In this document: positions 1-64,000 of the stretch, one piece after another
How positions within the stretch are numbered: the stretch's first letter is position 1
How the letters are laid out: each line of letters opens with the position of its first letter
Source of the DNA: an uncultured Tateyamaria sp.
GTDB lineage: Bacteria; Pseudomonadota; Alphaproteobacteria; Rhodobacterales; Rhodobacteraceae
DNA: 64,000 bases
NCBI RefSeq assembly: GCF_947503045.1
Contig: NZ_CANNCF010000006.1
Span: 1-64,000, forward strand
Direction: 5' to 3'
Notes under the pieces: model-generated
Seen by the model: the letters and a program-made list of their open reading frames with translations, nothing else
What the model was told of the DNA's origin: nothing
Databases searched by the model: none
Translations under genes and position numbers: made by a program

Positions 1-238
1 GGACAGACGACAGTACTGACGAAACGACCGCGAAAATCGCTAAAAAACTCTTGCAATGCAGGAGCCACCCACAGATGACGTTCAAATACCGCTGAAGATG
101 CTGCTAGTGCAGCCCGGATAGCGGACGTTGGCACTGTCGCGCGGCATTTCAGAAAGGTGGATGACTGCACTGCGGACGGAGCGGTCCTTCCACGTAACCA
201 AACAAAAGTCCGGTTATGTTCCGCTGTGAAAATCAGTT

Positions 239-1066
239 TCACTCTTTCGAGGAGACAGAAACAAGCACCTCGAAAATGCGGTCGATGACGTTTCTCACCT
301 CCGGCAAATATCTGTCTTCGTGATGCATGACTTGCCATTGCTCATGCTCAAGCTCTTCAATCGGGTCTGCAAGTCGACAAAGCCCGGCTGTTGTGTCCCC
401 AACAAAGGTTGGAAGAACGATCCGGCCTGCGCCGGTTAAGGCAAGATCGATGGCATTTCGTGGGCTTGTCACTTCGATGGTTCTGTCAGCTCCAGAGTTG
501 CGCTCGACCCATCTTGCGGATGGCGTCGATCCCAGAACATGTATCCACGGTCTACATGTGCGGTTCTGCGCGTAACTGGCGAATTTCACTGTCCCTATTT
601 TGCGTCCTGCAAGCCAAGGATCTCCCGGCCGATGGTTGCGAATGCCGACAACGGCTTCGCGCCTGCCAATGTCGAGAATTTCTTCGGCCGCAATAAAGCG
701 CAGACGCAGAGCATCATTCTGAATGATGCTAGACAAGTTTTCACACAGAACCTTTGTAACCCATGTGCCTGCGGACACCTTTATCAAAGGAAGTTTCGTC
801 GCCCCGTCGGTTTTTATGGCAGGAAGAAGCCCGTTCTCGACCGCAACGACCTTGTCAAGGAACGTCTTACCGTGTTCGGTCAGGTCGTATCCACGGGCGT
901 TTCTGTAAAAGAGCTCCTGGCCCAGCCGGCGTTCCAGTTGCAGCATTCTGCGCCCTAATGTTGGAGCGCTCTTCCCCGTTGTTGCAACTGCACCGGCAAG
1001 CCCGCCTCCACGCGCAACCGCGAGAAACAATCGCAAATTGTCCCAGTCGAATTGAGTTTCATCCAT
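239..1066 (-). CDS. LysR-family transcriptional regulator
   Basis: DNA-binding regulator of about 275 residues. The N-terminus reads FDWDNLRLFLAVARGGGL followed by a winged helix-turn-helix with the LysR pattern (APTLGRRMLQLERRLG), then a shortened effector-binding domain. The start chosen is the ATG at 1066, because LysR proteins normally begin a few residues before this motif; an upstream in-frame ATG at 1108 would add 14 residues unlike the family. No good ribosome binding site is seen for either. It is divergent from the aldo/keto reductase at 1157, the usual arrangement for a LysR protein controlling its neighbour. The ligand cannot be told from the sequence. Confidence 0.85.
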   Translation of the reverse strand: MDETQFDWDNLRLFLAVARGGGLAGAVATTGKSAPTLGRRMLQLERRLGQELFYRNARGYDLTEHGKTFLDKVVAVENGLLPAIKTDGATKLPLIKVSAGTWVTKVLCENLSSIIQNDALRLRFIAAEEILDIGRREAVVGIRNHRPGDPWLAGRKIGTVKFASYAQNRTCRPWIHVLGSTPSARWVERNSGADRTIEVTSPRNAIDLALTGAGRIVLPTFVGDTTAGLCRLADPIEELEHEQWQVMHHEDRYLPEVRNVIDRIFEVLVSVSSKE

Positions 1067-1156
1067 GAAATGATCATTACATTTTATTTCATGGATTTGA
1101 ATAGGCATTGCCAGTTACCTGAGTTCGATGAAAGCAAAAAGAGGCACGTCATCGAT

Positions 1157-2146
1157 ATGATCAACTTTCTGGATCACACGATAAATCCGTTGGGCATGGG
1201 ATGCTGGCCCATGGGTGGCGCAATGTATTCTGGTGATCAATCCCTTGGGTACGCAAACGCCGACGACAATGAATCAATTCGCACAATTCATGCGGCGTTA
1301 GATGGTGGCATCACCGTATTCGACACGGCAGCAGCCTATGGCGCGGGTCATTCGGAACGGTTGCTTGGGAAAGCTCTCGCCGGAAATTCTGAGGCCGTTG
1401 TCATCACGAAGATTGGCATTGGCATAGATGAAAAAACACGACAATTGAGTTTCGAATTGCCGGTAGCAAAGGATGCGCTGCCTGCCATCGACGCAAGCCT
1501 CAGGCGGCTTGATCGTGAGCGCATCGACCTGATCCTGCTGCACCAGAATGAGATGCCCATCGATCAGGCTGTTCCTGTTTTCGACGAACTGGAGACAGCC
1601 GTTCAATCCGGAAAAATCGGAGCGTACGGATGGAGTACGGACTATTCTGATCGGACCAGGGCGCTGTCTGACCGGACATCTTTTGTTGCAGTCGAACATG
1701 CAATGAATGTGTTTTTCGATGCGCCAAAAATCCAATCCACCGTTTCGGACAATCAACTCACTGCACTCATCCGCTCGCCACTGGCTATGGGTTTGCTGTC
1801 GGGAAAGTATGGGGCCAACGACGTCCTGCCCAAACAGGATATCCGAGCATCCGGCGCACCTTGGATGGAGTACTACACGGACGGAAAAGCAAATCCGGAC
1901 TACCTCACATCGCTAGACGCCATCCGAGAGCTTCTGATGTCGGACGGCCGGAGCATCGTACAAGGCGCTTTGTCGTGGATTTGGGCAAAAGGAGGCGCCA
2001 ACATTCCGATCCCCGGCGCGCGCACTGTGGAGCAAATACAAGGGATTGCAGGTACATTGGCTTTTGGGCCACTGCCCCAATCCGCCATGACTGAAATCGA
2101 AACTTTGGTTCCGCGTGATCCCGACGCTGAAGAACGTCCACGCTAA
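1157..2146 (+). CDS. Aldo/keto reductase
   Basis: NAD(P)H-dependent oxidoreductase of about 329 residues with a TIM-barrel fold. Family marks include the early G-x-G-x-W segment (NPLGMGCWPMGG), FDTAAAYGAGHSERLLGKAL with the catalytic Asp and Tyr, VVITKIGIG with the catalytic Lys, and LILLHQNE. The start at ATG 1157 has an AGAGG element about 12 bases upstream; the reading frame is open back to 1052, but that extension does not look like protein of this family. The next gene starts 17 bases after the stop, so the two are probably co-transcribed. The substrate is unknown. Confidence 0.88.
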   Translation: MINFLDHTINPLGMGCWPMGGAMYSGDQSLGYANADDNESIRTIHAALDGGITVFDTAAAYGAGHSERLLGKALAGNSEAVVITKIGIGIDEKTRQLSFELPVAKDALPAIDASLRRLDRERIDLILLHQNEMPIDQAVPVFDELETAVQSGKIGAYGWSTDYSDRTRALSDRTSFVAVEHAMNVFFDAPKIQSTVSDNQLTALIRSPLAMGLLSGKYGANDVLPKQDIRASGAPWMEYYTDGKANPDYLTSLDAIRELLMSDGRSIVQGALSWIWAKGGANIPIPGARTVEQIQGIAGTLAFGPLPQSAMTEIETLVPRDPDAEERPR

Positions 2147-2163
2147 GCCCGGAGGCTGTAACC

Positions 2164-2841
2164 ATGAAAATAGTCATCACAGGTGTCAGCAAAGGGTTGG
2201 GTCGCGCATTGAGCGCGGAGTTTGCCAATCTGGGTCATGAAGTGGCCGGTTGCGCACGAAACGAGAGTGCTATCGAAGATCTGAAGACCGCGTTAGGTCC
2301 ACAACACTCGTTCACCTCGGTTGATCTGCAATCTGCCGATGAAATTGAACAATGGGCAAAACATCTTACGTCCAATTGGGGTGTTCCGAACTTGCTGATT
2401 AACAATGCCTCTATGATCAATGGGAACGCACCCTTGTGGCAAGTTTCCCGAACCGATTTCGAAGTGCTGATGTCAACAAATGTGACAGCCGTCTTTTCAA
2501 CCATTCAACATTTCGTACCGGCGATGATTGATCGCCGGACTGGCGTCGTTGCAAACATCAGCAGTGGTTGGGGCCGGTCGGTGTCGCCCAATGTCGGGGC
2601 TTACTGCACCAGCAAATGGGCAATCGAAGGGATGACACTTGCGCTGGCTGAGGATCTACCGGAAGGACTAGCGGCGCTGTCCGTCGATCCAGGCTCAATC
2701 GAAACTGAAATGTCGCAATCTGCCCTTGGCGATGCGGCGCGGAATGCTCAGTCACCGCATGAATGGGCTGAGAAAGCCGCCCCATTTTTCCTTTCGTTGG
2801 GAGGCAAACACAACGGGCTACAGGTCTCCGTCCCAGCATGA
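2164..2841 (+). CDS. Short-chain dehydrogenase/reductase (SDR)
   Basis: A classical SDR of 225 residues. It has the Rossmann motif TGVSKGLGR near the N-terminus, NNAS at about residue 80, a Ser-containing strand (ANISSGWG) and the catalytic Y-x3-K (YCTSK). At 225 residues it is slightly shorter than the usual 240-260. It lies 17 bases after the aldo/keto reductase with a GGAGG site just before the ATG, so both probably act on related carbonyl compounds. Substrate unknown. Confidence 0.88.
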   Translation: MKIVITGVSKGLGRALSAEFANLGHEVAGCARNESAIEDLKTALGPQHSFTSVDLQSADEIEQWAKHLTSNWGVPNLLINNASMINGNAPLWQVSRTDFEVLMSTNVTAVFSTIQHFVPAMIDRRTGVVANISSGWGRSVSPNVGAYCTSKWAIEGMTLALAEDLPEGLAALSVDPGSIETEMSQSALGDAARNAQSPHEWAEKAAPFFLSLGGKHNGLQVSVPA

Positions 2842-3046
2842 TCGTTCGAGTTCGTCTATCACGCGAAGTCAGAGAACGCTGACATTGGTACTCGTTGCAG
2901 CATCCGTGATTTTGGGCTCGTTACGGATCTCGGAGGCAGCGCGGCATAGTCATGATCTGTGATGCTTCGCTATGCAAGGCCGGCCCATAGGAGACATACC
3001 TTGTCTAAATAGTCTCCGCGCAGCAGCATCCCCACTGCAGACATTC
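2842..3046. other. Spacer between SDR gene and transposase remnant
   Basis: No convincing gene on either strand. Short open frames here lack a start site or family resemblance. The sequence is probably debris around the insertion event. Confidence 0.5.
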
Positions 3047-3376
3047 ATCACTCTCACAGAAATGCCCATGGCGGATCTTGGGGAAGGTTAAGTGATCCGG
3101 AATCCGAACCTCGAAATCGAGGCGGCAAAACTGGCGATAGGCGAGGTACAGATGCACCTCCTAACAAAGCCGCTGCTCGGAGCGGATGCGAAAGCAATAC
3201 CCGATCAACAGGATCCTGATCAGAAGTTCAGAACCGACCGAGAGGCGGCCAGTGTGGCTGTAGAAAACCGCTAGATGTGCGCGCAGAGTACTGAGTTCAA
3301 CGAACTGACCAATCTACTTTACCAAATGATCTTGTGGGAAACGTTCCTCAAGCGAAAATTCATAAAGCAGTGCCGC
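3047..3376 (-). pseudogene. Decayed transposase N-terminus (IS1182/IS5-like DDE type)
   Basis: On the minus strand one frame reads ALLYEFSLEERFPQDHLVK, stop, IGQFVELSTLRAHLAVFYSH, then TGRLSVGSELLIRILLIGYC, FRIRSEQRLC, stop, EVHLYLAYRQFCRLDF and PDHLTFPKIRHGHFCESD. This follows the N-terminal domain of the large transposase family that has ELSTLRAHLAPFYS...GRPS, LIVGYCFGIRSERRLCEEV and DHSTFSKNRHGRF. Two in-frame stops (plus-strand cta at 3314-3316 and 3161-3163) and loss of the whole catalytic C-terminal half show it is dead. No terminal repeats were found. It marks a past insertion just left of the methylamine island. Confidence 0.8.
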
Positions 3377-3677
3377 TTGCGCCCTTGCCACGGCCCCGTC
3401 ATGGCCAAACCTTCCGACTGTTGGGAGACTTGAATCAACCGCTTACGTCTCAACTATGCAAAAGTTTTTCAACGGTATCCGTCCGTCTTGAAAGCATCAA
3501 TGGATGTCGAATCGGTCCACAGCGCCGGTCTCAGGCTCAAGAACATGACGAGTAGAGAGCAAGTCTGCGAGCGGGAGAGTCTGTTCTGAAGCAGGTTTGG
3601 CCGCTTCATGCTGGTATTTTCAAGCCTGAAGGAACGCGACCCGCAGCCCGTCACACCTCGAAAAAATTGCGTACCCA

Positions 3678-3694
3678 CAGGAAAAAAAGTTGCA
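3678..3694 (+). promoter_or_regulatory. A-tract operator-like element upstream of folD
   Basis: CAGGAAAAAAAGTTGCA occurs here, 61 bases before the folD start, and again base for base at 17931-17947 before dmmD. A palindromic relative lies between mgdA and tmoX (28790-28808). The copies precede separate operons of one pathway, so a common regulator is likely. Function is inferred from recurrence only. Confidence 0.55.
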
Positions 3695-3755
3695 CTTCAA
3701 GAAAATAATTGCCACGGTCTTGCAGAAAACACCGTCGCAAAAAACTGTATAGCCC

Positions 3756-4640
3756 GTGAAAGACAACACTCAAAACCACAACCGCATCGACGGTCGCCTC
3801 GTTGCCGCGCGGATCCTTGAAGACTGTCGTTCTTTTATCGAACGAAACGGCCCCGTAGGTCGCCTTGTTTCTGTGTCTGTCGGTGATGTACCAGAAATAG
3901 CAGTCTATGTACGCAATCAAGAACGTGGCGCGGCACGGGCCGACCTGCCCTTTGAGACGCAATTCTGGCCCTGCGACATCACCCAGGACGAGGCCAAGGC
4001 CCGCATTCAGGCCATGAACGATGACACACAGGTGCTGGGAATTATCTTGCAACGACCTGTGCCCGATCACATCAACCTTCGATCGCTCCAATCTGCCATT
4101 CATCCGCTCAAGGATGTTGAAGGCATGAACCCAGCCTCTATCGGCAATATTGTCTATTCGGATGTCGCGCTTGCTCCTTGCACGGCCGCGGCCAGCGTCG
4201 AATTGATCAAGGCGACAGGGCTCAATCTTGAAGGTCTCGAGGTGGTCATGATCGGGCATTCAGAGATCGTGGGCAAACCGGCAGCGATGATGCTGATGGC
4301 GAAAGGAGCGACCGTGACCGTGTGCCACCACCTGACGCGGTCGGTCGCGATGCATTCACGCCGGGCCGACGTGGTCGTGGTAGCGGTTGGTAATCCGCAT
4401 TTCCTTGGGCCGGACATGATCAAACCGGGGGCTGCGGTCATCGACATCGGCATCAACCAGATCATCGGAGCGGATGGCACCGCAAAGATCGTGGGCGACG
4501 TGGACACTGACGCGGTCGGCGATTTCGCAGGCTGGATCACGCCCGTCCCGGGTGGCGTTGGCCCGGTCACCGTCGCGATCCTGATGCGCAACGCAGTCGT
4601 GGCCTACCAGCGCCAGGTTGCCGCAGGATGGATGGACTGA
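3756..4640 (+). CDS. folD: FolD-type methylene-THF dehydrogenase (cyclohydrolase site altered)
   Basis: FolD family protein, 294 residues, normally oxidising 5,10-methylene-THF with NADP and hydrolysing 5,10-methenyl-THF to 10-formyl-THF. Visible marks: GIILQRPVP (Gln99), HPLKDVEGMNP, the NADP-site IGHSEIVGKP, and the C-terminal TPVPGGVGPVTVA. The folate-site motif Y-x3-K reads YVRNQ: Tyr51 is kept but the catalytic Lys is Gln55. The second Asp of KDVDG is Glu122. In characterised FolD enzymes that lysine is essential for cyclohydrolase but not for dehydrogenase activity, so this may be a dehydrogenase-only paralogue. GTG start at 3756; no strong ribosome binding site. Its place next to a methylamine-type regulator points to oxidation of C1 units from amine demethylation. 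Confidence 0.88.
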   Translation: MKDNTQNHNRIDGRLVAARILEDCRSFIERNGPVGRLVSVSVGDVPEIAVYVRNQERGAARADLPFETQFWPCDITQDEAKARIQAMNDDTQVLGIILQRPVPDHINLRSLQSAIHPLKDVEGMNPASIGNIVYSDVALAPCTAAASVELIKATGLNLEGLEVVMIGHSEIVGKPAAMMLMAKGATVTVCHHLTRSVAMHSRRADVVVVAVGNPHFLGPDMIKPGAAVIDIGINQIIGADGTAKIVGDVDTDAVGDFAGWITPVPGGVGPVTVAILMRNAVVAYQRQVAAGWMD

Positions 4641-4641
4641 C

Positions 4642-5670
4642 ATGGGCAAGCCGGACACCCGCTTTGAGGTCGCAGCACAGATAGACAACAACGTGCAGTC
4701 CCGCGTGATCGAAATCCATGTGACCAAGGGGTTCAGCGGGCTCGAACTGACCTCCATCACCCATGTGCTGGCCACCGCGAACAGACTGCTGCAGCGCGAC
4801 CTGTTTTCCTGGCGCTTCAGTACGAACATGCCGGGGATCGTCGCCAGCGATCAGGGCACACTCGTGCGGGCAGAGCCTGCCATTTCCGACCATCGACTTG
4901 CCGACATGATGGTCGTGGTGGGCGGGCAAGGTGCCGCAACGGGCACGTGGCTGCCGCGAGTCCGCGCGATGCAACGCAAGGCGCGCACCGTGGTGCTGCT
5001 GTCGGATTCCGCGACAGCCTATATCACGGCGACAAAGGCACCGAGCGGACGCGTGACCACACATTGGCGCGACATCACGAACCTGGTCGAGACCGGCTAT
5101 TACCCGAAGCTCACCTCTCATCTCAGCGAAAACTCGGACGGGATCATCACGGCGGCGGGCGCGGGAGCGACCCTGGAGTTGATGGTGGGGCTTGTCGCGC
5201 CTTATCTCACCAGTGTGCAGGTAGCGGAGCTGGGCAATCATCTGCTGTTGCAGACCATCCGCAAAAGTGATGCCGAACAACCCAAATGCATGGCCGACAA
5301 TGAAGGGTTGTTTGACGCCCGCCTGACAGAAGTGATCCGCCTGATGGAAGACACCGTGAACGAGCCGATGTCGATGAACGAGATTACCGCGCGTGTCGGC
5401 TATTCGACTCGGCATATGGAGCGTGTATTTCGTACGACCTTCAATGACACACCCGCCCGGTTCTACAAACGAATTCGGGTCAAACGGGCGCGCACGATGA
5501 TCGAGGAATCCCTGCTTCCGATGATCGATGTTGCAATCGCCTGCGGTTTTGGATCGTGCACGACCATGGCCAAGGCGGTAAAGGCGGAATTCGGCGTGAC
5601 ACCGTCACAGATGCGGTCGCGCAAGAGTATCCAGGTTCTGACCTATGCGGGCCGTCAGACCGCCAGATAG
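4642..5670 (+). CDS. GlxA-family AraC-type transcriptional regulator
   Basis: About 342 residues: an N-terminal DJ-1/PfpI-like domain (VGGQGAATG around the nucleophile-elbow position, without an obvious catalytic Cys) followed by a C-terminal AraC double helix-turn-helix (GYSTRHMERVFRTTFNDTPARF and VAIACGFGSCTTMAKAVKAEFGVTPSQ). Proteins of this architecture regulate carnitine, glycine-betaine, dimethylglycine and related amine pathways. The ATG at 4642 begins two bases after the folD stop; an overlapping ATG at 4618 is possible. It is probably co-transcribed with folD. It is one of two GlxA-type regulators in the island (the other at 22630). Confidence 0.88.
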   Translation: MGKPDTRFEVAAQIDNNVQSRVIEIHVTKGFSGLELTSITHVLATANRLLQRDLFSWRFSTNMPGIVASDQGTLVRAEPAISDHRLADMMVVVGGQGAATGTWLPRVRAMQRKARTVVLLSDSATAYITATKAPSGRVTTHWRDITNLVETGYYPKLTSHLSENSDGIITAAGAGATLELMVGLVAPYLTSVQVAELGNHLLLQTIRKSDAEQPKCMADNEGLFDARLTEVIRLMEDTVNEPMSMNEITARVGYSTRHMERVFRTTFNDTPARFYKRIRVKRARTMIEESLLPMIDVAIACGFGSCTTMAKAVKAEFGVTPSQMRSRKSIQVLTYAGRQTAR

Positions 5671-6494
5671 CCGATGGCCCCAAACACGATTGCGATCCCG
5701 ACCCACTGGGTGCGTGCAACCGCTTCGCGCAGGAACACCGCCGCAAGGGCAATCGTCAGAACCCCGAACGTCGATGCGGCGACCGAGGCAAAGGAGGGAT
5801 ATGCGTATGACCCGGCAAGCATGACTGCCCCGATGGCGATTGCATCCAGCGCGCCCATCACCATCAGCACCGGCAGCGCCGAGACAGGTGGCATCACGGG
5901 CTGACGTAACCCCAATGCCAGCCCCCCAACGATGATTACGGCCCCCACCCGCGCCAAGGCAATGGCCGTCATCTCGACACCGCCTTCGACCGAAAGCTGC
6001 CCCAAGGCAAATGACACCGCAAACCCGATGGCCGCCAAAACTGACCACAGAATGGCGGCAGGTTGCGCACCCACGCCATCATCGTCCTTGGAGGTCGCTG
6101 CAACGAAACCGCATCCGCCCACGACAATCAGCACCGCAATCCACTGCAAAGACGAAACAACTTGCCCATTCACCACCGCCCAACCGACCGACAAGATCGG
6201 AAAGGCCGCGACAACCGGCGCAACGACCCGAACCGGTCCGATGGCCAAGGCCCTGTAAAACGCGAGCCCGGTCAGACCAAAAACGACGCCCGACGCAGCG
6301 GCATAAAGTTTTGCGTCCCCCTCAAGCGCGCCCGCACCAAGGACCAGCGCAAGGCCACCTGTCGCGATGCAACCGCTCACGAGGACGGGGAAAAGAGATT
6401 GAAACACGCCCACCCGCTGCGAAATGTAACGCACCAGCGTGTCATGCACGCCCCAGCAAACGGCGGCGATCAGTCCGAGAGTCAGTGCACCCAT
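5655..6494 (-). CDS. EamA/DMT-family transporter
   Basis: Inner-membrane protein of 279 residues with about ten hydrophobic helices in two repeated halves, as in the drug/metabolite transporter superfamily. It opens MGALTLGLIAAVCWGVHDTL and carries the typical W-x-G/A motif in helix 1 and GxxxxGERxxR-like small-residue patterns. Its end overlaps the end of the upstream regulator gene by 16 bases (convergent), and it is divergent from tdm, sharing the 6495-6631 promoter region. The cargo is unknown; an efflux or uptake role for an amine-pathway compound is only an inference from position. Confidence 0.82.
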   Translation of the reverse strand: MGALTLGLIAAVCWGVHDTLVRYISQRVGVFQSLFPVLVSGCIATGGLALVLGAGALEGDAKLYAAASGVVFGLTGLAFYRALAIGPVRVVAPVVAAFPILSVGWAVVNGQVVSSLQWIAVLIVVGGCGFVAATSKDDDGVGAQPAAILWSVLAAIGFAVSFALGQLSVEGGVEMTAIALARVGAVIIVGGLALGLRQPVMPPVSALPVLMVMGALDAIAIGAVMLAGSYAYPSFASVAASTFGVLTIALAAVFLREAVARTQWVGIAIVFGAIGYLAV

Positions 6495-6631
6495 GGGCTC
6501 CGCACCGCAGAAAGGATTGATTTTCTCACGCGGTGGTGCCCCTTTTGTTTGCAGCGGGTATGCGTCCAGAGTATTCTCTCAGTTAAATATTTATTCCGCT
6601 AGTGCAAATTTGCGCCGCTTGGGAGGCCCAG

Positions 6632-9001
6632 ATGCTCGACACCCCCTATCCAAATGTCAGGCCCGGCCCGCCACGCCCAAGCCGGATCGTGGAGCCTGCA
6701 CAGTTTTCGATGCCGCCGGGCACCGAACGCTATGTCGTTCAAGGGGGCGGCGCGGTGCTCATTCCGGTCGAAACGGGTGATCTGGTGACGATCATTAATG
6801 ATGAGGGCGGGCAGGTCTGCGAAGTCGTCGGCAGCGACGCGCGGGGGCGCGCGGAGCAAAGCCTGTTCGATCAGGTCGCCGATGCCCCTGCGGACGGGTT
6901 GCGCGCCTTGCTTGCTGGCGACAACCATTCGCTGCGCGGGCTGCGTATGGGCCTTAATGCACGCAAGATCGATCTTGCTGCCGCACGCGCGGTGCGCCTG
7001 TTCGATGCCACAACCCGCGCTGGCACCGAACAGACAATGCGTGTCATGCGCGACGGCACACTGATCATCGCGGCCCCCGGCGGGGCCATGGATTTCGAAG
7101 TACAGGATACCCTCACGCCGTTTACCGTTATGATCAAGCGTGTCACGATCAAAAGCCACGTCAAATTCGAATTGCCTTGCCCGCTGGCCGACCCGGTTTC
7201 CGACATCCGCGTGCACACGCAGACCGCCGAAGCGTTCTTTGTTAAAGCGGGTGACTACATCCAGATTATCGACGTCGATGGCCGCCAGTGCACGGATTTC
7301 GAATGCTTTTCGGCGCGCAAACTCGATAAGGGGATCGAGCATGCGCTTGACGTGACAACCACCCGCACGCTGATGGGCCACGCCTATCCCATGCCGGGTT
7401 TGCACGCGAAATACTACGATCAGGAAATGCTGCCATTGGTCGAGGTGGTGCAGGATACCTGCGGTCGCCATGACGCCTTCGCGCTGGCCTGCTCGGCCAA
7501 GTACTACGACGACATCGGCTATCCCGGTCACGTCAATTGTTCCGAAAATTTCAACGCGGCCCTGTCCAAGTTCAACGTCACGGGCCGCCCCGGCTGGATG
7601 GCGATCAACTTCTTCTTCAACACCTATCTCGACGAACATGGGGTGATGTATTCGGACGAACCATGGTCGCGCCCCGGCGACTACGTGCTGTTGCGCGCGC
7701 TGACGGACATCGTCTGCGTCTCCTCCGCGTGCCCTGACGACACAACAGCAGCAAACGGCTGGAACCCCACCGACATCCACGTGCGCACCTATAGTGGGCG
7801 CGAGACCTTTCAACGCAGTGTCGCCTACCGGCCCACCCCTGATGCGGACCCCAAAATGACCAAACAAACCGCCTTTCACGATCAATTCGCCAAGCACACC
7901 CGCAACTTTGTCGAATACAATGGCTACTGGCTGGCCAACTGCTTTGCCGAGGCTGGCCCGATCGAGGAATACTGGGCTTGCCGCCAAAAGGCGGTGATCA
8001 TGGACCTGTCGCCCCTGCGCAAGTTCGAGATCACTGGGCCCGATGCCGAGGCGCTGTGCCAATACGTCTTCACCCGCAACATGAAAACATTGGCCGTGGG
8101 CGGCGTTGTCTACACCGCGATGTGTTATGAGCACGGCGGCATGATCGACGACGGCACCGTCTTCCGGCTGGGCAAGGACAACTTCCGCTGGATCGGCGGC
8201 AATGATTATGGCGGCGACTGGCTGCGTGAACAGGCCGAAAAACTCGGGCTGAAAGTGCTTGTTCGCTCCTCCACGGACCAACTTCACAATGTCGCTGTCC
8301 AAGGCCCCGAAAGCCGCGACCTGCTGCGTAAGATCGTCTGGACCGCGCCGCACAATCCCGAGTTCGACCAGCTTGGCTGGTTCCGTTTCACCCCCGCACG
8401 GCTAAACAATGAATCCGGCACCCCTTTCGTAATCTCCCGCACGGGTTACACGGGCGAGCTGGGCTACGAGGTGATGTGCCACCCTAAGGATGCGTCCGAG
8501 ATTTTTGGCGCGATCTGGGGTGCAGGGCAGGACCACGGCCTGCGCCCCATGGGACTCGAAGCGCTTGACATGGTACGGATCGAAGCGGGGCTGATCTTTG
8601 CCGGCTACGATTTCTCCGACCAGACCGACCCCTTCGAGGCAGGCATCGGCTTTACCGTACCGCTCAAATCCAAACCCGACGACTTCATCGGACGCGACGC
8701 CTTGATCCGGCGCAAGGAGCATCCCAGCCGTAAACTCGTCGGCCTCGACATCGACAGCAATGTGCAGGTCGATCACGGCGACTGCATCCATATCGGGCGC
8801 GCACAGATTGGCGAAATCACGTCGTCGATGCGCTCACCGCTCTTGGACAAGAACATCGCCCTGGCCCGGATCGACGTGGCCCATGCCGACATCGGCACTC
8901 CGGTTGAGGTCGGAAAACTCGATGGCCACCAAAAGCGGCTCCCGGCTGAAATCGTCCCCTTTGCCCATTACGATCCGAAAAAGGAACGTCCCCGCTCTTG
9001 A
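6632..9001 (+). CDS. tdm: Trimethylamine-N-oxide demethylase (DUF1989-GcvT fusion)
   Basis: Cytoplasmic enzyme of 789 residues that cleaves TMAO to dimethylamine plus formaldehyde, the C1 unit being captured on tetrahydrofolate. The DUF1989 domain spans about residues 190-400 and the GcvT (aminomethyltransferase) domain about 425-785, with SRTGYTGELGYEV and RIEAGL as GcvT marks. Asp222, Cys287, Cys303 and Cys367 have the same spacing as the zinc ligands I recall for the Methylocella silvestris enzyme. Start: ATG 6632 with GGGAGG six bases upstream, preferred over a GTG at 6602. The first 190 residues repeat DUF1989-like features weakly. It heads an operon with two small exported proteins and lies next to tmm. 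Confidence 0.92.
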   Translation: MLDTPYPNVRPGPPRPSRIVEPAQFSMPPGTERYVVQGGGAVLIPVETGDLVTIINDEGGQVCEVVGSDARGRAEQSLFDQVADAPADGLRALLAGDNHSLRGLRMGLNARKIDLAAARAVRLFDATTRAGTEQTMRVMRDGTLIIAAPGGAMDFEVQDTLTPFTVMIKRVTIKSHVKFELPCPLADPVSDIRVHTQTAEAFFVKAGDYIQIIDVDGRQCTDFECFSARKLDKGIEHALDVTTTRTLMGHAYPMPGLHAKYYDQEMLPLVEVVQDTCGRHDAFALACSAKYYDDIGYPGHVNCSENFNAALSKFNVTGRPGWMAINFFFNTYLDEHGVMYSDEPWSRPGDYVLLRALTDIVCVSSACPDDTTAANGWNPTDIHVRTYSGRETFQRSVAYRPTPDADPKMTKQTAFHDQFAKHTRNFVEYNGYWLANCFAEAGPIEEYWACRQKAVIMDLSPLRKFEITGPDAEALCQYVFTRNMKTLAVGGVVYTAMCYEHGGMIDDGTVFRLGKDNFRWIGGNDYGGDWLREQAEKLGLKVLVRSSTDQLHNVAVQGPESRDLLRKIVWTAPHNPEFDQLGWFRFTPARLNNESGTPFVISRTGYTGELGYEVMCHPKDASEIFGAIWGAGQDHGLRPMGLEALDMVRIEAGLIFAGYDFSDQTDPFEAGIGFTVPLKSKPDDFIGRDALIRRKEHPSRKLVGLDIDSNVQVDHGDCIHIGRAQIGEITSSMRSPLLDKNIALARIDVAHADIGTPVEVGKLDGHQKRLPAEIVPFAHYDPKKERPRS

Positions 9002-9375
9002 TACGCCGCGCTATTCTTGTTGGGCTAATCGCCCTCGCTCTGCCCGCACACGCCCAATCGGTCAAGCTGCGTGCCCACGAGATCGACGCGCTGTTGTCCG
9101 GCAACACCGCCATAGGCAAATGGGACGGCACGCCTTACCGCCAATATTTCGACGCGGATGGCACCACGATCTACGCGCAAGAGGGCGCGCGCTCGGCCCG
9201 TGGGGAATGGCGCATAGACGCAGAAAAGGACGAATACCAAAGCATCTGGCCTCGGGACGCCGATTGGGAAGGATGGTTCGTGATGGAATGGGCCGGCACG
9301 TTCTATTGGGTCAGCAAAAAGACACCGCCCACGCCGTTCGAACTGGTCGAAGGCGAACAGTTGGTGACGCCATGA
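8998..9375 (+). CDS. Small exported protein of unknown function
   Basis: 125 residues. The TTG start at 8998 overlaps the tdm stop (TTGA), and the protein opens with a clear signal peptide, MIRRAILVGLIALALPAHA, with cleavage predicted after AHA. The mature part is rich in Trp, Tyr and Gly (GKWDGTPYRQYFDADGTTIY, GEWRIDAE), a pattern like small beta-barrel or lipocalin-type domains, but no family is recognised. Translational coupling to tdm means it is made whenever the demethylase is. Why a cytoplasmic demethylase should be coupled to a periplasmic protein is not clear. Confidence 0.75.
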   Translation: MIRRAILVGLIALALPAHAQSVKLRAHEIDALLSGNTAIGKWDGTPYRQYFDADGTTIYAQEGARSARGEWRIDAEKDEYQSIWPRDADWEGWFVMEWAGTFYWVSKKTPPTPFELVEGEQLVTP

Positions 9376-9782
9376 TCCGCTTTGCAGCAGCCGTGGCGCT
9401 CAGCGCTGTCGCGGCCCATGCGGATACGTATTGCGCCGATCTGACGGCACTTTCCAACGGCACTATCACCGAAATCGCTTTGCCTTCGGGCAAGGCTGGT
9501 ATCTGCGCTATATCGCAGGACCTGTCAGGCGCGCGCGCAGTCAATTGTCGTTGGCCTTTTGACTACCGCGTGCAGGCCGCGACCGATGCGTTCACCCGGT
9601 TGCTCGACGCCACGGCTCAGTGCCTGAACACCGAGGGCGTCAGTGATCAGGGGGTGAACCACCCCGACAGCTATGATTTGCGAACATTCGACACGGACAC
9701 GGGGCAGGTTAGCGTGTCGATCAAGGACAAGGGCGCGCTGCAGCAGACTTTCATCTTTCTGCGCGTCGCCCCGCCCGCCTAA
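9372..9782 (+). CDS. Small exported cysteine-containing protein of unknown function
   Basis: 136 residues. It begins in an ATGA overlap with the previous gene and has a signal peptide ([17 protein letters not shown]). The mature part has four cysteines (CADL, GICAIS, VNCRW, QCLNT), enough for two disulphides in the periplasm. No family recognised. It is the third gene of the tdm operon; its TAA stop at 9780-9782 overlaps the stop of tmm on the other strand, so the two operons meet tail to tail with no spacer. Confidence 0.75.
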
Positions 9783-11113
9783 TTCTGCAAGTACACGTCA
9801 ATACTGTCATCCAGCGCGTCGACCCAAGGTGTATGATGCTTGGGCGCCATTGTCCCAGTCATCACCGATTTGTACCCATTGTCGCGGAAGGTCATGATCC
9901 CCTGCTTCTTGTGGCCCTTCCACTCTTTGAACGCCTTGCAGGCCCCTTCAACATCGAATGAGGGGTAATCAGTTTCGGCGATCAATTCCTTGATGTAATC
10001 CCCCTGGTACCAGATCGCATCGTAGTCATCAGCCCCAGCATCCTCGCGCGCCACACGGTCAACCACATCGGCCTCCATCTCGGCCTTCGACGGCGTGTCG
10101 ATCTTGCCCATGATGGCGTCCCGCACCCACCAGGCTTGGGCGTCAAACATGTTGAAGGTGAACCACTGGTCCTGCATTCCAAGATAGAAAAGCGCGGGGT
10201 TTTCGACCCAAGCGACGCCTTTATACAGGTCCGCCGTCGCCAACCGGTTGGCCGTTTTCAGGCGCAGATCGTCGGCCATGAAGGGGAAGTGATGCTGGTA
10301 CCCGGTACACAGAATGACAGCATCCACATCGCGGCTGGTGCCATCCTTGAAATGCGCAATCTTGCCGTCCACGTGGGTAAGCAACGGCACTTCAGCCCAA
10401 TTGTCGGGCCAGTCATATCCCATGGCCGCCGTGCGGTGAGAAACGGTGATAGATTTCGCCCCATATTTCCAGCATTGCGAGCCGATATCCTCGGCGGAAT
10501 AGCTGGTGCCGACGATCAGGATATCCTGATCCTTGAATTCAAGCGCATCGCGGAAATCATGGGCGTGTAGCACACGGCCCTTGAAGGTTTCAAAACCCGG
10601 AAACTCCGGCACGTTCGGCGTTGAAAAATGCCCCGAAGCGCAAACGACATGATCAAATTTTTCGGTGTATTCGCGGTCATTCGGCAGGTCCTTGACCGTG
10701 ACGCTGAAGGTGCCGTTTTCAAACTCGACGCGTCGCACCGCCGTCTCGAACCGGATCCAGTCCCGCACGCCTGCCTTTTCAACCCGACCCTGGATATAGT
10801 CGAACAGCACCGCGCGAGGCGGATATGATGCGATCTGCTTGCCGAAATGCTCCTCAAAGGAATAGTCCGCGAATTCCAACCCCTCTTTGGGGCCGTTCGA
10901 CCAAAGATAGCGGTACATCGACCCGTGCACCGGTTCGCCATACTGATCCACACCAGTGCGCCAGGTATAGTTCCATAGACCACCCCAATTGGCCTGTTTT
11001 TCAAAGCAGACGACCTCGGGGATATCTTCCCCGTTTTGCTTGGCGGACTGAAACGCGCGCAGCTGCGCCAGCCCCGACGGTCCGGCCCCGATGATGGCGA
11101 TACGTTTGGGCAT
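9779..11113 (-). CDS. tmm: Trimethylamine monooxygenase
   Basis: Flavin-containing monooxygenase of 444 residues that oxidises TMA to TMAO with NADPH and O2. It has the FAD motif GAGPSG at the N-terminus, the FMO signature [11 protein letters not shown], the NADPH-site GTSYSAED and the CTGY motif ([10 protein letters not shown]). Length and sequence style match bacterial Tmm (about 445-455 residues). The start at ATG 11113 has AGGAGAG just upstream; an earlier in-frame start at 11164 is not supported. It makes the substrate of Tdm, encoded convergently next door. A motif resembling the island's A-tract element (AACTAATTTGCACAAG, about 11178) lies upstream. Confidence 0.95.
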
Positions 11114-11269
11114 TGTGCGACTCTCCTGGCAATATTCAGTTTGTACCAATTCGACCGCCATCATCCCTGCAAGTCAACTAATTTGCACAAGAGTGAAAAT
11201 GCAGACGTGACTTTCCTTGTGCCATGGTGTTGATGTCGGGCACTTCATCACGGCAAAAATGGGCGCACC

Positions 11270-11662
11270 ATGGTCAAACCACATTTCAGTTTTTGGATCA
11301 TTGCGGTGCTGGGCCTCGTTTGGAACCTGATGGGATGTCTCAATTTCATCACGCAGATGAATGCGGACGCCGTCGCGCAGATGCCCGAGATTTATCAATT
11401 GATCATCACCGCGCGCCCGCTCTGGGCAACGCTCGCCTTCGGCTTTGCCGTGTTTGGCGGGGCGCTTGGCTGCATCCTGCTGCTTTTGCGCCGCCGCATG
11501 GCCTCGGTGGGCTTTCTGGTGTCACTGCTAGCTATTGTGGTGACCGTCATTCAGACAGTCTTGGTGGTCGGGATGGCCCCCAGCACCATCCTGTCCGTCT
11601 TGGTTGGCGTAGCACTTTTCTGGTACGCGACCATCGCTGCACGCGCGGGCTGGTTGCGCTAG
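11270..11662 (+). CDS. Small four-helix membrane protein
   Basis: 130 residues with four predicted membrane helices (WIIAVLGLVWNLMGCLNFI, WATLAFGFAVFGGALGCILL, a third around VSLLAIVVTVIQTVLVVG and a fourth near ILSVLVGVALFWYATIAA). No family name is certain. It sits alone on the plus strand between tmm and gmaS, both on the minus strand, so it has its own promoter in the tmm upstream region and reads convergently into gmaS. Role unknown; association with amine metabolism is positional only. Confidence 0.7.
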   Translation: MVKPHFSFWIIAVLGLVWNLMGCLNFITQMNADAVAQMPEIYQLIITARPLWATLAFGFAVFGGALGCILLLLRRRMASVGFLVSLLAIVVTVIQTVLVVGMAPSTILSVLVGVALFWYATIAARAGWLR

Positions 11663-11700
11663 GCACCTCGCAACCAACTTCACCCTTTCGCAGTATCGGA

Positions 11701-13035
11701 TCAGATATCGAGGGTATTGTCCTTTTCCCACTGCGAGAAATGCGCCGTGAAATCGTTCCACTCCTGCGTCTTCATCTTGACGTAAGAGGCCGAGAACTCT
11801 TCGCCCATAGCGGCTTTTAGGCCCTTGTCCTTGTCGTATTCGCGCAAGGCATCCAGCATATTCAGCGGCAGCTTGGGTGCGCCACGCACCTTGTGGCCTT
11901 CGGCATACATATCAATGTCGTGGCGCTTGCCGGGATCGGCCTCAGTGCGGATACCGTCAAGGCCGGCCGCAATGATGACAGCTTGCAGCAGATAGGGGTT
12001 CGTCGCCCCATCCGGCAGGCGCAACTCAAAGCGACCTGGGCCAGGGACGCGCACCATATGGGTGCGGTTGTTGCCCGTCCACGTCACCGTGTTAGGCGCC
12101 CATGTGGCCCCTGACATCGTGCGTGGTGCGTTGATGCGTTTGTAGCTGTTCACCGTCGGGTTGGTGATCGCAGCCAGCGCGCTCGCGTGCTTCATGATCC
12201 CGCCAAGGAAATGGCGACCTTTTTCGGACAACCCGAGTTCAGCCGTTTGCGAGCTGTCATTCGGTTCCATCGCGAAGACGTTGGTCTTGGCGTCTGCACC
12301 CGGTGCGTCCCAGACCGAGATGTGGGCGTGGCATCCGTTGCCCGTCAGCCCTTCGACCGGTTTGGGCATGAAGGTTGCGCGGAACCCGTGCTTTTCGGCC
12401 ACACTTTTGGTCATGAACTTGAAGAAGGAATGCTTGTCGGCGGTGCGCAGCGCATCATCAAACTCCCAGTTCATCTCGAACTGGCCGTTCGCGTCCTCAT
12501 GGTCGTTCTGGTAAGGTCCCCAGCCCAGATCAAGCATGTAGTCGCAGATCTCGCGCACCACGTCATAGCGGCGCATCACCGCCTGCTGGTCATAGCAGGG
12601 CTTGGCGGCGGTGTCGTATTCGTCACTGATCTGGTTGCCGTCCGGGGTCATCAGGAAATACTCCGCCTCGATCCCGGTCTTGACGTGCAGCCCTTCGGCG
12701 GCGGCCTCATTAATCAGGCGGCGCAGCACGTTGCGGGGGGCCTGGGCGACGTCCTCGCCTTCCATGACGCAGTTGCCCGCAACCCACGCCACTTCGGGTT
12801 TCCAAGGCAGCTGGATCACCGAGGACGGGTCGGGCACTGCCAACATGTCCGGGTGGGCAGGTGTCATATCGAGCCAAGTCGCAAAACCGGCAAAACCCGC
12901 GCCATCTTCCTGCATATCGGCGATGGCCTGTGCGGGCACCAGTTTGGCCCGTTGGCCGCCAAAAAGGTCGGTGAAGGAAATCATGAAATATTTTACGCCA
13001 TTGTCGGCGGCGAACTGTGCAAGATCAGTGGTCAT
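11701..13035 (-). CDS. gmaS: Gamma-glutamylmethylamide synthetase
   Basis: Glutamine-synthetase-like ligase, 444 residues, joining methylamine to glutamate with ATP to give gamma-glutamylmethylamide. Glutamine synthetase landmarks are present: the metal-site TGIEAEYF, NDHEDANGQFEMNW, the ATP-site GNGCHAHIS, NPTVNSYKRINAP and the substrate-site RVPGPGRFELRLPDGATNPYL (shown in part). Classical GlnA differs in length and in several of these loops. Position directly downstream of mgsABC supports GMA synthetase rather than GlnA. ATG 13035 with an AGGGACAG element upstream. A stem-loop separates it from mgsC (13066-13093). Confidence 0.93.
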   Translation of the reverse strand: MTTDLAQFAADNGVKYFMISFTDLFGGQRAKLVPAQAIADMQEDGAGFAGFATWLDMTPAHPDMLAVPDPSSVIQLPWKPEVAWVAGNCVMEGEDVAQAPRNVLRRLINEAAAEGLHVKTGIEAEYFLMTPDGNQISDEYDTAAKPCYDQQAVMRRYDVVREICDYMLDLGWGPYQNDHEDANGQFEMNWEFDDALRTADKHSFFKFMTKSVAEKHGFRATFMPKPVEGLTGNGCHAHISVWDAPGADAKTNVFAMEPNDSSQTAELGLSEKGRHFLGGIMKHASALAAITNPTVNSYKRINAPRTMSGATWAPNTVTWTGNNRTHMVRVPGPGRFELRLPDGATNPYLLQAVIIAAGLDGIRTEADPGKRHDIDMYAEGHKVRGAPKLPLNMLDALREYDKDKGLKAAMGEEFSASYVKMKTQEWNDFTAHFSQWEKDNTLDI

Positions 13036-13065
13036 CTATCTGTCCCTGTCGGTCTTTATGTGGTG

Positions 13066-13093
13066 AGGGCGCGTGCCGTGATGGCCGCGCCCT
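13066..13093 (-). promoter_or_regulatory. Intercistronic stem-loop between mgsC and gmaS
   Basis: AGGGCGCG and CGCGCCCT form an 8-base-pair GC-rich stem around a 12-base loop, in the 70-base gap between mgsC and gmaS. No U-run follows on the minus strand, so it is more likely an mRNA-processing or stability element than a strong terminator. Confidence 0.45.
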
Positions 13094-13105
13094 TCGTTGT
13101 GGTGA

Positions 13106-14449
13106 TCAGTAAGAGGTGCCCGGTTTGCCGGGATACCAGTCGGTGCCCGCCAGCGGGATTTTGGCCATCGCCGCGGCCTCCATCGTCAGCGCGCAAAGGT
13201 CCTCAGGCTCAAGATTGTGAAGGTGGTTCTTGCCGCAGGCCCGCGCGATGGTTTGCGCCTCAAGCGTCATCACCTTGAGATAGTTGTTGAGCCGGCGCCC
13301 CCCTTCGATAGGGTCAAAACGCTTCATCAATTCGGGATCTTGCGTCGTGATCCCGGCGGGGTCCTGCCCTTCGTGCCAGTCATCATAGGCACCGGCGGTC
13401 GTCCCGAGAGCGTTGTATTCGGCCTCCCATTTGGGGTCGTTGTCGCCCAGCGCAATAAGCGCGGCGGTACCGATGGCGACAGCATCAGCCCCCAGCGCCA
13501 TAGCCTTGGCCACATCCGCGCCCGTCCGTATCCCACCTGAAACGATCAGCTGCACCTCGCGATGCATGTCGAGGTCTTGCAGCGCACGCACAGCCTCGCG
13601 GATACAGGCCAAGATCGGTTGGCCGACGTGTTCGATGAACACATCCTGCGTGGCCGCCGTGCCGCCTTGCATCCCGTCAAGCACCACGACATCCGCGCCC
13701 GCCTTTAAAGCAAGTGTCGTGTCAAAGTAGGGACGCGCGCCACCGACTTTGATATAGATCGGCTTTTCCCAATTGGTGATCTCGCGCAGCTCGAGGATTT
13801 TGATTTCCAGATCATCCGGCCCGGTCCAGTCGGGGTGACGGCAGGCAGAACGCTGATCGATCCCCTTGGGCAGATTGCGCATTTCGGCCACGCGGTCGCT
13901 GATCTTTTGGCCCAGAAGCATTCCGCCACCGCCGGGCTTGGCCCCCTGCCCCACCACGATCTCAATGGCGTCAGCGCGGCGCAGATCGTCCGGGTTCATC
14001 CCGTAACGCGAAGGCAAATACTGATAGACCAGCTTGTTGGAATGGCCTCGCTCTTCCTCGGTCATGCCGCCGTCGCCCGTCGTGGTCGACGTGCCCGCCA
14101 TGGTCGCGCCACGGCCCAATGCCTCCTTGGCAGCGCCCGAAAGCGCACCAAAGGACATGCCTGCAATCGTGACCGGGATGTCCAGTTGGATCGGGTTCTT
14201 GGCAAACCGAGTGCCCAACGTGACCGAGGTTTCGCATTTCTCGCGATATCCTTCGAGCGGATAGCGCGATATGGATGCGCCCAAAAACAGTAGATCATCG
14301 AAATGGGGCAGTTTGCGTTTTGCCCCGCCGCCGCGAATGTCATAGATGCCGGTCGCCGCCGCGCGCCGGATTTCAGCATTCACGGAGTTTGAAAAAGTGG
14401 CCGACTGGATCGGCATCGTGCGCGGGGCGCCGTTTTGGTCGTCTTTCAT
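13106..14449 (-). CDS. mgsC: N-methylglutamate synthase subunit C (FMN-binding, GltB-like)
   Basis: 447 residues, homologous to the FMN/synthase domain of the glutamate synthase large subunit. Marks: TIAGMSFGALSGAAKEALGR, GQGAKPGGGGMLLGQK, DGMQGGTAAT and IVSGGIRTGADVAKAMALGAD. With MgsA and MgsB it converts gamma-glutamylmethylamide or methylamine plus glutamate to N-methylglutamate. The region that in GltB carries the three cysteines of the 3Fe-4S cluster reads TAGAYDDWHEGQDPAGITTQ (about residues 351-370) and has none, so the protein is predicted to bind FMN only. Starts ten bases after the mgsB stop. Confidence 0.92.
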   Translation of the reverse strand: MKDDQNGAPRTMPIQSATFSNSVNAEIRRAAATGIYDIRGGGAKRKLPHFDDLLFLGASISRYPLEGYREKCETSVTLGTRFAKNPIQLDIPVTIAGMSFGALSGAAKEALGRGATMAGTSTTTGDGGMTEEERGHSNKLVYQYLPSRYGMNPDDLRRADAIEIVVGQGAKPGGGGMLLGQKISDRVAEMRNLPKGIDQRSACRHPDWTGPDDLEIKILELREITNWEKPIYIKVGGARPYFDTTLALKAGADVVVLDGMQGGTAATQDVFIEHVGQPILACIREAVRALQDLDMHREVQLIVSGGIRTGADVAKAMALGADAVAIGTAALIALGDNDPKWEAEYNALGTTAGAYDDWHEGQDPAGITTQDPELMKRFDPIEGGRRLNNYLKVMTLEAQTIARACGKNHLHNLEPEDLCALTMEAAAMAKIPLAGTDWYPGKPGTSY

Positions 14450-14458
14450 GGTCTACCC

Positions 14459-15136
14459 TTAATACGCGTTATCGATTTTGAAGGTATAAAGCTCGCGCGC
14501 TGATCCATAGCGTTTGAATTCGGACGCCTTGGCATCGCATTCACCACGCTTCAGCAATTCCTCAAGGATGGCAATATGCTCAGGCCGCATCTCCTTTTCG
14601 ATGCAATCCGCTCCAAGGGATTTGACCGACCCACGCACGAACAGGCGTGCCTCGTATAGTGAATCGCCCAACGCTTCGCCGGCATCGCCGCAAACGACAA
14701 GATTGCCAGACTGCGCCATGAAGGCCGACATGTGCCCGATATTGCCGTGCACGATGATGTCGATCCCCTTCATCGAAATCCCGCAGCGAGAGGACGCGTT
14801 GCCCTTAATCACTAACGTGCCGCCATGGCCGGTGGCACCGGCATATTGCGAAGCGTCCCCTTCAACGATAACCATGCCGGACATCATGTTTTCCGCCGTG
14901 CCCGGCCCGACGGAGCCATGCACATGCACCTTGGCCTGCTTGTTCATGCCGGCGCAATAATAGCCGGTGGACCCTTTGATATCCACCTCGATCGGTGCAT
15001 CCAGACCCACCGCGATGGCGTGGCTGCCTTTCGGGTTCACGATTTCCCAATGGGTCTGATTTGTATTTGCTGCCTGTGCATGAAGCGTGGAGTTTAGCGC
15101 TCGCAGGCCCTCCGCCTCTAAGTCAAATGTCTGCAT
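14459..15136 (-). CDS. mgsB: N-methylglutamate synthase subunit B (GXGXG domain)
   Basis: 225 residues, matching the C-terminal GXGXG beta-helix domain of glutamate synthase as a separate protein. The repeated G-x-x-G-x-x-x-G turns are visible (KGSTGYYCAGMNKQAKVHVH, GMVIVEGDASQYAGATGHGG, GNIGHMSAFMAQSGNLVVCG). It is a structural part of the MgsABC complex. The ATG immediately follows the mgsA stop, so the two are translationally linked. Confidence 0.92.
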   Translation of the reverse strand: MQTFDLEAEGLRALNSTLHAQAANTNQTHWEIVNPKGSHAIAVGLDAPIEVDIKGSTGYYCAGMNKQAKVHVHGSVGPGTAENMMSGMVIVEGDASQYAGATGHGGTLVIKGNASSRCGISMKGIDIIVHGNIGHMSAFMAQSGNLVVCGDAGEALGDSLYEARLFVRGSVKSLGADCIEKEMRPEHIAILEELLKRGECDAKASEFKRYGSARELYTFKIDNAY

Positions 15137-16066
15137 TTAAGCCGCTTTCTCTTGCGCGGTGGGGGCCGCGTTGTGCGACCAAAAATAAACGGTGGCAGGC
15201 TCGGGTTCCCAGACGCGGGCCTGATCGATCCCCGGCAGGTTCACCAGCGCGCGGTATTCAGACCCGAAAGCCACATATTGATCGGTTTCAGCCATCACAG
15301 CAGGTTTGCACGCAATCGGATCACGCACGACGCCAAACCCGTCCTTCGTGCCCACTACAAAGGTGAAGAACCCGTCGAGGTCATCAAGACTGGAGGTCAG
15401 CGCCTCGCCCAGAGTCGAACCTTTTTGCATTTTCCACGTGAGGTAGGCCGCCCCCACTTCGGTGTCGTTTTCCGTCTCGATATGAACGCCAAGACGACGC
15501 AGCTTGCGGCGCAGCGAATTGTGGTTGGACAGCGATCCATTGTGGACAAGGCACTGGTCGACGCCGGTGTTGAACGGGTGCGCTCCCATGGTTGTGACAG
15601 CAGATTCGGTCGCCATGCGGGTGTGCCCGATGCCGTGGGTCCCGGACATGTGCCGGATGTCGAAGCGTTCTGCCACTTCTTTGGGCAAACCGACTTCCTT
15701 GTAGATTTCGAGGGTGGACCCGTGGCTCATCACCCGCACATCGGGGCGGATTTCGGTCAGGATTTCGCGTGCCGCGGCGACCTGATCGGCCTTAATCGAC
15801 AGCACCGCGTGGGTGTCCTTAACCCCCATCAACACCTTGCCCTTGATGCGCTTGCGCAGGTCATCATCCAGCTTGTCAAAATCTCTTTCCGGCGCGCCCG
15901 ATTGCACGGTCAGTTTGGCGTTACCATTTGTTTCAGAACCATAAATTGCGATGCCCGCACTGTCAGGGCCGCGATCCGTCATGGTAATCAGCATGTCCGT
16001 CAACATGTCGCCAAGCTGTGGCTCCAGCGAGGTGTCTTTTAGAAAAAGTCCGACGATCCCGCACAT
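15137..16066 (-). CDS. mgsA: N-methylglutamate synthase subunit A (class II amidotransferase-like)
   Basis: 309 residues, a class II glutamine-amidotransferase (Ntn hydrolase) domain. Starting at ATG 16066 puts Cys directly after the initiator Met (MCGIVGLFLKD), giving the free N-terminal Cys nucleophile of this family; an upstream in-frame ATG at 16117 would bury it. GGGAGGG lies about nine bases upstream. Further marks are GIGHTRMATES, HNGSLSNHNSLRRKL and ENDTEVGAAYL. It would release methylamine or ammonia from the gamma-amide for transfer to the MgsC active site. First gene of mgsABC-gmaS, divergent from amt. Confidence 0.92.
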   Translation of the reverse strand: MCGIVGLFLKDTSLEPQLGDMLTDMLITMTDRGPDSAGIAIYGSETNGNAKLTVQSGAPERDFDKLDDDLRKRIKGKVLMGVKDTHAVLSIKADQVAAAREILTEIRPDVRVMSHGSTLEIYKEVGLPKEVAERFDIRHMSGTHGIGHTRMATESAVTTMGAHPFNTGVDQCLVHNGSLSNHNSLRRKLRRLGVHIETENDTEVGAAYLTWKMQKGSTLGEALTSSLDDLDGFFTFVVGTKDGFGVVRDPIACKPAVMAETDQYVAFGSEYRALVNLPGIDQARVWEPEPATVYFWSHNAAPTAQEKAA

Positions 16067-16160
16067 GGCGAAGGCCCTCCCAAAAAGTGATCTGTCGTTC
16101 GACTCGAACGCTAACATCGTTACATCACATGCTCAACCGTTGGGAAACTAATTTTCACTT

Positions 16161-16179
16161 CAGTTAAAAAAAGAGTCGC
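16161..16179 (+). promoter_or_regulatory. Weak relative of the A-tract element in the mgsA/amt spacer
   Basis: CAGTTAAAAAAAGAGTCGC shares the CAG-A7-G-x-GC layout of the element before folD and dmmD and lies in the divergent promoter region of mgsA and amt. The match is imperfect. Confidence 0.3.
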
Positions 16180-16269
16180 CAGAAGAAACCTGTCGTGGTT
16201 CAATTTGGCCAGCGTCGCGCAATGCATACGACGGCGCACAATGCCAACAGTCCAATACGGGGGTTCACC

Positions 16270-17673
16270 GTGGAAGAGCAAATCGCAGAGCTGACGGCCC
16301 AGATTGCCGCGCTGCAGGGTAAGAGTGGTGTGACAAACACCATGTTTGCCGAAACATTCTATTATCTAACCATCCCGCTGATGATCATCATCCATGCGGG
16401 ATTCCTAGCCTACGAGATGGGTGCCTCGCGCCTCAAGAACGTGTTGAGTTCGGGGGTCAAGAATATCCTGGCCTTCGCCTTCATGATCCCGACCTTTTAT
16501 TTCTTTGGCTGGTGGGTCTATTGGGGGTTCCCCACGGGTTTACCGGGCGCACCGGGGCCTGCGGGCATATCGGGTGTGGAATACGCCAATGCCATCGCGT
16601 GGGGCTGGGGTGAAAGCGCCCAGTACATGGGTCCGAATATTGCGGATCAGGCATCCGGTGTGTTCTTTGGTGCCTTTGCGCTATTTGCGGCAACAACCGC
16701 ATCCATCATGTCTGGCGCAGTCATCGAGCGCATTCAGACGGTCGGCTTCGTGATTCTTGCCGTTGTCCTTGGATCCTTTGCATGGGTCGTTGCCGCCGCT
16801 TGGGGCTGGCATGCAGATGGCTGGATGGTCACGCAATGGGGCGTGCATGACTTTGGTGCGGCGGGCCTTGTGCACGCGGTTGCCGGGTTCTTTGCCCTTG
16901 GCGTTCTGATCAACCTTGGGCCGCGCATCGGCAAGTTCAACGCGGATGGCACAGCCAATCACATCGCGGGGCATAATATGCCGCTGACGGTGACGGGCCT
17001 GATGCTGATCATCGTGGGCTTCTGGGGATTCCTGATGGCCTGCGTGATTGTCCCCGGCGAGGCGTGGAGCTGGTTTGCGGACAAACCGTCCACCATCTAC
17101 GGCACGCCCATCACGTTGTCGGCTCTGGCCTTCAACATCCTGATGGCGATTGCGGGCGGTATCATCGGGGCGTGGGTGCTGACCCGTGATCCGTTCTGGA
17201 TGATGTCAGGTGCGCTTGCGGGGATCATCTCGACCGCGTCGGGCCTCGATATCTACTTCCCGGCGCTGGCCTTCATTGTCGCCTTCTCCGCGGGTTTGAT
17301 CCTCAAGCCCTGTGCAACATGGCTGGAAAATCGCGGCATCGACGATGCGGTGGGCGCGGTGACGGTGCACGGCACGATCGGCCTCTATGGTGTGGTTCTG
17401 CTGGGTGTGTTCGCCTCTGGATATCCCGCGCTTCAGGGTGAGGCAGGCGAAGTGCCGACGATCAGTTTGATCGGTCAAATCGTGGGGGCTGTCGTGTTCT
17501 TCCTGCTCGGCTTTGTCCCAGGATACGCGGTGTCTCTTGTCCTCAAGATGATGGGCATGTTGCGCATTCCCGAGGGCGCGGAACTGGCTGGCATGGACAT
17601 GGTCAAGGTACCGGCCGCTGGCTACCCCGAAGGAATCCCCGCACCCGGCGTCAATCTGGCGCCCGGCGAGTAA
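16270..17673 (+). CDS. amtB: Amt-family ammonium/methylammonium transporter
   Basis: Eleven-helix inner-membrane channel of the Amt/Rh family, about 467 residues from this start. Family marks: MSGAVIERIQTVGFVI, the conserved DFGAAGLVHAVAG with the first channel His region, and the second His segment GAVTVHGTIGLYGV. Start is uncertain: GTG 16270 with GGGGG upstream is used here; GTG 16195 or ATG 16222 would lengthen it. The N-terminus carries a short helical, coiled-coil-like stretch (VEEQIAELTAQIAALQ) before the first membrane helix, unusual for AmtB. No glnK neighbour. Its divergent placement from mgsABC-gmaS suggests a role in keeping or retrieving methylammonium and ammonium. Confidence 0.88.
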   Translation: MEEQIAELTAQIAALQGKSGVTNTMFAETFYYLTIPLMIIIHAGFLAYEMGASRLKNVLSSGVKNILAFAFMIPTFYFFGWWVYWGFPTGLPGAPGPAGISGVEYANAIAWGWGESAQYMGPNIADQASGVFFGAFALFAATTASIMSGAVIERIQTVGFVILAVVLGSFAWVVAAAWGWHADGWMVTQWGVHDFGAAGLVHAVAGFFALGVLINLGPRIGKFNADGTANHIAGHNMPLTVTGLMLIIVGFWGFLMACVIVPGEAWSWFADKPSTIYGTPITLSALAFNILMAIAGGIIGAWVLTRDPFWMMSGALAGIISTASGLDIYFPALAFIVAFSAGLILKPCATWLENRGIDDAVGAVTVHGTIGLYGVVLLGVFASGYPALQGEAGEVPTISLIGQIVGAVVFFLLGFVPGYAVSLVLKMMGMLRIPEGAELAGMDMVKVPAAGYPEGIPAPGVNLAPGE

Positions 17674-17694
17674 CTGAACAGAAAGGACGAAATC

Positions 17695-17868
17695 ATGGGT
17701 TTTCCATATGACGAAGCAAGCTGGTCGGTTGTCGACGGGGCGATGTTCATGGGATGGGGCGGCGCAATGCCGGGCCTTTATACCTTGATAGCGATGGTGA
17801 TCTGCGTGGCTGTGCTGCTGTTTGGTCAAAAGACCGAAAGCGCCAAGACCAAGCAATTCGAGAAGTAA
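17695..17868 (+). CDS. 57-residue single-helix membrane peptide downstream of amt
   Basis: ATG 17695 is preceded by AAAGGACG and starts 21 bases after the amt stop. The product begins MGFPYDEASWSVVDGAMFMG, then has one membrane helix (about LYTLIAMVICVAVLLFG) and a charged tail ending KTKQFEK. It fits translation by its ribosome binding site, its spacing and its amphipathic design. No family recognised; it might be a small partner of the Amt channel, which is inference from position. Confidence 0.65.
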   Translation: MGFPYDEASWSVVDGAMFMGWGGAMPGLYTLIAMVICVAVLLFGQKTESAKTKQFEK

Positions 17869-17885
17869 GCGCGCCAGACGTGCGC

Positions 17886-17908
17886 GAGGGGCGGCCACCG
17901 GTCGCCTC
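17886..17908 (+). terminator. Possible terminator after the amt operon
   Basis: GAGGGGCGGCC and GGTCGCCTC can form an imperfect GC stem followed by TTATCTATT. The U-run is poor, so this is a weak call. It lies before the dmmD promoter region. Confidence 0.35.
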
Positions 17909-17930
17909 TTATCTATTCAATTTTGCCCAG

Positions 17931-17947
17931 CAGGAAAAAAAGTTGCA
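17931..17947 (+). promoter_or_regulatory. A-tract operator-like element upstream of dmmD
   Basis: CAGGAAAAAAAGTTGCA, identical over all 17 bases to the copy before folD (3678-3694), 76 bases before the dmmD start. See the folD copy for reasoning. Confidence 0.55.
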
Positions 17948-18023
17948 TAGCATTCTTGATTTTCGATATGCGCTGAGGCTCAATGTAAAACAACAAGACT
18001 CATAACGAACAGGGAAAAACACC

Positions 18024-19175
18024 ATGGCCATTCTATGGAGAAACTCCGCCCTTGCGGGGCGTCACGCCGAAATCGGTGGAGAGCTTGAAGACTGGAATGG
18101 CATGGGGACGGCGTGGTTCTATGACGACACACCCGAACGCGCCAAGGCCGATTACGAGGCGATCCGCACCAAGGCGGGCCTCATGGATGTATCGGGCCTC
18201 AAGAAAGTGCACGTTGTTGGCGAGGACGCCGCCTATGTGATCGACCGGGTGACCACCCGCAATGTCGAAAAGATCGCGCCGGGTCGAGCCGTCTATGCCT
18301 GCATGCTCGATGATCGTGGCCTGTTCGTGGATGACTGCGTGATCTACCACATCGCGGTCAACTCGTGGCTGGTCGTGCATGGCACCGGCATCGGGATGGA
18401 GCAGCTGACAACCGTGGCCGCCGCCAAGAATTGTTCCGTGATCATGGATGACGATCTGCACGACATGTCGCTGCAGGGGCCGAAGGCAGTGGACATTTTG
18501 GCGAAAGACATCCCAGGTATCCGTGATCTGGCCTATTTCGGGATCATACAGACCCGCCTCTATGGCCGCGACGTCATGATCTCGCGCACGGGCTACACAG
18601 GCGAGCGGGGTTACGAGATTTTCTGCCGCGCCAAGGATGCAGTGCACATCTGGGACAACGTGCTCAAGGCAGGCGGCGACGATGTGCGCCCGACCCAGTT
18701 CAGCACCCTCGATATGCTGCGGATTGAATCCTATCTGCTGTTCTATCCCGGCGACAATTCCGAGACTTTCCCATTCGAAGACGGCTCGCCCGCAGGCGAC
18801 AGCCTTTGGGAACTGGGCCTCGATTTCACCGTATCGCCCGGCAAGACCGGCTTTATCGGATCCGAAAACCACTATGCCATGGAAGGCAAGGAGCGGTTCA
18901 AGATCTACGGTGTGAAACTGTCAGGCGACGCCATGGACCGGATGGAGATGTTTGCCCGCGTGCATCACGAAGGCAAAGACGTCGGCGTCATCACCTATGG
19001 CCTGTCGTCGGACCTGAACGGCTATTCTGTCGCCATTTCGCGGCTTGACCCGTCGGTCGCGTCGCCCGGCACCAAGCTGACCGTTGTGCAGCCCGATGGC
19101 ACCGAACTTGCTGCAACGGCCGAGGAAATGCCATTCTACGACAAGGACAAGTCCGTGCGCACTGCCAAGGGCTGA
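18024..19175 (+). CDS. dmmD: Dimethylamine monooxygenase cluster GcvT-like protein
   Basis: 383 residues of the GcvT aminomethyltransferase family, which bind tetrahydrofolate. Marks: RAKADYEAIRTKAGLMDVSG, SLQGPKAVDIL, ISRTGYTGERGYEIFC and TLDMLRIESYLLFYPGD. In the dimethylamine demethylase systems (DmmDABC in roseobacters; the delta subunit of the haem-dependent oxidative N-demethylase in Pseudomonas) this protein takes the formaldehyde equivalent onto THF. ATG 18024 with AGGGAAAAA upstream. First gene of dmmDABC; a hairpin separates it from dmmA. Confidence 0.88.
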   Translation: MAILWRNSALAGRHAEIGGELEDWNGMGTAWFYDDTPERAKADYEAIRTKAGLMDVSGLKKVHVVGEDAAYVIDRVTTRNVEKIAPGRAVYACMLDDRGLFVDDCVIYHIAVNSWLVVHGTGIGMEQLTTVAAAKNCSVIMDDDLHDMSLQGPKAVDILAKDIPGIRDLAYFGIIQTRLYGRDVMISRTGYTGERGYEIFCRAKDAVHIWDNVLKAGGDDVRPTQFSTLDMLRIESYLLFYPGDNSETFPFEDGSPAGDSLWELGLDFTVSPGKTGFIGSENHYAMEGKERFKIYGVKLSGDAMDRMEMFARVHHEGKDVGVITYGLSSDLNGYSVAISRLDPSVASPGTKLTVVQPDGTELAATAEEMPFYDKDKSVRTAKG

Positions 19176-19183
19176 TATCTTCC

Positions 19184-19215
19184 AAGGGCGCGGGGACCGA
19201 TCCACGCGCCCTTTT
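19184..19215 (+). terminator. Hairpin between dmmD and dmmA (attenuator-like)
   Basis: AAGGGCGCG pairs with CGCGCCCTT over nine base pairs around a 12-base loop, followed by TTC. It resembles a leaky terminator that could lower dmmABC expression relative to dmmD, or an mRNA end protecting dmmD transcript. Confidence 0.5.
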
Positions 19216-19233
19216 CACGTGACGAGGACAGCT

Positions 19234-19830
19234 ATGTCGAAGTTTGAATTCCCCCCGTCGATCAAAAGCCGCCCGGTCTATGGCACGCTTGAGGCGCGGC
19301 CCGGAAAAGGGCACCTGATGATCGCCGATGGCGAGGGGGCCGAGGCGATCCTTGGCATCGCAACGCCTGACCTGATGGCGAAAACCCACATCATCTATAT
19401 CCCGCGCGGCGCTGCGTTTGCGGACCAGTTGCGCGCCCTGGGCCCGGCGCAGTTTTACGAGGGGCCGACCTATGCCGCGTCCGTGTCGCGCATCCGCCGC
19501 GTGCTGCAGGACGCCCACATGGGGTTGCAGGTGTACCTGACCGGCACCGAAGGTTTGATGGGCCAGGCCCAGAACGAGGCGATGATGGCGGGCATCCCCC
19601 ACACGGCAATTCAGACCGAACATCGCGGATCGGTGGCCCGCCGCATGCAATGCGTGCATTGCAAAGGCATCACCGATGATGTGGAAACCGACCCGTTTCA
19701 ATGCAGCCATTGCGGGCTGAATCTGTTTGTGCGCGATCACTATTCGCGCCGTCTGGCCGCCTATCAAGGCGTGTGCATCGACGCAGAGGATCCGGGCAAT
19801 GTGCCCGCACCCAAGGGGATTTACGAATGA
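19234..19830 (+). CDS. dmmA: Dimethylamine monooxygenase subunit DmmA
   Basis: 198 residues from ATG 19234, which has a GAGGA site upstream. The C-terminal third has two Cys pairs, CVHC and CSHC, spaced like a zinc-ribbon or rubredoxin-type metal site. The N-terminal part (SIKSRPVYGTLEARPGKGHL, HIIYIPRGAAFADQLRALG) is a separate alpha/beta region with no clear motif. Its place in the dmmDABC order and the ATGA overlap with dmmB support its being a subunit of the dimethylamine N-demethylase. Possibly it carries electrons from DmmB to DmmC. Confidence 0.82.
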   Translation: MSKFEFPPSIKSRPVYGTLEARPGKGHLMIADGEGAEAILGIATPDLMAKTHIIYIPRGAAFADQLRALGPAQFYEGPTYAASVSRIRRVLQDAHMGLQVYLTGTEGLMGQAQNEAMMAGIPHTAIQTEHRGSVARRMQCVHCKGITDDVETDPFQCSHCGLNLFVRDHYSRRLAAYQGVCIDAEDPGNVPAPKGIYE

Positions 19831-20810
19831 GCGCAGCCCCCCAAAAAGCCAAACCCGGTGCCGAAAAGATCGACGTGGTCGTGGCGGCGGTCGAGCCCTT
19901 GAACGACCTTGTCACCCGGTTCGAATTCAAGCGCCGCGACGGCGCACTGTTCCCGCCCTTTTCCGGCGGCGCGCATACGGTCGTGACTATGCAGGACGGG
20001 GACCGGGCCCGGCTCAACCCCTATTCGCTGATGTCCGACCCGGCGGACCTGAGCACCTATGCCATTTCCGTGCGCCGCGATGACGAGGGGCGTGGCGGAT
20101 CGCTGTTCATGCACCGCAATGTGACGGTGGGCGACGAGATGACGATCACATATCCGGTGAACCTGTTCTCGCTTGACCTGCGCGCGCGCAAACATTTGTT
20201 CTTTGCAGGCGGTATCGGGATCACCCCGTTCATGTCGATGATTGCCCAGCTTGAACGGATGGGTGGCGCGTGGGAGCTGCACTATGCCTGCCGCACCGAG
20301 GCGCTTGGGACCTATGTGGATCAGCTGACCTACAAGCATCCCAACAAGGTGCATGTGTATTATGACGATCAGAACCAAGCGATTGATCTGGAACATCTGC
20401 TGGACGGGCAACCGCTTGGCACCCATGCCTATGTCTGCGGACCCAAAGGGATGATCAACTGGGTGCATGCCACGGCGTCAGCCGCCGGTTGGCCGGATGC
20501 CAACGTGCATTCCGAAGAGTTTCTGGCCCCCGAGCCCGGCGTGCCCTTCGAGGTGCGCCTGTGCCAGTCCGACAAGACGATCACCGTGGGCGAACACGAA
20601 AGCTTGCTGGAAGCGATTGAGCGCGCCGGTGTAGAGGCCCCGTTCCTGTGCCGTGGTGGGTCCTGCGGACAATGCGAAACGGACGTGGCCCGTGCTGAGG
20701 GCGAATTCATCCACCGCGATCACTGGCTGGAAGACGAAGACCATGCCTCGGGCAAGAAAATCATGCCCTGCGTCAGCCGCTTTATCGGGACATTGGAGCT
20801 TGAACGATGA
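19827..20810 (+). CDS. dmmB: Dimethylamine monooxygenase reductase subunit DmmB
   Basis: 327-residue flavin reductase with the phthalate-dioxygenase-reductase layout: flavin-binding barrel with RLNPYSLMS (about residues 65-75), a nucleotide-binding domain (FFAGGIGITPFMSM), and a C-terminal plant-type 2Fe-2S ferredoxin domain with ligands in CRGGSCGQCE and PCVSR. It passes electrons from NAD(P)H to the haem subunit. The ATG overlaps the dmmA stop (ATGA), and its own stop overlaps the dmmC start. Confidence 0.9.
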   Translation: MSAAPQKAKPGAEKIDVVVAAVEPLNDLVTRFEFKRRDGALFPPFSGGAHTVVTMQDGDRARLNPYSLMSDPADLSTYAISVRRDDEGRGGSLFMHRNVTVGDEMTITYPVNLFSLDLRARKHLFFAGGIGITPFMSMIAQLERMGGAWELHYACRTEALGTYVDQLTYKHPNKVHVYYDDQNQAIDLEHLLDGQPLGTHAYVCGPKGMINWVHATASAAGWPDANVHSEEFLAPEPGVPFEVRLCQSDKTITVGEHESLLEAIERAGVEAPFLCRGGSCGQCETDVARAEGEFIHRDHWLEDEDHASGKKIMPCVSRFIGTLELER

Positions 20811-21874
20811 CCATTCAATTCAACGACGAGACCTTTCGCGACGACTATTCGTTCCACAACTCCGATTGGGCGATCAAACGCTTCCCGTTCCCCTTCCACG
20901 AAGACAGCTACATGTATGCAGTCAACATGGAACAGCATCGGGGTGGGCCCGAGGGATCGGTTTATGAAAAGCGGTTCGATGTGGACGAACACTACGTGTC
21001 CGAGATGCGCGACCGGGCGATGGTGCTTGCGGACGATCCGCTGCGCTGCCAGTCCTTGCCGCATATGACACTGGCAGGCTGGGACCTGCTGGAACTGATC
21101 ATGGTCTCCAAATCCGAGGACTACCCCGACCTGTTCGAACTGCACCGCGATGGCAACACGTGGCGATGGATCAACAAACCGCTGGGCATCGACGACACGT
21201 TCACCTTTCTGGACGACACCACCCTGCCCTATGGACCGATGGAATACATCACACGCCAGACCCAAGGCGATTTCTGTGTTCTTGATCAACGGGATAACAA
21301 CCTGTGGATGGACGCAGGTATGGTGACGACGCAAGCCGACTGGAGCCTTGATTTCGACATCGGCATGAACTTCTTTGAATGGCACGCGCCGGTGCCACTG
21401 GCCCATGAAAAGGGCATCTTTGTCCGCGCCCTGAAATTCCTGCTCAACATCCAGCAAGGGGCCCCTGCACGCCGGTTGAACTGGACCATGACGGTCAATC
21501 CGCTGCTCGATACCAGCCCGGAAAACTACCACAAATGGGGCATCCAGAAGACGACGCTGACGCCCGAAAACATCGGTGCCAAACAGCATCTGCGTGTCGA
21601 GTTGCAGACCTTTTTCCGCCTGCCCCGCTCAAACGGACTGGTGTTTCCGATCCGGTGTTACCTGTGCAGCTTTCAGGACCTGATGACGATGCCCAAATGG
21701 GGACGTCGCCTGCACCGCGTGGTGCGCGACCTGCCGGTTGAGTTGGCCACCTACAAGGGGTTCATCGACAACAGACCGATGATGCTCGACTACCTGTCGC
21801 AATTCGACGATGGCCTGCCCACGTCACCCGGCGTCTGGCCGGATTTCGAAACCGAGCCGCCGCTGGCCAAATAG
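20807..21874 (+). CDS. dmmC: Dimethylamine monooxygenase haem subunit DmmC (DUF3445)
   Basis: 355 residues, belonging to the DUF3445 / haem-dependent oxidative N-demethylase alpha-subunit family, in which a PAS-like fold binds haem and carries out oxidative demethylation of dimethylamine to methylamine. Recognisable segments: FPFPFHEDSYMYAVNMEQHR, NWTMTVNPLLDTSPENYHKW and RVELQTFFRLPRSNGLVFPI. It is the last gene of dmmDABC, begins in an ATGA overlap, and ends one base before the stop of the convergent XRE-cupin regulator. Confidence 0.88.
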   Translation: MTIQFNDETFRDDYSFHNSDWAIKRFPFPFHEDSYMYAVNMEQHRGGPEGSVYEKRFDVDEHYVSEMRDRAMVLADDPLRCQSLPHMTLAGWDLLELIMVSKSEDYPDLFELHRDGNTWRWINKPLGIDDTFTFLDDTTLPYGPMEYITRQTQGDFCVLDQRDNNLWMDAGMVTTQADWSLDFDIGMNFFEWHAPVPLAHEKGIFVRALKFLLNIQQGAPARRLNWTMTVNPLLDTSPENYHKWGIQKTTLTPENIGAKQHLRVELQTFFRLPRSNGLVFPIRCYLCSFQDLMTMPKWGRRLHRVVRDLPVELATYKGFIDNRPMMLDYLSQFDDGLPTSPGVWPDFETEPPLAK

Positions 21875-22531
21875 TCAGGTGTTCTGCGGATAGCTGATCA
21901 CGGACAAGTAGCGCGCCGGCAGCGACACCAGTTTTTCGGGCCCGTGCGGCGCATCCGCGTCAAAGAACAGCGTATCGCCCGATTTCAGCGCATAAACATC
22001 GTCGCCGTGACGGTAATCGACCTCGCCCTCAAGCATATAGATCGTCTCGATCCCGCCATGCTGAAAAGTCGGAAACACGTCAGACTCTGCCGTGAGGGTG
22101 ATCAGGTACGGCTCAACGATCACCCCCGAGGCGTTCGATCCGATATGGCCCAAAAGATTGTACTGATGATGGGCGCGCGTGCCTTCGCGATCTATGGACA
22201 CCCCTTCGCCGGACTTGGTGTGCACGGCCTGACGGCTTTCCTCGAACCGGCGGAAAAAGCTTGTCAGCGGAACAGACAGCGCATTGGCGAGCAATTGCAG
22301 CGTGTTCAGCGACGGGGACGTATTGCCGTTTTCGATCTTGGACAGCATGCCGATGGACAGCCCTGTGATCTGGGCCAACTCTGCCACGGTAATTTCCTGC
22401 TGGCGGCGAAAGGCGCGCACTTCGCGGCCGATGGCCACTTCGAGAACCTTTTCGCGTTCTCCATCCCGCGTGCGGTGCGGATCCTGTGTCAGTTTGCTGG
22501 CCACGTCGGCATCTATTTTTTCGATGTTCAC
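21875..22531 (-). CDS. XRE-family regulator with cupin sensor domain
   Basis: 218 residues. A helix-turn-helix occupies about residues 36-90 (VAELAQITGLSIGMLSKIEN and NTSPSLNTLQLLANALSVPL), followed by a C-terminal cupin barrel (GIETIYMLEGEVDYRHGDDV, GDTLFFDADAPHGPEKL). Such regulators often sense polyamines or other small amines. It ends against dmmC and is divergent from the GlxA-type regulator at 22630. It is the best-placed candidate to read the shared A-tract elements, but that is not shown. Confidence 0.88.
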   Translation of the reverse strand: MNIEKIDADVASKLTQDPHRTRDGEREKVLEVAIGREVRAFRRQQEITVAELAQITGLSIGMLSKIENGNTSPSLNTLQLLANALSVPLTSFFRRFEESRQAVHTKSGEGVSIDREGTRAHHQYNLLGHIGSNASGVIVEPYLITLTAESDVFPTFQHGGIETIYMLEGEVDYRHGDDVYALKSGDTLFFDADAPHGPEKLVSLPARYLSVISYPQNT

Positions 22532-22629
22532 ACTTTCCGCTTTCTATGCAGCCAATTGCCGGGAAACAAATTGGTTCTTGGTGTATACAACCCAACATAA
22601 TGTGAAATTTTCCCGTGAGAACATAAAAG

Positions 22630-23628
22630 TTGAATGACAGTGAAAAATCAGAGATCGGGTTTCTGATCTTTCCCGGTTTTCCGATGGCCTGTCTGACATC
22701 CGTGATCGAACCCTTGCGGGCGGCAAACGAGATTGCCGGGACCGAGGTTTTTGTCTGGCACCTTGTCGCGGAGTCCGGCGCGCGCACGGTTTCCAGCGCG
22801 CACGTGTGGTTCGAGCCGGATATGGCGCTGGCCGACATCCCTGAGTTTGACATGCTGTTCCTGCTTGGTGCGCCAGCCAGCACGTTCGAAGACCCGAGGC
22901 GCGGCGAAGGCCTGTTGCGACGCCTCGACCGGCACGGCTCCATCCTTGGAGGCATCAGCGGAGGCGTGTTCCCCCTGGTCCGCTCCGGCGTGATGCGCGG
23001 GCACAGTTGTTCGGTGCACTGGTGCTACGAGGCTGCGTTTCGCAGTGCCTTTCCCGACATCGAAATGACCGATGATGTGATCACCATGGACCGGCGCCGC
23101 TATACCGTGTCGGGCGCGGCGTCGGCCTTTGATCTGGCCCTGCGGATGATCGAGGATCGGCTTGGCCCGGACATCGCCCACGAGGTCGCCTGCTGGTTTC
23201 AACATCCGACCATGCGCGGCGAAGGCGTGCAACAGCGCATCCCGATGCACCCCAGCGCGGCCCCTGATCTGCCCAGGCTTGTCGCGCGGGCAGTGGCGCT
23301 GTTTGCCGACCATATCGAACATCCGATTTCAGTGGCCGAGGTGGCGCGCGCCATGAAGGTGACCCCGCGCCAGATCGAAAGGGCGTTCAAGAAGGCGACG
23401 GGCCAGAGCCCGACGCATTACTATCGAGCCATGCGAATGAAGGCAGCGCGCCAGTTGGTGCTCTATTCCAAGCACAGCATGTCCAGCATCGCGCAGGCTG
23501 TCGGCTATGCATCGGCCACCCCGTTGCTGGCCCATTACAGCGCCGCCTTCGGCGTCAGCCCTCAAGAAGACCGCAAGCAGATCAATTCCTTCCGGGTCGC
23601 GGGCAATGTGCCCTTGCCGCCAGCCTAG
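22630..23628 (+). CDS. GlxA-family AraC-type transcriptional regulator (second copy)
   Basis: 332 residues: an N-terminal DJ-1/PfpI-like domain (GFLIFPGFPMACLTSVIEPL, MLFLLGAPASTFEDP) and a C-terminal AraC helix-turn-helix pair (ISVAEVARAMKVTPRQIERA, IAQAVGYASATPLLAHYSAA). The start must be TTG 22630: a stop lies two codons upstream in frame, and the next ATG would remove the first beta strand. It is convergent with mgdD, the two stops sharing CTAG at 23625-23628. Probably an activator for mgd or tmo genes. Confidence 0.88.
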   Translation: MNDSEKSEIGFLIFPGFPMACLTSVIEPLRAANEIAGTEVFVWHLVAESGARTVSSAHVWFEPDMALADIPEFDMLFLLGAPASTFEDPRRGEGLLRRLDRHGSILGGISGGVFPLVRSGVMRGHSCSVHWCYEAAFRSAFPDIEMTDDVITMDRRRYTVSGAASAFDLALRMIEDRLGPDIAHEVACWFQHPTMRGEGVQQRIPMHPSAAPDLPRLVARAVALFADHIEHPISVAEVARAMKVTPRQIERAFKKATGQSPTHYYRAMRMKAARQLVLYSKHSMSSIAQAVGYASATPLLAHYSAAFGVSPQEDRKQINSFRVAGNVPLPPA

Positions 23629-24191
23629 AGCGCGGACGCCATGGCCGTGGTGATGGCATGGTGCAGCGATCCCGCCGAGGCCCGCGGCCCAAGGATGCGC
23701 ACGGATTGCCCGGTTTCGGTGCAGATCACGAAACAGCCCAGATGGTGGATCGATGTCCGGATCGCGTCGCCTGTCTCGAACCACGTCAGGTCGATAGTGC
23801 AAAGCAGTTCCAGCACGGCCGTGATGCGCGGCCCGGTCAGGTCGAAACACACCCATGCGTCCGTCTGTTCGGTGACCGAAGCCGTGTCGGCGAGGTGCGA
23901 TTTCAAGTGTGCGGCGATATCCTCGTGTGTGGTGAAATCGGCAAGCAGCATCCACTGATCCGGCCCGGTCCAGATGGATTCGAATGGTGCGTTGGCCGTG
24001 GTCCGGCCCGGCGGGGGCGCATCCGCGTTCAAAAGCGGTTTCAGCGCAGCCCTGCACCGGGCCTCTTTCCCCCGGCGCGCCGCGACAGACGCGAGCGCGA
24101 CATCCGGCATTTCGGTCAGACAGACGTCTCCGACCGTGTCGATGCGCTGGCTGGTGCCGCCAAGGGCGGTGATGGGGGTCAGGTCATGCAC
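23625..24191 (-). CDS. mgdD: N-methylglutamate dehydrogenase subunit D (sarcosine oxidase gamma-like)
   Basis: About 188 residues, matching the gamma subunit of heterotetrameric sarcosine oxidases (GcvT-like fragment: PDQWMLLADFTTHEDIAAHL, VCFDLTGPRITAVLELLCTI, HHLGCFVICTETGQSVRIL). The likely start is GTG 24191 with AAGGAG about nine bases upstream, which overlaps the mgdC stop by eight bases; longer upstream starts exist. Last gene of mgdABCD. Confidence 0.85.
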   Translation of the reverse strand: MHDLTPITALGGTSQRIDTVGDVCLTEMPDVALASVAARRGKEARCRAALKPLLNADAPPPGRTTANAPFESIWTGPDQWMLLADFTTHEDIAAHLKSHLADTASVTEQTDAWVCFDLTGPRITAVLELLCTIDLTWFETGDAIRTSIHHLGCFVICTETGQSVRILGPRASAGSLHHAITTAMASAL

Positions 24192-27129
24192 GTACACGCT
24201 CTCCTTCGGGGTCGATAAAGTGCGCCGACACGACAACGACCTCCACCGTCAAGTCGGTGACGGGCGACACGAGCCGCAGGCGTTCGCGCAAACGGTTGCC
24301 ACCGTCCTTGAGGAACCCTAGCCCGATCATGCAGCCCAGCGCCGGGGAATAGGCGGCTGAGGTGACATAGCCCTGATCATGGGCGGCATCGACGGGACCC
24401 GTTGCATTCATCAAGTGCCCGCCCGCCGTCACCTTGTGGTCGGCATTGATTGGGCGCAGACCGACCTGCATCAGAGCGTCCGCTTGGTTGAGCCCTGGAC
24501 GTTCGGACAATTTGGAACCGATGCTGTCCTTGGCCTTGGACACCATGCGCCCCATGCCGAGGTTCAGCGCGGTGGTTGTCCCATTTAGCTCGTTGCCCGC
24601 CGCATGCCCTTTCTCGATACGCATGACGCCGAGGGCCTCGGTCCCGTACGGGGTCACATCGAATTCCTCGCCCTCCACCATCAGCCTGCGCATCAGCGCG
24701 TCGCCATAGCGGGACGGCACCGCGATCTCGAACGCCAGTTCGCCCGAGAACGAGATGCGGAACAGACGCGCGCGCAGACCGCCACAGACCGTGATGTTGG
24801 CGCAGCCCATGAAGGGGAAGCCTTCGTTCGAAATGTCGTGATCGGCATCCACGATCTTTTGCAAAAGGCGGCGGGAATTGGGGCCTGCAACCGCGTATTG
24901 CGCCCACGCCTCGGTGGTCGAGATCAATTGCACGTCCGCGTCCGGCATCAGGCATTGGCGTACGAATTCCATGTGCTGGTACACTTTGGCGGCATTAGCC
25001 GTGGTGGTGGTCACGACAAATTGGTCTTCGGCCAGACGCCCGGCGGTGCCGTCGTCCATGGCGATCCCGTCTTCGCGCAGCATCAGGCCATAGCGGGTCT
25101 TGCCCACAGCGAGCTTGGCGAAACCGTTGCAGTAGATCTTGTTCAGGAAAGTCGCCGCATCACTGCCCTGCACGTCGATCTTGCCCAGCGTGGTGCAGTC
25201 GCACACCCCGACCGAGGCGCGGGTGGCCGTCACCTCGCGGTCCACGGATTGCCGCCAATGGGTTTCGCCCGGCAACGGGAACCATTGCGCACGCAGCCAG
25301 TTGCCGACCTCGACAAACACCGCACCGCGTTCCTTGGCCCAGAAGTGCGACGGGGTGAGCCGCGTCGGATGGAATTCCTTTCCCCGCATCCGTCCTGCCA
25401 GCGCGCCGATGGCCATGGGGGTGTAGGGCGGGCGAAAGATAGTCGTGCCGACCTCGTGGATCGACTTGCCCGCCAGTTCGGCCATGATGGCAAGCCCGCC
25501 CATATTCGACGTCTTGCCCTGATCTGTGGCCATGCCCAACGTGGTATAGCGTTTCAGGTGCTCGACCGAACGGAACCCTTCCTGATGGCTCAGCTTCACG
25601 TCCTTGACCGTCACGTCATTCTGCTGGTCAAGCCAGGCGCGCGAACAACCCTGCACATACCAGAACGGGCTCTGGTTGACCGGGGCGTCTTCGGCCTTTG
25701 GCACGGCGGGCGCGCGCCCTTTGAGGCCAAGGGCCTTGCGGGCGGCATCCCGGCCCGATTGCAAAGCGCCGTGGGTTGAAAGCGCGCCATTCGCCGCCCC
25801 TGCCACAGTCATGCCGGGGGGCAGAGTTCCACCGGGAACAAACGCGGCAAGGCCGTCATCCCAAGTGGGGCGGCCCCGCTGGTGGCAGGTCAGGTGGACG
25901 TTCGGGTTCCAACCGCCCGACACGCCAAGCGCGCCGCATTCGACCGTGCGGCTGCTGCCATCCGCCTGCGCAACTTCAACAAAGGTCAGGCCAAGACGGC
26001 CCTTGGTATCTTTGACCTGCGCGCCCTGCAACACTTCGTAGTCGTGGCTGCGCTGCGCGTCTGGGCGGGTGTCGATCACGGCGGCGATCTTGACCCCCTT
26101 GGCGTGCAGATCCTGCGCGGTGCGGTGGCCGTCATCGTTGTTGGTAAAGATCGCGACACGGCGCGCAGGCGTTGTGGCCCAGCGGTTGGCATAGGCACGC
26201 ATCGATGCGGCAAGCATGATTCCCGGCCGGTCATTGTTTTCAAAGGCGATGGGACGCTCGGTCGCCCCGGCACACAGCAGGCATTGCTGGGCATTAACCC
26301 GCCACAGAATCTGGCGCGGTTTGCCTGCGGGTGGTATCGCGAGGTGATCGCTTATCCGCTCGACCGCACCATAAATCCCATGGTCAAAGGCGCCGATCAC
26401 AGTCGTACGTGGCATCAGGCGAACGTTGGGCATTGTACAGAGTTCTGCGATGATCTGCGCCGCCCAATCGGCCGCGGCCATGTCGGCAATGGCAAAGGTT
26501 TCCGCATTCAGCCGCCCGCCCATGCGGAAATCCTCGTCCGCGAGGATCACATGCTTGCCCGCACGAGCGGCGGTCAGGGCAGCGCTCAAGCCCGCGGGCC
26601 CCGCACCGATGATCAGCAGATCGCAATGGCGGAACCCCTTGTCATAAGCGTCCGGGTCGGCCTGCATCGACAGCGATCCAAGACCGGCGGCCTTGCGTAT
26701 GATCGGCTCATACAACTTTTCCCAGAATGCGGCGGGCCACATGAAGGTCTTGTAGTAGAAGCCTGCGGTCAGAAAATTCGAAAGCCTGTCGTTGATCGCC
26801 ATGGCGTCAAAGGCAAGGCTGGGCCAGCGGTTTTGCGACTTGGCGGAAAGGCCGTCGAACAGTTCCGCAGTCGTGGCGCGCGTGTTGGGTTCCTGCCGCG
26901 CGCCGCTGCGCAGTTCGACAAGCGCGTTGGGTTCTTCGGACCCTGCTGTCAGGGGTCCACGCGGGCGATGATATTTGAACGACCGGCCCATCAGGCGGAC
27001 GTTGTTGGCTAGTAGCGCCGAGGCGAGCGTGTCGCCGGGGTGGCCTGCATACGTCTTGCCGTCAAAGGTGAAGCTGAGGGTGGCGTCGCGGTCAATCTGC
27101 CCGCCGTCGAGCCGGTTTGTCTGGGTCAT
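24184..27129 (-). CDS. mgdC: N-methylglutamate dehydrogenase subunit C (sarcosine oxidase alpha-like)
   Basis: 981 residues. In order: a ferredoxin-like N-terminal domain (SFTFDGKTYAGHPGDTLASA), a dinucleotide-binding domain with IIGAGPAGLSAALTAARAGK around residue 175, a second NAD-type segment (LLCAGATERPIAFENNDRPG), and a GcvT-like tetrahydrofolate-binding domain over the last 400 residues (ATRASVGVCDCTTLGKIDVQ, FRISFSGELAFEIAVPSRYG). It is the large subunit of the complex that oxidises N-methylglutamate to glutamate with transfer of the methyl carbon to THF. Paralogous to SoxA of sarcosine oxidase; the gmaS-mgs context favours Mgd. Confidence 0.9.
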   Translation of the reverse strand: MTQTNRLDGGQIDRDATLSFTFDGKTYAGHPGDTLASALLANNVRLMGRSFKYHRPRGPLTAGSEEPNALVELRSGARQEPNTRATTAELFDGLSAKSQNRWPSLAFDAMAINDRLSNFLTAGFYYKTFMWPAAFWEKLYEPIIRKAAGLGSLSMQADPDAYDKGFRHCDLLIIGAGPAGLSAALTAARAGKHVILADEDFRMGGRLNAETFAIADMAAADWAAQIIAELCTMPNVRLMPRTTVIGAFDHGIYGAVERISDHLAIPPAGKPRQILWRVNAQQCLLCAGATERPIAFENNDRPGIMLAASMRAYANRWATTPARRVAIFTNNDDGHRTAQDLHAKGVKIAAVIDTRPDAQRSHDYEVLQGAQVKDTKGRLGLTFVEVAQADGSSRTVECGALGVSGGWNPNVHLTCHQRGRPTWDDGLAAFVPGGTLPPGMTVAGAANGALSTHGALQSGRDAARKALGLKGRAPAVPKAEDAPVNQSPFWYVQGCSRAWLDQQNDVTVKDVKLSHQEGFRSVEHLKRYTTLGMATDQGKTSNMGGLAIMAELAGKSIHEVGTTIFRPPYTPMAIGALAGRMRGKEFHPTRLTPSHFWAKERGAVFVEVGNWLRAQWFPLPGETHWRQSVDREVTATRASVGVCDCTTLGKIDVQGSDAATFLNKIYCNGFAKLAVGKTRYGLMLREDGIAMDDGTAGRLAEDQFVVTTTTANAAKVYQHMEFVRQCLMPDADVQLISTTEAWAQYAVAGPNSRRLLQKIVDADHDISNEGFPFMGCANITVCGGLRARLFRISFSGELAFEIAVPSRYGDALMRRLMVEGEEFDVTPYGTEALGVMRIEKGHAAGNELNGTTTALNLGMGRMVSKAKDSIGSKLSERPGLNQADALMQVGLRPINADHKVTAGGHLMNATGPVDAAHDQGYVTSAAYSPALGCMIGLGFLKDGGNRLRERLRLVSPVTDLTVEVVVVSAHFIDPEGERVRA

Positions 27130-27398
27130 ATCTGCGCCCCTGCCGGGCGGGCCAATGCGACATCCGTGATCTCATGCGTGGTGGTGTCGCGCGTGACGAT
27201 CAGGATCGACCGGTCGCCACCCTCGTGAAACCACAACTCGCGATGTGGACCTGCCGGGTTGTCGCGCAGGTAGGCATAGTCGTGCCAATCATCCGCGCTT
27301 GCGGTTTCGGGGTCGGGCCGGTCCATCAGGGCCGCTGCCCCAAGGTAGACGAATTCGGCACTGTCACGCGGGCCAAGCAGCGGGTGATGGATGATCAT
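27126..27398 (-). CDS. mgdB: N-methylglutamate dehydrogenase subunit B (sarcosine oxidase delta-like)
   Basis: 90 residues, homologous to the small delta subunit of heterotetrameric sarcosine oxidase, which normally binds zinc through CPxCG near the start plus a later Cys. Here the motif reads HHPLLGPRD and the whole protein has no cysteine, while the rest is kept (EFVYLG, YLRDNPAGPHRELWFHEGGD, VTRDTTTHEI). Loss of zinc binding is therefore predicted. ATGA overlap with mgdC. Confidence 0.88.
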   Translation of the reverse strand: MIIHHPLLGPRDSAEFVYLGAAALMDRPDPETASADDWHDYAYLRDNPAGPHRELWFHEGGDRSILIVTRDTTTHEITDVALARPAGAQI

Positions 27399-27408
27399 GT
27401 GCGGTCCC

Positions 27409-28659
27409 TCAATGCAGGTTGGGCTGATTGCCCATCCCTTTTTCGTCGATCATGTGACCGGTGCGGAACCGGTCAAAGCGATAGGCGGTGGCGGTGGCAT
27501 GGGGTTCGTCCCGGGCCAATAGATGGGCAAAGGCATAGCCCGAAGCGGGCGTCGCCTTGAACCCGCCATAACACCAGCCCCCGTTGAAATAGAGCCCGTC
27601 GACATGGGTGCGGTCGATGATGGGCGAGCCGTCCATGCTCATGTCCATGATCCCGCCCCACATCCGCAACAACCGTGCGCGTCCGATCATTGGCATGATG
27701 GCCATACCGCCCTCGCACACATCCTCGACCACCGGCAGGTTGCCGCGTTGGGCATAAGAGTTATAGCCGTCGATATCGCCGCCAAAGACCAACCCGCCCT
27801 TGTCCGATTGCGAGACATAAAAGTGTCCCGCGCCAAAGGTAATGACGCCGGGCAGGACGGGTTTCAGCCCTTCGGACACAAAAGCCTGAAGCACATGGGA
27901 TTCGATCGGCAGGCGCATCCCGGCCTTGGCCATCAACCGGCTGGAATTGCCTGCCACCGCACAGCCCACGCGACCCGCACCGATAAACCCCCTTGAGGTT
28001 TCGACCCCAAGGCAGTTGCCGTTTTCAATGCGGAATCCTGTGACCTCGCAGTTCTGGATGATGTCCACGCCCCGTCTGTCGGCGGCCCGGGCATAGCCCC
28101 ACGCCACCGCATCGTGGCGCACAGTGCCGCCGCGCCGTTGGGCCAGCCCTCCCTTGATGGGAAACCGCGCGTCGTCGAAGTTGAGAAACGGGTATTCCTT
28201 TTTGATCTGCGCAAGATCCAGATATTCGGCATCCGCCCCGTTCAGGATCATCGCATTGCCACGCCGGATGAAGGCATCGCGCTGCGCATCCGAATGGATC
28301 AGGTTCATGATCCCGCGCTGGGAAACCATGGCGTTGTAATTCAGGTCCTGCTCCAAACCTTCCCACAGCTTGAGCGAGAATTCATAGAAGGGTTCGTTGC
28401 CGTCCAGCAGATAGTTGCTGCGGATGATCGTGGTGTTGCGCCCCACATTGCCACCGCCGATCCAGCCCTTTTCGATGACAGCGACCTTGTGCCGGTCAAA
28501 GACGGAAGCAAGATAGTGGGCCGTAGCCAGCCCATGCCCGCCACCGCCGATGATTACGATGTCATAATGTGGCTTCGGGTCCGGATCACGCCATGCCGGT
28601 TTCCAGCCTTTGTGGCCGGTCAATGCCTCTTTTATGACTTTAAACCCAGAATATTGCAT
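27409..28659 (-). CDS. mgdA: N-methylglutamate dehydrogenase subunit A (sarcosine oxidase beta-like)
   Basis: 416 residues from ATG 28659, with GGAGG nine bases upstream. FAD-binding motif IIGGGGHGLATAHYLA at residues 36-51, and GGTVRHDAVAWGYARAAD around His183, which corresponds to the histidine carrying covalent FMN in sarcosine oxidase beta subunits. It catalyses the amine oxidation step. The gene heads mgdABCD, divergent from tmoX across a 287-base spacer carrying the A-tract elements. Against a true sarcosine oxidase: the neighbouring gmaS/mgs genes supply N-methylglutamate and no glycine/serine genes are nearby. Confidence 0.9.
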   Translation of the reverse strand: MQYSGFKVIKEALTGHKGWKPAWRDPDPKPHYDIVIIGGGGHGLATAHYLASVFDRHKVAVIEKGWIGGGNVGRNTTIIRSNYLLDGNEPFYEFSLKLWEGLEQDLNYNAMVSQRGIMNLIHSDAQRDAFIRRGNAMILNGADAEYLDLAQIKKEYPFLNFDDARFPIKGGLAQRRGGTVRHDAVAWGYARAADRRGVDIIQNCEVTGFRIENGNCLGVETSRGFIGAGRVGCAVAGNSSRLMAKAGMRLPIESHVLQAFVSEGLKPVLPGVITFGAGHFYVSQSDKGGLVFGGDIDGYNSYAQRGNLPVVEDVCEGGMAIMPMIGRARLLRMWGGIMDMSMDGSPIIDRTHVDGLYFNGGWCYGGFKATPASGYAFAHLLARDEPHATATAYRFDRFRTGHMIDEKGMGNQPNLH

Positions 28660-28789
28660 CAAATCGGACCTCCAAAGCTAAGTGTAGGCCTGTTTCAAAG
28701 GAAAAATCCGCCTGGTTTCCGACATCAAGGCTTTGAAATCGGACATGACGCACGAAATTTTTGTCATTCTGCCGATCACAAACACGTCT

Positions 28790-28808
28790 CAGCAAGAAAA
28801 AAACTTGC
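28790..28808. promoter_or_regulatory. Palindromic A-tract element between mgdA and tmoX
   Basis: GCAAG, seven A, CTTGC: a perfect inverted repeat with 5-base arms (28792-28808). Its core GAAAAAAACTTGC differs in one base from GAAAAAAAGTTGC before folD and dmmD. A second A-rich piece, AGGAAAATAATGCA, follows at about 28814. It may control both divergent operons. Confidence 0.55.
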
Positions 28809-28946
28809 TTGATAGGAAAATAATGCAACAGTGAGGGGTACCAAAATCAAGCGCCCGACCGGGATTCGTAATCTAGCGAAAAATCAGGGGCCGTAAGTAA
28901 TCCGAAAAAGCGACGACACAGTCGCGAGCCACTAGGGAGACTATGA

Positions 28947-29888
<942 letters not shown>

Positions 29889-29914
29889 GACGCTTCAAAA
29901 CTGTTAAAGACTTT

Positions 29915-29949
29915 CGCCCGTCCGGGGTTACACTCCGGGCGGGCGTTTT
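29915..29949 (+). terminator. Terminator/attenuator after tmoX
   Basis: CGCCCGTCCGG and CCGGGCGGGCG form an 11-base-pair stem with one G-T pair around an 8-base loop, followed by TTTTA. Its place between binding protein and ATPase genes is typical for partial termination. Confidence 0.7.
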
Positions 29950-29985
29950 AAACACCGGGCCCTTTCGGTGAGGAGAGAGCATAGC

Positions 29986-31002
29986 ATGACAGCCGATACC
30001 GTGATTTCCTGCAAGAATGCGTGGAAGATCTTTGGCGCTGATCCCGAAAAATACCTCAAGTCGATGCCTGCCGGGCACAGCTTTGATGATATTCGGGCGG
30101 ACGGTTATATCGCGGGCGTCAAGGACGTGTCGATCGACGTCACCCGTGGTGAGATGCTGGTGATCATGGGGTTGTCGGGGTCTGGTAAGTCGACGCTGGT
30201 GCGCTGCTTTTCTCGCCTGCACGATATTACCGGCGGCACGATCACTGTCGAAGGTCAGGACCTGATGTCCCTCTCTGAAAAAGAGTTGATCGAGCTGCGC
30301 CGCAGCAAGATGGGCATGGTGTTCCAGTCCTTTGGCCTGTTGCCACACCGCACGGTGCTGGAAAATGTGGCCTTTCCCCTTGAGATGCGCGGACAGGACA
30401 AGCACACGCGGCGTGAACGCGCGCTGGAAGTGGTCAAGTTGGTCGGCCTTGAGGGGCGCGAGGAGTATTTCCCGCGCGAATTGTCCGGCGGACAGCAACA
30501 GCGTGTCGGGATTGCCCGAAGCCTCGCCATCGAACCCGACATCTGGTTTCTGGACGAACCGTTTTCGGCCCTCGACCCGCTGATCCGGCGCGAGATGCAG
30601 GACGAATTTCTGCGCCTTCAGGGCCTGCTCGGCAAAACCATCGTTTTCATCACCCACGATTTCGACGAGGCGCTGCGCCTCGCAGACCGGATCGCCATTA
30701 TGAAGGACGGCGCGGTCGAACAATGTGACACGCCCGATCAGATCGTGTTGAACCCTGCCACTGAATACGTGCGCAAGTTCACCGAAGAGATCGACAAGGC
30801 ACGGGTTGTCCACGCCGGAGTCCTTGCCCGTGAAGGCACCAGTGGCGAAGGTGACCCGGTCGAGGCCACCGCGTCCGTTCAGGACCTCGCCCGCCTACTG
30901 GTGCAGGACACCCGTGAGATCATTCCCGTTGCCAAGGGCGGCAAGGTGATCGGCGGCATGGACCGGGCCGCCGCACTGGAAATCCTGTTGGAGGCCAGCT
31001 GA
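29986..31002 (+). CDS. tmoV: TMAO ABC transporter, ATP-binding protein
   Basis: 338-residue ProV/OpuAA-like ATPase: Walker A GLSGSGKST, signature LSGGQQQRVGIARS, Walker B IWFLDEPFSALDP, switch His in FITHDFDEAL. A long N-terminal extension before Walker A and a shortened C-terminal CBS-like region (PVEATASVQDLARLLVQDTR) are typical of the betaine group. ATG 29986 with AGGAGAGAG upstream. The letter V follows the ProV/ProW convention (V = ATPase) and should not be over-read. Confidence 0.82.
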   Translation: MTADTVISCKNAWKIFGADPEKYLKSMPAGHSFDDIRADGYIAGVKDVSIDVTRGEMLVIMGLSGSGKSTLVRCFSRLHDITGGTITVEGQDLMSLSEKELIELRRSKMGMVFQSFGLLPHRTVLENVAFPLEMRGQDKHTRRERALEVVKLVGLEGREEYFPRELSGGQQQRVGIARSLAIEPDIWFLDEPFSALDPLIRREMQDEFLRLQGLLGKTIVFITHDFDEALRLADRIAIMKDGAVEQCDTPDQIVLNPATEYVRKFTEEIDKARVVHAGVLAREGTSGEGDPVEATASVQDLARLLVQDTREIIPVAKGGKVIGGMDRAAALEILLEAS

Positions 31003-32990
31003 TGGCCGATGTGACCAGCGATCTGAAAGCCGGCACATCCGGCCCCGCGCAGTGGTCGCGGGGCACATGGGCGTCCGCGCTGCTGATCGTCGCCGTGGCG
31101 CTGACGGCACTGCGCTATGGTGGGCTGTTGCCCGACGCATTGCACCGGATACCAGAGGAATTGATCCCGCCTTTTGCCGCATGGCTCGATGCGTTCTTCA
31201 ACTTCGTGAAGGACGATCTGGGGCTGCTGACGCTGACACGGACGTTGACAGAAGGGCTGGAATGGCTGCTGGACGTGACCGCGAACCTGATGTTCGGCAA
31301 GCGGCGCTGGCCCAACATCGGACCAATACCGTGGACCGCCATCGCCGGAGTTGCGGCGGTGATCGGCTACTACCTTGGAGGTTGGCGCATGGCCCTGCTG
31401 GGGGCGGGCACGTTCATCTGGACCGCGCTGATCGGTCAGTGGAAAATCGCGATGGAAACCATGTCGGTGCTGATGGTTGCAGCACCGCTGGCGTTCTTCA
31501 TCGGTCTGGGGCTGGGCATTCTTGCCTGGAAATACGTGGCCGTGAACCGGGTCATCAAGCCGATCCTGTCGGTGCTGCAAACGCTGCCCTTCTTCACCTA
31601 CCTGCTGCCCGCCGTCATCTTCTTCAAGGTGGGGCCGACAGCCGGGGCGGTGGCGACTACGATCTATGCCATCCCACCCATGATCCTGATGACCACCCTG
31701 GGGCTGCAAAAGGTGCCTATCGAGGTGGTCGAAGCGGGCAATATGAGCGGCTGCACCAAGTGGCAGCTCTTGCGCCATGTCTATCTGCCGTCAGCGCGAA
31801 CCGAAATCCTCGTGGGTGTGAACCAGGTCATCATGCTGTGTCTGGCGATGGTGGTTCTGACCGCCTTTATCGGCATGCCCGGCCTTGGGGCAAAACTGCT
31901 GGCGATGATGGGCAGTTTCAAACTGGGCCGTTCATTTGAGATCGGGGTTACAATCGTGTTGCTCGCTGTGACGCTGGACCGGATGTCGAAAGCGTGGGTG
32001 GTCAAGCAACCGGTCCACTTCGAGCGTGACACCCCGTGGTGGCGCAAACACATCGTGCTGCTTAGCGGGCTCGGTGTGTTCGTGTTCTTCTGCATCGCCG
32101 CGCAATTCATCGACGTCTTTGCCGAAATCGGGCGCAAGCAGAATTTCAGCCAGGGCAAGGAAATCGACACGCTGATCAAGGGCTTTCTGGCCCTCGATCC
32201 GGTGCAAAACACCACGCAAGCGATCCGCTACGTGCTGAATGTCTGGATTCTGAACCCCTTCCGCGACTTCCTGCTGTCGATCCCGACGCCGGCCTTTATC
32301 CTGCTTGTCGTGGCCTTTGCGCTGTCACTTGGCGGCAGGCGTCCTGCGATCTATGCCGCAATCTTTTTCGGCCTCGTGGCCCTGTCAGGCTGGTGGGACC
32401 GGTCGGTGATCACTCTCTATTCGGTGATTTCCGCCGTTACGCTGGCCTTGCTGATCGGCGTGCCTTTGGGCATCACCGCCGCCCGTTCCGAAAAGTGGTC
32501 GCAAAGGGTATTGCTCGCCTGCGACACGGCGCAGACATTTCCCAGCTTCATCTACCTCATCCCGGCCATCATGCTGTTCGGTATCACCGCGACATCCGTG
32601 GTCATGTCGATCCTGATTTTCGCCATGGTGCCCCTAACCCGCTACACGATCGAGGGGCTGCGCACGGTGCCACCCGAAATGACCGAGGCCGCAGACATGG
32701 CGGGGGCGACCCGGATGCAGAAGCTGGTAAAAGTGCAGTTTCCTCTCGCGCTGCCGACCATGGCGGTCGGCTTCAATCAGGCGATCATGTTCGCATTCTT
32801 CATGGTCATCATCGCGGCCTTCATCGGCACCCAGGATCTGGGTCAGGAACTGCAGCGCACATTGGCGGGCACCGATCTGGGCAAGAATTTCGTGTTGGGC
32901 ATCTGCGTGTCACTGATGGCGCTCACCTTCGATCTGACAATTATGAAATGGGCGACAGATCGCAAGAAAGCATTGGGTTTGCCGGACTGA
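31002..32990 (+). CDS. tmoW: TMAO ABC transporter, fused double permease
   Basis: 662 residues containing two ProW-type permease domains in tandem. Each has its own coupling (EAA-like) motif: EAGNMSGCTKWQLLRHVYLP near residue 245 and EAADMAGATRMQKLVKVQFP near 565. ProW itself is about 350 residues, so this is the fused form. Starts within the stop of the ATPase gene (TGATG). Letter assignment as for the ATPase gene. Confidence 0.85.
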   Translation: MADVTSDLKAGTSGPAQWSRGTWASALLIVAVALTALRYGGLLPDALHRIPEELIPPFAAWLDAFFNFVKDDLGLLTLTRTLTEGLEWLLDVTANLMFGKRRWPNIGPIPWTAIAGVAAVIGYYLGGWRMALLGAGTFIWTALIGQWKIAMETMSVLMVAAPLAFFIGLGLGILAWKYVAVNRVIKPILSVLQTLPFFTYLLPAVIFFKVGPTAGAVATTIYAIPPMILMTTLGLQKVPIEVVEAGNMSGCTKWQLLRHVYLPSARTEILVGVNQVIMLCLAMVVLTAFIGMPGLGAKLLAMMGSFKLGRSFEIGVTIVLLAVTLDRMSKAWVVKQPVHFERDTPWWRKHIVLLSGLGVFVFFCIAAQFIDVFAEIGRKQNFSQGKEIDTLIKGFLALDPVQNTTQAIRYVLNVWILNPFRDFLLSIPTPAFILLVVAFALSLGGRRPAIYAAIFFGLVALSGWWDRSVITLYSVISAVTLALLIGVPLGITAARSEKWSQRVLLACDTAQTFPSFIYLIPAIMLFGITATSVVMSILIFAMVPLTRYTIEGLRTVPPEMTEAADMAGATRMQKLVKVQFPLALPTMAVGFNQAIMFAFFMVIIAAFIGTQDLGQELQRTLAGTDLGKNFVLGICVSLMALTFDLTIMKWATDRKKALGLPD

Positions 32991-33426
32991 GGCAGAAGAC
33001 GGGCTTGACTGGGAGGCAATGGGGAGGCCGCTCAAGAGATGTGATGTCCGTGTCCGCCATTACCTCCTCGGCTGGGAGCTATGCTCTTTCGGTATCTCAA
33101 GTATCAAGAAACCTAATTGTCAGATATCGACCAAGTCGATTGTTCGTTCGGCGCAAAGAAAGCTTCATCCCGCGTCAGAGCGCAATGTCCGGTTTCTCTG
33201 TTCGACGTCTCTGCTAGGCACCCGCAGCGAAAGTCGGCTTCCCGCCCTGAGCGCCTATCATCGAGACCATTAACCGATCACTATCGTAAGTGCGGACCAA
33301 AGCACTTATGGCTCAACCGACCTGTCGAAGAACGTAAAACAGGCTTCTGCTGGGGGATGCATTGGGGGATACGCCTTCAGGAACTACACGCAAGTTACTG
33401 TAATATAGGTATTTCTAATAAAAAAA
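32991..33426. other. Non-coding stretch between the island and tRNA-Thr
   Basis: 436 bases without a credible gene. Short frames cross it but have no ribosome binding site or family likeness. Near its end is a tandem TGGGGGATGCAT/TGGGGGATACGC pair (about 33354-33376) just before the tRNA 3' end. No integrase gene is visible. Confidence 0.5.
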
Positions 33427-33502
33427 TGGTGCCCCCACACGGACTCGAACCGCGGACCTACTGATTACAAATCAGTTGCTCTACCAGCTGAGCTATAGGG
33501 GC
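33427..33502 (-). tRNA. tRNA-Thr (anticodon TGT)
   Basis: Read on the minus strand, the gene starts GCCCCTATAGCTCAGCTGG and ends TGGGGGCACCA. The acceptor stem GCCCCTA pairs with TGGGGGC (one T-G pair); the anticodon arm is ACTGA-TTTGTAA-TCAGT with anticodon TGT; the T arm is CGCGG-TTCGAGT-CCGTG. CCA is encoded. Confidence 0.97.
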
Positions 33503-33636
33503 ATTGCGGCGTGGGTCTAATCGCAAGCGATCAAGGTGGCAAGATCAAATATGCATGTCAGGCAGAGGTTTTATCCCCTAACAATTCAAGTATAGCTAAA
33601 CTCCAAGCAAGTTACCGAAGATCGAGGCGACGCACG

Positions 33637-34512
33637 ATGCAACTGGTCCTGCACGCAGGCGCACATTTCACCGAAGAAGACCGGCTGTTGCGCTGTCTAT
33701 TGCGCAACACCGAGGCGTTTTCCGCGCGCGGTGTGACGGTGCCGGGCCCGGGCAAATATCGTACCTTGCTCAAGGAAACCGTGGCTGCCCTGCAGGACGC
33801 CCCACCCGCGCCCGACGCACGCGATGTACTGTTTGATCTGATCCTCGAAGAAGAGAACGCCGATCGCGTCATTCTCAGCCACATGTTCCTGTTCGGAGCG
33901 CCCCGCGCCTGCGTACGCAACGGCATGATCTATGAATCCGGTCCCGAACGGGTCGCGCAACTGGCCGCGCTGTTCGAACATGATGAATTTGAACTCTTTC
34001 TCGCCCTGCGCAATCCCGCCACCCTGTTGCCCGCGCTGTTTTCGCGCGCCCCGCAAGAGGACATGGACAGCTTCCTGCGTGGGGTCAGCCCGTTTGGGAT
34101 CAAGTGGTCCGACACCCTCAGCGCCATTCGCACCGCGGCCCCGTCCGTCAAGATCACTGCATGGTGTTTCGAGGATATGCCGATGATCTGGTCCGAGGTC
34201 ATTCGCGAAATGGCCGGGCTGGAACATGGAGAAGAGATCGTGGGCGAGTTCGATCTGCTCAACGACATCATGTCCAAAACCGGCATGCAGCGGTTCGAAG
34301 ACTACCTCACCGCCCATCCCAACATGACCGAGATGCAGAAACGCCGGGTAATTTCAGCCTTTTTGGACAAATTCGCCATCGAGGACGCCATCGAAGAAGA
34401 GGTGAACGCGCCCGGCTGGAGTGCTGGGGACATCGACACGATGACCGACATCTACGAAGAAGACATGTTCGCGGTCGCGCGCATTCCGGGCGTCACTTTC
34501 ATCGCGCCATAA
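33637..34512 (+). CDS. Conserved-looking hypothetical protein, sulfotransferase-like N-terminus
   Basis: 291 residues from ATG 33637 (GAGG about ten bases upstream). It begins MQLVLHAGAHFTEEDRLLRC, reminiscent of the phosphate-binding start of PAPS-dependent sulfotransferases (strand, loop, then helix), and FELFLALRNPATLLPALF recalls their second PAPS motif. Overall similarity is too weak to assign a reaction. It is mostly acidic and soluble with no signal peptide. It stands alone between the tRNA and gapR. Confidence 0.7.
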   Translation: MQLVLHAGAHFTEEDRLLRCLLRNTEAFSARGVTVPGPGKYRTLLKETVAALQDAPPAPDARDVLFDLILEEENADRVILSHMFLFGAPRACVRNGMIYESGPERVAQLAALFEHDEFELFLALRNPATLLPALFSRAPQEDMDSFLRGVSPFGIKWSDTLSAIRTAAPSVKITAWCFEDMPMIWSEVIREMAGLEHGEEIVGEFDLLNDIMSKTGMQRFEDYLTAHPNMTEMQKRRVISAFLDKFAIEDAIEEEVNAPGWSAGDIDTMTDIYEEDMFAVARIPGVTFIAP

Positions 34513-34528
34513 GCCGCAAAATGGCGCC

Positions 34529-34792
34529 TCAGCCCATGCCGAGCGCTTCTTTGTACATTTCCAGCACCGCTTCTTCTTCGGCAATGTCGTCCTTGTCACG
34601 CTTGCGCAGCGCGATGACCTTGCGCATCACCTTGGTGTCATAGCCACGCGCCTTGGCTTCGGCCATGACCTCTTTTTGCTGGTCAGCTAGGTCCTTTTTC
34701 TCCATGTCCAGCCGTTCGATCCGCTCGATGAACTGACGCAGTTCGTCGGCTGTAACGCGGTAACTTTCGGCATTTGTGGCAGTGTCGGACAT
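34529..34792 (-). CDS. gapR: GapR-family nucleoid protein (DUF2312)
   Basis: 87 residues: VTADELRQFIERIERLDMEK, KDLADQQKEVMAEAKARGYD and TKVMRKVIALRKRDKDDIAE, the all-helical DUF2312 pattern. In Caulobacter GapR clamps overtwisted AT-rich DNA and stimulates type II topoisomerases. Length matches the family. A much longer open frame continues upstream, but only the part from ATG 34792 resembles protein. Confidence 0.93.
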   Translation of the reverse strand: MSDTATNAESYRVTADELRQFIERIERLDMEKKDLADQQKEVMAEAKARGYDTKVMRKVIALRKRDKDDIAEEEAVLEMYKEALGMG

Positions 34793-34906
34793 GCGCGGCT
34801 CCTGAGGCTCGGGTGTGGTTTGTGCGTCTCGATAGCGGGGCGGGATGCGGGCTGCAAGGGGCAACCCGGCTTGCCAAGGCGTGCGGGCTGGGATAGCCCG
34901 CATGTC

Positions 34907-35149
34907 ATGGAAACCACCTCCGGCACCACCATTTTCGACGCTCTGATCTGGGGCGGTGCAGCGCTGTCGCTGCTCGGCCTTGCGGGGCTTGTGTGGTGCA
35001 TCGTAAAAGTCTGGCGTGCGCGCCGTGCCGCACTCGATGACGCGCAAATGCGCGATGTGATGGCGCGGGTGTTGCCACTCAACCTTGGGGCGCTCTTTGT
35101 CTCTGTCATCGGGCTGATGCTGGTGATTGTCGGAATTTTTCTGCAATAG
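34907..35149 (+). CDS. Small two-helix membrane protein
   Basis: 80 residues with membrane helices at about 13-33 (ALIWGGAALSLLGLAGLVWC) and 58-78 (LGALFVSVIGLMLVIVGIF), and a basic middle (KVWRARRAAL). No family assigned. ATG 34907 is chosen; longer upstream sequence in frame is unlike protein. Divergent from gapR and 15 bases before the YeeE gene. Confidence 0.65.
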   Translation: METTSGTTIFDALIWGGAALSLLGLAGLVWCIVKVWRARRAALDDAQMRDVMARVLPLNLGALFVSVIGLMLVIVGIFLQ

Positions 35150-35164
35150 CAAAGGGGCAAGGCG

Positions 35165-35584
35165 ATGGAAATTGCGTGGCTTTGGGGTTTGCTGGGCGGG
35201 CTATTGATCGGCACCGGCGGTGCTGTGCTGCTGCTGGGCGCGGGCCGAATCATGGGCGCCAGCGGTATCGTCGGCGGCCTCGTCGATGGCAGCGGCACGC
35301 ACCGCGGCGCGACGCTCGCCTTTCTGGCCGGTCTGATCGGAGCCCCCGCCCTGCTCAGCCTTGCAGGCTGGTCCGCCACCACAGGCGCAACGTCGCAAAT
35401 CTGGTTGCTGATCCTTGCCGGTCTGGCTGTGGGCGTCGGCACGCGCTTTGCCAATGGGTGTACCTCGGGGCATGGCGTGTGTGGACTGTCACGATTGTCC
35501 CTTCGCGGGCTGGTGGCGACGCTGTTTTACATTGGCGCCGGGGTGATCACGGTTACGGTCCTGCGGATCGGGTTGGGATTGTGA
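35165..35584 (+). CDS. YeeE/YedE-family membrane protein, first half
   Basis: 139 residues with about four helices and the YeeE/YedE (DUF395) motif FANGCTSGHGVCGLSRLSLR, in which the Cys and Gly residues line a path for thiosulfate or reactive sulfur species. It is the first of a split pair; its stop overlaps the next start (TGATG). Co-located with a rhodanese-like sulfur transferase, so sulfur-species transport is likely. Confidence 0.87.
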   Translation: MEIAWLWGLLGGLLIGTGGAVLLLGAGRIMGASGIVGGLVDGSGTHRGATLAFLAGLIGAPALLSLAGWSATTGATSQIWLLILAGLAVGVGTRFANGCTSGHGVCGLSRLSLRGLVATLFYIGAGVITVTVLRIGLGL

Positions 35585-36015
35585 TGCGGGGCCTCGTCTT
35601 TCTTCTCAGTGGCGCGCTGTTTGGTGCGGGCCTGCATATCTCGGGCATGACCGACACCACCCGCGTGCGCGGATTTCTCGACATTGCCGGGACTTGGGAC
35701 CCGACGCTGGCCTTTGTGATGGGGGGCGCAATTGTGCCGATGTTCATCGCCTGGCGCCTGACGCCGGGGCGCGCGCCGTTGATCGGTGGCGTCTTTCCCG
35801 CACGGCCCGACCAAGACATCACGCGCCCGCTCGTCATCGGGTCAATCCTGTTCGGGGTCGGCTGGGGTCTTGTCGGCCTGTGCCCTGGCCCTGCGATTGC
35901 CTCGCTCAGCTATGGCGGCTGGCAAGGCGGTGTGTTCCTCGTGGCGATGCTGGCGGGCATGTGGGCGATGCCACCGCTGCGCCGGGCGCTGGACAGGCGC
36001 GGCGCGCGCGCCTAA
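35584..36015 (+). CDS. YeeE/YedE-family membrane protein, second half
   Basis: 143 residues, the partner half of the YeeE/YedE pair, with the family's second motif GWGLVGLCPGPAIASLSYGG. Helices include LVFLLSGALFGAGLHISGM and LAFVMGGAIVPMFIAW. Begins in a one-base overlap with the first half. An open frame runs through from 35176, but only the part from 35584 is protein-like in this frame. Confidence 0.85.
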   Translation: MRGLVFLLSGALFGAGLHISGMTDTTRVRGFLDIAGTWDPTLAFVMGGAIVPMFIAWRLTPGRAPLIGGVFPARPDQDITRPLVIGSILFGVGWGLVGLCPGPAIASLSYGGWQGGVFLVAMLAGMWAMPPLRRALDRRGARA

Positions 36016-36025
36016 TCCTGTCGTC

Positions 36026-36463
36026 ATGGATATTCGTCAAATCACACCGACCTATTTCGTGGCCCCGCAACTTGATCCGGCCGATATGCCCGACATCAAG
36101 GCCGCTGGCATCACCACCATCATCTGCAACCGCCCCGACGAAGAGGTGCCACCCGCCTTTCAGGCCGACGCGCTTGAGGCGGCGGCCAGGGCAGCGGGCC
36201 TCAACTTTGTCCGCCTGCCGCTGACCCATCAAAGCATGACACCGCCCATTGTGGCCGAACAGATGGAACATCTGGCCGCCTGCGACGGGCCCGTGCTGGC
36301 CTATTGCGCATCCGGCACGCGGTGTACGGTGGTGTGGTGTCTGGGTCAGGCGGGTGAGATGCCCATTGATGATATTCTCAACACCGCGCGGGCCGGAGGT
36401 TACGATCTGGCCAACCTGCGTCCGACTCTTGAGGCGATCGCGCGCACCAAAAGTCAAGGCTGA
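36026..36463 (+). CDS. Rhodanese/phosphatase-like sulfur transferase (TIGR01244 type)
   Basis: 145 residues of the family that forms the N-terminal part of the Blh protein: MDIRQITPTYFVAPQLDPAD, then GITTIICNRPDEE and the active loop YCASGTRC with a catalytic Cys in a six-residue rhodanese-type loop. With the YeeE/YedE pair this makes a small reactive-sulfur handling operon. No BigR-like regulator gene lies next to it. Confidence 0.85.
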   Translation: MDIRQITPTYFVAPQLDPADMPDIKAAGITTIICNRPDEEVPPAFQADALEAAARAAGLNFVRLPLTHQSMTPPIVAEQMEHLAACDGPVLAYCASGTRCTVVWCLGQAGEMPIDDILNTARAGGYDLANLRPTLEAIARTKSQG

Positions 36464-36479
36464 GGCAGGCGCGCGACGC

Positions 36480-37733
36480 TTAGCCTGCCGCTTTCATCTC
36501 GAGGTCTGGCAGGTCGGCAAGGTCGGGCAAGTCATCCAGATCGGGCAGATCATCGAGGTCCGGCAAATCGTCCAGATCCGGCAAATCGTCCAGATCGGGC
36601 GCATCGTTGACGACCGGGAATGGGATGTCGAGGTCATCGTCGTTGTCGTCCATATCCTGCTCAGCCGATGCGCCGCGCCGCTCTGGCAGTGGTGGCAGGG
36701 CCTGCATAGCATCTTCGACCTCTGCATCGCTCACATCCACTTCGCGCGGCAGGGTCGAGCGGCGGCCTGTCGCGGTCAGCACCTCGACCTCGGGCATATC
36801 GACCAAAGGCTGGTCGCTGGCCCGGCGCAAGGGTTGTGATGCATGGCTGGGGGGACGTAGCGGTTTGACCGCGCGCACCCCATCGACATGCCCCACCACG
36901 CCGCGTCCTAGCACTCGGCCTGTGCTGGTGGTGATCTGCACATTCGGGAAGGCCCCGGGAGTCAATTCCAGCGTCTGGCCCACTTTCAACCCGTTGAGTT
37001 TCTTGAGCGGCATGTTCAACTGGCACAGTACCATCCGCAGGTCGGCATTGAGCCCCATCACCAGTTTCGCCAGATCAGGTTTGTCCGTCGCGCGCTCTCC
37101 TGCCTCTTCACCGTCGGGCAGATCATGGCGGTCGGCGCGCGCCTCGAGCGTGGGCAGGATCAGGGTCATTTCGCCCTGACGCGCGCCGCGCGCGATATCG
37201 AGTGTCAGCTTGATCGTTGTGTAATCGCTGGCATCCAATGCCATGGCCAAGGTGCGCGCATCCTGCGCCTTGGCGCCGAAGGTGAACCCCTCCATCAGGG
37301 CGCGTTCGTCCGGATCGTCCAGAATGGGGGCCACGCGCGCAAACAGTGTGTCGATCAGCGGCGCGCAAATCGCCGCATCGGTGCGTGTCATCGGCCGTTC
37401 AGAATCGGATGAGCCATTGACGCTGCCAATGGTCTGCTGCTGGATCAGTGCCCCGACGACAATCGGCTCGATCTTGATGGCACCCGCACATCCACCGGGG
37501 CCATCCATCAGCAACAGCAAGGCGCTGTCGTCCAGACTGCCCTCGATCTCGTCCCCGGCAACGTCCTGAAAGGATGAATTGAGCACGGCCATGGGCATAC
37601 CCATCAGCGAATCCGCCACTTTGGCCATCATCACCCGCAACGCCTTTTGCAGCGTCATGGCCCGGGCCTTGCGTTGCGCACGCGCCTTGGCGGCGATACG
37701 CCCCAGAACAGTCTGATTTTCGGTTTCGCCCAT
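36480..37733 (-). CDS. FliM/FliN (SpoA) domain protein with acidic repeat tail
   Basis: About 417 residues. The middle part (LAKLVMGLNADLRMVLCQLN, LNGLKVGQTLELTPGAFPNV, VQITTSTGRVLGRGVVGHVD) is the SpoA/FliN domain of flagellar switch and type III secretion ring proteins. The first 220 residues resemble a FliM-like middle domain. The C-terminus is a run of PDLDDL repeats. No other flagellar gene is in the window. ATG 37733 is used (GGAGG very close); a GTG at 37772 is the alternative start. Confidence 0.8.
   Translation of the reverse strand: MGETENQTVLGRIAAKARAQRKARAMTLQKALRVMMAKVADSLMGMPMAVLNSSFQDVAGDEIEGSLDDSALLLLMDGPGGCAGAIKIEPIVVGALIQQQTIGSVNGSSDSERPMTRTDAAICAPLIDTLFARVAPILDDPDERALMEGFTFGAKAQDARTLAMALDASDYTTIKLTLDIARGARQGEMTLILPTLEARADRHDLPDGEEAGERATDKPDLAKLVMGLNADLRMVLCQLNMPLKKLNGLKVGQTLELTPGAFPNVQITTSTGRVLGRGVVGHVDGVRAVKPLRPPSHASQPLRRASDQPLVDMPEVEVLTATGRRSTLPREVDVSDAEVEDAMQALPPLPERRGASAEQDMDDNDDDLDIPFPVVNDAPDLDDLPDLDDLPDLDDLPDLDDLPDLADLPDLEMKAAG
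36501..36599 (-). repeat. 18-bp tandem repeat encoding PDLDDL hexapeptides
   Basis: Five full hexapeptide units and a final PDL. The DNA unit GGCAAATCGTCCAGATCC (plus strand) is exact in neighbouring central copies and diverged at the edges, which implies recent slippage expansion. The product is a strongly acidic, proline-punctuated tail. Confidence 0.85.
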
Positions 37734-37827
37734 ATCCTCCGACCCGGGTTTGGACTGGCTATACCGGGACACCTCTACGCAGGATTGGTTACCAACCGCT
37801 TTAAATCACCGCAGAAAACTGGGGGAC

Positions 37828-40509
37828 TTACTGTGCAGCGAGGGCCGCGCGGCGGGGCAGATGCACCACAAAGGTGTTGCCTTGCGCGGCGGGCACATGG
37901 GTGATGTCCCCGCCAAGGCGGGCCATAATCTCACGGCAGATCGCAAGTCCCAGGCCTGCGCCCGAGCCGTCCTGATCGCCGATCCGCGCAAATTTCTCAA
38001 AGATCACGCTGCGCGCCGCATCCGGAATCGGCGTGCCGTTGTCGCGAAAGGCCACGGACAGCTCATCACCGTCCTGCTGCACCGAAATCACCAGTTCAGG
38101 ATCATCGGCGTCGCAGTATTTCTGGGCATTGGTGATCAGGTTGATGAACACCTGCCCAAGCCGGTCAAGGTCCGTGGTCAGCACCAGCGCCTCGTTCACG
38201 TGACGGCGGCGGATGTCCATGCTGCGGGTGCTGGCGGCCTGCGCGGTCACGATGGACTGTTCCAACAGATCGCTCAGCCGTCCGGCCTCGTAGCGCAGCG
38301 ACACCTGACCGTTTTCCAGCACACTGAGGTCCAGCAGATCGTCCAGAAGTCGCGTCAGGCGGATCGCCTCGCCGTGGATGATCGAGGCATATCGCGTCTT
38401 TTCCACCTGCCCCATCCCTTCGGTGTCGCGCAGGATTTCGGAAAACGAACGGATCGAGGTCATCGGCGTGCGCAACTCATGGCTGATCTGGCTCAGAAAG
38501 GCGTCTTTTTGGACCGAGAGCGCGGTCAGCTTCTGGTTGGCCTCCCGTAATTTGCCGGCTGTACGGGTCAGTTCGTGGGATTTGGCCTCGAGCTGGTTGG
38601 AATATTCAAGGATCTGCGCGGATTCGTCGGCGACCGCCATCAGGTCCTGCACGGACACCGATGCCCCGCCCACAAGCTGGCTGATCATCGCATGGGCCGT
38701 CGCCGCACCGACCGAGGCGGCCAGTTCGCGTTCTAGGTTTTGCAAAAATCCCTGGGTTGGTTCGGGCAGCGAGCCATCAAGGCCCTGCCGTTTCGCTTCA
38801 GCCCGGAACAGGGTCTGGGCCTCATCCGCACCAAGGATGCGCTGGGTCATCACCATCAGGTCCTCGGATGTGGCGCGCGCAGCCTCCCAGCCGCGGGCCT
38901 GCGTGGAGTGGTCAAAGACGTTGACAAATTGCGCGCCCTGCAACCGCTCAAGTGGGCCGGGAAAGGTGACAAGTGAGACAGCGATGAAAGCGGTCGTGTT
39001 CAGCACCAGCGACCACGCCACCGCATGCACGGTCGGGTCGATCCCCTCGATCCCGAACAGCGCCTGCGGGCGCAGCCAACCGATGCCCAAAAGACCGTTT
39101 TCAAATATGCCCACCGACAGCACCACACCGGGCCCAAAGCTGGGCAGGAGCGAGCAGAACACCCAGATCGCAAAGCCGACAACCAGCCCGGCCAGCGCCC
39201 CCCACCGCGTCGCCCCGCGCCAAAAGATGCCGCCGAACATGGCGGGCAAAAACTGCGCCACACCAACGAAAGAGATCAGCCCGATCGCCGCCAGCGCCGC
39301 CCCGCCTCCGGAAAAGCGGTAGTAGAAGTATCCAAGACCAATGATCATCAGGATCGAGGCGCGCCGCGCCATGATCACCACGTTGCGCACATCCCCCGAC
39401 ACCTGTGCCCCCTCGGCCCGTGCGCTCAGCCAGACAGGCATGACCACGTGGTTCGACACCATTGTGGACAGGGCCAGCGTGGCCACAATCACCATCGATG
39501 TCGCCGAGGAGAATCCACCCAAAAAACTGAGGGTCGCCAGCCCCACCTGCCCTTCGGCCAGCGGCACGGTGAGGACAAACAGATCCGGGTTGGACCCCGC
39601 TGGCATCAGATCAAGGCCGATGACAGCGATGGGCACCACGAAAAGGCTCATCAGCATCAGGTACAAAGGGAAGGCCCAGCTGGCGATTTGCAGATGGCGC
39701 TCGTCTTCGTTCTCAACCACCATGACCTGAAACATGCGCGGCAGGGCCAGAAAGGCCGCCGCTGACAGGGCGGTGAGGGCAACCCAGCGGCTGCGGTCCA
39801 TGTCCCACTCACCGATGGGCGAGGCATCGATACGCTCCATCATCGGCGCGATGCCCCCGGCGATGCCCCAGACCACAAAGATGCCAACGGCCAGAAGGGC
39901 GATCAGCTTGACCACCGCCTCGACTGCGATGGCGATGACCACCCCGTCATGGCGTTCGTTGGCGTTCAGGTTCCGGGTGCCGAAGAGGACGGTGAAGATG
40001 GCCAGACCAAAGGCGACCCAGAATGCGGCGATGGCCTGATCGACCTCACCGCCCGCGTCCGGCGCCGAAAAGATCGACAAGGACAGGGTCACTGATTGCA
40101 GTTGCAAGGCGATGTAGGGGGTGACGCCGATGACGGCCATCACGGTGACCACGATGGCCAGCAGGTTGGACTTGCCATAACGCGAGGAGATGAGGTCAGC
40201 CACCGAGGTGGCGCGCTGCACCCGGCCCACGCGCACCAGCTTGCGCAGAGCCCACCACCAGCCGATCATGACAAGGCTGGGGCCGAGGTAGATGGTGACA
40301 AACTCCATCCCCGAACGGGCCGCATAACCCACCGCCCCGTAAAACGTCCAGGCCGTGCAATAGATCGACAGCGACAGCGTGTAGACCAAGGGAGAGCGCA
40401 GCCACGCCCCGCGCCCCTTGGCGGCCGCACGTTCGGCGAAAAAGGCGATGGCAAACAGAAAGGTGACGTAGATCAGGCTGACGCCGACCAGCAGGTTGAC
40501 CGAAGCCAT
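37828..40509 (-). CDS. Sodium:solute symporter-histidine kinase fusion
   Basis: 893 residues. The first 520 or so are an SLC5-type transporter with 12-13 helices (SIYCTAWTFYGAVGYAARSG, LGGFSSATSMVIVATLALST). A linker follows, then a histidine kinase: H box SQISHELRTPMTSIRSFSEI, N box VFINLITNAQKY and G boxes FRDNGTPIPD and DGSGAGLGLAI. This is the CbrA-like architecture in which substrate transport or binding gates kinase output. Start ATG 40509 within the stop of the upstream small gene (TGATG). The receiver protein two genes upstream is the obvious partner. Confidence 0.9.
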   Translation of the reverse strand: MASVNLLVGVSLIYVTFLFAIAFFAERAAAKGRGAWLRSPLVYTLSLSIYCTAWTFYGAVGYAARSGMEFVTIYLGPSLVMIGWWWALRKLVRVGRVQRATSVADLISSRYGKSNLLAIVVTVMAVIGVTPYIALQLQSVTLSLSIFSAPDAGGEVDQAIAAFWVAFGLAIFTVLFGTRNLNANERHDGVVIAIAVEAVVKLIALLAVGIFVVWGIAGGIAPMMERIDASPIGEWDMDRSRWVALTALSAAAFLALPRMFQVMVVENEDERHLQIASWAFPLYLMLMSLFVVPIAVIGLDLMPAGSNPDLFVLTVPLAEGQVGLATLSFLGGFSSATSMVIVATLALSTMVSNHVVMPVWLSARAEGAQVSGDVRNVVIMARRASILMIIGLGYFYYRFSGGGAALAAIGLISFVGVAQFLPAMFGGIFWRGATRWGALAGLVVGFAIWVFCSLLPSFGPGVVLSVGIFENGLLGIGWLRPQALFGIEGIDPTVHAVAWSLVLNTTAFIAVSLVTFPGPLERLQGAQFVNVFDHSTQARGWEAARATSEDLMVMTQRILGADEAQTLFRAEAKRQGLDGSLPEPTQGFLQNLERELAASVGAATAHAMISQLVGGASVSVQDLMAVADESAQILEYSNQLEAKSHELTRTAGKLREANQKLTALSVQKDAFLSQISHELRTPMTSIRSFSEILRDTEGMGQVEKTRYASIIHGEAIRLTRLLDDLLDLSVLENGQVSLRYEAGRLSDLLEQSIVTAQAASTRSMDIRRRHVNEALVLTTDLDRLGQVFINLITNAQKYCDADDPELVISVQQDGDELSVAFRDNGTPIPDAARSVIFEKFARIGDQDGSGAGLGLAICREIMARLGGDITHVPAAQGNTFVVHLPRRAALAAQ

Positions 40510-40802
40510 CAGCGCGGCTCGGCGTTTGCGTCCTCGCCCATCTCGGGGCTGGAGCGCAGAAAGGACCACAGCGCCAGTGCCGATCCGATCAGAGTCAGCC
40601 AGACCGCAAAGACATAGGTGACAGCGGTGGACATGGCCATCTTGTCAGGGGCGCCGGGCCCGTCCGCCGCCGTCGGCCAGAACAGCGGCAACATCCACAA
40701 AAACAGCCCCAGGATCGGCAACAGGCGCAGCGCATCCATCATCCTGCGGCGGCGGTAACTGCGCCGCTCCAGAAAGACCGGAGGCAGACCGTGCTCGCTC
40801 AT
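40509..40802 (-). CDS. Small membrane protein upstream of the symporter-kinase
   Basis: 97 residues with two membrane helices (LRLLPILGLFLWMLPLFW and STAVTYVFAVWLTLIGSALA). Small two-helix proteins of this kind often accompany SLC5 symporters as partners. It overlaps the receiver gene upstream (ATGA) and the kinase gene downstream (TGATG), so the three are one tightly coupled operon. Confidence 0.75.
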   Translation of the reverse strand: MSEHGLPPVFLERRSYRRRRMMDALRLLPILGLFLWMLPLFWPTAADGPGAPDKMAMSTAVTYVFAVWLTLIGSALALWSFLRSSPEMGEDANAEPR

Positions 40803-41173
40803 TGGGCCAATTGCACCAGATCGCGCACCGCCGTGACCACTTCGAGATTGGAGAACGGTTTGGTCATGAAACGGCTCACCCCTGCCTTTTCCGCCTGCTC
40901 GCGGTCGCGGGCCTGCCCGCGCGCGGTCAGCATCAGCACTGGCAGGGTCTGAAAGTCCGGATCGGCGCGCAATTCGGTCAGGATATCAAGACCGCTTTTG
41001 CCCGGCAGCATGTGATCCAGCACCACAAGGTCCGGGCGCGCTGCGCGAATGGTATCCACCGCCGTGGCCCCATCCGAATGGGTATCGACCTGCCAGCCCT
41101 CGCGGCTGAGCAGAAAGCGGATCGCTTCAATGATATTGACCTCGTCCTCGACGAGCAGAACATGCTTGCCCAA
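40799..41173 (-). CDS. Single-domain response regulator
   Basis: 124 residues, receiver domain only: acidic pocket LVEDE, phosphorylation site VVLDHMLPGK (Asp53 region), TA in MLTARG, and Lys in FMTKPF. It has no output domain, so it probably works by protein contact or phosphate relay. First gene of the operon with the symporter-kinase. Confidence 0.92.
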   Translation of the reverse strand: MGKHVLLVEDEVNIIEAIRFLLSREGWQVDTHSDGATAVDTIRAARPDLVVLDHMLPGKSGLDILTELRADPDFQTLPVLMLTARGQARDREQAEKAGVSRFMTKPFSNLEVVTAVRDLVQLAQ

Positions 41174-41282
41174 AATGCGGCTCCTCCCCTACGCACCGTC
41201 GCCGCAGGCCCTGTGACTTAAAAGGGGCCAATCAACGATGCATGATGACTATGTGCCGTTTTGGCGGGCCTGTCAAAACGCC

Positions 41283-42578
41283 TCAGAACCCGTCGCTGAG
41301 GATTGAGGGCTCGCGCCGCCCCTCGCACCCCGTCACCGGGCAGATGCGGCAGGCGGGGCCGACGCTGAACGGCTTTGGGCCGGCCTCACGCTCCGCCTCG
41401 GGAACGGGCACGATCAGCATTGTCGACTGCACCAGCGGTGGTGCGTTCAGCGCGGCATAACCGGTGGTTTCAGCGGCGGCAAAACAGTCAAACACGGCAT
41501 CTGCGCGCCCTGGCATCGCCACCCGCTGGTAAAGCACCTGCCCCGGCAGCCCAAGCGCCTGAAACAGTGGCCACAACGGACAGGCCGAGCCATAGCGCGG
41601 GATGGTGAACCCCTCTATCCCCTTGCGAAACAACAGACTTCCTGCGCGATCCGCGACCACGAGGCCAAAGCCGAGATCCGGCAGGGACGCAAGGCGGCGC
41701 AAGGTGCAGGGCACGCTGGCGCCAAAATGCGCGGCCAGCGCGGGCGGGTTCAGGCCCACACCCTCAATCGCCGTGCGCAGGTCCGGTAAGGCGATACGGC
41801 CCGCATCCGACCGCATCCGTTCCAGCACCCCTTGGGCAATGTGGCGGGCAGCGACCGAGGTCAGTTCAGGTGCCTCCGCGATCATCTCTTCGATATCCGC
41901 GTCGCCCGCCTCGAGCGCGGCAAAACCGTAGTCATGGGTCTCCAGAAACGCCTCGACATCTTCCTGTGGCGTACCTGCGGTTGCCGCCTCGCCGGTTTCG
42001 GCATCCAGAAAGCCCACAAGCGTCTTTGAGCTTTCGGCAAGGCGGCGGCTGTCGGCGTCGATATTGGCGTGGAAACGGTCACGCCATTCGGCCGACAGGG
42101 TCTTGTCCTCGGCAAGGATCGAGGCAGTCGAGCGGATGGAGGCGGCTGTGGACAGCACCTCGTGTACCGAGGCGGCGACCTCGGGGTCATGGGTGAGGCG
42201 GTCGCTCAGCACTTCGACCGTGTGTTCAAGGGCCGCCAGCTTGCGATGGGATTGCGCTAGGGCGTCCGCCCAGCCCGGAAAACGGCCCGCAAAATCCTCG
42301 GCCCGGTCGAGTTCGGCTGCGGCAATCGGCGTGTCGCTGCCCGCCTCGCGCAAGGTGGCGACAAGGGCGGCCTCGGCACCCGTGGTGAGGGCCGACACCT
42401 CGACCCCCAACGCGCTGGCGATATCCAAGAGCAGCTTGCCCCCGATTCTGCGGCGGTTGTGTTCGATGAGATTGAGGTATGAGGCTGAGATGCCGATTTC
42501 GCGGGCCAGGGCCGATTGTTTGGTGCCCGCCATGACCCGGCGGTCGCGTATCCGTGTGCCTGTCAGTGCCTCGCGCAT
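41283..42578 (-). CDS. ScfR/RamB-type short-chain acyl-CoA regulator (XRE family)
   Basis: 431 residues. N-terminal helix-turn-helix (QSALAREIGISASYLNLIEH), a long helical middle and the C-terminal DUF2083-type domain with the cysteine signature CRICPVTGCEGRREPS. Members regulate propionyl-CoA, acetate or methylcitrate-type metabolism. Two identical TTTACAAAA sites upstream suggest autoregulation. It is divergent from the first liv operon, which it might also control. Confidence 0.87.
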   Translation of the reverse strand: MREALTGTRIRDRRVMAGTKQSALAREIGISASYLNLIEHNRRRIGGKLLLDIASALGVEVSALTTGAEAALVATLREAGSDTPIAAAELDRAEDFAGRFPGWADALAQSHRKLAALEHTVEVLSDRLTHDPEVAASVHEVLSTAASIRSTASILAEDKTLSAEWRDRFHANIDADSRRLAESSKTLVGFLDAETGEAATAGTPQEDVEAFLETHDYGFAALEAGDADIEEMIAEAPELTSVAARHIAQGVLERMRSDAGRIALPDLRTAIEGVGLNPPALAAHFGASVPCTLRRLASLPDLGFGLVVADRAGSLLFRKGIEGFTIPRYGSACPLWPLFQALGLPGQVLYQRVAMPGRADAVFDCFAAAETTGYAALNAPPLVQSTMLIVPVPEAEREAGPKPFSVGPACRICPVTGCEGRREPSILSDGF

Positions 42579-42643
42579 GGGGCCTCCGTTGCTGGGTATT
42601 CATGTTCTATTTCAACGCGTTTCTGCGCTGCAACATAAGAGAT

Positions 42644-42684
42644 TTTACAAAAACCGCCGTACTCTTGTGTATATGTTTACAAAA
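42644..42684. promoter_or_regulatory. Paired TTTACAAAA sites in the ScfR/liv spacer
   Basis: TTTACAAAA occurs at 42644-42652 and 42676-42684, start to start 32 bases, or about three helical turns, so both face the same side of the DNA. They lie in the 236-base divergent spacer. The ScfR-type regulator is the natural candidate to bind them. Confidence 0.5.
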
Positions 42685-42814
42685 TAGTCGAGAAAAACAA
42701 AGGGTTTATTGCGCAGTTTTCATAATTCACGTCATAAAGAATTTGCACGATTACGTGCCGCGCGCCCGACACGAGATGTGGGGCGGAGCGTTTAAAACAA
42801 CTGGGAGGATTTTC

Positions 42815-44155
42815 ATGTCCAAAACGAACCTGACACGCCGCGGTCTGATCAAGACAGGCGCAGTCGCTGGCGCAGCGGGCCTGACGCTGCCGACATATCT
42901 GCGTGCGGATGGCCATTCGGGCTTTACCAACGCGCCCACCGGCAGCACCGTCACGCTGGGCTTCAACGTGCCGCAATCCGGCCCCTACGCGGATGAGGGT
43001 GCGGACGAACTGCGCGCCTACGAGCTCGCGGTCGAGCACCTGAATGGTGGTGGCGACGGCGGCCTGATGAACACGTTCTCGTCCAAGGCCCTGCAAGGCA
43101 ACGGTATTCTGGGCAAGAAAGTCGAATACGTCACAGGTGACACGCAGACAAAATCCGACGCCGCGCGCGCATCCGCCCGCTCGATGATCGAAAAAGACGG
43201 CGCCGTGATGATCACGGGTGGCTCATCCTCGGGTGTAGCCGTGGCCGTGCAGGCGCTGTGCCAAGAGGCTGGCGTCATCTTCATGGCGGGCCTGACCCAC
43301 TCCAACGACACCACCGGCAAGGACAAGAAGGCCAATGGCTTCCGCCACTTCTTCAACTCCTACATGTCCGGTGCGGCACTGGCGCCGATCCTGGCCAACA
43401 ACTACGGCACAGAGCGCAAGGCCTATCACCTGACCGCCGACTACAACTGGGGTTACACCACAGAAGAAGCCGTGCGGAACTCCACCGAAGCCATGGGTTG
43501 GGAAACGGTCGCAGCCGTCAAGACGCCGCTGACACAGACCGACTTCTCGTCCTACATCGCGCCTGTTCTGCAGTCCGGCGCCGACGTTCTGGTTCTGAAC
43601 CACTACGGCGGGAACATGGTGAACTCGCTGACCAACGCGGTTCAGTTCGGCCTGCGTGAAAAGCAGGTGAACGGCAAGAACTTCGAAATCGTTGTTCCGC
43701 TCTACTCGCGCCTGATGGCGAAAGGTGCCGGCGCAAACGTCAAAGGCATCTTCGGCTCCACCAACTGGCACTGGTCGCTGCAGGACGAAGGCTCCAAAGC
43801 CTTCGTGCAGTCCTTCGGCACCAAATACGGCTTCCCGCCCAGCCAGGCGGCGCACACCTGCTACGTTCAGGCCCTGCTCTATGCAGATGCCGTGGAGCGG
43901 GCCGGGTCGTTCAACCCATGTGCGGTTGGCGAAGCGCTCAGCGACTTCCAGTTCGACGGCATGGGCAACGGGCCAACGCTCTATCGCGGCGAAGACCACC
44001 AGTGCTTCAAGGACGTGCTGGTCGTGAAAGGGAAAGAGAACCCGACATCCGAGTTCGACCTTCTCGAAATCGTCGAGATCACGCCTGTCAGCCAGGTGAC
44101 GTATGATGCGTCCATCTTTGGCGGCGAGCTGGGTGCCTGCAACCCAGGCGCATAA
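42815..44155 (+). CDS. Branched-chain-amino-acid-type ABC transporter, substrate-binding protein
   Basis: 446 residues from ATG 42815 with GGGAGG upstream. The N-terminus has a twin-arginine signal (NLTRRGLIKTGAVAGAAGLT), so it is exported folded. The rest is a periplasmic-binding type I fold (VTLGFNVPQSGPYADEGADE, ADYNWGYTTEEAVRNSTEAM, VLVLNHYGGNMVNSLTNAVQ). Substrates of this family include branched-chain amino acids, amides and urea; which applies here is unclear. First gene of a five-gene transporter operon. Confidence 0.87.
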   Translation: MSKTNLTRRGLIKTGAVAGAAGLTLPTYLRADGHSGFTNAPTGSTVTLGFNVPQSGPYADEGADELRAYELAVEHLNGGGDGGLMNTFSSKALQGNGILGKKVEYVTGDTQTKSDAARASARSMIEKDGAVMITGGSSSGVAVAVQALCQEAGVIFMAGLTHSNDTTGKDKKANGFRHFFNSYMSGAALAPILANNYGTERKAYHLTADYNWGYTTEEAVRNSTEAMGWETVAAVKTPLTQTDFSSYIAPVLQSGADVLVLNHYGGNMVNSLTNAVQFGLREKQVNGKNFEIVVPLYSRLMAKGAGANVKGIFGSTNWHWSLQDEGSKAFVQSFGTKYGFPPSQAAHTCYVQALLYADAVERAGSFNPCAVGEALSDFQFDGMGNGPTLYRGEDHQCFKDVLVVKGKENPTSEFDLLEIVEITPVSQVTYDASIFGGELGACNPGA

Positions 44156-44169
44156 GCTGCAGTAAAACG

Positions 44170-44192
44170 AGGGTGGGCAAATTGCCCACCCT
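44170..44192. repeat. Hairpin spacer 1 in the liv operon
   Basis: AGGGTGGGCAA and TTGCCCACCCT flank a single A: perfect 11-base arms. It sits 14 bases after the binding-protein stop. Read in reverse, it matches hairpin spacer 2 at 47300-47322 in 20 of 23 bases. Confidence 0.75.
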
Positions 44193-44252
44193 ACCCTGCC
44201 CGGGGTTCCATGCCCCGCGTGGCATCAAACGTTCCAACCAAAGGTTAGGCCG

Positions 44253-45284
44253 ATGGAAGCGATCATCCTGCAAATTCTCAATGGACTCGACAAAGGCTCT
44301 GCCTATGCGCTGATTGCGCTGGGTCTGACGCTGATTTTCGGCACGCTCGGTGTCGTGAACTTTGCCCACGGGGCGCTGTTCATGATCGGGGCCTTCTGCG
44401 CCGTCACTCTCAGCCGTCTGCTGCAACTGAGCCATACGGTCATTGATGACTCTCAGACTGACTTCCTTGGCAACCCGCTGAAGGTCGAGGTGCCCTACCT
44501 TTATGACATTTTCGGACAGTCCACGGGCGATGCGATCATCGACTGGGCGGTCCCGATCTCGATCCTGTTTGCAATTCCGGTGATGATCGCCATCGGCGTC
44601 GCGATGGAGCGCGGGCTGATCAAGCATTTCTACAAGCGCCCCCATGCCGACCAGATCCTCGTGACCTTCGGCCTTGCGATCGTTTTGCAGGAGATCATCA
44701 AGTATTACTACGGCGCCAACCCGATCCCGACACCCGCACCCGACGCCTTCCGCGGCTCGTTCGACTTTGGTGCGGCGCTCGGATTTGATCCCAATGTGAT
44801 CATCTATCCCTATTGGCGGCTGGTCTATTTCGCCTTTGCGGCCCTGATCATCGGCGGTGTGTTTGCCTTTCTGCAATTCACCACCTTCGGGATGGTGGTG
44901 CGCGCTGGCATGGCGGATCGCGAAACGGTGCAACTGCTGGGCATCAACATCGACAAGCGCTTTACGCTGATGTTCGGACTGGCGGCAGCGGTCGCAGGGC
45001 TGGCGGGTGTGATGTACACGCCGATCAACTCGCCCAACTACCATATGGGCATGGACTTCCTCGTGCTCAGCTTTGTGGTTGTGGTTGTGGGCGGCATGGG
45101 CAGCCTGCCCGGCGCGGTGCTCGCAGGCTTTCTGCTGGGCATCCTCGAAAGCTTTGCCTCGATGCGCGAAGTGCTCGAATTCCTGCCCGGCCTCAACCAG
45201 ATCATCATCTATCTGGTCGCAATCATCATTCTACTCACCCGTCCCCGTGGCCTCATGGGTCGCAAGGGCGTGATGGAGGAATAA
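44253..45284 (+). CDS. Branched-chain-type ABC transporter permease (LivH-like)
   Basis: 343 residues, about eight or nine helices. LivH landmarks: ALIALGLTLIFGTLGVVNFA near the start, and VVVGGMGSLPGAVLAGFLLG with RPRGLMGRKGVMEE at the end. Slightly longer than usual LivH (about 300), with an insert at residues 60-90 (DDSQTDFLGNPLKVEVPYLY). Three bases separate it from the next gene. Confidence 0.9.
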   Translation: MEAIILQILNGLDKGSAYALIALGLTLIFGTLGVVNFAHGALFMIGAFCAVTLSRLLQLSHTVIDDSQTDFLGNPLKVEVPYLYDIFGQSTGDAIIDWAVPISILFAIPVMIAIGVAMERGLIKHFYKRPHADQILVTFGLAIVLQEIIKYYYGANPIPTPAPDAFRGSFDFGAALGFDPNVIIYPYWRLVYFAFAALIIGGVFAFLQFTTFGMVVRAGMADRETVQLLGINIDKRFTLMFGLAAAVAGLAGVMYTPINSPNYHMGMDFLVLSFVVVVVGGMGSLPGAVLAGFLLGILESFASMREVLEFLPGLNQIIIYLVAIIILLTRPRGLMGRKGVMEE

Positions 45285-45287
45285 GCC

Positions 45288-46487
45288 ATGTTCGGTCTCG
45301 ACAAAAAACACACCAATCTTCTGTTGCTGGTTGCCGCGCTGACGATGCTGGCCCCCTTCATCCTCAACCCCTTCCCCGAAGGGTCCGGCATGGCACAGTT
45401 CAATGCGGGCTACCCTGACCTGATGCAGCGGTTCGTGATCTTTGGCATCTTTGCCATCGGATTCAACATCCTGTTCGGTCTGACGGGCTACCTCTCCTTC
45501 GGGCACGCGGCCTTCCTCGGGGTCGGGTCCTATGCGGCGATGTGGATGATGAAGCTGCTGACCATGAACGTCATTCCCGCAATTGCCGTGTCCATCGTGG
45601 TGGCAGGCCTGTTCTCGCTGCTGGTGGGTTGGATTTCGCTGCGGCGCTCGGGCATCTACTTCTCGATCCTGACGCTGGCCTTTGCCCAGATGTCCTATGC
45701 GCTGGCCTATTCGGTGCTGACTCCGATCACGGGCGGCGAGACGGGCCTGCAGCCCAAATTGCAGGACCCGCGCATTCTGGACGGCGCGCTCGAGGCGGGT
45801 GCCTCGCCCCGCGCCAACCTCTTCGGGCTGGAAATGACGTCGAGCTTTGAGTGGTCGGTCGGGTCATGGCTGTTCACGTTCAACGTCGGCTACTACGTGG
45901 CGGCCGTTGCAATGCTGCTCAGCTTTTACATGGCGATCCGCATCTTTAATTCCCCCTTCGGGATGATGCTGCGGGCGATCAAGTCCAACCAGCAGCGGAT
46001 GAACTACACCGGCCTCAATTCCAAACCCTACACGCTGGCCGCCTTTGTGGTGTCGGGCATGTATGCGGGTCTGGCCGGTGGTCTGATGGTTGCGATGGAC
46101 ACCCAGGTCGGGGCCGAGCGGATGTTCTGGACCGCATCGGGCGAGGTCGTCCTGATGACCATCCTTGGCGGTGCAGGCACCCTGATCGGGCCAGTGCTGG
46201 GCGCGGGCATGATCAAGTACATGGAAAACATCATGTCCAAGATCAACGAAACCATCCTGCACCAGTGGTTCGCTTTCCTGCCTGATGGAATCGAGAACCT
46301 GCTGGTCGCGATGGTCTATCCGTTCATCGGCAAGGGCTGGCACCTGACGCTGGGGCTGATCTTCATGCTGGTCGTGATTTTCCTGCCCGGCGGGCTGGTC
46401 GAGGGCGGACAGCGCATTGCGCGCCTGTTCAAGCGCAAGAAACCCAGTTCGGACACGCCGGACGGCAAAACCACACCTGCGGAATAA
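45288..46487 (+). CDS. Branched-chain-type ABC transporter permease (LivM-like)
   Basis: 399 residues. LivM landmarks: [40 protein letters not shown] and [20 protein letters not shown]. Pairs with the LivH-like protein to form the membrane channel. Ends six bases before the first ATPase's upstream GTG. Confidence 0.9.
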
Positions 46488-46499
46488 GGGAGAGTGACG

Positions 46500-47264
46500 A
46501 TGGGAATTCTCGAAGTCAAAAACGTAGGCAAGCGGTTCGGCGGTCTTCAGGCACTGGGTGACGTGAACCTGAGCGTGGCTGAAAACACCGTCCACGCGAT
46601 CATCGGTCCCAACGGGGCGGGCAAATCGACGCTGCTGAACGTGCTGGTGGGCAAGCTGATCCCCGATACCGGGTCGGTCATGTTCGACGGCAAATCGGTG
46701 CTGGGGCGCAAACCTTACGAGATCAACCAGATGGGCATCAGCCGCGTGTTCCAGACGCCCGAAATCTTCGGTGATCTGAGCGTGCTGGAAAACATGCTGA
46801 TCCCCTGCTTTGCCAAGCGCGACGGAGCCTTCACCCCCAACGCCTTCATCGACATGTTCAGGGATCGCGAGATCGTTGAACGGGCCGAGCAGATGCTGGA
46901 AGAGATGAACATGGCCGATGCGCGCAACGACAACGCCGCCACGATGTCGCGCGGCAACAAGCGCCGGCTCGAGATCGGGATGTGTCTGGCGCAGGAACCA
47001 CGCCTGTTGTTGCTGGATGAACCCACGGCCGGGATGGCGCGCGCGGACACCAACAACACGATCGACCTGCTTAAACAGATCAAGGACGAACGCGACATCA
47101 CCATCGCCATCATCGAACATGACATGCATGTGGTGTTCTCGCTGGCTGAACGGATCACGGTGCTGGCGCAAGGCACGCCGCTGGTCGAAGACACGCCGGA
47201 CAAGATCAAGGGCCACCCCAAGGTGCGCGAAGCCTATCTGGGTGAGTCACAGGACGCAGCATGA
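46500..47264 (+). CDS. Branched-chain-type ABC transporter ATPase (LivG-like)
   Basis: 254 residues: Walker A GPNGAGKST, signature MSRGNKRRLEIGMCL (an RG in place of the usual GG), Walker B LLLLDEPTAGMA, switch His in IIEHDMHVV. ATG 46500 with AAGGGAGAG upstream. The LivG-type long loop between Walker A and signature is present. Confidence 0.9.
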   Translation: MGILEVKNVGKRFGGLQALGDVNLSVAENTVHAIIGPNGAGKSTLLNVLVGKLIPDTGSVMFDGKSVLGRKPYEINQMGISRVFQTPEIFGDLSVLENMLIPCFAKRDGAFTPNAFIDMFRDREIVERAEQMLEEMNMADARNDNAATMSRGNKRRLEIGMCLAQEPRLLLLDEPTAGMARADTNNTIDLLKQIKDERDITIAIIEHDMHVVFSLAERITVLAQGTPLVEDTPDKIKGHPKVREAYLGESQDAA

Positions 47265-47299
47265 GGCGGGGCCAATGCCCCCCTACTCAACATCCCGAC

Positions 47300-47322
47300 G
47301 TAGGATGGGCAATCTGCCCATC
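47300..47322. repeat. Hairpin spacer 2 in the liv operon
   Basis: GATGGGCA and TGCCCATC flank ATC (47304-47322). Compared with spacer 1 read in reverse, the G-C pair near the base is A-T here, a matched double change that keeps the stem. It lies between the two ATPase genes. Confidence 0.7.
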
Positions 47323-47349
47323 ATCCGGGACAAAAATGAGGACTGACAG

Positions 47350-48105
47350 ATGAACGTCAAACCCGACTTTTCCAAAGGCGTCAGCCACGCCCAGACCGCC
47401 CCCGCCTTTCTCAGCGTCTGGGACATGCACGCCTATTACGGCGAAAGCTATATTGTGCAGGGCATCTCCTTTAACGTGCACGAGGGCGAAATCCTCGCCC
47501 TTCTGGGACGCAACGGCGCGGGCAAGACGTCGACCCTGCGATCCATCGCACGTATCGGTGATCCGGAGGTCACGCACGGCGAGATCTGGCTGGATCACCA
47601 GCCCCTGCACAAGATGAGCAGCCATGAGGCCAGCCAGGCTGGCCTTGGCCTTGTGCCCGAGGACCGGCGTATCATCCCCGGCCTCACGGTCGAAGAGAAC
47701 CTGAAACTGGCCCAGATCGCCCCGCCCATCGGCTGGTCGATCGAGCGGCTTTATGACCTGTTCCCGCGTCTGGGCGAGCGGCGCGCGCAGGAAGGCACGA
47801 CGCTGTCGGGTGGCGAGCAACAAATGCTGGCCATCGCCCGCGCATTGGCACGCGACATCAAGGTGCTGTTGCTGGATGAACCCTATGAGGGCCTCGCGCC
47901 GGTGATCGTGGACGAGATCGAAAAGACGCTCTCGATCATCAAGGAACAGGGGATCACGACCATCCTCGTCGAACAAAACGCCGTGCGCGCGCTGCAACTT
48001 GCGGATCGGGCGGTGATTCTCGACACTGGCGGCATCGTCTTTGATGGCACCGCCTCGGAAGTGCTGGAAAACGAGGAATTGCGGGCCGAATACCTCGCCA
48101 TCTGA
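47350..48105 (+). CDS. Branched-chain-type ABC transporter ATPase (LivF-like)
   Basis: 251 residues: Walker A GRNGAGKTS, signature LSGGEQQMLAIARA, Walker B VLLLDEPYEGLAP, and LVEQNAVRAL in the switch region. A 20-residue N-terminal extension precedes the ATPase core. Last gene of the operon, followed by a terminator. Confidence 0.9.
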   Translation: MNVKPDFSKGVSHAQTAPAFLSVWDMHAYYGESYIVQGISFNVHEGEILALLGRNGAGKTSTLRSIARIGDPEVTHGEIWLDHQPLHKMSSHEASQAGLGLVPEDRRIIPGLTVEENLKLAQIAPPIGWSIERLYDLFPRLGERRAQEGTTLSGGEQQMLAIARALARDIKVLLLDEPYEGLAPVIVDEIEKTLSIIKEQGITTILVEQNAVRALQLADRAVILDTGGIVFDGTASEVLENEELRAEYLAI

Positions 48106-48140
48106 GGCCTCCCCGAAACACCGCACGCATCCCAAATCAC

Positions 48141-48168
48141 AGGGCGGAGCCACCGGTTCCGCCCTTTT
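48141..48168 (+). terminator. Rho-independent terminator after the first liv operon
   Basis: AGGGCGGA and TCCGCCCT form an 8-base-pair stem around a 9-base loop, followed by TTTCATT. Confidence 0.75.
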
Positions 48169-48339
48169 CATTCATCGCCCGCGGCTGCCAATTCCAACCC
48201 AACCGCTGCGTCATCCCGCGCACGGGATGCCCTCACGTCACCAAGGGCGCTTTCCACCGCCCTCTTGGCCCGTTATAAGCGGTGCGATGCAGTGGCGTCG
48301 GGGTACATCGTCGCCGATGTCAAAGGGTTGAGGACAAGA

Positions 48340-48834
48340 ATGAGCAACAAGAACCAGGACGCGGACGTCGCATTCATCCAGGCGTTGGCAGAACTGCTGC
48401 GCGAAAACGATCTGACCGAACTTCAGGTCAAACGGGACTATGGGGCAGATGACAGCCTGAACGTGCGTGTCTCGCGCCATATTGGCCAGGCAGTGGCCGT
48501 GCAGGCTGCCCCTGCGCCCGTGGCCGCCCCCGCAAACGCCCCGGCGCAAGCGCCTGCAGCCCCTGCTGCCCCACCAGCCGCCGCTGATCCGGCAGACGAT
48601 CCGGGCGCTGTGCCCTCACCCATGGTTGGCACCGTCTACATGCAGGCCGAACCGGGCGCGCCCGCCTTCATCAAGGTCGGGCAAGAGGTCTCTGAAGGTG
48701 ACACATTGCTGATCGTCGAGGCGATGAAGACCATGAACCACATCCCTGCCCCGCGCTCCGGCACCGTCAAACGCATCCTTGTTGACGATGGGGCTGCGGT
48801 CGAATTTGGCGCGCCTCTGGTCATCCTCGAATAA
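48340..48834 (+). CDS. accB: Acetyl-CoA carboxylase biotin carboxyl carrier protein
   Basis: 164 residues from ATG 48340 (GAGGA upstream). N-terminal helical part ([20 protein letters not shown]), an Ala/Pro-rich linker (about residues 60-90), and a biotinyl domain with the modified Lys in EAMKTMNHI (the family usually has EAMKMMN). It carries CO2 between AccC and the transferase. Directly upstream of accC. Confidence 0.95.
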
Positions 48835-48846
48835 GGAGGACCTTTC

Positions 48847-50193
48847 ATGTTCAACAAAATCCTGATTGCCAACCGCGGCGAGATCGCGTTGCGCGTCGTG
48901 CGCGCGGCCCGCGAAATGGGCATCGCATCGGTTGCGGTGCATTCCACCGCGGATGCGGATGCCATGCATGTGCGTATGGCCGACGAATCTGTCTGCATTG
49001 GTCCGCCCTCCTCAGCACAATCCTACCTGTCATTCCCGGCCATCATCTCGGCCTGCGAAATCACCGGGGCCGAGGCGATCCACCCCGGCTACGGGTTCCT
49101 GTCCGAAAACGCCCAATTTGTGCAGATCGTCGAGGATCACGGGCTGACATTTATCGGCCCGACCGCCGAACATATCCGCGTTATGGGTGACAAGATCACT
49201 GCCAAGGACACGATGAAGGCGCTTGGCGTGCCCTGCGTGCCCGGCTCGGATGGCGGTGTGGCCACACTGGACGAGGCCAAAAAGCTCGGCGAGGAAATGG
49301 GCTATCCCGTCATCATCAAGGCCACGGCAGGCGGCGGTGGGCGCGGTATGAAAGTCGCGCAGAATGCCGGCGAGATGGAACGTGCCTTCATGACCGCGCG
49401 CTCGGAATCCAAGGCCGCATTCGGCAATGACGAAGTCTATATCGAGAAATACCTGACCACCCCACGCCATATCGAGGTGCAGGTGTTTGGCGATGGCAAG
49501 GGCCGCGCCGTGCATCTGGGTGAACGCGACTGTTCGCTGCAACGGCGTCACCAGAAGGTGTTCGAAGAAGCCCCCGGCCCCGCGATCAGCGCCGAAGAGC
49601 GGGCCGCCATCGGCAAGGTCTGTGCCGATGCCGTCGCCAAGATCAACTATATCGGCGCGGGCACCATCGAGTTCCTCTATGAAAAGGGCGAGTTTTTCTT
49701 CATCGAGATGAACACGCGCCTGCAGGTCGAACATCCGGTGACCGAGGCCATCTTTGGCGTCGATCTGGTGCGCGAGCAGATCCGGGTCGCCTCCGGGATG
49801 GACATGACCTTCCAGCAGGAAGACCTGCAGATCAACGGCCACTCGATCGAGGTGCGGTTGAACGCGGAAAAGCTGCCCAATTTCTCGCCCTCGCCCGGTC
49901 GGATCACGCAATACCACGCCCCCGGCGGCCTTGGCGTGCGGATGGATTCCGCATTGTATGACGGCTATGCGATCCCGCCCTATTATGACAGCCTGATCGG
50001 CAAGCTGATCGTGCATGGGCGCGACCGACCCGAGGCGCTGGCCCGGCTCAACCGCGCGCTTGGCGAATTGATCATCGACGGCGTGGATACAACCATTCCG
50101 CTGTTTCACGAATTGCTGGCTGAAGGCGACATTCACAGCGGTGATTACAACATCCACTGGCTGGAACACTGGCTGGAAACCCATATGGGCTAG
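48847..50193 (+). CDS. accC: Acetyl-CoA carboxylase biotin carboxylase subunit
   Basis: 448 residues, the ATP-grasp enzyme that carboxylates biotin on AccB. Marks: FNKILIANRGEIALRVVRAA, HPGYGFLSENAQFVQI, KATAGGGGRGMKV and EMNTRLQVEHPVTE. AAGGAGG upstream. Length is that of bacterial AccC. Confidence 0.97.
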   Translation: MFNKILIANRGEIALRVVRAAREMGIASVAVHSTADADAMHVRMADESVCIGPPSSAQSYLSFPAIISACEITGAEAIHPGYGFLSENAQFVQIVEDHGLTFIGPTAEHIRVMGDKITAKDTMKALGVPCVPGSDGGVATLDEAKKLGEEMGYPVIIKATAGGGGRGMKVAQNAGEMERAFMTARSESKAAFGNDEVYIEKYLTTPRHIEVQVFGDGKGRAVHLGERDCSLQRRHQKVFEEAPGPAISAEERAAIGKVCADAVAKINYIGAGTIEFLYEKGEFFFIEMNTRLQVEHPVTEAIFGVDLVREQIRVASGMDMTFQQEDLQINGHSIEVRLNAEKLPNFSPSPGRITQYHAPGGLGVRMDSALYDGYAIPPYYDSLIGKLIVHGRDRPEALARLNRALGELIIDGVDTTIPLFHELLAEGDIHSGDYNIHWLEHWLETHMG

Positions 50194-50274
50194 GCGGTGC
50201 GCGGGGGTTGGTTCCCTCGCCCACGCCCCCTATCATCGCGCCCATTGGCAGCGAATTAGCAATCACGAGGGGCC

Positions 50275-50916
50275 ATGACGGACAGCGCGTTAACGCCTGA
50301 CCTGTTGTTGCACGGATATGCCTCCGGCATTTTTCCGATGGCCGAGTCGCGCGATGATCCGGATATTTTCTGGGTCGACCCGCGCCTGCGCGGCGTGTTG
50401 CCGCTGGACGGGCTGCACATCTCGCGCTCGCTTGCGCGGGCGATGCGCCGCAGCAGCTGGACGGTGCGGCTGGACAGCGATTTTGCCGGGGTGGTCGATG
50501 GCTGTGCCGACCGGTCCGACACCTGGATCAATGCGGAAATCTATATGCTTTACGGCGACCTGCATCGCAGCGGTCATGCCCATTCCGTAGAAATATGGGA
50601 TGAAAACCAACTGGTTGGCGGTGTTTATGGTGTCACACTGGGGGCTGCGTTCTTTGGGGAAAGCATGTTTTCGCGTGCTACCAATGCCTCGAAAATGGCG
50701 TTGGCGGCGGCCGTGGATCATCTGCGCCAGACCGGATTCGTGCTGTTTGATACGCAGTTCATCACGCCACATCTGGCAAGCCTTGGCGCGATTGAGATCA
50801 CCCGCGCCGCCTATCGCCGCCATCTGGCCGAAGCGCTGGACGGCGAAGGACGCTTTGGCAGCGTCGCGCCGGGCAGCCTTCAGGACGTGGTGCAGCGCAT
50901 GACCCAGACGTCATAG
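50275..50916 (+). CDS. aat: Leucyl/phenylalanyl-tRNA-protein transferase
   Basis: 213 residues. Adds Leu or Phe to N-terminal Lys/Arg of proteins, marking them for ClpAP. Family marks: LLHGYASGIFPMAESRDD, FWVDPRLRGVLPLDGLHIS, LVGGVYGVTLGAAFFGESMF and FDTQFITPHLASLGA. Its last 37 bases overlap the end of the DUF2155 gene on the other strand. Confidence 0.95.
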   Translation: MTDSALTPDLLLHGYASGIFPMAESRDDPDIFWVDPRLRGVLPLDGLHISRSLARAMRRSSWTVRLDSDFAGVVDGCADRSDTWINAEIYMLYGDLHRSGHAHSVEIWDENQLVGGVYGVTLGAAFFGESMFSRATNASKMALAAAVDHLRQTGFVLFDTQFITPHLASLGAIEITRAAYRRHLAEALDGEGRFGSVAPGSLQDVVQRMTQTS

Positions 50917-51242
50917 CGCGCATGTTCCATCGCACTCAGCGCCGGGGCCGAGGCGATCATCCAGCCGGAAAACACCACACCTTCGCGGCCCGTTTCGGTG
51001 ATCTGCAACCCGGCATAGGCATTGCCTGACGGGTTGCCCGCCGGATAGCGGCATTCGGTCAGGGTGATACTGAGGCGGTCAAACTGCACGGTGCGCCCTG
51101 CAGGCAGTTCGATGTCGACCACGTTGCCACTGATCTTGTCGAGCCCGCGCAGCACGGCGCCCGTGGCGGTTTCGGTTTCCTGCTGGGCCGCGACACCGCC
51201 TGCCAGCAGCAGCGCGATGACGGCTGCAAAACGCGCGATCAT
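50880..51242 (-). CDS. DUF2155 exported protein
   Basis: 120 residues with a signal peptide (MIARFAAVIALLLAGGVAAQ) and the DUF2155 core (GAVLRGLDKISGNVVDIELP, CRYPAGNPSGNAYAGLQI, FSGWMIASAPALSAMEHARY). Two conserved cysteines could form a disulphide. In alphaproteobacteria it is usually found with NDUFA12-like and Mla genes, as here. Overlaps the gene upstream (ATGA) and aat at its end. Confidence 0.88.
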   Translation of the reverse strand: MIARFAAVIALLLAGGVAAQQETETATGAVLRGLDKISGNVVDIELPAGRTVQFDRLSITLTECRYPAGNPSGNAYAGLQITETGREGVVFSGWMIASAPALSAMEHARYDVWVMRCTTS

Positions 51243-51691
51243 TGCCCCTCTCCGCCCGACACGAACTTGAGCAACAGCGAAATCAGACTGACCGCCCCTT
51301 GGGTGTCGGTGATCTCGTCCCCGGGCGCGAAGTAGAACGGCGAGCCACCGGGCACGATTTCAACGAAATTGCCGCCCAGCAGGCCTTCGGAACTGATGAT
51401 GATGGCGCTGTCGTCGGGCACTTGGGTCGCACTGCGCAACGTCACGATGGTGTCGGCGCGGTAGGTGTCGGGGTTCAGGTCGACATCTGTGACGGTGCCG
51501 ATCTTGACCCCGGCAAGGCGCACATCGGTGCCGACATTCACGCCCTCAAGACTGCGAAAGCTGGCGGCAAGGGGGTATGTGTCGCTGCCCGTGCTGCCAA
51601 GACCGGCCACTTGCGCGCCGTAGACGGCAAACCCGATGGCCGCCGCGAGAACGACGCCGCCAACAAGGACTTCGGTGGTGTTTTCTGCCAT
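51239..51691 (-). CDS. MlaD-like lipid-binding protein
   Basis: 150 residues: a single N-terminal membrane helix (VLVGGVVLAAAIGFAVYG) then an MCE domain (YPLAASFRSLEGVNVGTDVR, LAGVKIGTVTDVDL, SEGLLGGNFVEIVPGG). MlaD forms a hexamer on the inner membrane that passes phospholipids for outer-membrane lipid asymmetry. The rest of the mla operon is not adjacent. Confidence 0.9.
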   Translation of the reverse strand: MAENTTEVLVGGVVLAAAIGFAVYGAQVAGLGSTGSDTYPLAASFRSLEGVNVGTDVRLAGVKIGTVTDVDLNPDTYRADTIVTLRSATQVPDDSAIIISSEGLLGGNFVEIVPGGSPFYFAPGDEITDTQGAVSLISLLLKFVSGGEGQ

Positions 51692-51704
51692 GGGTTGGCC
51701 TGAC

Positions 51705-52088
51705 TTACTCGGGCGTCCAGGCTTCGTAATCGGCCCGGTCCGCAGGTTGTGCACGCCGGATCGAGCCCGCAGGCGCATAGGCCATCGCCGTCCCGGTCAA
51801 GTTGGGCTGATGCGGTTTTTCCCAGTCCTTGCGCTTGAGCGGCTTGTCGGTGGGCGGTTCGTCCCATGTCCGGTGCAGCCAGCCATGCCATTCGGGATCA
51901 ACGCGGCTTGCCTCGGCCTCACCGTTGAAGATGACCCAGCGTTTGCTGTCATCGGCGTTCTTGTAGAACACGTTGCCCTGCGCGTCGTCACCAACCTTGA
52001 TGCCTTTGCGCCACGTGAACAATTGCGTGTTCAGCGTCTGGCCGTCCCACCAAGTCACAGCCCGGAATAATGTGTTCAGAATGCCCAT
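51705..52088 (-). CDS. NDUFA12-family NADH:ubiquinone oxidoreductase subunit
   Basis: 127 residues matching the accessory complex I subunit found in alphaproteobacteria and mitochondria: [40 protein letters not shown] and [20 protein letters not shown] 52088 with GGAGG seven bases upstream. 13 bases before the mlaD-like gene. Confidence 0.93.
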
Positions 52089-52156
52089 TGTCTGCCTCCG
52101 ATGGTTGCACTCGTCTATGCCGCATTGCCGCGCTGGCGTCCAGAGGACACAGCACC

Positions 52157-52519
52157 TCAGGTGGGCAGAACCGCCGTCACTTCGATCTCGATACGGTCTT
52201 CGGGCGTGATCAGCCCGCATTCTATCATCGTCGCCGCAGGCGGGTTGTCGCCAAAGGCCGCGCGCAGCATCGGCCAGCAGGGCGGAAATTCACGGCGATC
52301 CGGCAGCATGTAGGTGACGCGCACCACATGGGCAAAGTCCGTGCCCGCCTCGGTCAGCGCCTTGCCGATGATGTCCAGAGCAGACGCGCACTGTTCCAGG
52401 GCCGTCGTGCCATGCCCGACGGTGCCCGCCACATGGACCCAGCCATTTGCGACAACAGCACGGCAATAGCCGATCTGGGGTTCGAATTCTCCGCCGGAGT
52501 GGATGCGTGTGATGGCCAT
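52157..52519 (-). CDS. RidA-family protein
   Basis: 120 residues of the RidA/YjgF/UK114 group. Typical regions: [49 protein letters not shown] and [20 protein letters not shown]. The canonical RidA deaminase has a conserved Arg at the position of the last segment (IEIEVTAV); here it is not obvious, so enamine deaminase activity is uncertain. Confidence 0.88.
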
Positions 52520-52602
52520 GGGCGCGGCTCCTTGGTTTGCAATGTCCTGCGCGTATCGGGCACAGGTGCATGGCAAAGGTCAATCACCCAAGGCAGGGAC
52601 GG

Positions 52603-53049
52603 TCACACGTGCTTTGACAGGTTGTCCAGCGCATGGGTCCAGCCGCCTTCGAATTCGCCCATCATCTCGGCACCGGCAAAGTTGACGATCTGAATGTGTG
52701 CTTTCATCGCCGTCCCAGCGCCATCGGGCGACAACTCGAAGGTGGCAAGGCTGCAGCCCAGCGTTTCGCCCTCGGCAGACAGGGTTTCGGCATAGATCAG
52801 GCGCGCAGGCGCTTCCATGACGATCCAGTCGGTGGTGACGTCTACATAAGGGTTGTCGCGTGGGCCACAACGTGACGTTTCGCGCACGCCCGGTGCGGCC
52901 TCGGGCTGATCCGCGATGATCACGACGGTATCGACATCCGGCGATCCCCACGCCATGCGGTCCGCCGGGCTGGTCAGGGCCGCAAACACACGCGCTGGAT
53001 CAGCGCCGAGTGTGCGGGTGAATTCGAGGGTGCCAAGCTGGGTTGTCAT
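52603..53049 (-). CDS. SRPBCC/AHSA1-domain protein
   Basis: 148 residues of the START-like AHSA1 fold (LEFTRTLGADPARVFAALTS, PARLIYAETLSAEGE, GWTHALDNLSKHV). Pairing with an ArsR regulator by ATGA overlap is a very common arrangement for this family. Ligand unknown. Confidence 0.88.
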   Translation of the reverse strand: MTTQLGTLEFTRTLGADPARVFAALTSPADRMAWGSPDVDTVVIIADQPEAAPGVRETSRCGPRDNPYVDVTTDWIVMEAPARLIYAETLSAEGETLGCSLATFELSPDGAGTAMKAHIQIVNFAGAEMMGEFEGGWTHALDNLSKHV

Positions 53050-53390
53050 ATCTTTTTCTCCTGTTCCACGGCGTCCAAATGCGCCGAAAGCCGATCCAGT
53101 GCCCCGCCCCACCGTTTCGCCTCCTGGGCAAGCCAGTCTTGTGCAGGTGCGAGGGCATTGGCGTGCAAATGGCAGGTCCGGACCCGGCCTGATTTGTGCG
53201 TCGCGATAACCCCTGCCCGTTCCAGCTTGTCGATGTGCTTGAGAAAACTGGGCAGGGCCATGTCATGGGTTTCGGCCAAGTGCGACACGGCGCGCGGCCC
53301 GGCGCTGAGCGCTGTGATCACCGCGCGCCGCGTTGGGTCGGCAAGAGCTGCAAACAAGGGGGATAAGTCATCGTGAATTTGATTAGCCAT
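53046..53390 (-). CDS. ArsR-family transcriptional regulator
   Basis: 114 residues with a winged helix (PLFAALADPTRRAVITALSA, VSHLAETHDMALPSFLKHID, KSGRVRTCHL). No metal-binding ELCVC motif, so not a metal sensor of the ArsR type. Overlaps the AHSA1 gene, which it probably co-regulates. Confidence 0.9.
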   Translation of the reverse strand: MANQIHDDLSPLFAALADPTRRAVITALSAGPRAVSHLAETHDMALPSFLKHIDKLERAGVIATHKSGRVRTCHLHANALAPAQDWLAQEAKRWGGALDRLSAHLDAVEQEKKI

Positions 53391-53462
53391 ATGGCTAACT
53401 ATTACAGGAAGACTGCTCAGGCAATTAAAAACTAACCCAAGTGGCTAAGTTTTTTCATTTGG

Positions 53463-53488
53463 CAAAAGAAAAGCAGGCCGAAGCCTGC
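53463..53488 (-). terminator. Rho-independent terminator of clpX
   Basis: On the minus strand GCAGGC-TTCG-GCCTGC forms a 6-base-pair stem with a stable UUCG-type tetraloop, followed by TTTTCTTTT. It lies 28 bases after the clpX stop. Confidence 0.88.
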
Positions 53489-53516
53489 GTTTCCTCATAA
53501 ATTCAATGGGCTAGGT

Positions 53517-54782
53517 TCAGCCCGCCGTTGCCGGCTCTTTCTCTGCGTCGCCGTGGATCATCAGCGGCGCCGCGTCCGAGGTCACCGCCTCTTCATTCAC
53601 CACCACTTCGGACACCGAATCCATGCCCGGCAGATCGAACATCGTATCCAGCAGGATATCTTCGAGGATTGAGCGCAGGCCACGCGCGCCAGTCTTGCGC
53701 TCGATCGCGCGTTTGGCGATCGCCGTCAGAGCATCCTCTGTGAAGGTCAGTTGCGTGTCCTCAAGCTCGAACAGGCGCTGGTATTGTTTGACCAGTGCAT
53801 TCTTGGGCTGGGTCAGGATTGTGACCAAAGCGTCCTCGTCCAGATCCTCAAGGGTGGCCAGAACGGGCAAACGGCCCACGAATTCAGGGATCAGGCCGAA
53901 TTTCAGCAGGTCCTCTGGCTCAAGCTCGGTGAAAATCTCACCCACGCCGCGTGCATCGTTGTCGCGCACGTCCGCGCCAAAGCCCATGGCCGAGCCCTTG
54001 CCGCGCTGCGCGATGATCTTGTCGAGACCCGCAAAAGCACCGCCGCAGATGAACAGAATATTCGTCGTATCCACTTGCAGGAATTCCTGCTGCGGATGCT
54101 TGCGCCCGCCTTGTGGGGGAACGGAAGCCACCGTGCCTTCCATCAGTTTCAGCAAGGCTTGCTGCACGCCCTCGCCCGAGACGTCGCGGGTGATGGACGG
54201 GTTTTCGGACTTGCGGGTGATCTTGTCGACCTCGTCGATGTAGACGATGCCGCGTTGGGCGCGCTCGACGTTATACTCGGACGATTGCAGCAGTTTGAGA
54301 ATGATGTTCTCGACATCTTCCCCGACATAGCCCGCTTCGGTCAGCGTGGTCGCATCGGCCATGGTGAAGGGCACATCCAGAATGCGCGCCAGCGTTTGGG
54401 CCAGCAGCGTCTTGCCGCACCCCGTCGGGCCGATCAGCAGGATGTTGGATTTCGCCAGTTCGATGTCACCGCCCTTCTGGGCGTGGTTGAGGCGTTTGTA
54501 ATGGTTGTGCACGGCAACGGACAACACGCGTTTGGCGGTCGCCTGCCCGATCACGTAGTCATCCAGCACACCGCAAATGTCGCGCGGGGTTGGCACACCG
54601 TCGGTGGACTTGAGGCCGGACGCCTTGGTTTCCTCACGGATGATGTCCATGCACAGCTCGACGCATTCGTCACAGATGAACACCGTGGGACCTGCAATCA
54701 GCTTGCGCACCTCATGCTGGCTCTTGCCGCAAAAGCTACAATATAGGGTGTTTTTGCTGTCGCCGCCCGAATTCGTGGCCAT
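53517..54782 (-). CDS. clpX: ATP-dependent Clp protease ATP-binding subunit ClpX
   Basis: 421 residues. N-terminal four-Cys zinc domain (YCSFCGKSQ and ICDECVELC), Walker A GPTGCGKT, Walker [10 protein letters not shown], and the pore and IGF-type loop regions. It unfolds substrates and feeds them to ClpP, encoded upstream at 54968. The 185-base gap may hold its own promoter. Confidence 0.97.
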
Positions 54783-54967
54783 GTTGCGTCCTTCCCGGCA
54801 GATGCCGCAATCGTTAGAAACCGGGCCGAACCCCGGAAAGCGCCCCCGCTGTGGCTAGCTTAAGCCAGCCCTGCGGGGTCCACAATCGTCTTTTTCCCTG
54901 ATGCAGGCCTGCACGCGCATCAATTTTCCGCGCGTGCCCAAGACCTGATCGCCCGGCACCACAGCCG

Positions 54968-55606
54968 TTAACTGTCTTCTTCATCCTTGGTGCGGTTGGC
55001 GACAATCTCGTCGATATGACCCCAATCCTTGGCCTCGTCCGGGGTCATCCAGGTGTCGCGATCAAGCGCCTTTTGCACCGCTTCATAATCCTGGCCGGAG
55101 TGTTTGACATAAAGCTGGTACATCCGCTCGCGGGTCCGCTCGATGTGACGGGCCGAGATCAGGATGTCCGCGGCCATGCCTTGCGAGCCACCCGAGGGCT
55201 GGTGCACCATCACTTCGGCATTGGGCAGGGCAAAGCGCATGCCCGGCTCGCCCCCGATGGAAATCACCGATCCCATGGACGCCGCCATGCCGCAAATCAG
55301 CGTAGAGACCTTGGGTTTGATGTATTGCATCGTGTCATAGATCGCCAAACCGGCCGTGACCTCGCCACCGGGCGAATTTACATACATGCTGATTTCCTTG
55401 GACGGGTTTTCCGCCTCGAGGTGCAACAGCTGCGCCACGACAAGGTGGCTCATCCCCGAGTGGATCGGACCATTGATGAAAATGATCCGCTCTTTCAGCA
55501 GGCGGGAGAAGATATCATAGGCCCGTTCGCCCCGGCTGGTCTGTTCAACGACCATTGGCACAAGGTTGTTGGAAATATGGGCGTAGTGTTCGATGGGATC
55601 GCGCAT
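54968..55606 (-). CDS. clpP: ATP-dependent Clp protease proteolytic subunit ClpP
   Basis: 212 residues. Catalytic Ser in GMAASMGS, His in VMVHQPSGG and Asp in [16 protein letters not shown] region followed by [15 protein letters not shown]. First of the clpP-clpX pair. Confidence 0.97.
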
Positions 55607-55737
55607 GGTGTCTGCCTCGTCATTTGTCGCGAGACCATACCCGCAAACATCTTACCTGAGTCTTAGTATCGGCGTCGGGGGGCTGCAAGGGCACCACGTG
55701 CCTTGAAGTGGCTTTCGCGCCCTCTAGCTGCTGATCC

Positions 55738-56967
55738 ATGCAAGATGCCCTGTCCCGCTTCCCTGCCACCCGGACCGCCGCCCTTGAGCGGTTGCAGCGC
55801 TTTGTCCCCCATGCCGGGCGCGATTATGCAGCGCGGCGCAACTATGATCTGGGCCGCGACGCCCATAGCGGCGTGTCGACCCTGTCGCCCTACCTGCGCG
55901 CCCGTCTGATCACAGAGGCCGAAGTGCTCGAGACCGTCCTGAACCGGCACAGCGCCGCAGCGGCCGAGAAATTCATTCAGGAGGTGTTCTGGCGCACCTA
56001 TTGGAAGGGCTGGCTGGAAATGCGGCCCGCTGTCTGGCGTCAATACCAGACGGCCTTGAACCGTTGTCTTGATGACGTCCAAACCCAATCCGGCCTGCGC
56101 GCGCGGTGGGAGGCCGCCTGCAAGGGCGAAACCGAGATTGACTGTTTCAACGCATGGGCGCGTGAGCTGGTCGAAACGGGATACATGCACAACCACGCGC
56201 GGATGTGGTTTGCCTCGATCTGGATATTCACACTGCGCTTGCCATGGGAGTTGGGCGCGGATTTCTTTCTGCGGCATCTGCTGGACGGCGATCCGGCCTC
56301 GAACACCCTTGGCTGGCGCTGGGTTGCCGGGATACAAACGCCAGGCAAGACCTATCTGGCGCGCACCTCCAACATCTCGAAATACACCGAAGGGCGGTTT
56401 GCGCCAAAGTGGCAACTGGCGGGCGAAGCGATTGCTGTCCCCGGCCCGCCCGTGCCCGAGCGTCAGCCCCTGCCTGATCTGGCAGCCCCCGACGCCTCGC
56501 TGCGCACCGGTCTGATCCTGCACGAGGACGATCTGAGCCCCGGTTTCCTGCTGGATACCGGGCTTGCGCCGGTTGCGACGGCCGTTGTCACGACACGCGA
56601 AAAATTGTCGCCCCTTGCCGTGGCACCACATGTGACGGCCTTTGCCACCGGGGCCGCCGCCGACACCTTGGCCCGCTTCGGGGCGCGGTTGGGTGAGGTG
56701 ACGGAGGTCGAGGGCACCACGCAGGACGTGATGGCATGGGCGGCAAACGCCGGTCTCGGGCAAATCGTGACGCCCTACGCGCCCGTCGGGCCGGTGGCTG
56801 ACCTGTTGGACACCGTCGCAGGTGCTGCAGGCGTTCCACCGTTGTGTCAGATCCGGCGCGACTACGACAGCGCGGCATGGCCTCACGCGACGCACGGCTT
56901 CTTTCGGTTCAAGGACAAGATCCCGAGCCTGTTGGGTCAGATGCACGGACTGAACGCGGCAAAATAG
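55738..56967 (+). CDS. Photolyase/cryptochrome-like protein with permuted domain order
   Basis: 409 residues. The first 210 look like the helical FAD-binding domain of photolyases: GRDYAARRNYDLGRDAHSGV, STLSPYLRARLITEAEVL, FIQEVFWRTYWKGWLEMRP, YMHNHARMWFASIWIFTLRL and NTLGWRWVAGIQTPGKTYL. Residues 220-405 look like a Rossmann-type alpha/beta domain (LILHEDDLSPGFLLDTGLAP, EVEGTTQDVMAWAANAGLGQ) ending GFFRFKDKIPSLLGQM, similar in layout to the antenna domain that normally comes first. So the order is reversed. DNA repair or light sensing cannot be told apart. Starts after clpP, on the opposite strand. Confidence 0.75.
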   Translation: MQDALSRFPATRTAALERLQRFVPHAGRDYAARRNYDLGRDAHSGVSTLSPYLRARLITEAEVLETVLNRHSAAAAEKFIQEVFWRTYWKGWLEMRPAVWRQYQTALNRCLDDVQTQSGLRARWEAACKGETEIDCFNAWARELVETGYMHNHARMWFASIWIFTLRLPWELGADFFLRHLLDGDPASNTLGWRWVAGIQTPGKTYLARTSNISKYTEGRFAPKWQLAGEAIAVPGPPVPERQPLPDLAAPDASLRTGLILHEDDLSPGFLLDTGLAPVATAVVTTREKLSPLAVAPHVTAFATGAAADTLARFGARLGEVTEVEGTTQDVMAWAANAGLGQIVTPYAPVGPVADLLDTVAGAAGVPPLCQIRRDYDSAAWPHATHGFFRFKDKIPSLLGQMHGLNAAK

Positions 56968-56971
56968 AGCT

Positions 56972-58060
56972 TTATTTCAGACAGTTGGCGAGCGATGTTG
57001 CCATATTCGTCAGCAACAGCCCGTAAAGGTCCGGGCCCGGCGTCAGGGTCGCCCCAAGCGGATCAACTTCGCCCAATTGCGTGGCCCCAAGCGCGTCAAG
57101 GATCGCCGGATTGAACTGCGGTTCGGTCAGCGCGCAGACCGCATCGAGCGCTGCAATCTCGGCCCGCAATTCCGACAGGCGCGCGGCACTGGGCGCGACC
57201 GCATCGTTGGAGGACACAGCGCCCGCAGCCTCGATATCAAACCGGTGCTCAAAATAGTGATAGGCGTCATGGAAGACGACAAAGGCGCGGCCTTTTACGG
57301 GCGCAAGGATCGCTTCAATATCAGCGCTTAGTGAATTGATATTACTTGAGAAAGTATCCGCATTGGCGACATAGATTTCAGCATTTTCAGGGTCCATCTC
57401 GCCCAGTTGTTCAGCGATTAAAGCGGCCCAGGCCACAGCGTTCTCGGGGTCAAGCCAGGCATGCGGATCACCCCCTTCATGCGCGCCATGGTCATGGGCA
57501 TCCGCATGATCATCATGGCCATGGTCGTCGTGCTTTTCTGCATGTTCCTCGTGCCCGTGATCATCATGCCCTTTTGCGTGATCGTCGTGATCATGTTCGT
57601 CATGTTTTTCCGTGTGATCCTCGTGGCCATGATCATCGTGGTCATCCGCAGGGTCCTCGTGCCCTTCCGCATGATCGTCATGTGCCTCACCGTGATCATG
57701 GTCATGCGGGGCAAAGGTCGCACCCTCGCGCACCTCCAGCAATTGCGTGGACGGGTGATCGAGCAGTTCCAGCACCACCGCGTCGCCTGCAAGGCCGTCC
57801 ACCGGCCCTTCCAGCCACGGCGCCAAACCGTGTCCCATCCAGACCACCAGATCAGCGCTGTCGAGGGCCGCCGCCTCGGACGGGCGCAGGGCGTGATCAT
57901 GGGGCGAGGCACCGGGCGGCACGATCAGTGCGGGCTTGCCCAGATCGCCCATGACCGCGGCCACAATCGAATGCACCGGCGCGATGTCGACCGCAACGCG
58001 CGGCACGTCCGCTGCCGCGCCCGCCCCCACAACTGCAACTGCAAATGCCAGATACCGCAT
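56972..58060 (-). CDS. znuA: Zinc ABC transporter, substrate-binding protein ZnuA
   Basis: 362 residues with a signal peptide (MRYLAFAVAVVGAGAAA) and the cluster A-I metal-binding fold: VHSIVAAVMGDLGKPALIVP, PHDHALRPS, PHAWLDPENAVAWA, and FVVFHDAYHYFEHRF with zinc-site His residues. A His/Asp-rich loop of roughly 90 residues (about 115-205) is longer than in most ZnuA proteins. Divergent from zur across a Zur box. Confidence 0.95.
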   Translation of the reverse strand: MRYLAFAVAVVGAGAAADVPRVAVDIAPVHSIVAAVMGDLGKPALIVPPGASPHDHALRPSEAAALDSADLVVWMGHGLAPWLEGPVDGLAGDAVVLELLDHPSTQLLEVREGATFAPHDHDHGEAHDDHAEGHEDPADDHDDHGHEDHTEKHDEHDHDDHAKGHDDHGHEEHAEKHDDHGHDDHADAHDHGAHEGGDPHAWLDPENAVAWAALIAEQLGEMDPENAEIYVANADTFSSNINSLSADIEAILAPVKGRAFVVFHDAYHYFEHRFDIEAAGAVSSNDAVAPSAARLSELRAEIAALDAVCALTEPQFNPAILDALGATQLGEVDPLGATLTPGPDLYGLLLTNMATSLANCLK

Positions 58061-58099
58061 GACCGTTCCCCTTGGATTGCTGATTCCCTCTCTTGCTAA

Positions 58100-58116
58100 A
58101 TGTTATGCTATAACAT
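58100..58116. promoter_or_regulatory. Zur box
   Basis: ATGTTAT-GCT-ATAACAT, a perfect inverted repeat with 7-base arms, close to the alphaproteobacterial Zur consensus. It lies between znuA and zur-znuCB and would repress both when zinc is plentiful. Confidence 0.88.
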
Positions 58117-58129
58117 ATCAATCAGATAT

Positions 58130-58660
58130 ATGACCGACAAAAACCCCGCCCGCGATATGTCCACCCTAGGCTTCCACGCCCATGATCACACCCATTGTGT
58201 CAACAGTACCTTGGCGCGGGCAGAACGATATTGCGTTGAAAACAAACTGAAATTCACGCCGATACGTCGGCGCGCGCTGGAAATTCTGCTCGAGGAACAT
58301 CGCGCACTCGGGGCCTATGACCTGCTCGCCGTGCTGGCGCGCGAAGGCCTTGGAACCGCACCACCCGTCGCCTATCGCGCGCTTGATTTCCTCACTTCCG
58401 CCGGGTTCGCGCACAAGATCGAAGGGCTCAACGCCTATATCGGCTGCGCCCATCTCGGTGCCGATCACGCCCCGGCCTTTCTGATCTGCACCGCGTGCAA
58501 ATCCGTGGCCGAAGCCGAAACCGATGCCACCCAAGGCCGCCTTGGCGATGTCGCGCGTGCCACCGGGTTCACCATCAGCCACACGGTGATCGAGGCCCTT
58601 GGCCTGTGCCCGAAATGCCAGCCAGACGACAACAACGCGGCGGACCCGTCATGCGCCTGA
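58130..58660 (+). CDS. zur: Zinc uptake regulator Zur (Fur family)
   Basis: About 176 residues from ATG 58130 (58157 is an alternative). N-terminal His-rich stretch FHAHDHTHC, Fur-type winged helix (FTPIRRRALEILLEEHRALG, PPVAYRALDFLTSAGFAHKI) and structural zinc CxxC pairs (ICTAC and LCPKC). Represses zinc uptake genes with Zn bound. Its stop overlaps znuC by ten bases. Confidence 0.93.
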   Translation: MTDKNPARDMSTLGFHAHDHTHCVNSTLARAERYCVENKLKFTPIRRRALEILLEEHRALGAYDLLAVLAREGLGTAPPVAYRALDFLTSAGFAHKIEGLNAYIGCAHLGADHAPAFLICTACKSVAEAETDATQGRLGDVARATGFTISHTVIEALGLCPKCQPDDNNAADPSCA

Positions 58661-59385
58661 TCACCACTACGGGGCTGACGCTACAACAAGCCGGGAGGAC
58701 AGTGTTGCGCGATGTTGATATGCACATCGATCGCGGTGAGATCGTCACTCTGGTTGGCCCGAACGGATCGGGAAAGTCTACCCTGGTCAAAGGGTTGATT
58801 GGCGCTCTTAAACCCCTGCACGGCACGGTCGATGCGATGCGCGGCCTGCGCATCGGCTATGTCCCGCAAAGCCTTGCGATAGACGGGTTGCTGCCCCTGA
58901 CCGTACGCCGTTTTCTCTGCCTGCCCTTCCGCCATGACGGTGACGCGATGGCGCGCGCGCTGGCCGAGGCGGGTGTGCCTGATCTGGGCGAGGCGCAGAT
59001 GCGCACGCTGTCCGGCGGACAGTTCCAGCGGGTCATGCTGGCACGTGCGCTCTTGATGTCGCCCGACCTTCTGATCCTCGATGAGGCCACACAAGGGCTC
59101 GATCAGCCGGGGGCCGCGGATTTTTACCGCAAGATCGAGCATGTGCGCCGTCACCTGAATTGCGCCGTGTTGATGGTCAGTCACGATCTGCACGTGGTCA
59201 TGGCCGCATCGGACCGGGTGCTGTGCCTCAATGGCCATGTCTGCTGCGAAGGGACGCCCGACGTGGTGCAGGATTCGCCCGAATACCGCGCCCTTTTTGG
59301 CACAGGCACCAAGGGGGCCTTTGCCATCTATCGCCACGAACATGACCACGATCATCATCACGACCACGAACATGACCATGCTTGA
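58651..59385 (+). CDS. znuC: Zinc ABC transporter, ATP-binding protein ZnuC
   Basis: 244 residues: Walker A GPNGSGKST, signature LSGGQFQRVMLARA, Walker B LLILDEATQGLDQ, switch His in MVSHDLHVV. The C-terminus is a His/Asp tail (HEHDHDHHHDHEHDH), typical of ZnuC and probably metal-binding. Overlaps zur and znuB. Confidence 0.95.
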   Translation: MRLITTTGLTLQQAGRTVLRDVDMHIDRGEIVTLVGPNGSGKSTLVKGLIGALKPLHGTVDAMRGLRIGYVPQSLAIDGLLPLTVRRFLCLPFRHDGDAMARALAEAGVPDLGEAQMRTLSGGQFQRVMLARALLMSPDLLILDEATQGLDQPGAADFYRKIEHVRRHLNCAVLMVSHDLHVVMAASDRVLCLNGHVCCEGTPDVVQDSPEYRALFGTGTKGAFAIYRHEHDHDHHHDHEHDHA

Positions 59386-60166
59386 CGATTTTCTGGTGCG
59401 CGCGGGCCTTGCAGGCATCGGCACCGCCTTGGCCGCCGCGCCACTGGGCTGCTTCGTGGTCTGGCGGCGCATGGCCTATTTCGGAGATGCGACCGCCCAT
59501 GCAGCTTTGCTGGGTGTCGCGCTGTCACTCGCCTTTCAGGGGCCGACTATGCTGGGCGTTCTGGCCACTGCGCTGATCATGGCGATCCTCGTGCAGGCGC
59601 TGTCCGGGCGGGGGCTGGCCGAAGACACGCTGCTCGGCGTGCTGGCCCATGCCGCCCTTGCCATCGGTCTTGTGGCGGTGTCCTTCATCTCCGGCGCGCG
59701 GGTTGACCTGATGGGGTACCTGTTTGGCGACATTCTGGCGGTGAACGTTTACGACCTTGCGATGATCTGGTCCGGGGCGCTGGCGGTGATCGCCCTCCTG
59801 ACATGGCGCTGGCAGCGATTGCTCACGGCCACGCTGAACCCCGACCTTGCCCAATCGAGCGGTATTTCCGCCCGCGCCGAACAACTGGTTCTGACCGTGG
59901 CGCTGGCGCTGACGGTGGCTGTGGCGATCAAGGCGGTCGGTGCGCTGCTGATCGGGGCGCTGCTGATCATTCCGCCCGCCGCCGCACGGCCGCTGGCCCG
60001 CACGCCCGAAGCGATGGCCCTGATCACTGCCGTCATCGGGGCAACTTCTGCAGTGGCGGGCCTTGGCGCGTCGTTCCAGTTCGATACACCCACCGGTCCG
60101 ACAATCGTCTGTGTGGCCGCCGCGCTGTTCTGTGCGACAAGCGTGCTGGGACGTTTGCGGGCCTAG
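59378..60166 (+). CDS. znuB: Zinc ABC transporter permease ZnuB
   Basis: 262 residues, about eight helices, ABC-3 family: LGCFVVWRRMAYFGDATAHA, LLGVLAHAALAIGLVAVSFI, AVGALLIGALLIIPPAAARP. ATG 59378 overlaps the znuC stop by eight bases. Its TAG stop shares CTAG with the convergent LivF gene. Confidence 0.95.
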   Translation: MLDDFLVRAGLAGIGTALAAAPLGCFVVWRRMAYFGDATAHAALLGVALSLAFQGPTMLGVLATALIMAILVQALSGRGLAEDTLLGVLAHAALAIGLVAVSFISGARVDLMGYLFGDILAVNVYDLAMIWSGALAVIALLTWRWQRLLTATLNPDLAQSSGISARAEQLVLTVALALTVAVAIKAVGALLIGALLIIPPAAARPLARTPEAMALITAVIGATSAVAGLGASFQFDTPTGPTIVCVAAALFCATSVLGRLRA

Positions 60167-60852
60167 AGGCCCAGATAGCTGTCCGCCACCGATGCATCGA
60201 GCGCGCCCATGTCCCCGGTCCAGACCGAACGCCCCCGCTCGATGATCACAGCGCGGTCTGCCATGCGGCGCAACTCGGCCAACGATTTGTCGACCACGAT
60301 CAGTGCGAGGCCCGTTTCGGCCTTGAGGTGGCTGAGCGCGGCCCAGATTTCCTGGCGCACCACGGGGGCCAGCCCCTCTGTCGCCTCGTCCAGCACCAAC
60401 AGGCGTGGATTGGTCATCAGGGCGCGACCAATGGCCAGCATTTGCTGCTCACCGCCCGACAGGCTGCGCGCACCCTGATCGCGCCGCTCGGCGAGACGGG
60501 GAAACAGGGTGGTGACGCGGGCCACATCCCAGTGACCGGGACGCGCGGCAGCAATCAGGTTTTCATGCACCGTAAGGTTGGGAAAACAGCGCCGCCCCTC
60601 GGGCACGAGGCCCAGACCGGCACGCGCGGCCTTGTGGGGCGGAACGCGCGCCAGATCCTGCCCGTCGAATTGGACCGAGCCGCCCGAGTTGCGCAGCAAA
60701 CGGCACAGCACCTTGATCGTGGTAGATTTGCCCATGCCGTTGCGCCCCATCAAGGCGACAACCTCGCCCGCACCCACCTGCAGGTCGACCCCGAACAGGG
60801 CCTGACTTGGGCCATAAGACGCTTCGATCCCGCGCATCTCAAGCAGGCTCAT
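60163..60852 (-). CDS. Branched-chain-type ABC transporter ATPase (LivF-like), second system
   Basis: 229 residues: Walker A GRNGMGKST, signature LSGGEQQMLAIGRA, Walker B LLVLDEATEGLAP. Last gene of the second liv-type operon; ATGA overlap with the LivG-like gene. Confidence 0.92.
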   Translation of the reverse strand: MSLLEMRGIEASYGPSQALFGVDLQVGAGEVVALMGRNGMGKSTTIKVLCRLLRNSGGSVQFDGQDLARVPPHKAARAGLGLVPEGRRCFPNLTVHENLIAAARPGHWDVARVTTLFPRLAERRDQGARSLSGGEQQMLAIGRALMTNPRLLVLDEATEGLAPVVRQEIWAALSHLKAETGLALIVVDKSLAELRRMADRAVIIERGRSVWTGDMGALDASVADSYLGL

Positions 60853-61604
60853 GGCGAGACCTCTTCGCCCAGATAGGCGCTGCGCACCTCCGGGTTGGCA
60901 CGGATTTCGTCCGCGGTGCCAGTGGCGATGATCTGCCCGTAGACCAGCACCGAAATGCGGTCGGCCAGCGCAAAGACCGCGTCCATGTCATGTTCGACCA
61001 GAAGGATGGGCGCATCAGCGCGCAGGCTATCCAGAAAGGTGGTCATCCGTTTTGACCCTTCGGCCCCGAGGCCTGCCATAGGTTCGTCCATCAGGAACGC
61101 CTTGGGCGCGAGGGTCAGCGCCACCGCAACCTCAAGCAAGCGGCGCTGCCCGTGGCTGAGATCGGCAGTGCGTTTTTGCGCCTCGTCCGAGAGGCCGACA
61201 CGGTCCAGCGCCGCCTCGGCCTGCGCGCGCATTTCCGCATCGCGCATAACCGGTTTGAGGAAGCGCCAGACCGACCTGCTGGCCCCAAGCGCCCCCAGCA
61301 CCGCGTTTTGCAGCACAGTGAACTCCATCGCCAGCGCGCTGATCTGAAAGGTCCGCCCCAACCCGGCACGGGCGCGCGCGGCGGTGCCAAATGCAGTGAC
61401 GTCCACGCCGTCAAAGACGATCTGCCCCGCATTCGGCGCAAGCCCTCCGGCAACTTGAGCAATCAGCGTCGATTTGCCCGCCCCGTTCGGCCCGATCAGC
61501 GCGTGAATTTCGCCCGGGAGCAGCGTCAGGCTAACGTCATCTGTTGCACGCAAGGCGCCAAAGCTCTTGTGTAACCCCTTGATCTGCAACAACGGTTCAG
61601 TCAT
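60849..61604 (-). CDS. Branched-chain-type ABC transporter ATPase (LivG-like), second system
   Basis: 251 residues from ATG 61604: Walker A GPNGAGKST, signature LSHGQRRLLEVAVAL, Walker B AFLMDEPMAGLG, switch His in LVEHDMDAV. The long LivG loop is present. Overlaps the permease gene by eight bases. Confidence 0.92.
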   Translation of the reverse strand: MTEPLLQIKGLHKSFGALRATDDVSLTLLPGEIHALIGPNGAGKSTLIAQVAGGLAPNAGQIVFDGVDVTAFGTAARARAGLGRTFQISALAMEFTVLQNAVLGALGASRSVWRFLKPVMRDAEMRAQAEAALDRVGLSDEAQKRTADLSHGQRRLLEVAVALTLAPKAFLMDEPMAGLGAEGSKRMTTFLDSLRADAPILLVEHDMDAVFALADRISVLVYGQIIATGTADEIRANPEVRSAYLGEEVSP

Positions 61605-62580
61605 CGGCGACCTCGCGGCCCGCAAGCGACCCGATCAAACCGCCACGCGCGAAAAGCACAACCAAAAGCAGGATCGCGCCCACATAGACCAGCCAGAATT
61701 CACTGACCCCGCTGAGCGTATGTTCGAGCAGCACAAACAGGCAGGCCCCGGCCACCGGGCCAAACAACCGCCCGATGCCGCCAAGCACGACAAAGACGAT
61801 GAATTCGCCCGACATCTGCCAACTGAACATGGTGGGCGAAACAAAACGGTTGAGATCGGCAAAAAGCGCGCCCGCCAGCCCCGTGACCGCGCCCGAAATG
61901 ACAAAGGCCACAAGGCGCAGGCGGAAGGGCTCGAGCCCCACTGTTTCGACCCGCGCTGCGTTCTGGCGTGCCGCACTCAGGGCCAGACCGAACGGCGCGC
62001 GCGCGATACGGCCCATGCCCCACAAGACAAGGCTGAGCAACGCAAAGACTAGGGCGAAAAACTGAATGGGGTCAAGGGTGTTGAGGCCGGGAAAGCTGTT
62101 GCGCACATAGATGCTGAGCCCGTCCTCGCCCCCGTAAGCGGGCCATGAGATTGAGAAATAGTAAAACATCTGCCCAAAGGCGAGCGTGATCATGATGAAA
62201 TAGACGCCCGAGGTGCGCAGGGACAGCAGACCGATAATCAGCGCCGCCAGCGCACTGCTGAGGACCGCGACCAGCCAGATCACGGGCATGGACTTGGTCC
62301 CCTCGACCACGAACCACCCATCGTAGAGCGGCGCATAACTCTGCGCGTGGCTGGCGAGAATGCCCATCGCATAACCGCCAAGCCCGAAGAACACCGCGTG
62401 ACCGAGGCTGACGAGACCACCCAGACCGAGGGCCAGGTTCAGACCCACGGCTGCCAGCGCAAGGATGGCCGCACGGGTGGCAAGGGTGATCGTGAACGGC
62501 TCATCCAGTGCGAGGGCCGCCAACGCCAGCACCGGCAGGGCGAGGTAAACGCTCGCGTTGATCAGCCCCTCGCGGTTCAT
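61597..62580 (-). CDS. Branched-chain-type ABC transporter permease (LivM-like), second system
   Basis: 327 residues, about ten helices: GLNLALGLGGLVSLGHAVFF, SGVYFIMITLAFGQMFYYFS and FVVLGGIGRLFGPVAGACLF. The gene order H-M-G-F and four-base overlaps make one operon. Confidence 0.92.
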   Translation of the reverse strand: MNREGLINASVYLALPVLALAALALDEPFTITLATRAAILALAAVGLNLALGLGGLVSLGHAVFFGLGGYAMGILASHAQSYAPLYDGWFVVEGTKSMPVIWLVAVLSSALAALIIGLLSLRTSGVYFIMITLAFGQMFYYFSISWPAYGGEDGLSIYVRNSFPGLNTLDPIQFFALVFALLSLVLWGMGRIARAPFGLALSAARQNAARVETVGLEPFRLRLVAFVISGAVTGLAGALFADLNRFVSPTMFSWQMSGEFIVFVVLGGIGRLFGPVAGACLFVLLEHTLSGVSEFWLVYVGAILLLVVLFARGGLIGSLAGREVADD

Positions 62581-63497
62581 GTGGCGACCCCATAGAGGCC
62601 CGTGGGGCGATAGATCAGCACCACGGCCATGAGGATGTAGATCGCCATCGAGGCGAGTGATGACCCGATGGACGTCGCGGTGGCGGGGTCAAGAAACAGA
62701 CCGAAGGCAAGCGGCAACAGCACACCGCCCAGCGTGTCCGTGAGGCCCACCAGCAAGGCCCCGATCAGCGCGCCCTTGATCGACCCGATCCCGCCGATCA
62801 CGATCACCACAAAGGCAAGGATCAGCACAGGCTCACCCATGCCGACCTGCACGGATTGGATGGCCCCCACCAGCGCCCCGGCCAGTCCCGCGAGAGCGGC
62901 GCCAAGGGCAAAGACGATGGTATAAAGCCGCGAGATATCAACGCCCAAGGCCCCGATCATCTCGCGATCGCTTTCGCCTGCGCGAATCTGGATGCCGATG
63001 CGCGTCCGAGCGATCAGCAGGAAAAGACCAACCGCCACCGCAAGACCCACGGCAATGATCAGCAAGCGATAAGCGGGGTATTGGATGCCACCGGGCAAAG
63101 TGACCGGCCCGGCAAAGGCGGCTGGCACATCCAGATACAGCGGGAACGAGCCGAACAGCCAGCGCGTCCCTTCGGAAAAGATCAGGATCAGCGCAAAGGT
63201 GGCCAGCACCTGATCAAGGTGGTCGCGGTCATACAGGCGGCGGATCACGGTGACCTCGACAATGGCGCCCGCAGCCGCCGCCGCCGCAAGGCTCGCCATC
63301 AGGGCCAGCGCAAACGATCCCGTCGCCCCGGCCACAGCGGCGGCGGCAAAGGCTCCGATCATGTAAAGCGAGCCGTGCGCCAGATTGATCAGGCCCATGA
63401 CCCCAAAAATCAACGTGAGGCCCGCCGCCATCAGGAACAGCATGATGCCCGACTGAAGCCCGTTGAGTACCTGCTCGATCAGCAAAAGGGTGGTCAT
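62577..63497 (-). CDS. Branched-chain-type ABC transporter permease (LivH-like), second system
   Basis: 306 residues: LFLMAAGLTLIFGVMGLINL, AHGSLYMIGAFAAAAVAG, VVIVIGGIGSIKGALIGALL and YRPTGLYG at the end. Follows the substrate-binding gene after a hairpin. Confidence 0.92.
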   Translation of the reverse strand: MTTLLLIEQVLNGLQSGIMLFLMAAGLTLIFGVMGLINLAHGSLYMIGAFAAAAVAGATGSFALALMASLAAAAAAGAIVEVTVIRRLYDRDHLDQVLATFALILIFSEGTRWLFGSFPLYLDVPAAFAGPVTLPGGIQYPAYRLLIIAVGLAVAVGLFLLIARTRIGIQIRAGESDREMIGALGVDISRLYTIVFALGAALAGLAGALVGAIQSVQVGMGEPVLILAFVVIVIGGIGSIKGALIGALLVGLTDTLGGVLLPLAFGLFLDPATATSIGSSLASMAIYILMAVVLIYRPTGLYGVAT

Positions 63498-63557
63498 CTA
63501 CTCCTGCCCTGCCGGATGGCGTTCACCTGGCAAGCCCTTGGAAATATAAAAGGAAAC

Positions 63558-63582
63558 TGTCCCGGCGCGGGTGGCCGGGACA
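63558..63582 (-). terminator. Hairpin between binding-protein gene and LivH gene
   Basis: TGTCCCGG and CCGGGACA form an 8-base-pair stem around a 9-base loop; on the minus strand it is followed by a T-rich stretch (GTTTCCTTTTATATTTCC). A partial terminator that would raise binding-protein mRNA is likely. Confidence 0.6.
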
Positions 63583-63588
63583 CATGGC

Positions 63589-64000
63589 TTACATCTTGCA
63601 GTCAGCCCCGTAGACGTCAGTGTGATCCGTTGCGGCCACGCCGATCATCTTGTTGGTGACCACATCGCCTTCCTTGACCACTTCACGCATGTAGATGGTC
63701 TGGATCGGGTGGTGGTTGTCTGCGAACGCAAAGTCACCGCGCACCGACTGGAACTCGGCCTCTTTCAGGGCCGCGCGGAAGGCGTCGGCATCCGAGACTT
63801 CGGCCTTGGCAGCGGCAGACAACAGGAGCAATCCGGTGTCATAGCCTTGGGCCGCATAAAGCGACGGCAGACGCCCGTATTCAGCCTGAAACGCGGCAAC
63901 GAAATCGGCATTGCCCGGCACATCGAGGTCTTTGGACCAATGGGCGGTGTTCTTAACCCCCAGTGCCGCCTCACCAATGGCACCGAGAATGCCCTGATCA
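63589..64000 (-). CDS. Branched-chain-type ABC transporter, substrate-binding protein (5' end outside window)
   Basis: The last 136 residues of a periplasmic-binding type I protein; the frame stays open through the window edge (DQGILGAIGEAALGVKNTAH reads into the part with VPGNADFVAAFQAEYGRLPS, YAAQGYDTGLLLLSAAAKAE). It ends DVYGADCKM. The GTG at 63921 is internal, not a start. First gene of the second liv-type operon. Confidence 0.88.
   Translation of the reverse strand, partial: DQGILGAIGEAALGVKNTAHWSKDLDVPGNADFVAAFQAEYGRLPSLYAAQGYDTGLLLLSAAAKAEVSDADAFRAALKEAEFQSVRGDFAFADNHHPIQTIYMREVVKEGDVVTNKMIGVAATDHTDVYGADCKM

What the first reader, a model, noticed from the sequence alone, without database searches (positions are those of the whole stretch)
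3756..4640. Island FolD has lost the cyclohydrolase lysine
The Y-x3-K motif reads YVRNQ (Gln55 for Lys) and KDVDG reads KDVEG (Glu122 for Asp), while the NADP site and Gln99 are intact. In well-studied FolD proteins the lysine is required for cyclohydrolase but not dehydrogenase activity. A dehydrogenase-only FolD would make methenyl-THF and NADPH from demethylation carbon, and NADPH is what Tmm needs. A housekeeping FolD elsewhere, or a separate cyclohydrolase, would then finish the job.
Basis: partly seen in the sequence, partly recalled or inferred. Interest (0 to 1): 0.72.

Follow-up and report, generated by a model that had tools for sequence, protein, structure and literature searches.

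The report
Conserved FolD paralogue lacking cyclohydrolase lysine
The gene belongs to a well-conserved side branch of the folate enzyme FolD, found mainly in Alphaproteobacteria, that has swapped the lysine needed for one of FolD's two reactions, so it probably does only the oxidation step when cells burn methyl groups.

Summary
The two substitutions are real: window 3756-4640 encodes a 294-aa FolD-like protein with Gln55 for the YxxxK lysine (E. coli K54) and Glu122 for D121; Gln99 is kept. This is no recent loss in one island. It is the signature of a paralogous subfamily: Gln55 in 80 of 80 and Glu122 in 79 of 80 named relatives kept by the search, one clade with SH-aLRT 100. The subfamily also has Arg100 for a substrate-contact Leu, and His168/His192 at two of three NADP 2'-phosphate positions, so 'NADP site intact' does not hold. 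The genome has a second, ordinary FolD beside fhs and no FchA match. In 66 further genomes a canonical FolD, or its tail at a contig edge, was always found. Contexts: TMAO-demethylase islands, fhs-folD(Q/E)-folD(K/D) operons, formate dehydrogenase operons; 39 of 80 loci show none of the C1 genes tested. Best reading: a dehydrogenase-only methylene-THF dehydrogenase for C1 oxidation. E. coli K54N keeps about 19% dehydrogenase and no detectable cyclohydrolase (PMC5688156). The NADPH-for-Tmm idea is weakened. Nothing was assayed.

The parts
3756..4640 (+). folD-like gene of the Q/E subfamily, 294 aa
   Evidence: PF00763 and PF02882 over cut-off; AlphaFold2 model pLDDT 88.1 with FolD/MTHFD2 as best structural matches
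3918..3920 (+). codon 55, Gln where canonical FolD has the cyclohydrolase Lys (E. coli K54)
4050..4055 (+). codons 99-100, conserved Gln (E. coli Q98) followed by Arg where most canonical FolDs compared have Leu
4119..4121 (+). codon 122, Glu where canonical FolD has the pterin-binding Asp (E. coli D121)
4257..4259 (+). codon 168, His at the position of human Arg173 (NADP 2'-phosphate); E. coli has Ala167 here
4329..4331 (+). codon 192, His at the position of human Ser197 / MTHFD2 Arg233 (NADP/NAD preference); E. coli has Arg191
4642..5670 (+). AraC-type regulator (GbdR-like, far below that model's cut-off), ATG one base after the folD stop, probably one transcript
6602..9001 (+). tdm, trimethylamine N-oxide demethylase with a GcvT-like half; likely source of methylene-THF (inferred)
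   Evidence: NF053776 over cut-off
9779..11164 (-). tmm, trimethylamine monooxygenase
   Evidence: NF058570 over cut-off
11701..16117 (-). gmaS-like gene (type III glutamine synthetase model over cut-off) and three genes of the N-methylglutamate pathway (pathway names recalled)
18024..21874 (+). dimethylamine monooxygenase gene group (a GcvT-like protein, a DmmA-like protein, a reductase-like protein and one more frame)
   Evidence: grouping and names partly by recall

Best explanation
The gene encodes a dedicated 5,10-methylene-THF dehydrogenase, a FolD paralogue without cyclohydrolase activity. It oxidises the methylene-THF made by THF-dependent demethylases (here Tdm) to methenyl-THF and reduces NAD(P)+. 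The separate canonical FolD (and slow spontaneous hydrolysis) opens methenyl-THF to 10-formyl-THF; Fhs running backwards releases formate and ATP; formate dehydrogenase finishes. The paralogue adds dehydrogenase capacity for C1 burning, and its changed cofactor pocket may favour NAD+, which would pull the flux to oxidation. Shown: the substitutions, their fixation in one clade, purifying selection, the FolD fold (model), a canonical FolD in every genome checked, and linkage to C1-oxidation genes in part of the loci. Inferred: the activities, cofactor, direction and division of labour.
For: Q55 80/80, E122 79/80, R100 80/80, H168 80/80, H192 79 of 80 with one X. The seven positions checked (Y51, Q55, Q99, E122, H168, H191, H192) are the same in 11 more genomes, 10 of them from other families. 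One clade of 61 sampled rows, SH-aLRT 100. Catalytic Tyr51, Gln99, K119, D120, G123 and the glycines of the Rossmann motif and the PVPGGVGP loop are kept, so it is not a dead enzyme by sequence. dN/dS about 0.02-0.12 in four pairs, dS saturated, a fifth pair gave no dS. E. coli K54N: about 19% dehydrogenase, no detectable cyclohydrolase (PMC5688156, passages). Residues near the Lys changed with it (E. coli V38 to Ser, L96 to Ile). A K/D FolD in every genome checked. Order fhs - folD(Q/E) - folD(K/D) at 16 of 17 loci fetched from the 55-59% group. Co-occurrence with Tdm over cut-off: 22 of 38 genomes with, 46 of 257 without (Fisher p 5.8e-7, kinship not corrected).
Against: No assay. D121E and L99R touch the substrate site, so weak activity or another substrate is possible. 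39 of 80 named loci have none of the C1 or methylamine genes tested within the DNA held, though many of those loci are cut short. Of 20 neighbour proteins scanned from 16 mostly such loci only one (formate dehydrogenase alpha, L064) is plainly a C1 enzyme. Constant presence of a canonical FolD is weak evidence, because FolD is near-universal anyway. K54N also cut the dehydrogenase to about a fifth.
Confidence: 0.7

Rival explanations
1. Rewired bifunctional enzyme: Gln55, Arg100 and Glu122 together rebuild the site so that both dehydrogenase and cyclohydrolase run, with the positive charge moved from Lys55 to Arg100.
For: Gln55 and Arg100 occur together in 80 of 80 and Glu122 in 79 of these, as expected of a compensated site.
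Against: Lys-less E. coli FolD has no detectable cyclohydrolase; Arg is a poor general base (general knowledge); not seen without a canonical FolD in the genomes checked.
Confidence: 0.14
2. Changed substrate: the altered pterin-contact residues mean it oxidises a related compound (another reduced pterin carrier or folate form), not ordinary methylene-THF.
For: Positions matching human Lys56, Leu101 and Asp125, three of seven key substrate residues in PMC3368264 (passages), are changed and fixed.
Against: Neighbours, where C1-linked, are THF enzymes (Tdm, Fhs, canonical FolD). PMC4744692 (passages) states that marine bacteria such as Roseobacter and SAR11 lack the genes for C1 oxidation by tetrahydromethanopterin.
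Confidence: 0.1
3. Non-catalytic partner that forms a mixed dimer with, or regulates, the canonical FolD.
For: Side-by-side genes in many loci.
Against: Catalytic Tyr, Gln and glycine loops are invariant. In the window's genome the two genes lie on different contigs, and in 11 of 11 genomes they lie on different contigs or at least 53 kb apart.
Confidence: 0.06

Closest known systems
Bifunctional FolD / MTHFD1 DC domain (E. coli FolD, human MTHFD1)
   Same: Both Pfam domains, whole fold (TM-score by query length 0.82-0.89 over the 50 chains listed), Tyr51, Gln99, KD-x-G, PVPGGVGP
   Different: No YxxxK lysine, Glu for the pterin Asp, Arg for Leu after Gln99, two of three 2'-phosphate residues changed against human; 35% identical to the genome's own canonical FolD
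Monofunctional NAD-dependent methylene-THF dehydrogenase MTD1 of yeast (PDB 1edz)
   Same: Would work alike: dehydrogenase without cyclohydrolase (MTD1's activity known here only from titles in the reference list of PMC11064299, and from recall)
   Different: Only a weak, partial sequence match (E 2.3e-6, query residues 81-188), so an independent origin is likely
Mitochondrial MTHFD2 (NAD-preferring)
   Same: The key cofactor position (Ser197 in MTHFD1, Arg233 in MTHFD2) is also changed; an oxidative C1 role is the proposal here
   Different: MTHFD2 keeps the catalytic Lys (Lys88) and is bifunctional (PMC9173628, passages)
MtdA + Fch of methylotrophs
   Same: Splits dehydrogenase and cyclohydrolase between proteins
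   Different: Separate families (recalled); no FchA (PF04961) match in this genome; MtdA was not searched

Membership tests
Bifunctional FolD | Two domains PF00763 and PF02882 | tested here: met
   both over cut-off
Bifunctional FolD | FolD fold | tested here: met
   AlphaFold2 model pLDDT 88.1, pTM 0.86; best PDB matches FolD and MTHFD2
Bifunctional FolD | Catalytic Lys of YxxxK | tested here: not met
   Gln55; 80/80 in the subfamily
Bifunctional FolD | Catalytic Gln (E. coli Q98) | tested here: met
   Gln99, 80/80
Bifunctional FolD | Pterin-binding Asp (E. coli D121) | tested here: not met
   Glu122, 79/80
Bifunctional FolD | NADP 2'-phosphate residues as in human (Arg173, His196, Ser197); not strictly defining, E. 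coli has Ala167 and Arg191 at the first and last | tested here: not met
   His168, His191, His192; only the middle one kept
Bifunctional FolD | Both activities in the purified protein | not testable with these tools
   needs an assay
Monofunctional methylene-THF dehydrogenase (function class) | Dehydrogenase without cyclohydrolase | not testable with these tools
   predicted only
Monofunctional methylene-THF dehydrogenase MTD1 (sequence family) | Homology over the whole length, nearer than to FolD | tested here: not met
   1edz weakest of 27 PDB hits, partial
NAD-specific MTHFD | NAD+ preference | tested here: inconclusive
   2'-phosphate residues changed, but His can also bind phosphate

The most novel reading that the evidence does not exclude
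An old FolD duplication, centred on Alphaproteobacteria, gave an NAD+-linked, dehydrogenase-only methylene-THF dehydrogenase for C1 burning. It works as a split pair with the canonical FolD (operon fhs-folD2-folD1 in part of the genomes), and its pterin and cofactor sites were both rebuilt. Database records label it bifunctional.
Probability: 0.4. Interest if true: 0.7.

Novelty: new variant of a known kind. Interest (0 to 1): 0.57.

Why it matters
The THF route by which marine bacteria burn methyl groups from choline and methylated amines is drawn with FolD as one bifunctional enzyme (for example PMC4744692, Figure 1 legend). A widespread second FolD with a rebuilt active site would mean that dehydrogenase and cyclohydrolase are separate in this flux, possibly with a different cofactor, which changes the energy and redox budget. 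The survey PMC11064299 (passages) reports no ancient FolD duplications in stem groups of major prokaryotic phyla; an older duplication within or near one class would be a case to set beside that. Labels are unsafe: two of the three plasmid records found call it bifunctional, the third has no annotation. It is directly testable by enzyme assay.

Tried and rejected
Recent decay or pseudogene: rejected (conserved signature, dN/dS about 0.02-0.12, no stop). Only FolD in the genome: rejected for the window's genome. Four genomes first looked like counter-examples (G002, G153, G190, G305), but each has the tail of a canonical FolD at the contig edge just upstream of this gene. FchA or PurU as partner: no PF04961 match; TIGR00655 only below cut-off (75 and 29.6 bits). 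Copies in viral contigs: none found in the one scan; the phages collection was not searched. Plasmid copies: 3 records at E up to 1e-60. RNA regulation: no Rfam match at gathering score in 1-24000. Promoter and terminator scan: no more than in shuffles. The paper on human K56/Q100/D125 mutants is not held, and searches for K56Q and Q100K gave nothing relevant. I recall that a human K56Q/Q100K double mutant kept much of its dehydrogenase activity; this comes from no call and is not used as evidence.

Full report
Observation. Window 3756-4640 (+) reads as a 294-aa FolD homologue with YVRNQ and KDVEG; both Pfam FolD domains pass their cut-offs. An alignment with E. coli K-12 FolD (fetched) puts Q55 on K54, Q99 on Q98, E122 on D121, H168 on A167 and H192 on R191. 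An AlphaFold2 model (31-row alignment, pLDDT 88.1, pTM 0.86) matches solved FolD and MTHFD structures best; TM-score by query length is 0.82-0.89 over the 50 chains listed.

Not a loss in one island. In 295 genomes drawn from the window's family, the listed matches fall into three bands: 68-100% identity, 55-59%, and 43% or less (weaker matches are cut from the listing and at most 8 candidates a genome were scored). The first two bands cover 38 genomes. Of the 30 loci given with sequence (window's own included), two are fragments of one gene (L019) or cut; the 28 other relatives read Q, Q, E, H, H at 55, 99, 122, 168, 192, against K, Q, D, R, S in the 20 canonical FolDs found beside them. There Q55 is 80/80, Q99 80/80, R100 80/80, E122 79/80 (Ala in L107), H168 80/80, H192 79 with one X; neighbouring canonical FolDs have K 15/15, D 15/15, R168 16/16, S192 16/16, one N-terminal gap set aside. 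In a draw of 398 genomes of the phylum 15 have it (E up to 1e-70), all within the window's class; the 11 loci not seen before keep the signature at the seven positions checked. A tree of 95 rows puts the 61 Gln rows on one side of one branch, SH-aLRT 100 (quick search, no bootstrap; the tool warns of long branches, and E. coli is the only row from outside the sampled set). dN/dS against four relatives is about 0.02-0.12, dS being saturated; a fifth pair gave no dS.

Anatomy. Kept in all 176 rows compared, E. coli among them: Y51, Q99, K119, D120, G123, G167, S169, G173, H191 and the glycines of the PVPGGVGP loop. Changed at 95% or more of 109 rows, against 90% or more of 67 canonical rows: Q55 and E122; residues near the Lys (E. 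coli V38 to Ser, L96 to Ile); H168 and H192; E. coli P143 and G145 both to Ala; and others, 21 columns in all. Arg follows Gln99. PMC3368264 (passages) lists Tyr52, Lys56, Gln100, Leu101, Asp125, Gly273 and Gly276 as key substrate residues of the human enzyme, and Arg173, His196, Ser197 as 2'-phosphate ligands. So three of the seven substrate residues and two of the three phosphate ligands differ. The E. coli enzyme also differs from human at these two phosphate positions (Ala167, Arg191), so this pocket varies among FolDs. PMC9173628 (abstract and other passages) names Ser197 (MTHFD1) versus Arg233 (MTHFD2) as a determinant of NADP/NAD preference; this is His192 here. The cofactor therefore cannot be called NADP+ from sequence.

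What the lysine does. PMC5688156 (passages): E. coli FolD K54N retains about 19% dehydrogenase and has no detectable cyclohydrolase; Q98H has about 8% dehydrogenase and an estimated 1% cyclohydrolase; methenyl-THF hydrolysis can occur spontaneously. This supports a dehydrogenase-only prediction, though the extra changes here were not in that mutant.

Other FolDs. The window's genome has one more FolD, C1:916265-917164, with K and D, 35% identical to this one, about 0.6 kb after fhs. No FchA was found, and no PurU over cut-off. Of 57 handles searched (55 distinct genomes, two pairs showing identical places), 53 handles (51 genomes) have a canonical match (G321's is cut by contig ends, G332's contains one TGA); the other four show only the canonical FolD's C-terminal tail at the contig edge directly upstream of this gene. 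In 11 further genomes 11 of 11 have one. The 61 canonical FolD loci taken from these read Lys and Asp in 61 of 61. Fhs (PF01268) is in 54 of 61 such genomes; the misses are G153, G190, G304, G305, G327, G331 and G526. Since canonical FolD is near-universal, this rules out sole use in these genomes but proves little more.

Context. In the window the gene sits beside an AraC-type regulator (ATG one base after its stop) and in an island with tdm, tmm, gmaS, N-methylglutamate and dimethylamine genes. Among the 80 named loci, 41 have at least one of Tdm, Tmm, GmaS, MgsC, canonical FolD, Fhs or formate dehydrogenase genes at 45% identity or more, and 39 have none in the DNA held, much of it short. 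Counts: Tdm 24, canonical FolD 16, GmaS 14, Tmm 13, Fhs 11, FdhA 7. FdhA (TIGR01591 over cut-off in L064) ends within 300 bases of the gene in 5 loci. Twenty neighbour proteins from 16 loci without TMAO-demethylase neighbours were scanned: one was that FdhA, one (L098) an amine-oxidase-like flavoprotein, and the rest were unrelated to C1 metabolism or matched nothing. In the 55-59% group, 16 of 17 fetched loci (one genome twice) show the order fhs - this FolD - canonical FolD; L163 shows only this FolD. Across 295 family genomes, Tdm over cut-off occurs in 22 of 38 with this FolD and 46 of 257 without (Fisher p 5.8e-7; no correction for kinship, three candidates a genome scored). The link is stronger in the 68-100% band (12 of 15) than in the 55-59% band (10 of 23). 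In a genus of large genomes (8 found), the four stretches fetched show none of the C1 queries, and scanned neighbours include hisS and glcF. So the link is to C1 oxidation in part of the genomes, not to Tmm in particular.

Mechanism. Most likely: methylene-THF (from Tdm and similar) to methenyl-THF by this enzyme; to 10-formyl-THF by canonical FolD; to formate and ATP by Fhs; to CO2 by formate dehydrogenase. PMC4744692 (passages, summary included) reports that oxidation of choline methyl groups in Ruegeria pomeroyi requires Fhs, and its Fig. S4 legend lists folD, tmm, tdm and formate dehydrogenase genes around the two fhs copies. Whether R. pomeroyi has this FolD was not tested. PMC4543880 (passages) describes folD-purU pairs in Paracoccus aminophilus; those FolDs were not compared here. 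NADH as product is a guess (about even). NADPH for Tmm stays possible but has no support here.

Novelty. PMC11064299 (passages) reports no ancient FolD duplications in stem groups of major prokaryotic phyla, and a single copy in most prokaryotes. Searches for K56Q with cyclohydrolase, E. coli FolD residue numbers, monofunctional dehydrogenase with lysine, FolD copies in Alphaproteobacteria (14 listed; passages of three seen) and six phrases for FolD without cyclohydrolase (zero papers) showed me no account of this subfamily in the held library; subscription journals are mostly missing. Monofunctional dehydrogenases are known (yeast MTD1; bacterial ones from recall), so this is a new variant of a known kind.

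Noticed in passing
L147-L162 (not L163): Order fhs - Q/E FolD - canonical FolD in 16 of 17 fetched loci; one genome (G275) carries it at two places in one contig (L158, L159).
   Followed up: partly
G000:C3:373914-376163: A second Tdm-like protein (1039 bits, below the 1100 cut-off) in the window's own genome; similar below-cut-off proteins occur in other family genomes. It may have another substrate.
   Followed up: no
L057, L064, L072, L089, L094, L164: Formate dehydrogenase alpha gene just upstream of the Q/E FolD, suggesting co-expression of the two oxidation steps.
   Followed up: partly
L019 (G190:C82): The Q/E FolD is split between two frames in this genome, a frameshift or an assembly error.
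   Followed up: no
L115, record NZ_VCCH02000035: Record labelled Mycobacterium sp. KBS0706 carries a Q/E FolD, and its genome shows the same pair of FolD hits (42% and 39%) as that of Inquilinus limosus; the organism label looks doubtful. Not tested.
   Followed up: no
L196, L197: Canonical FolDs of these two genomes (those of L113 and L115) have Glu instead of the catalytic Gln98 while keeping Lys and Asp.
   Followed up: no
window 4642-5670 and 22630-23628: Two AraC-type regulators with weak DJ-1/PfpI matches in one methylated-amine island; the first (GbdR-like below cut-off) starts one base after folD.
   Followed up: no
L107: The only one of 80 with Ala instead of Glu at position 122 (Paracoccus binzhouensis).
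   Followed up: no
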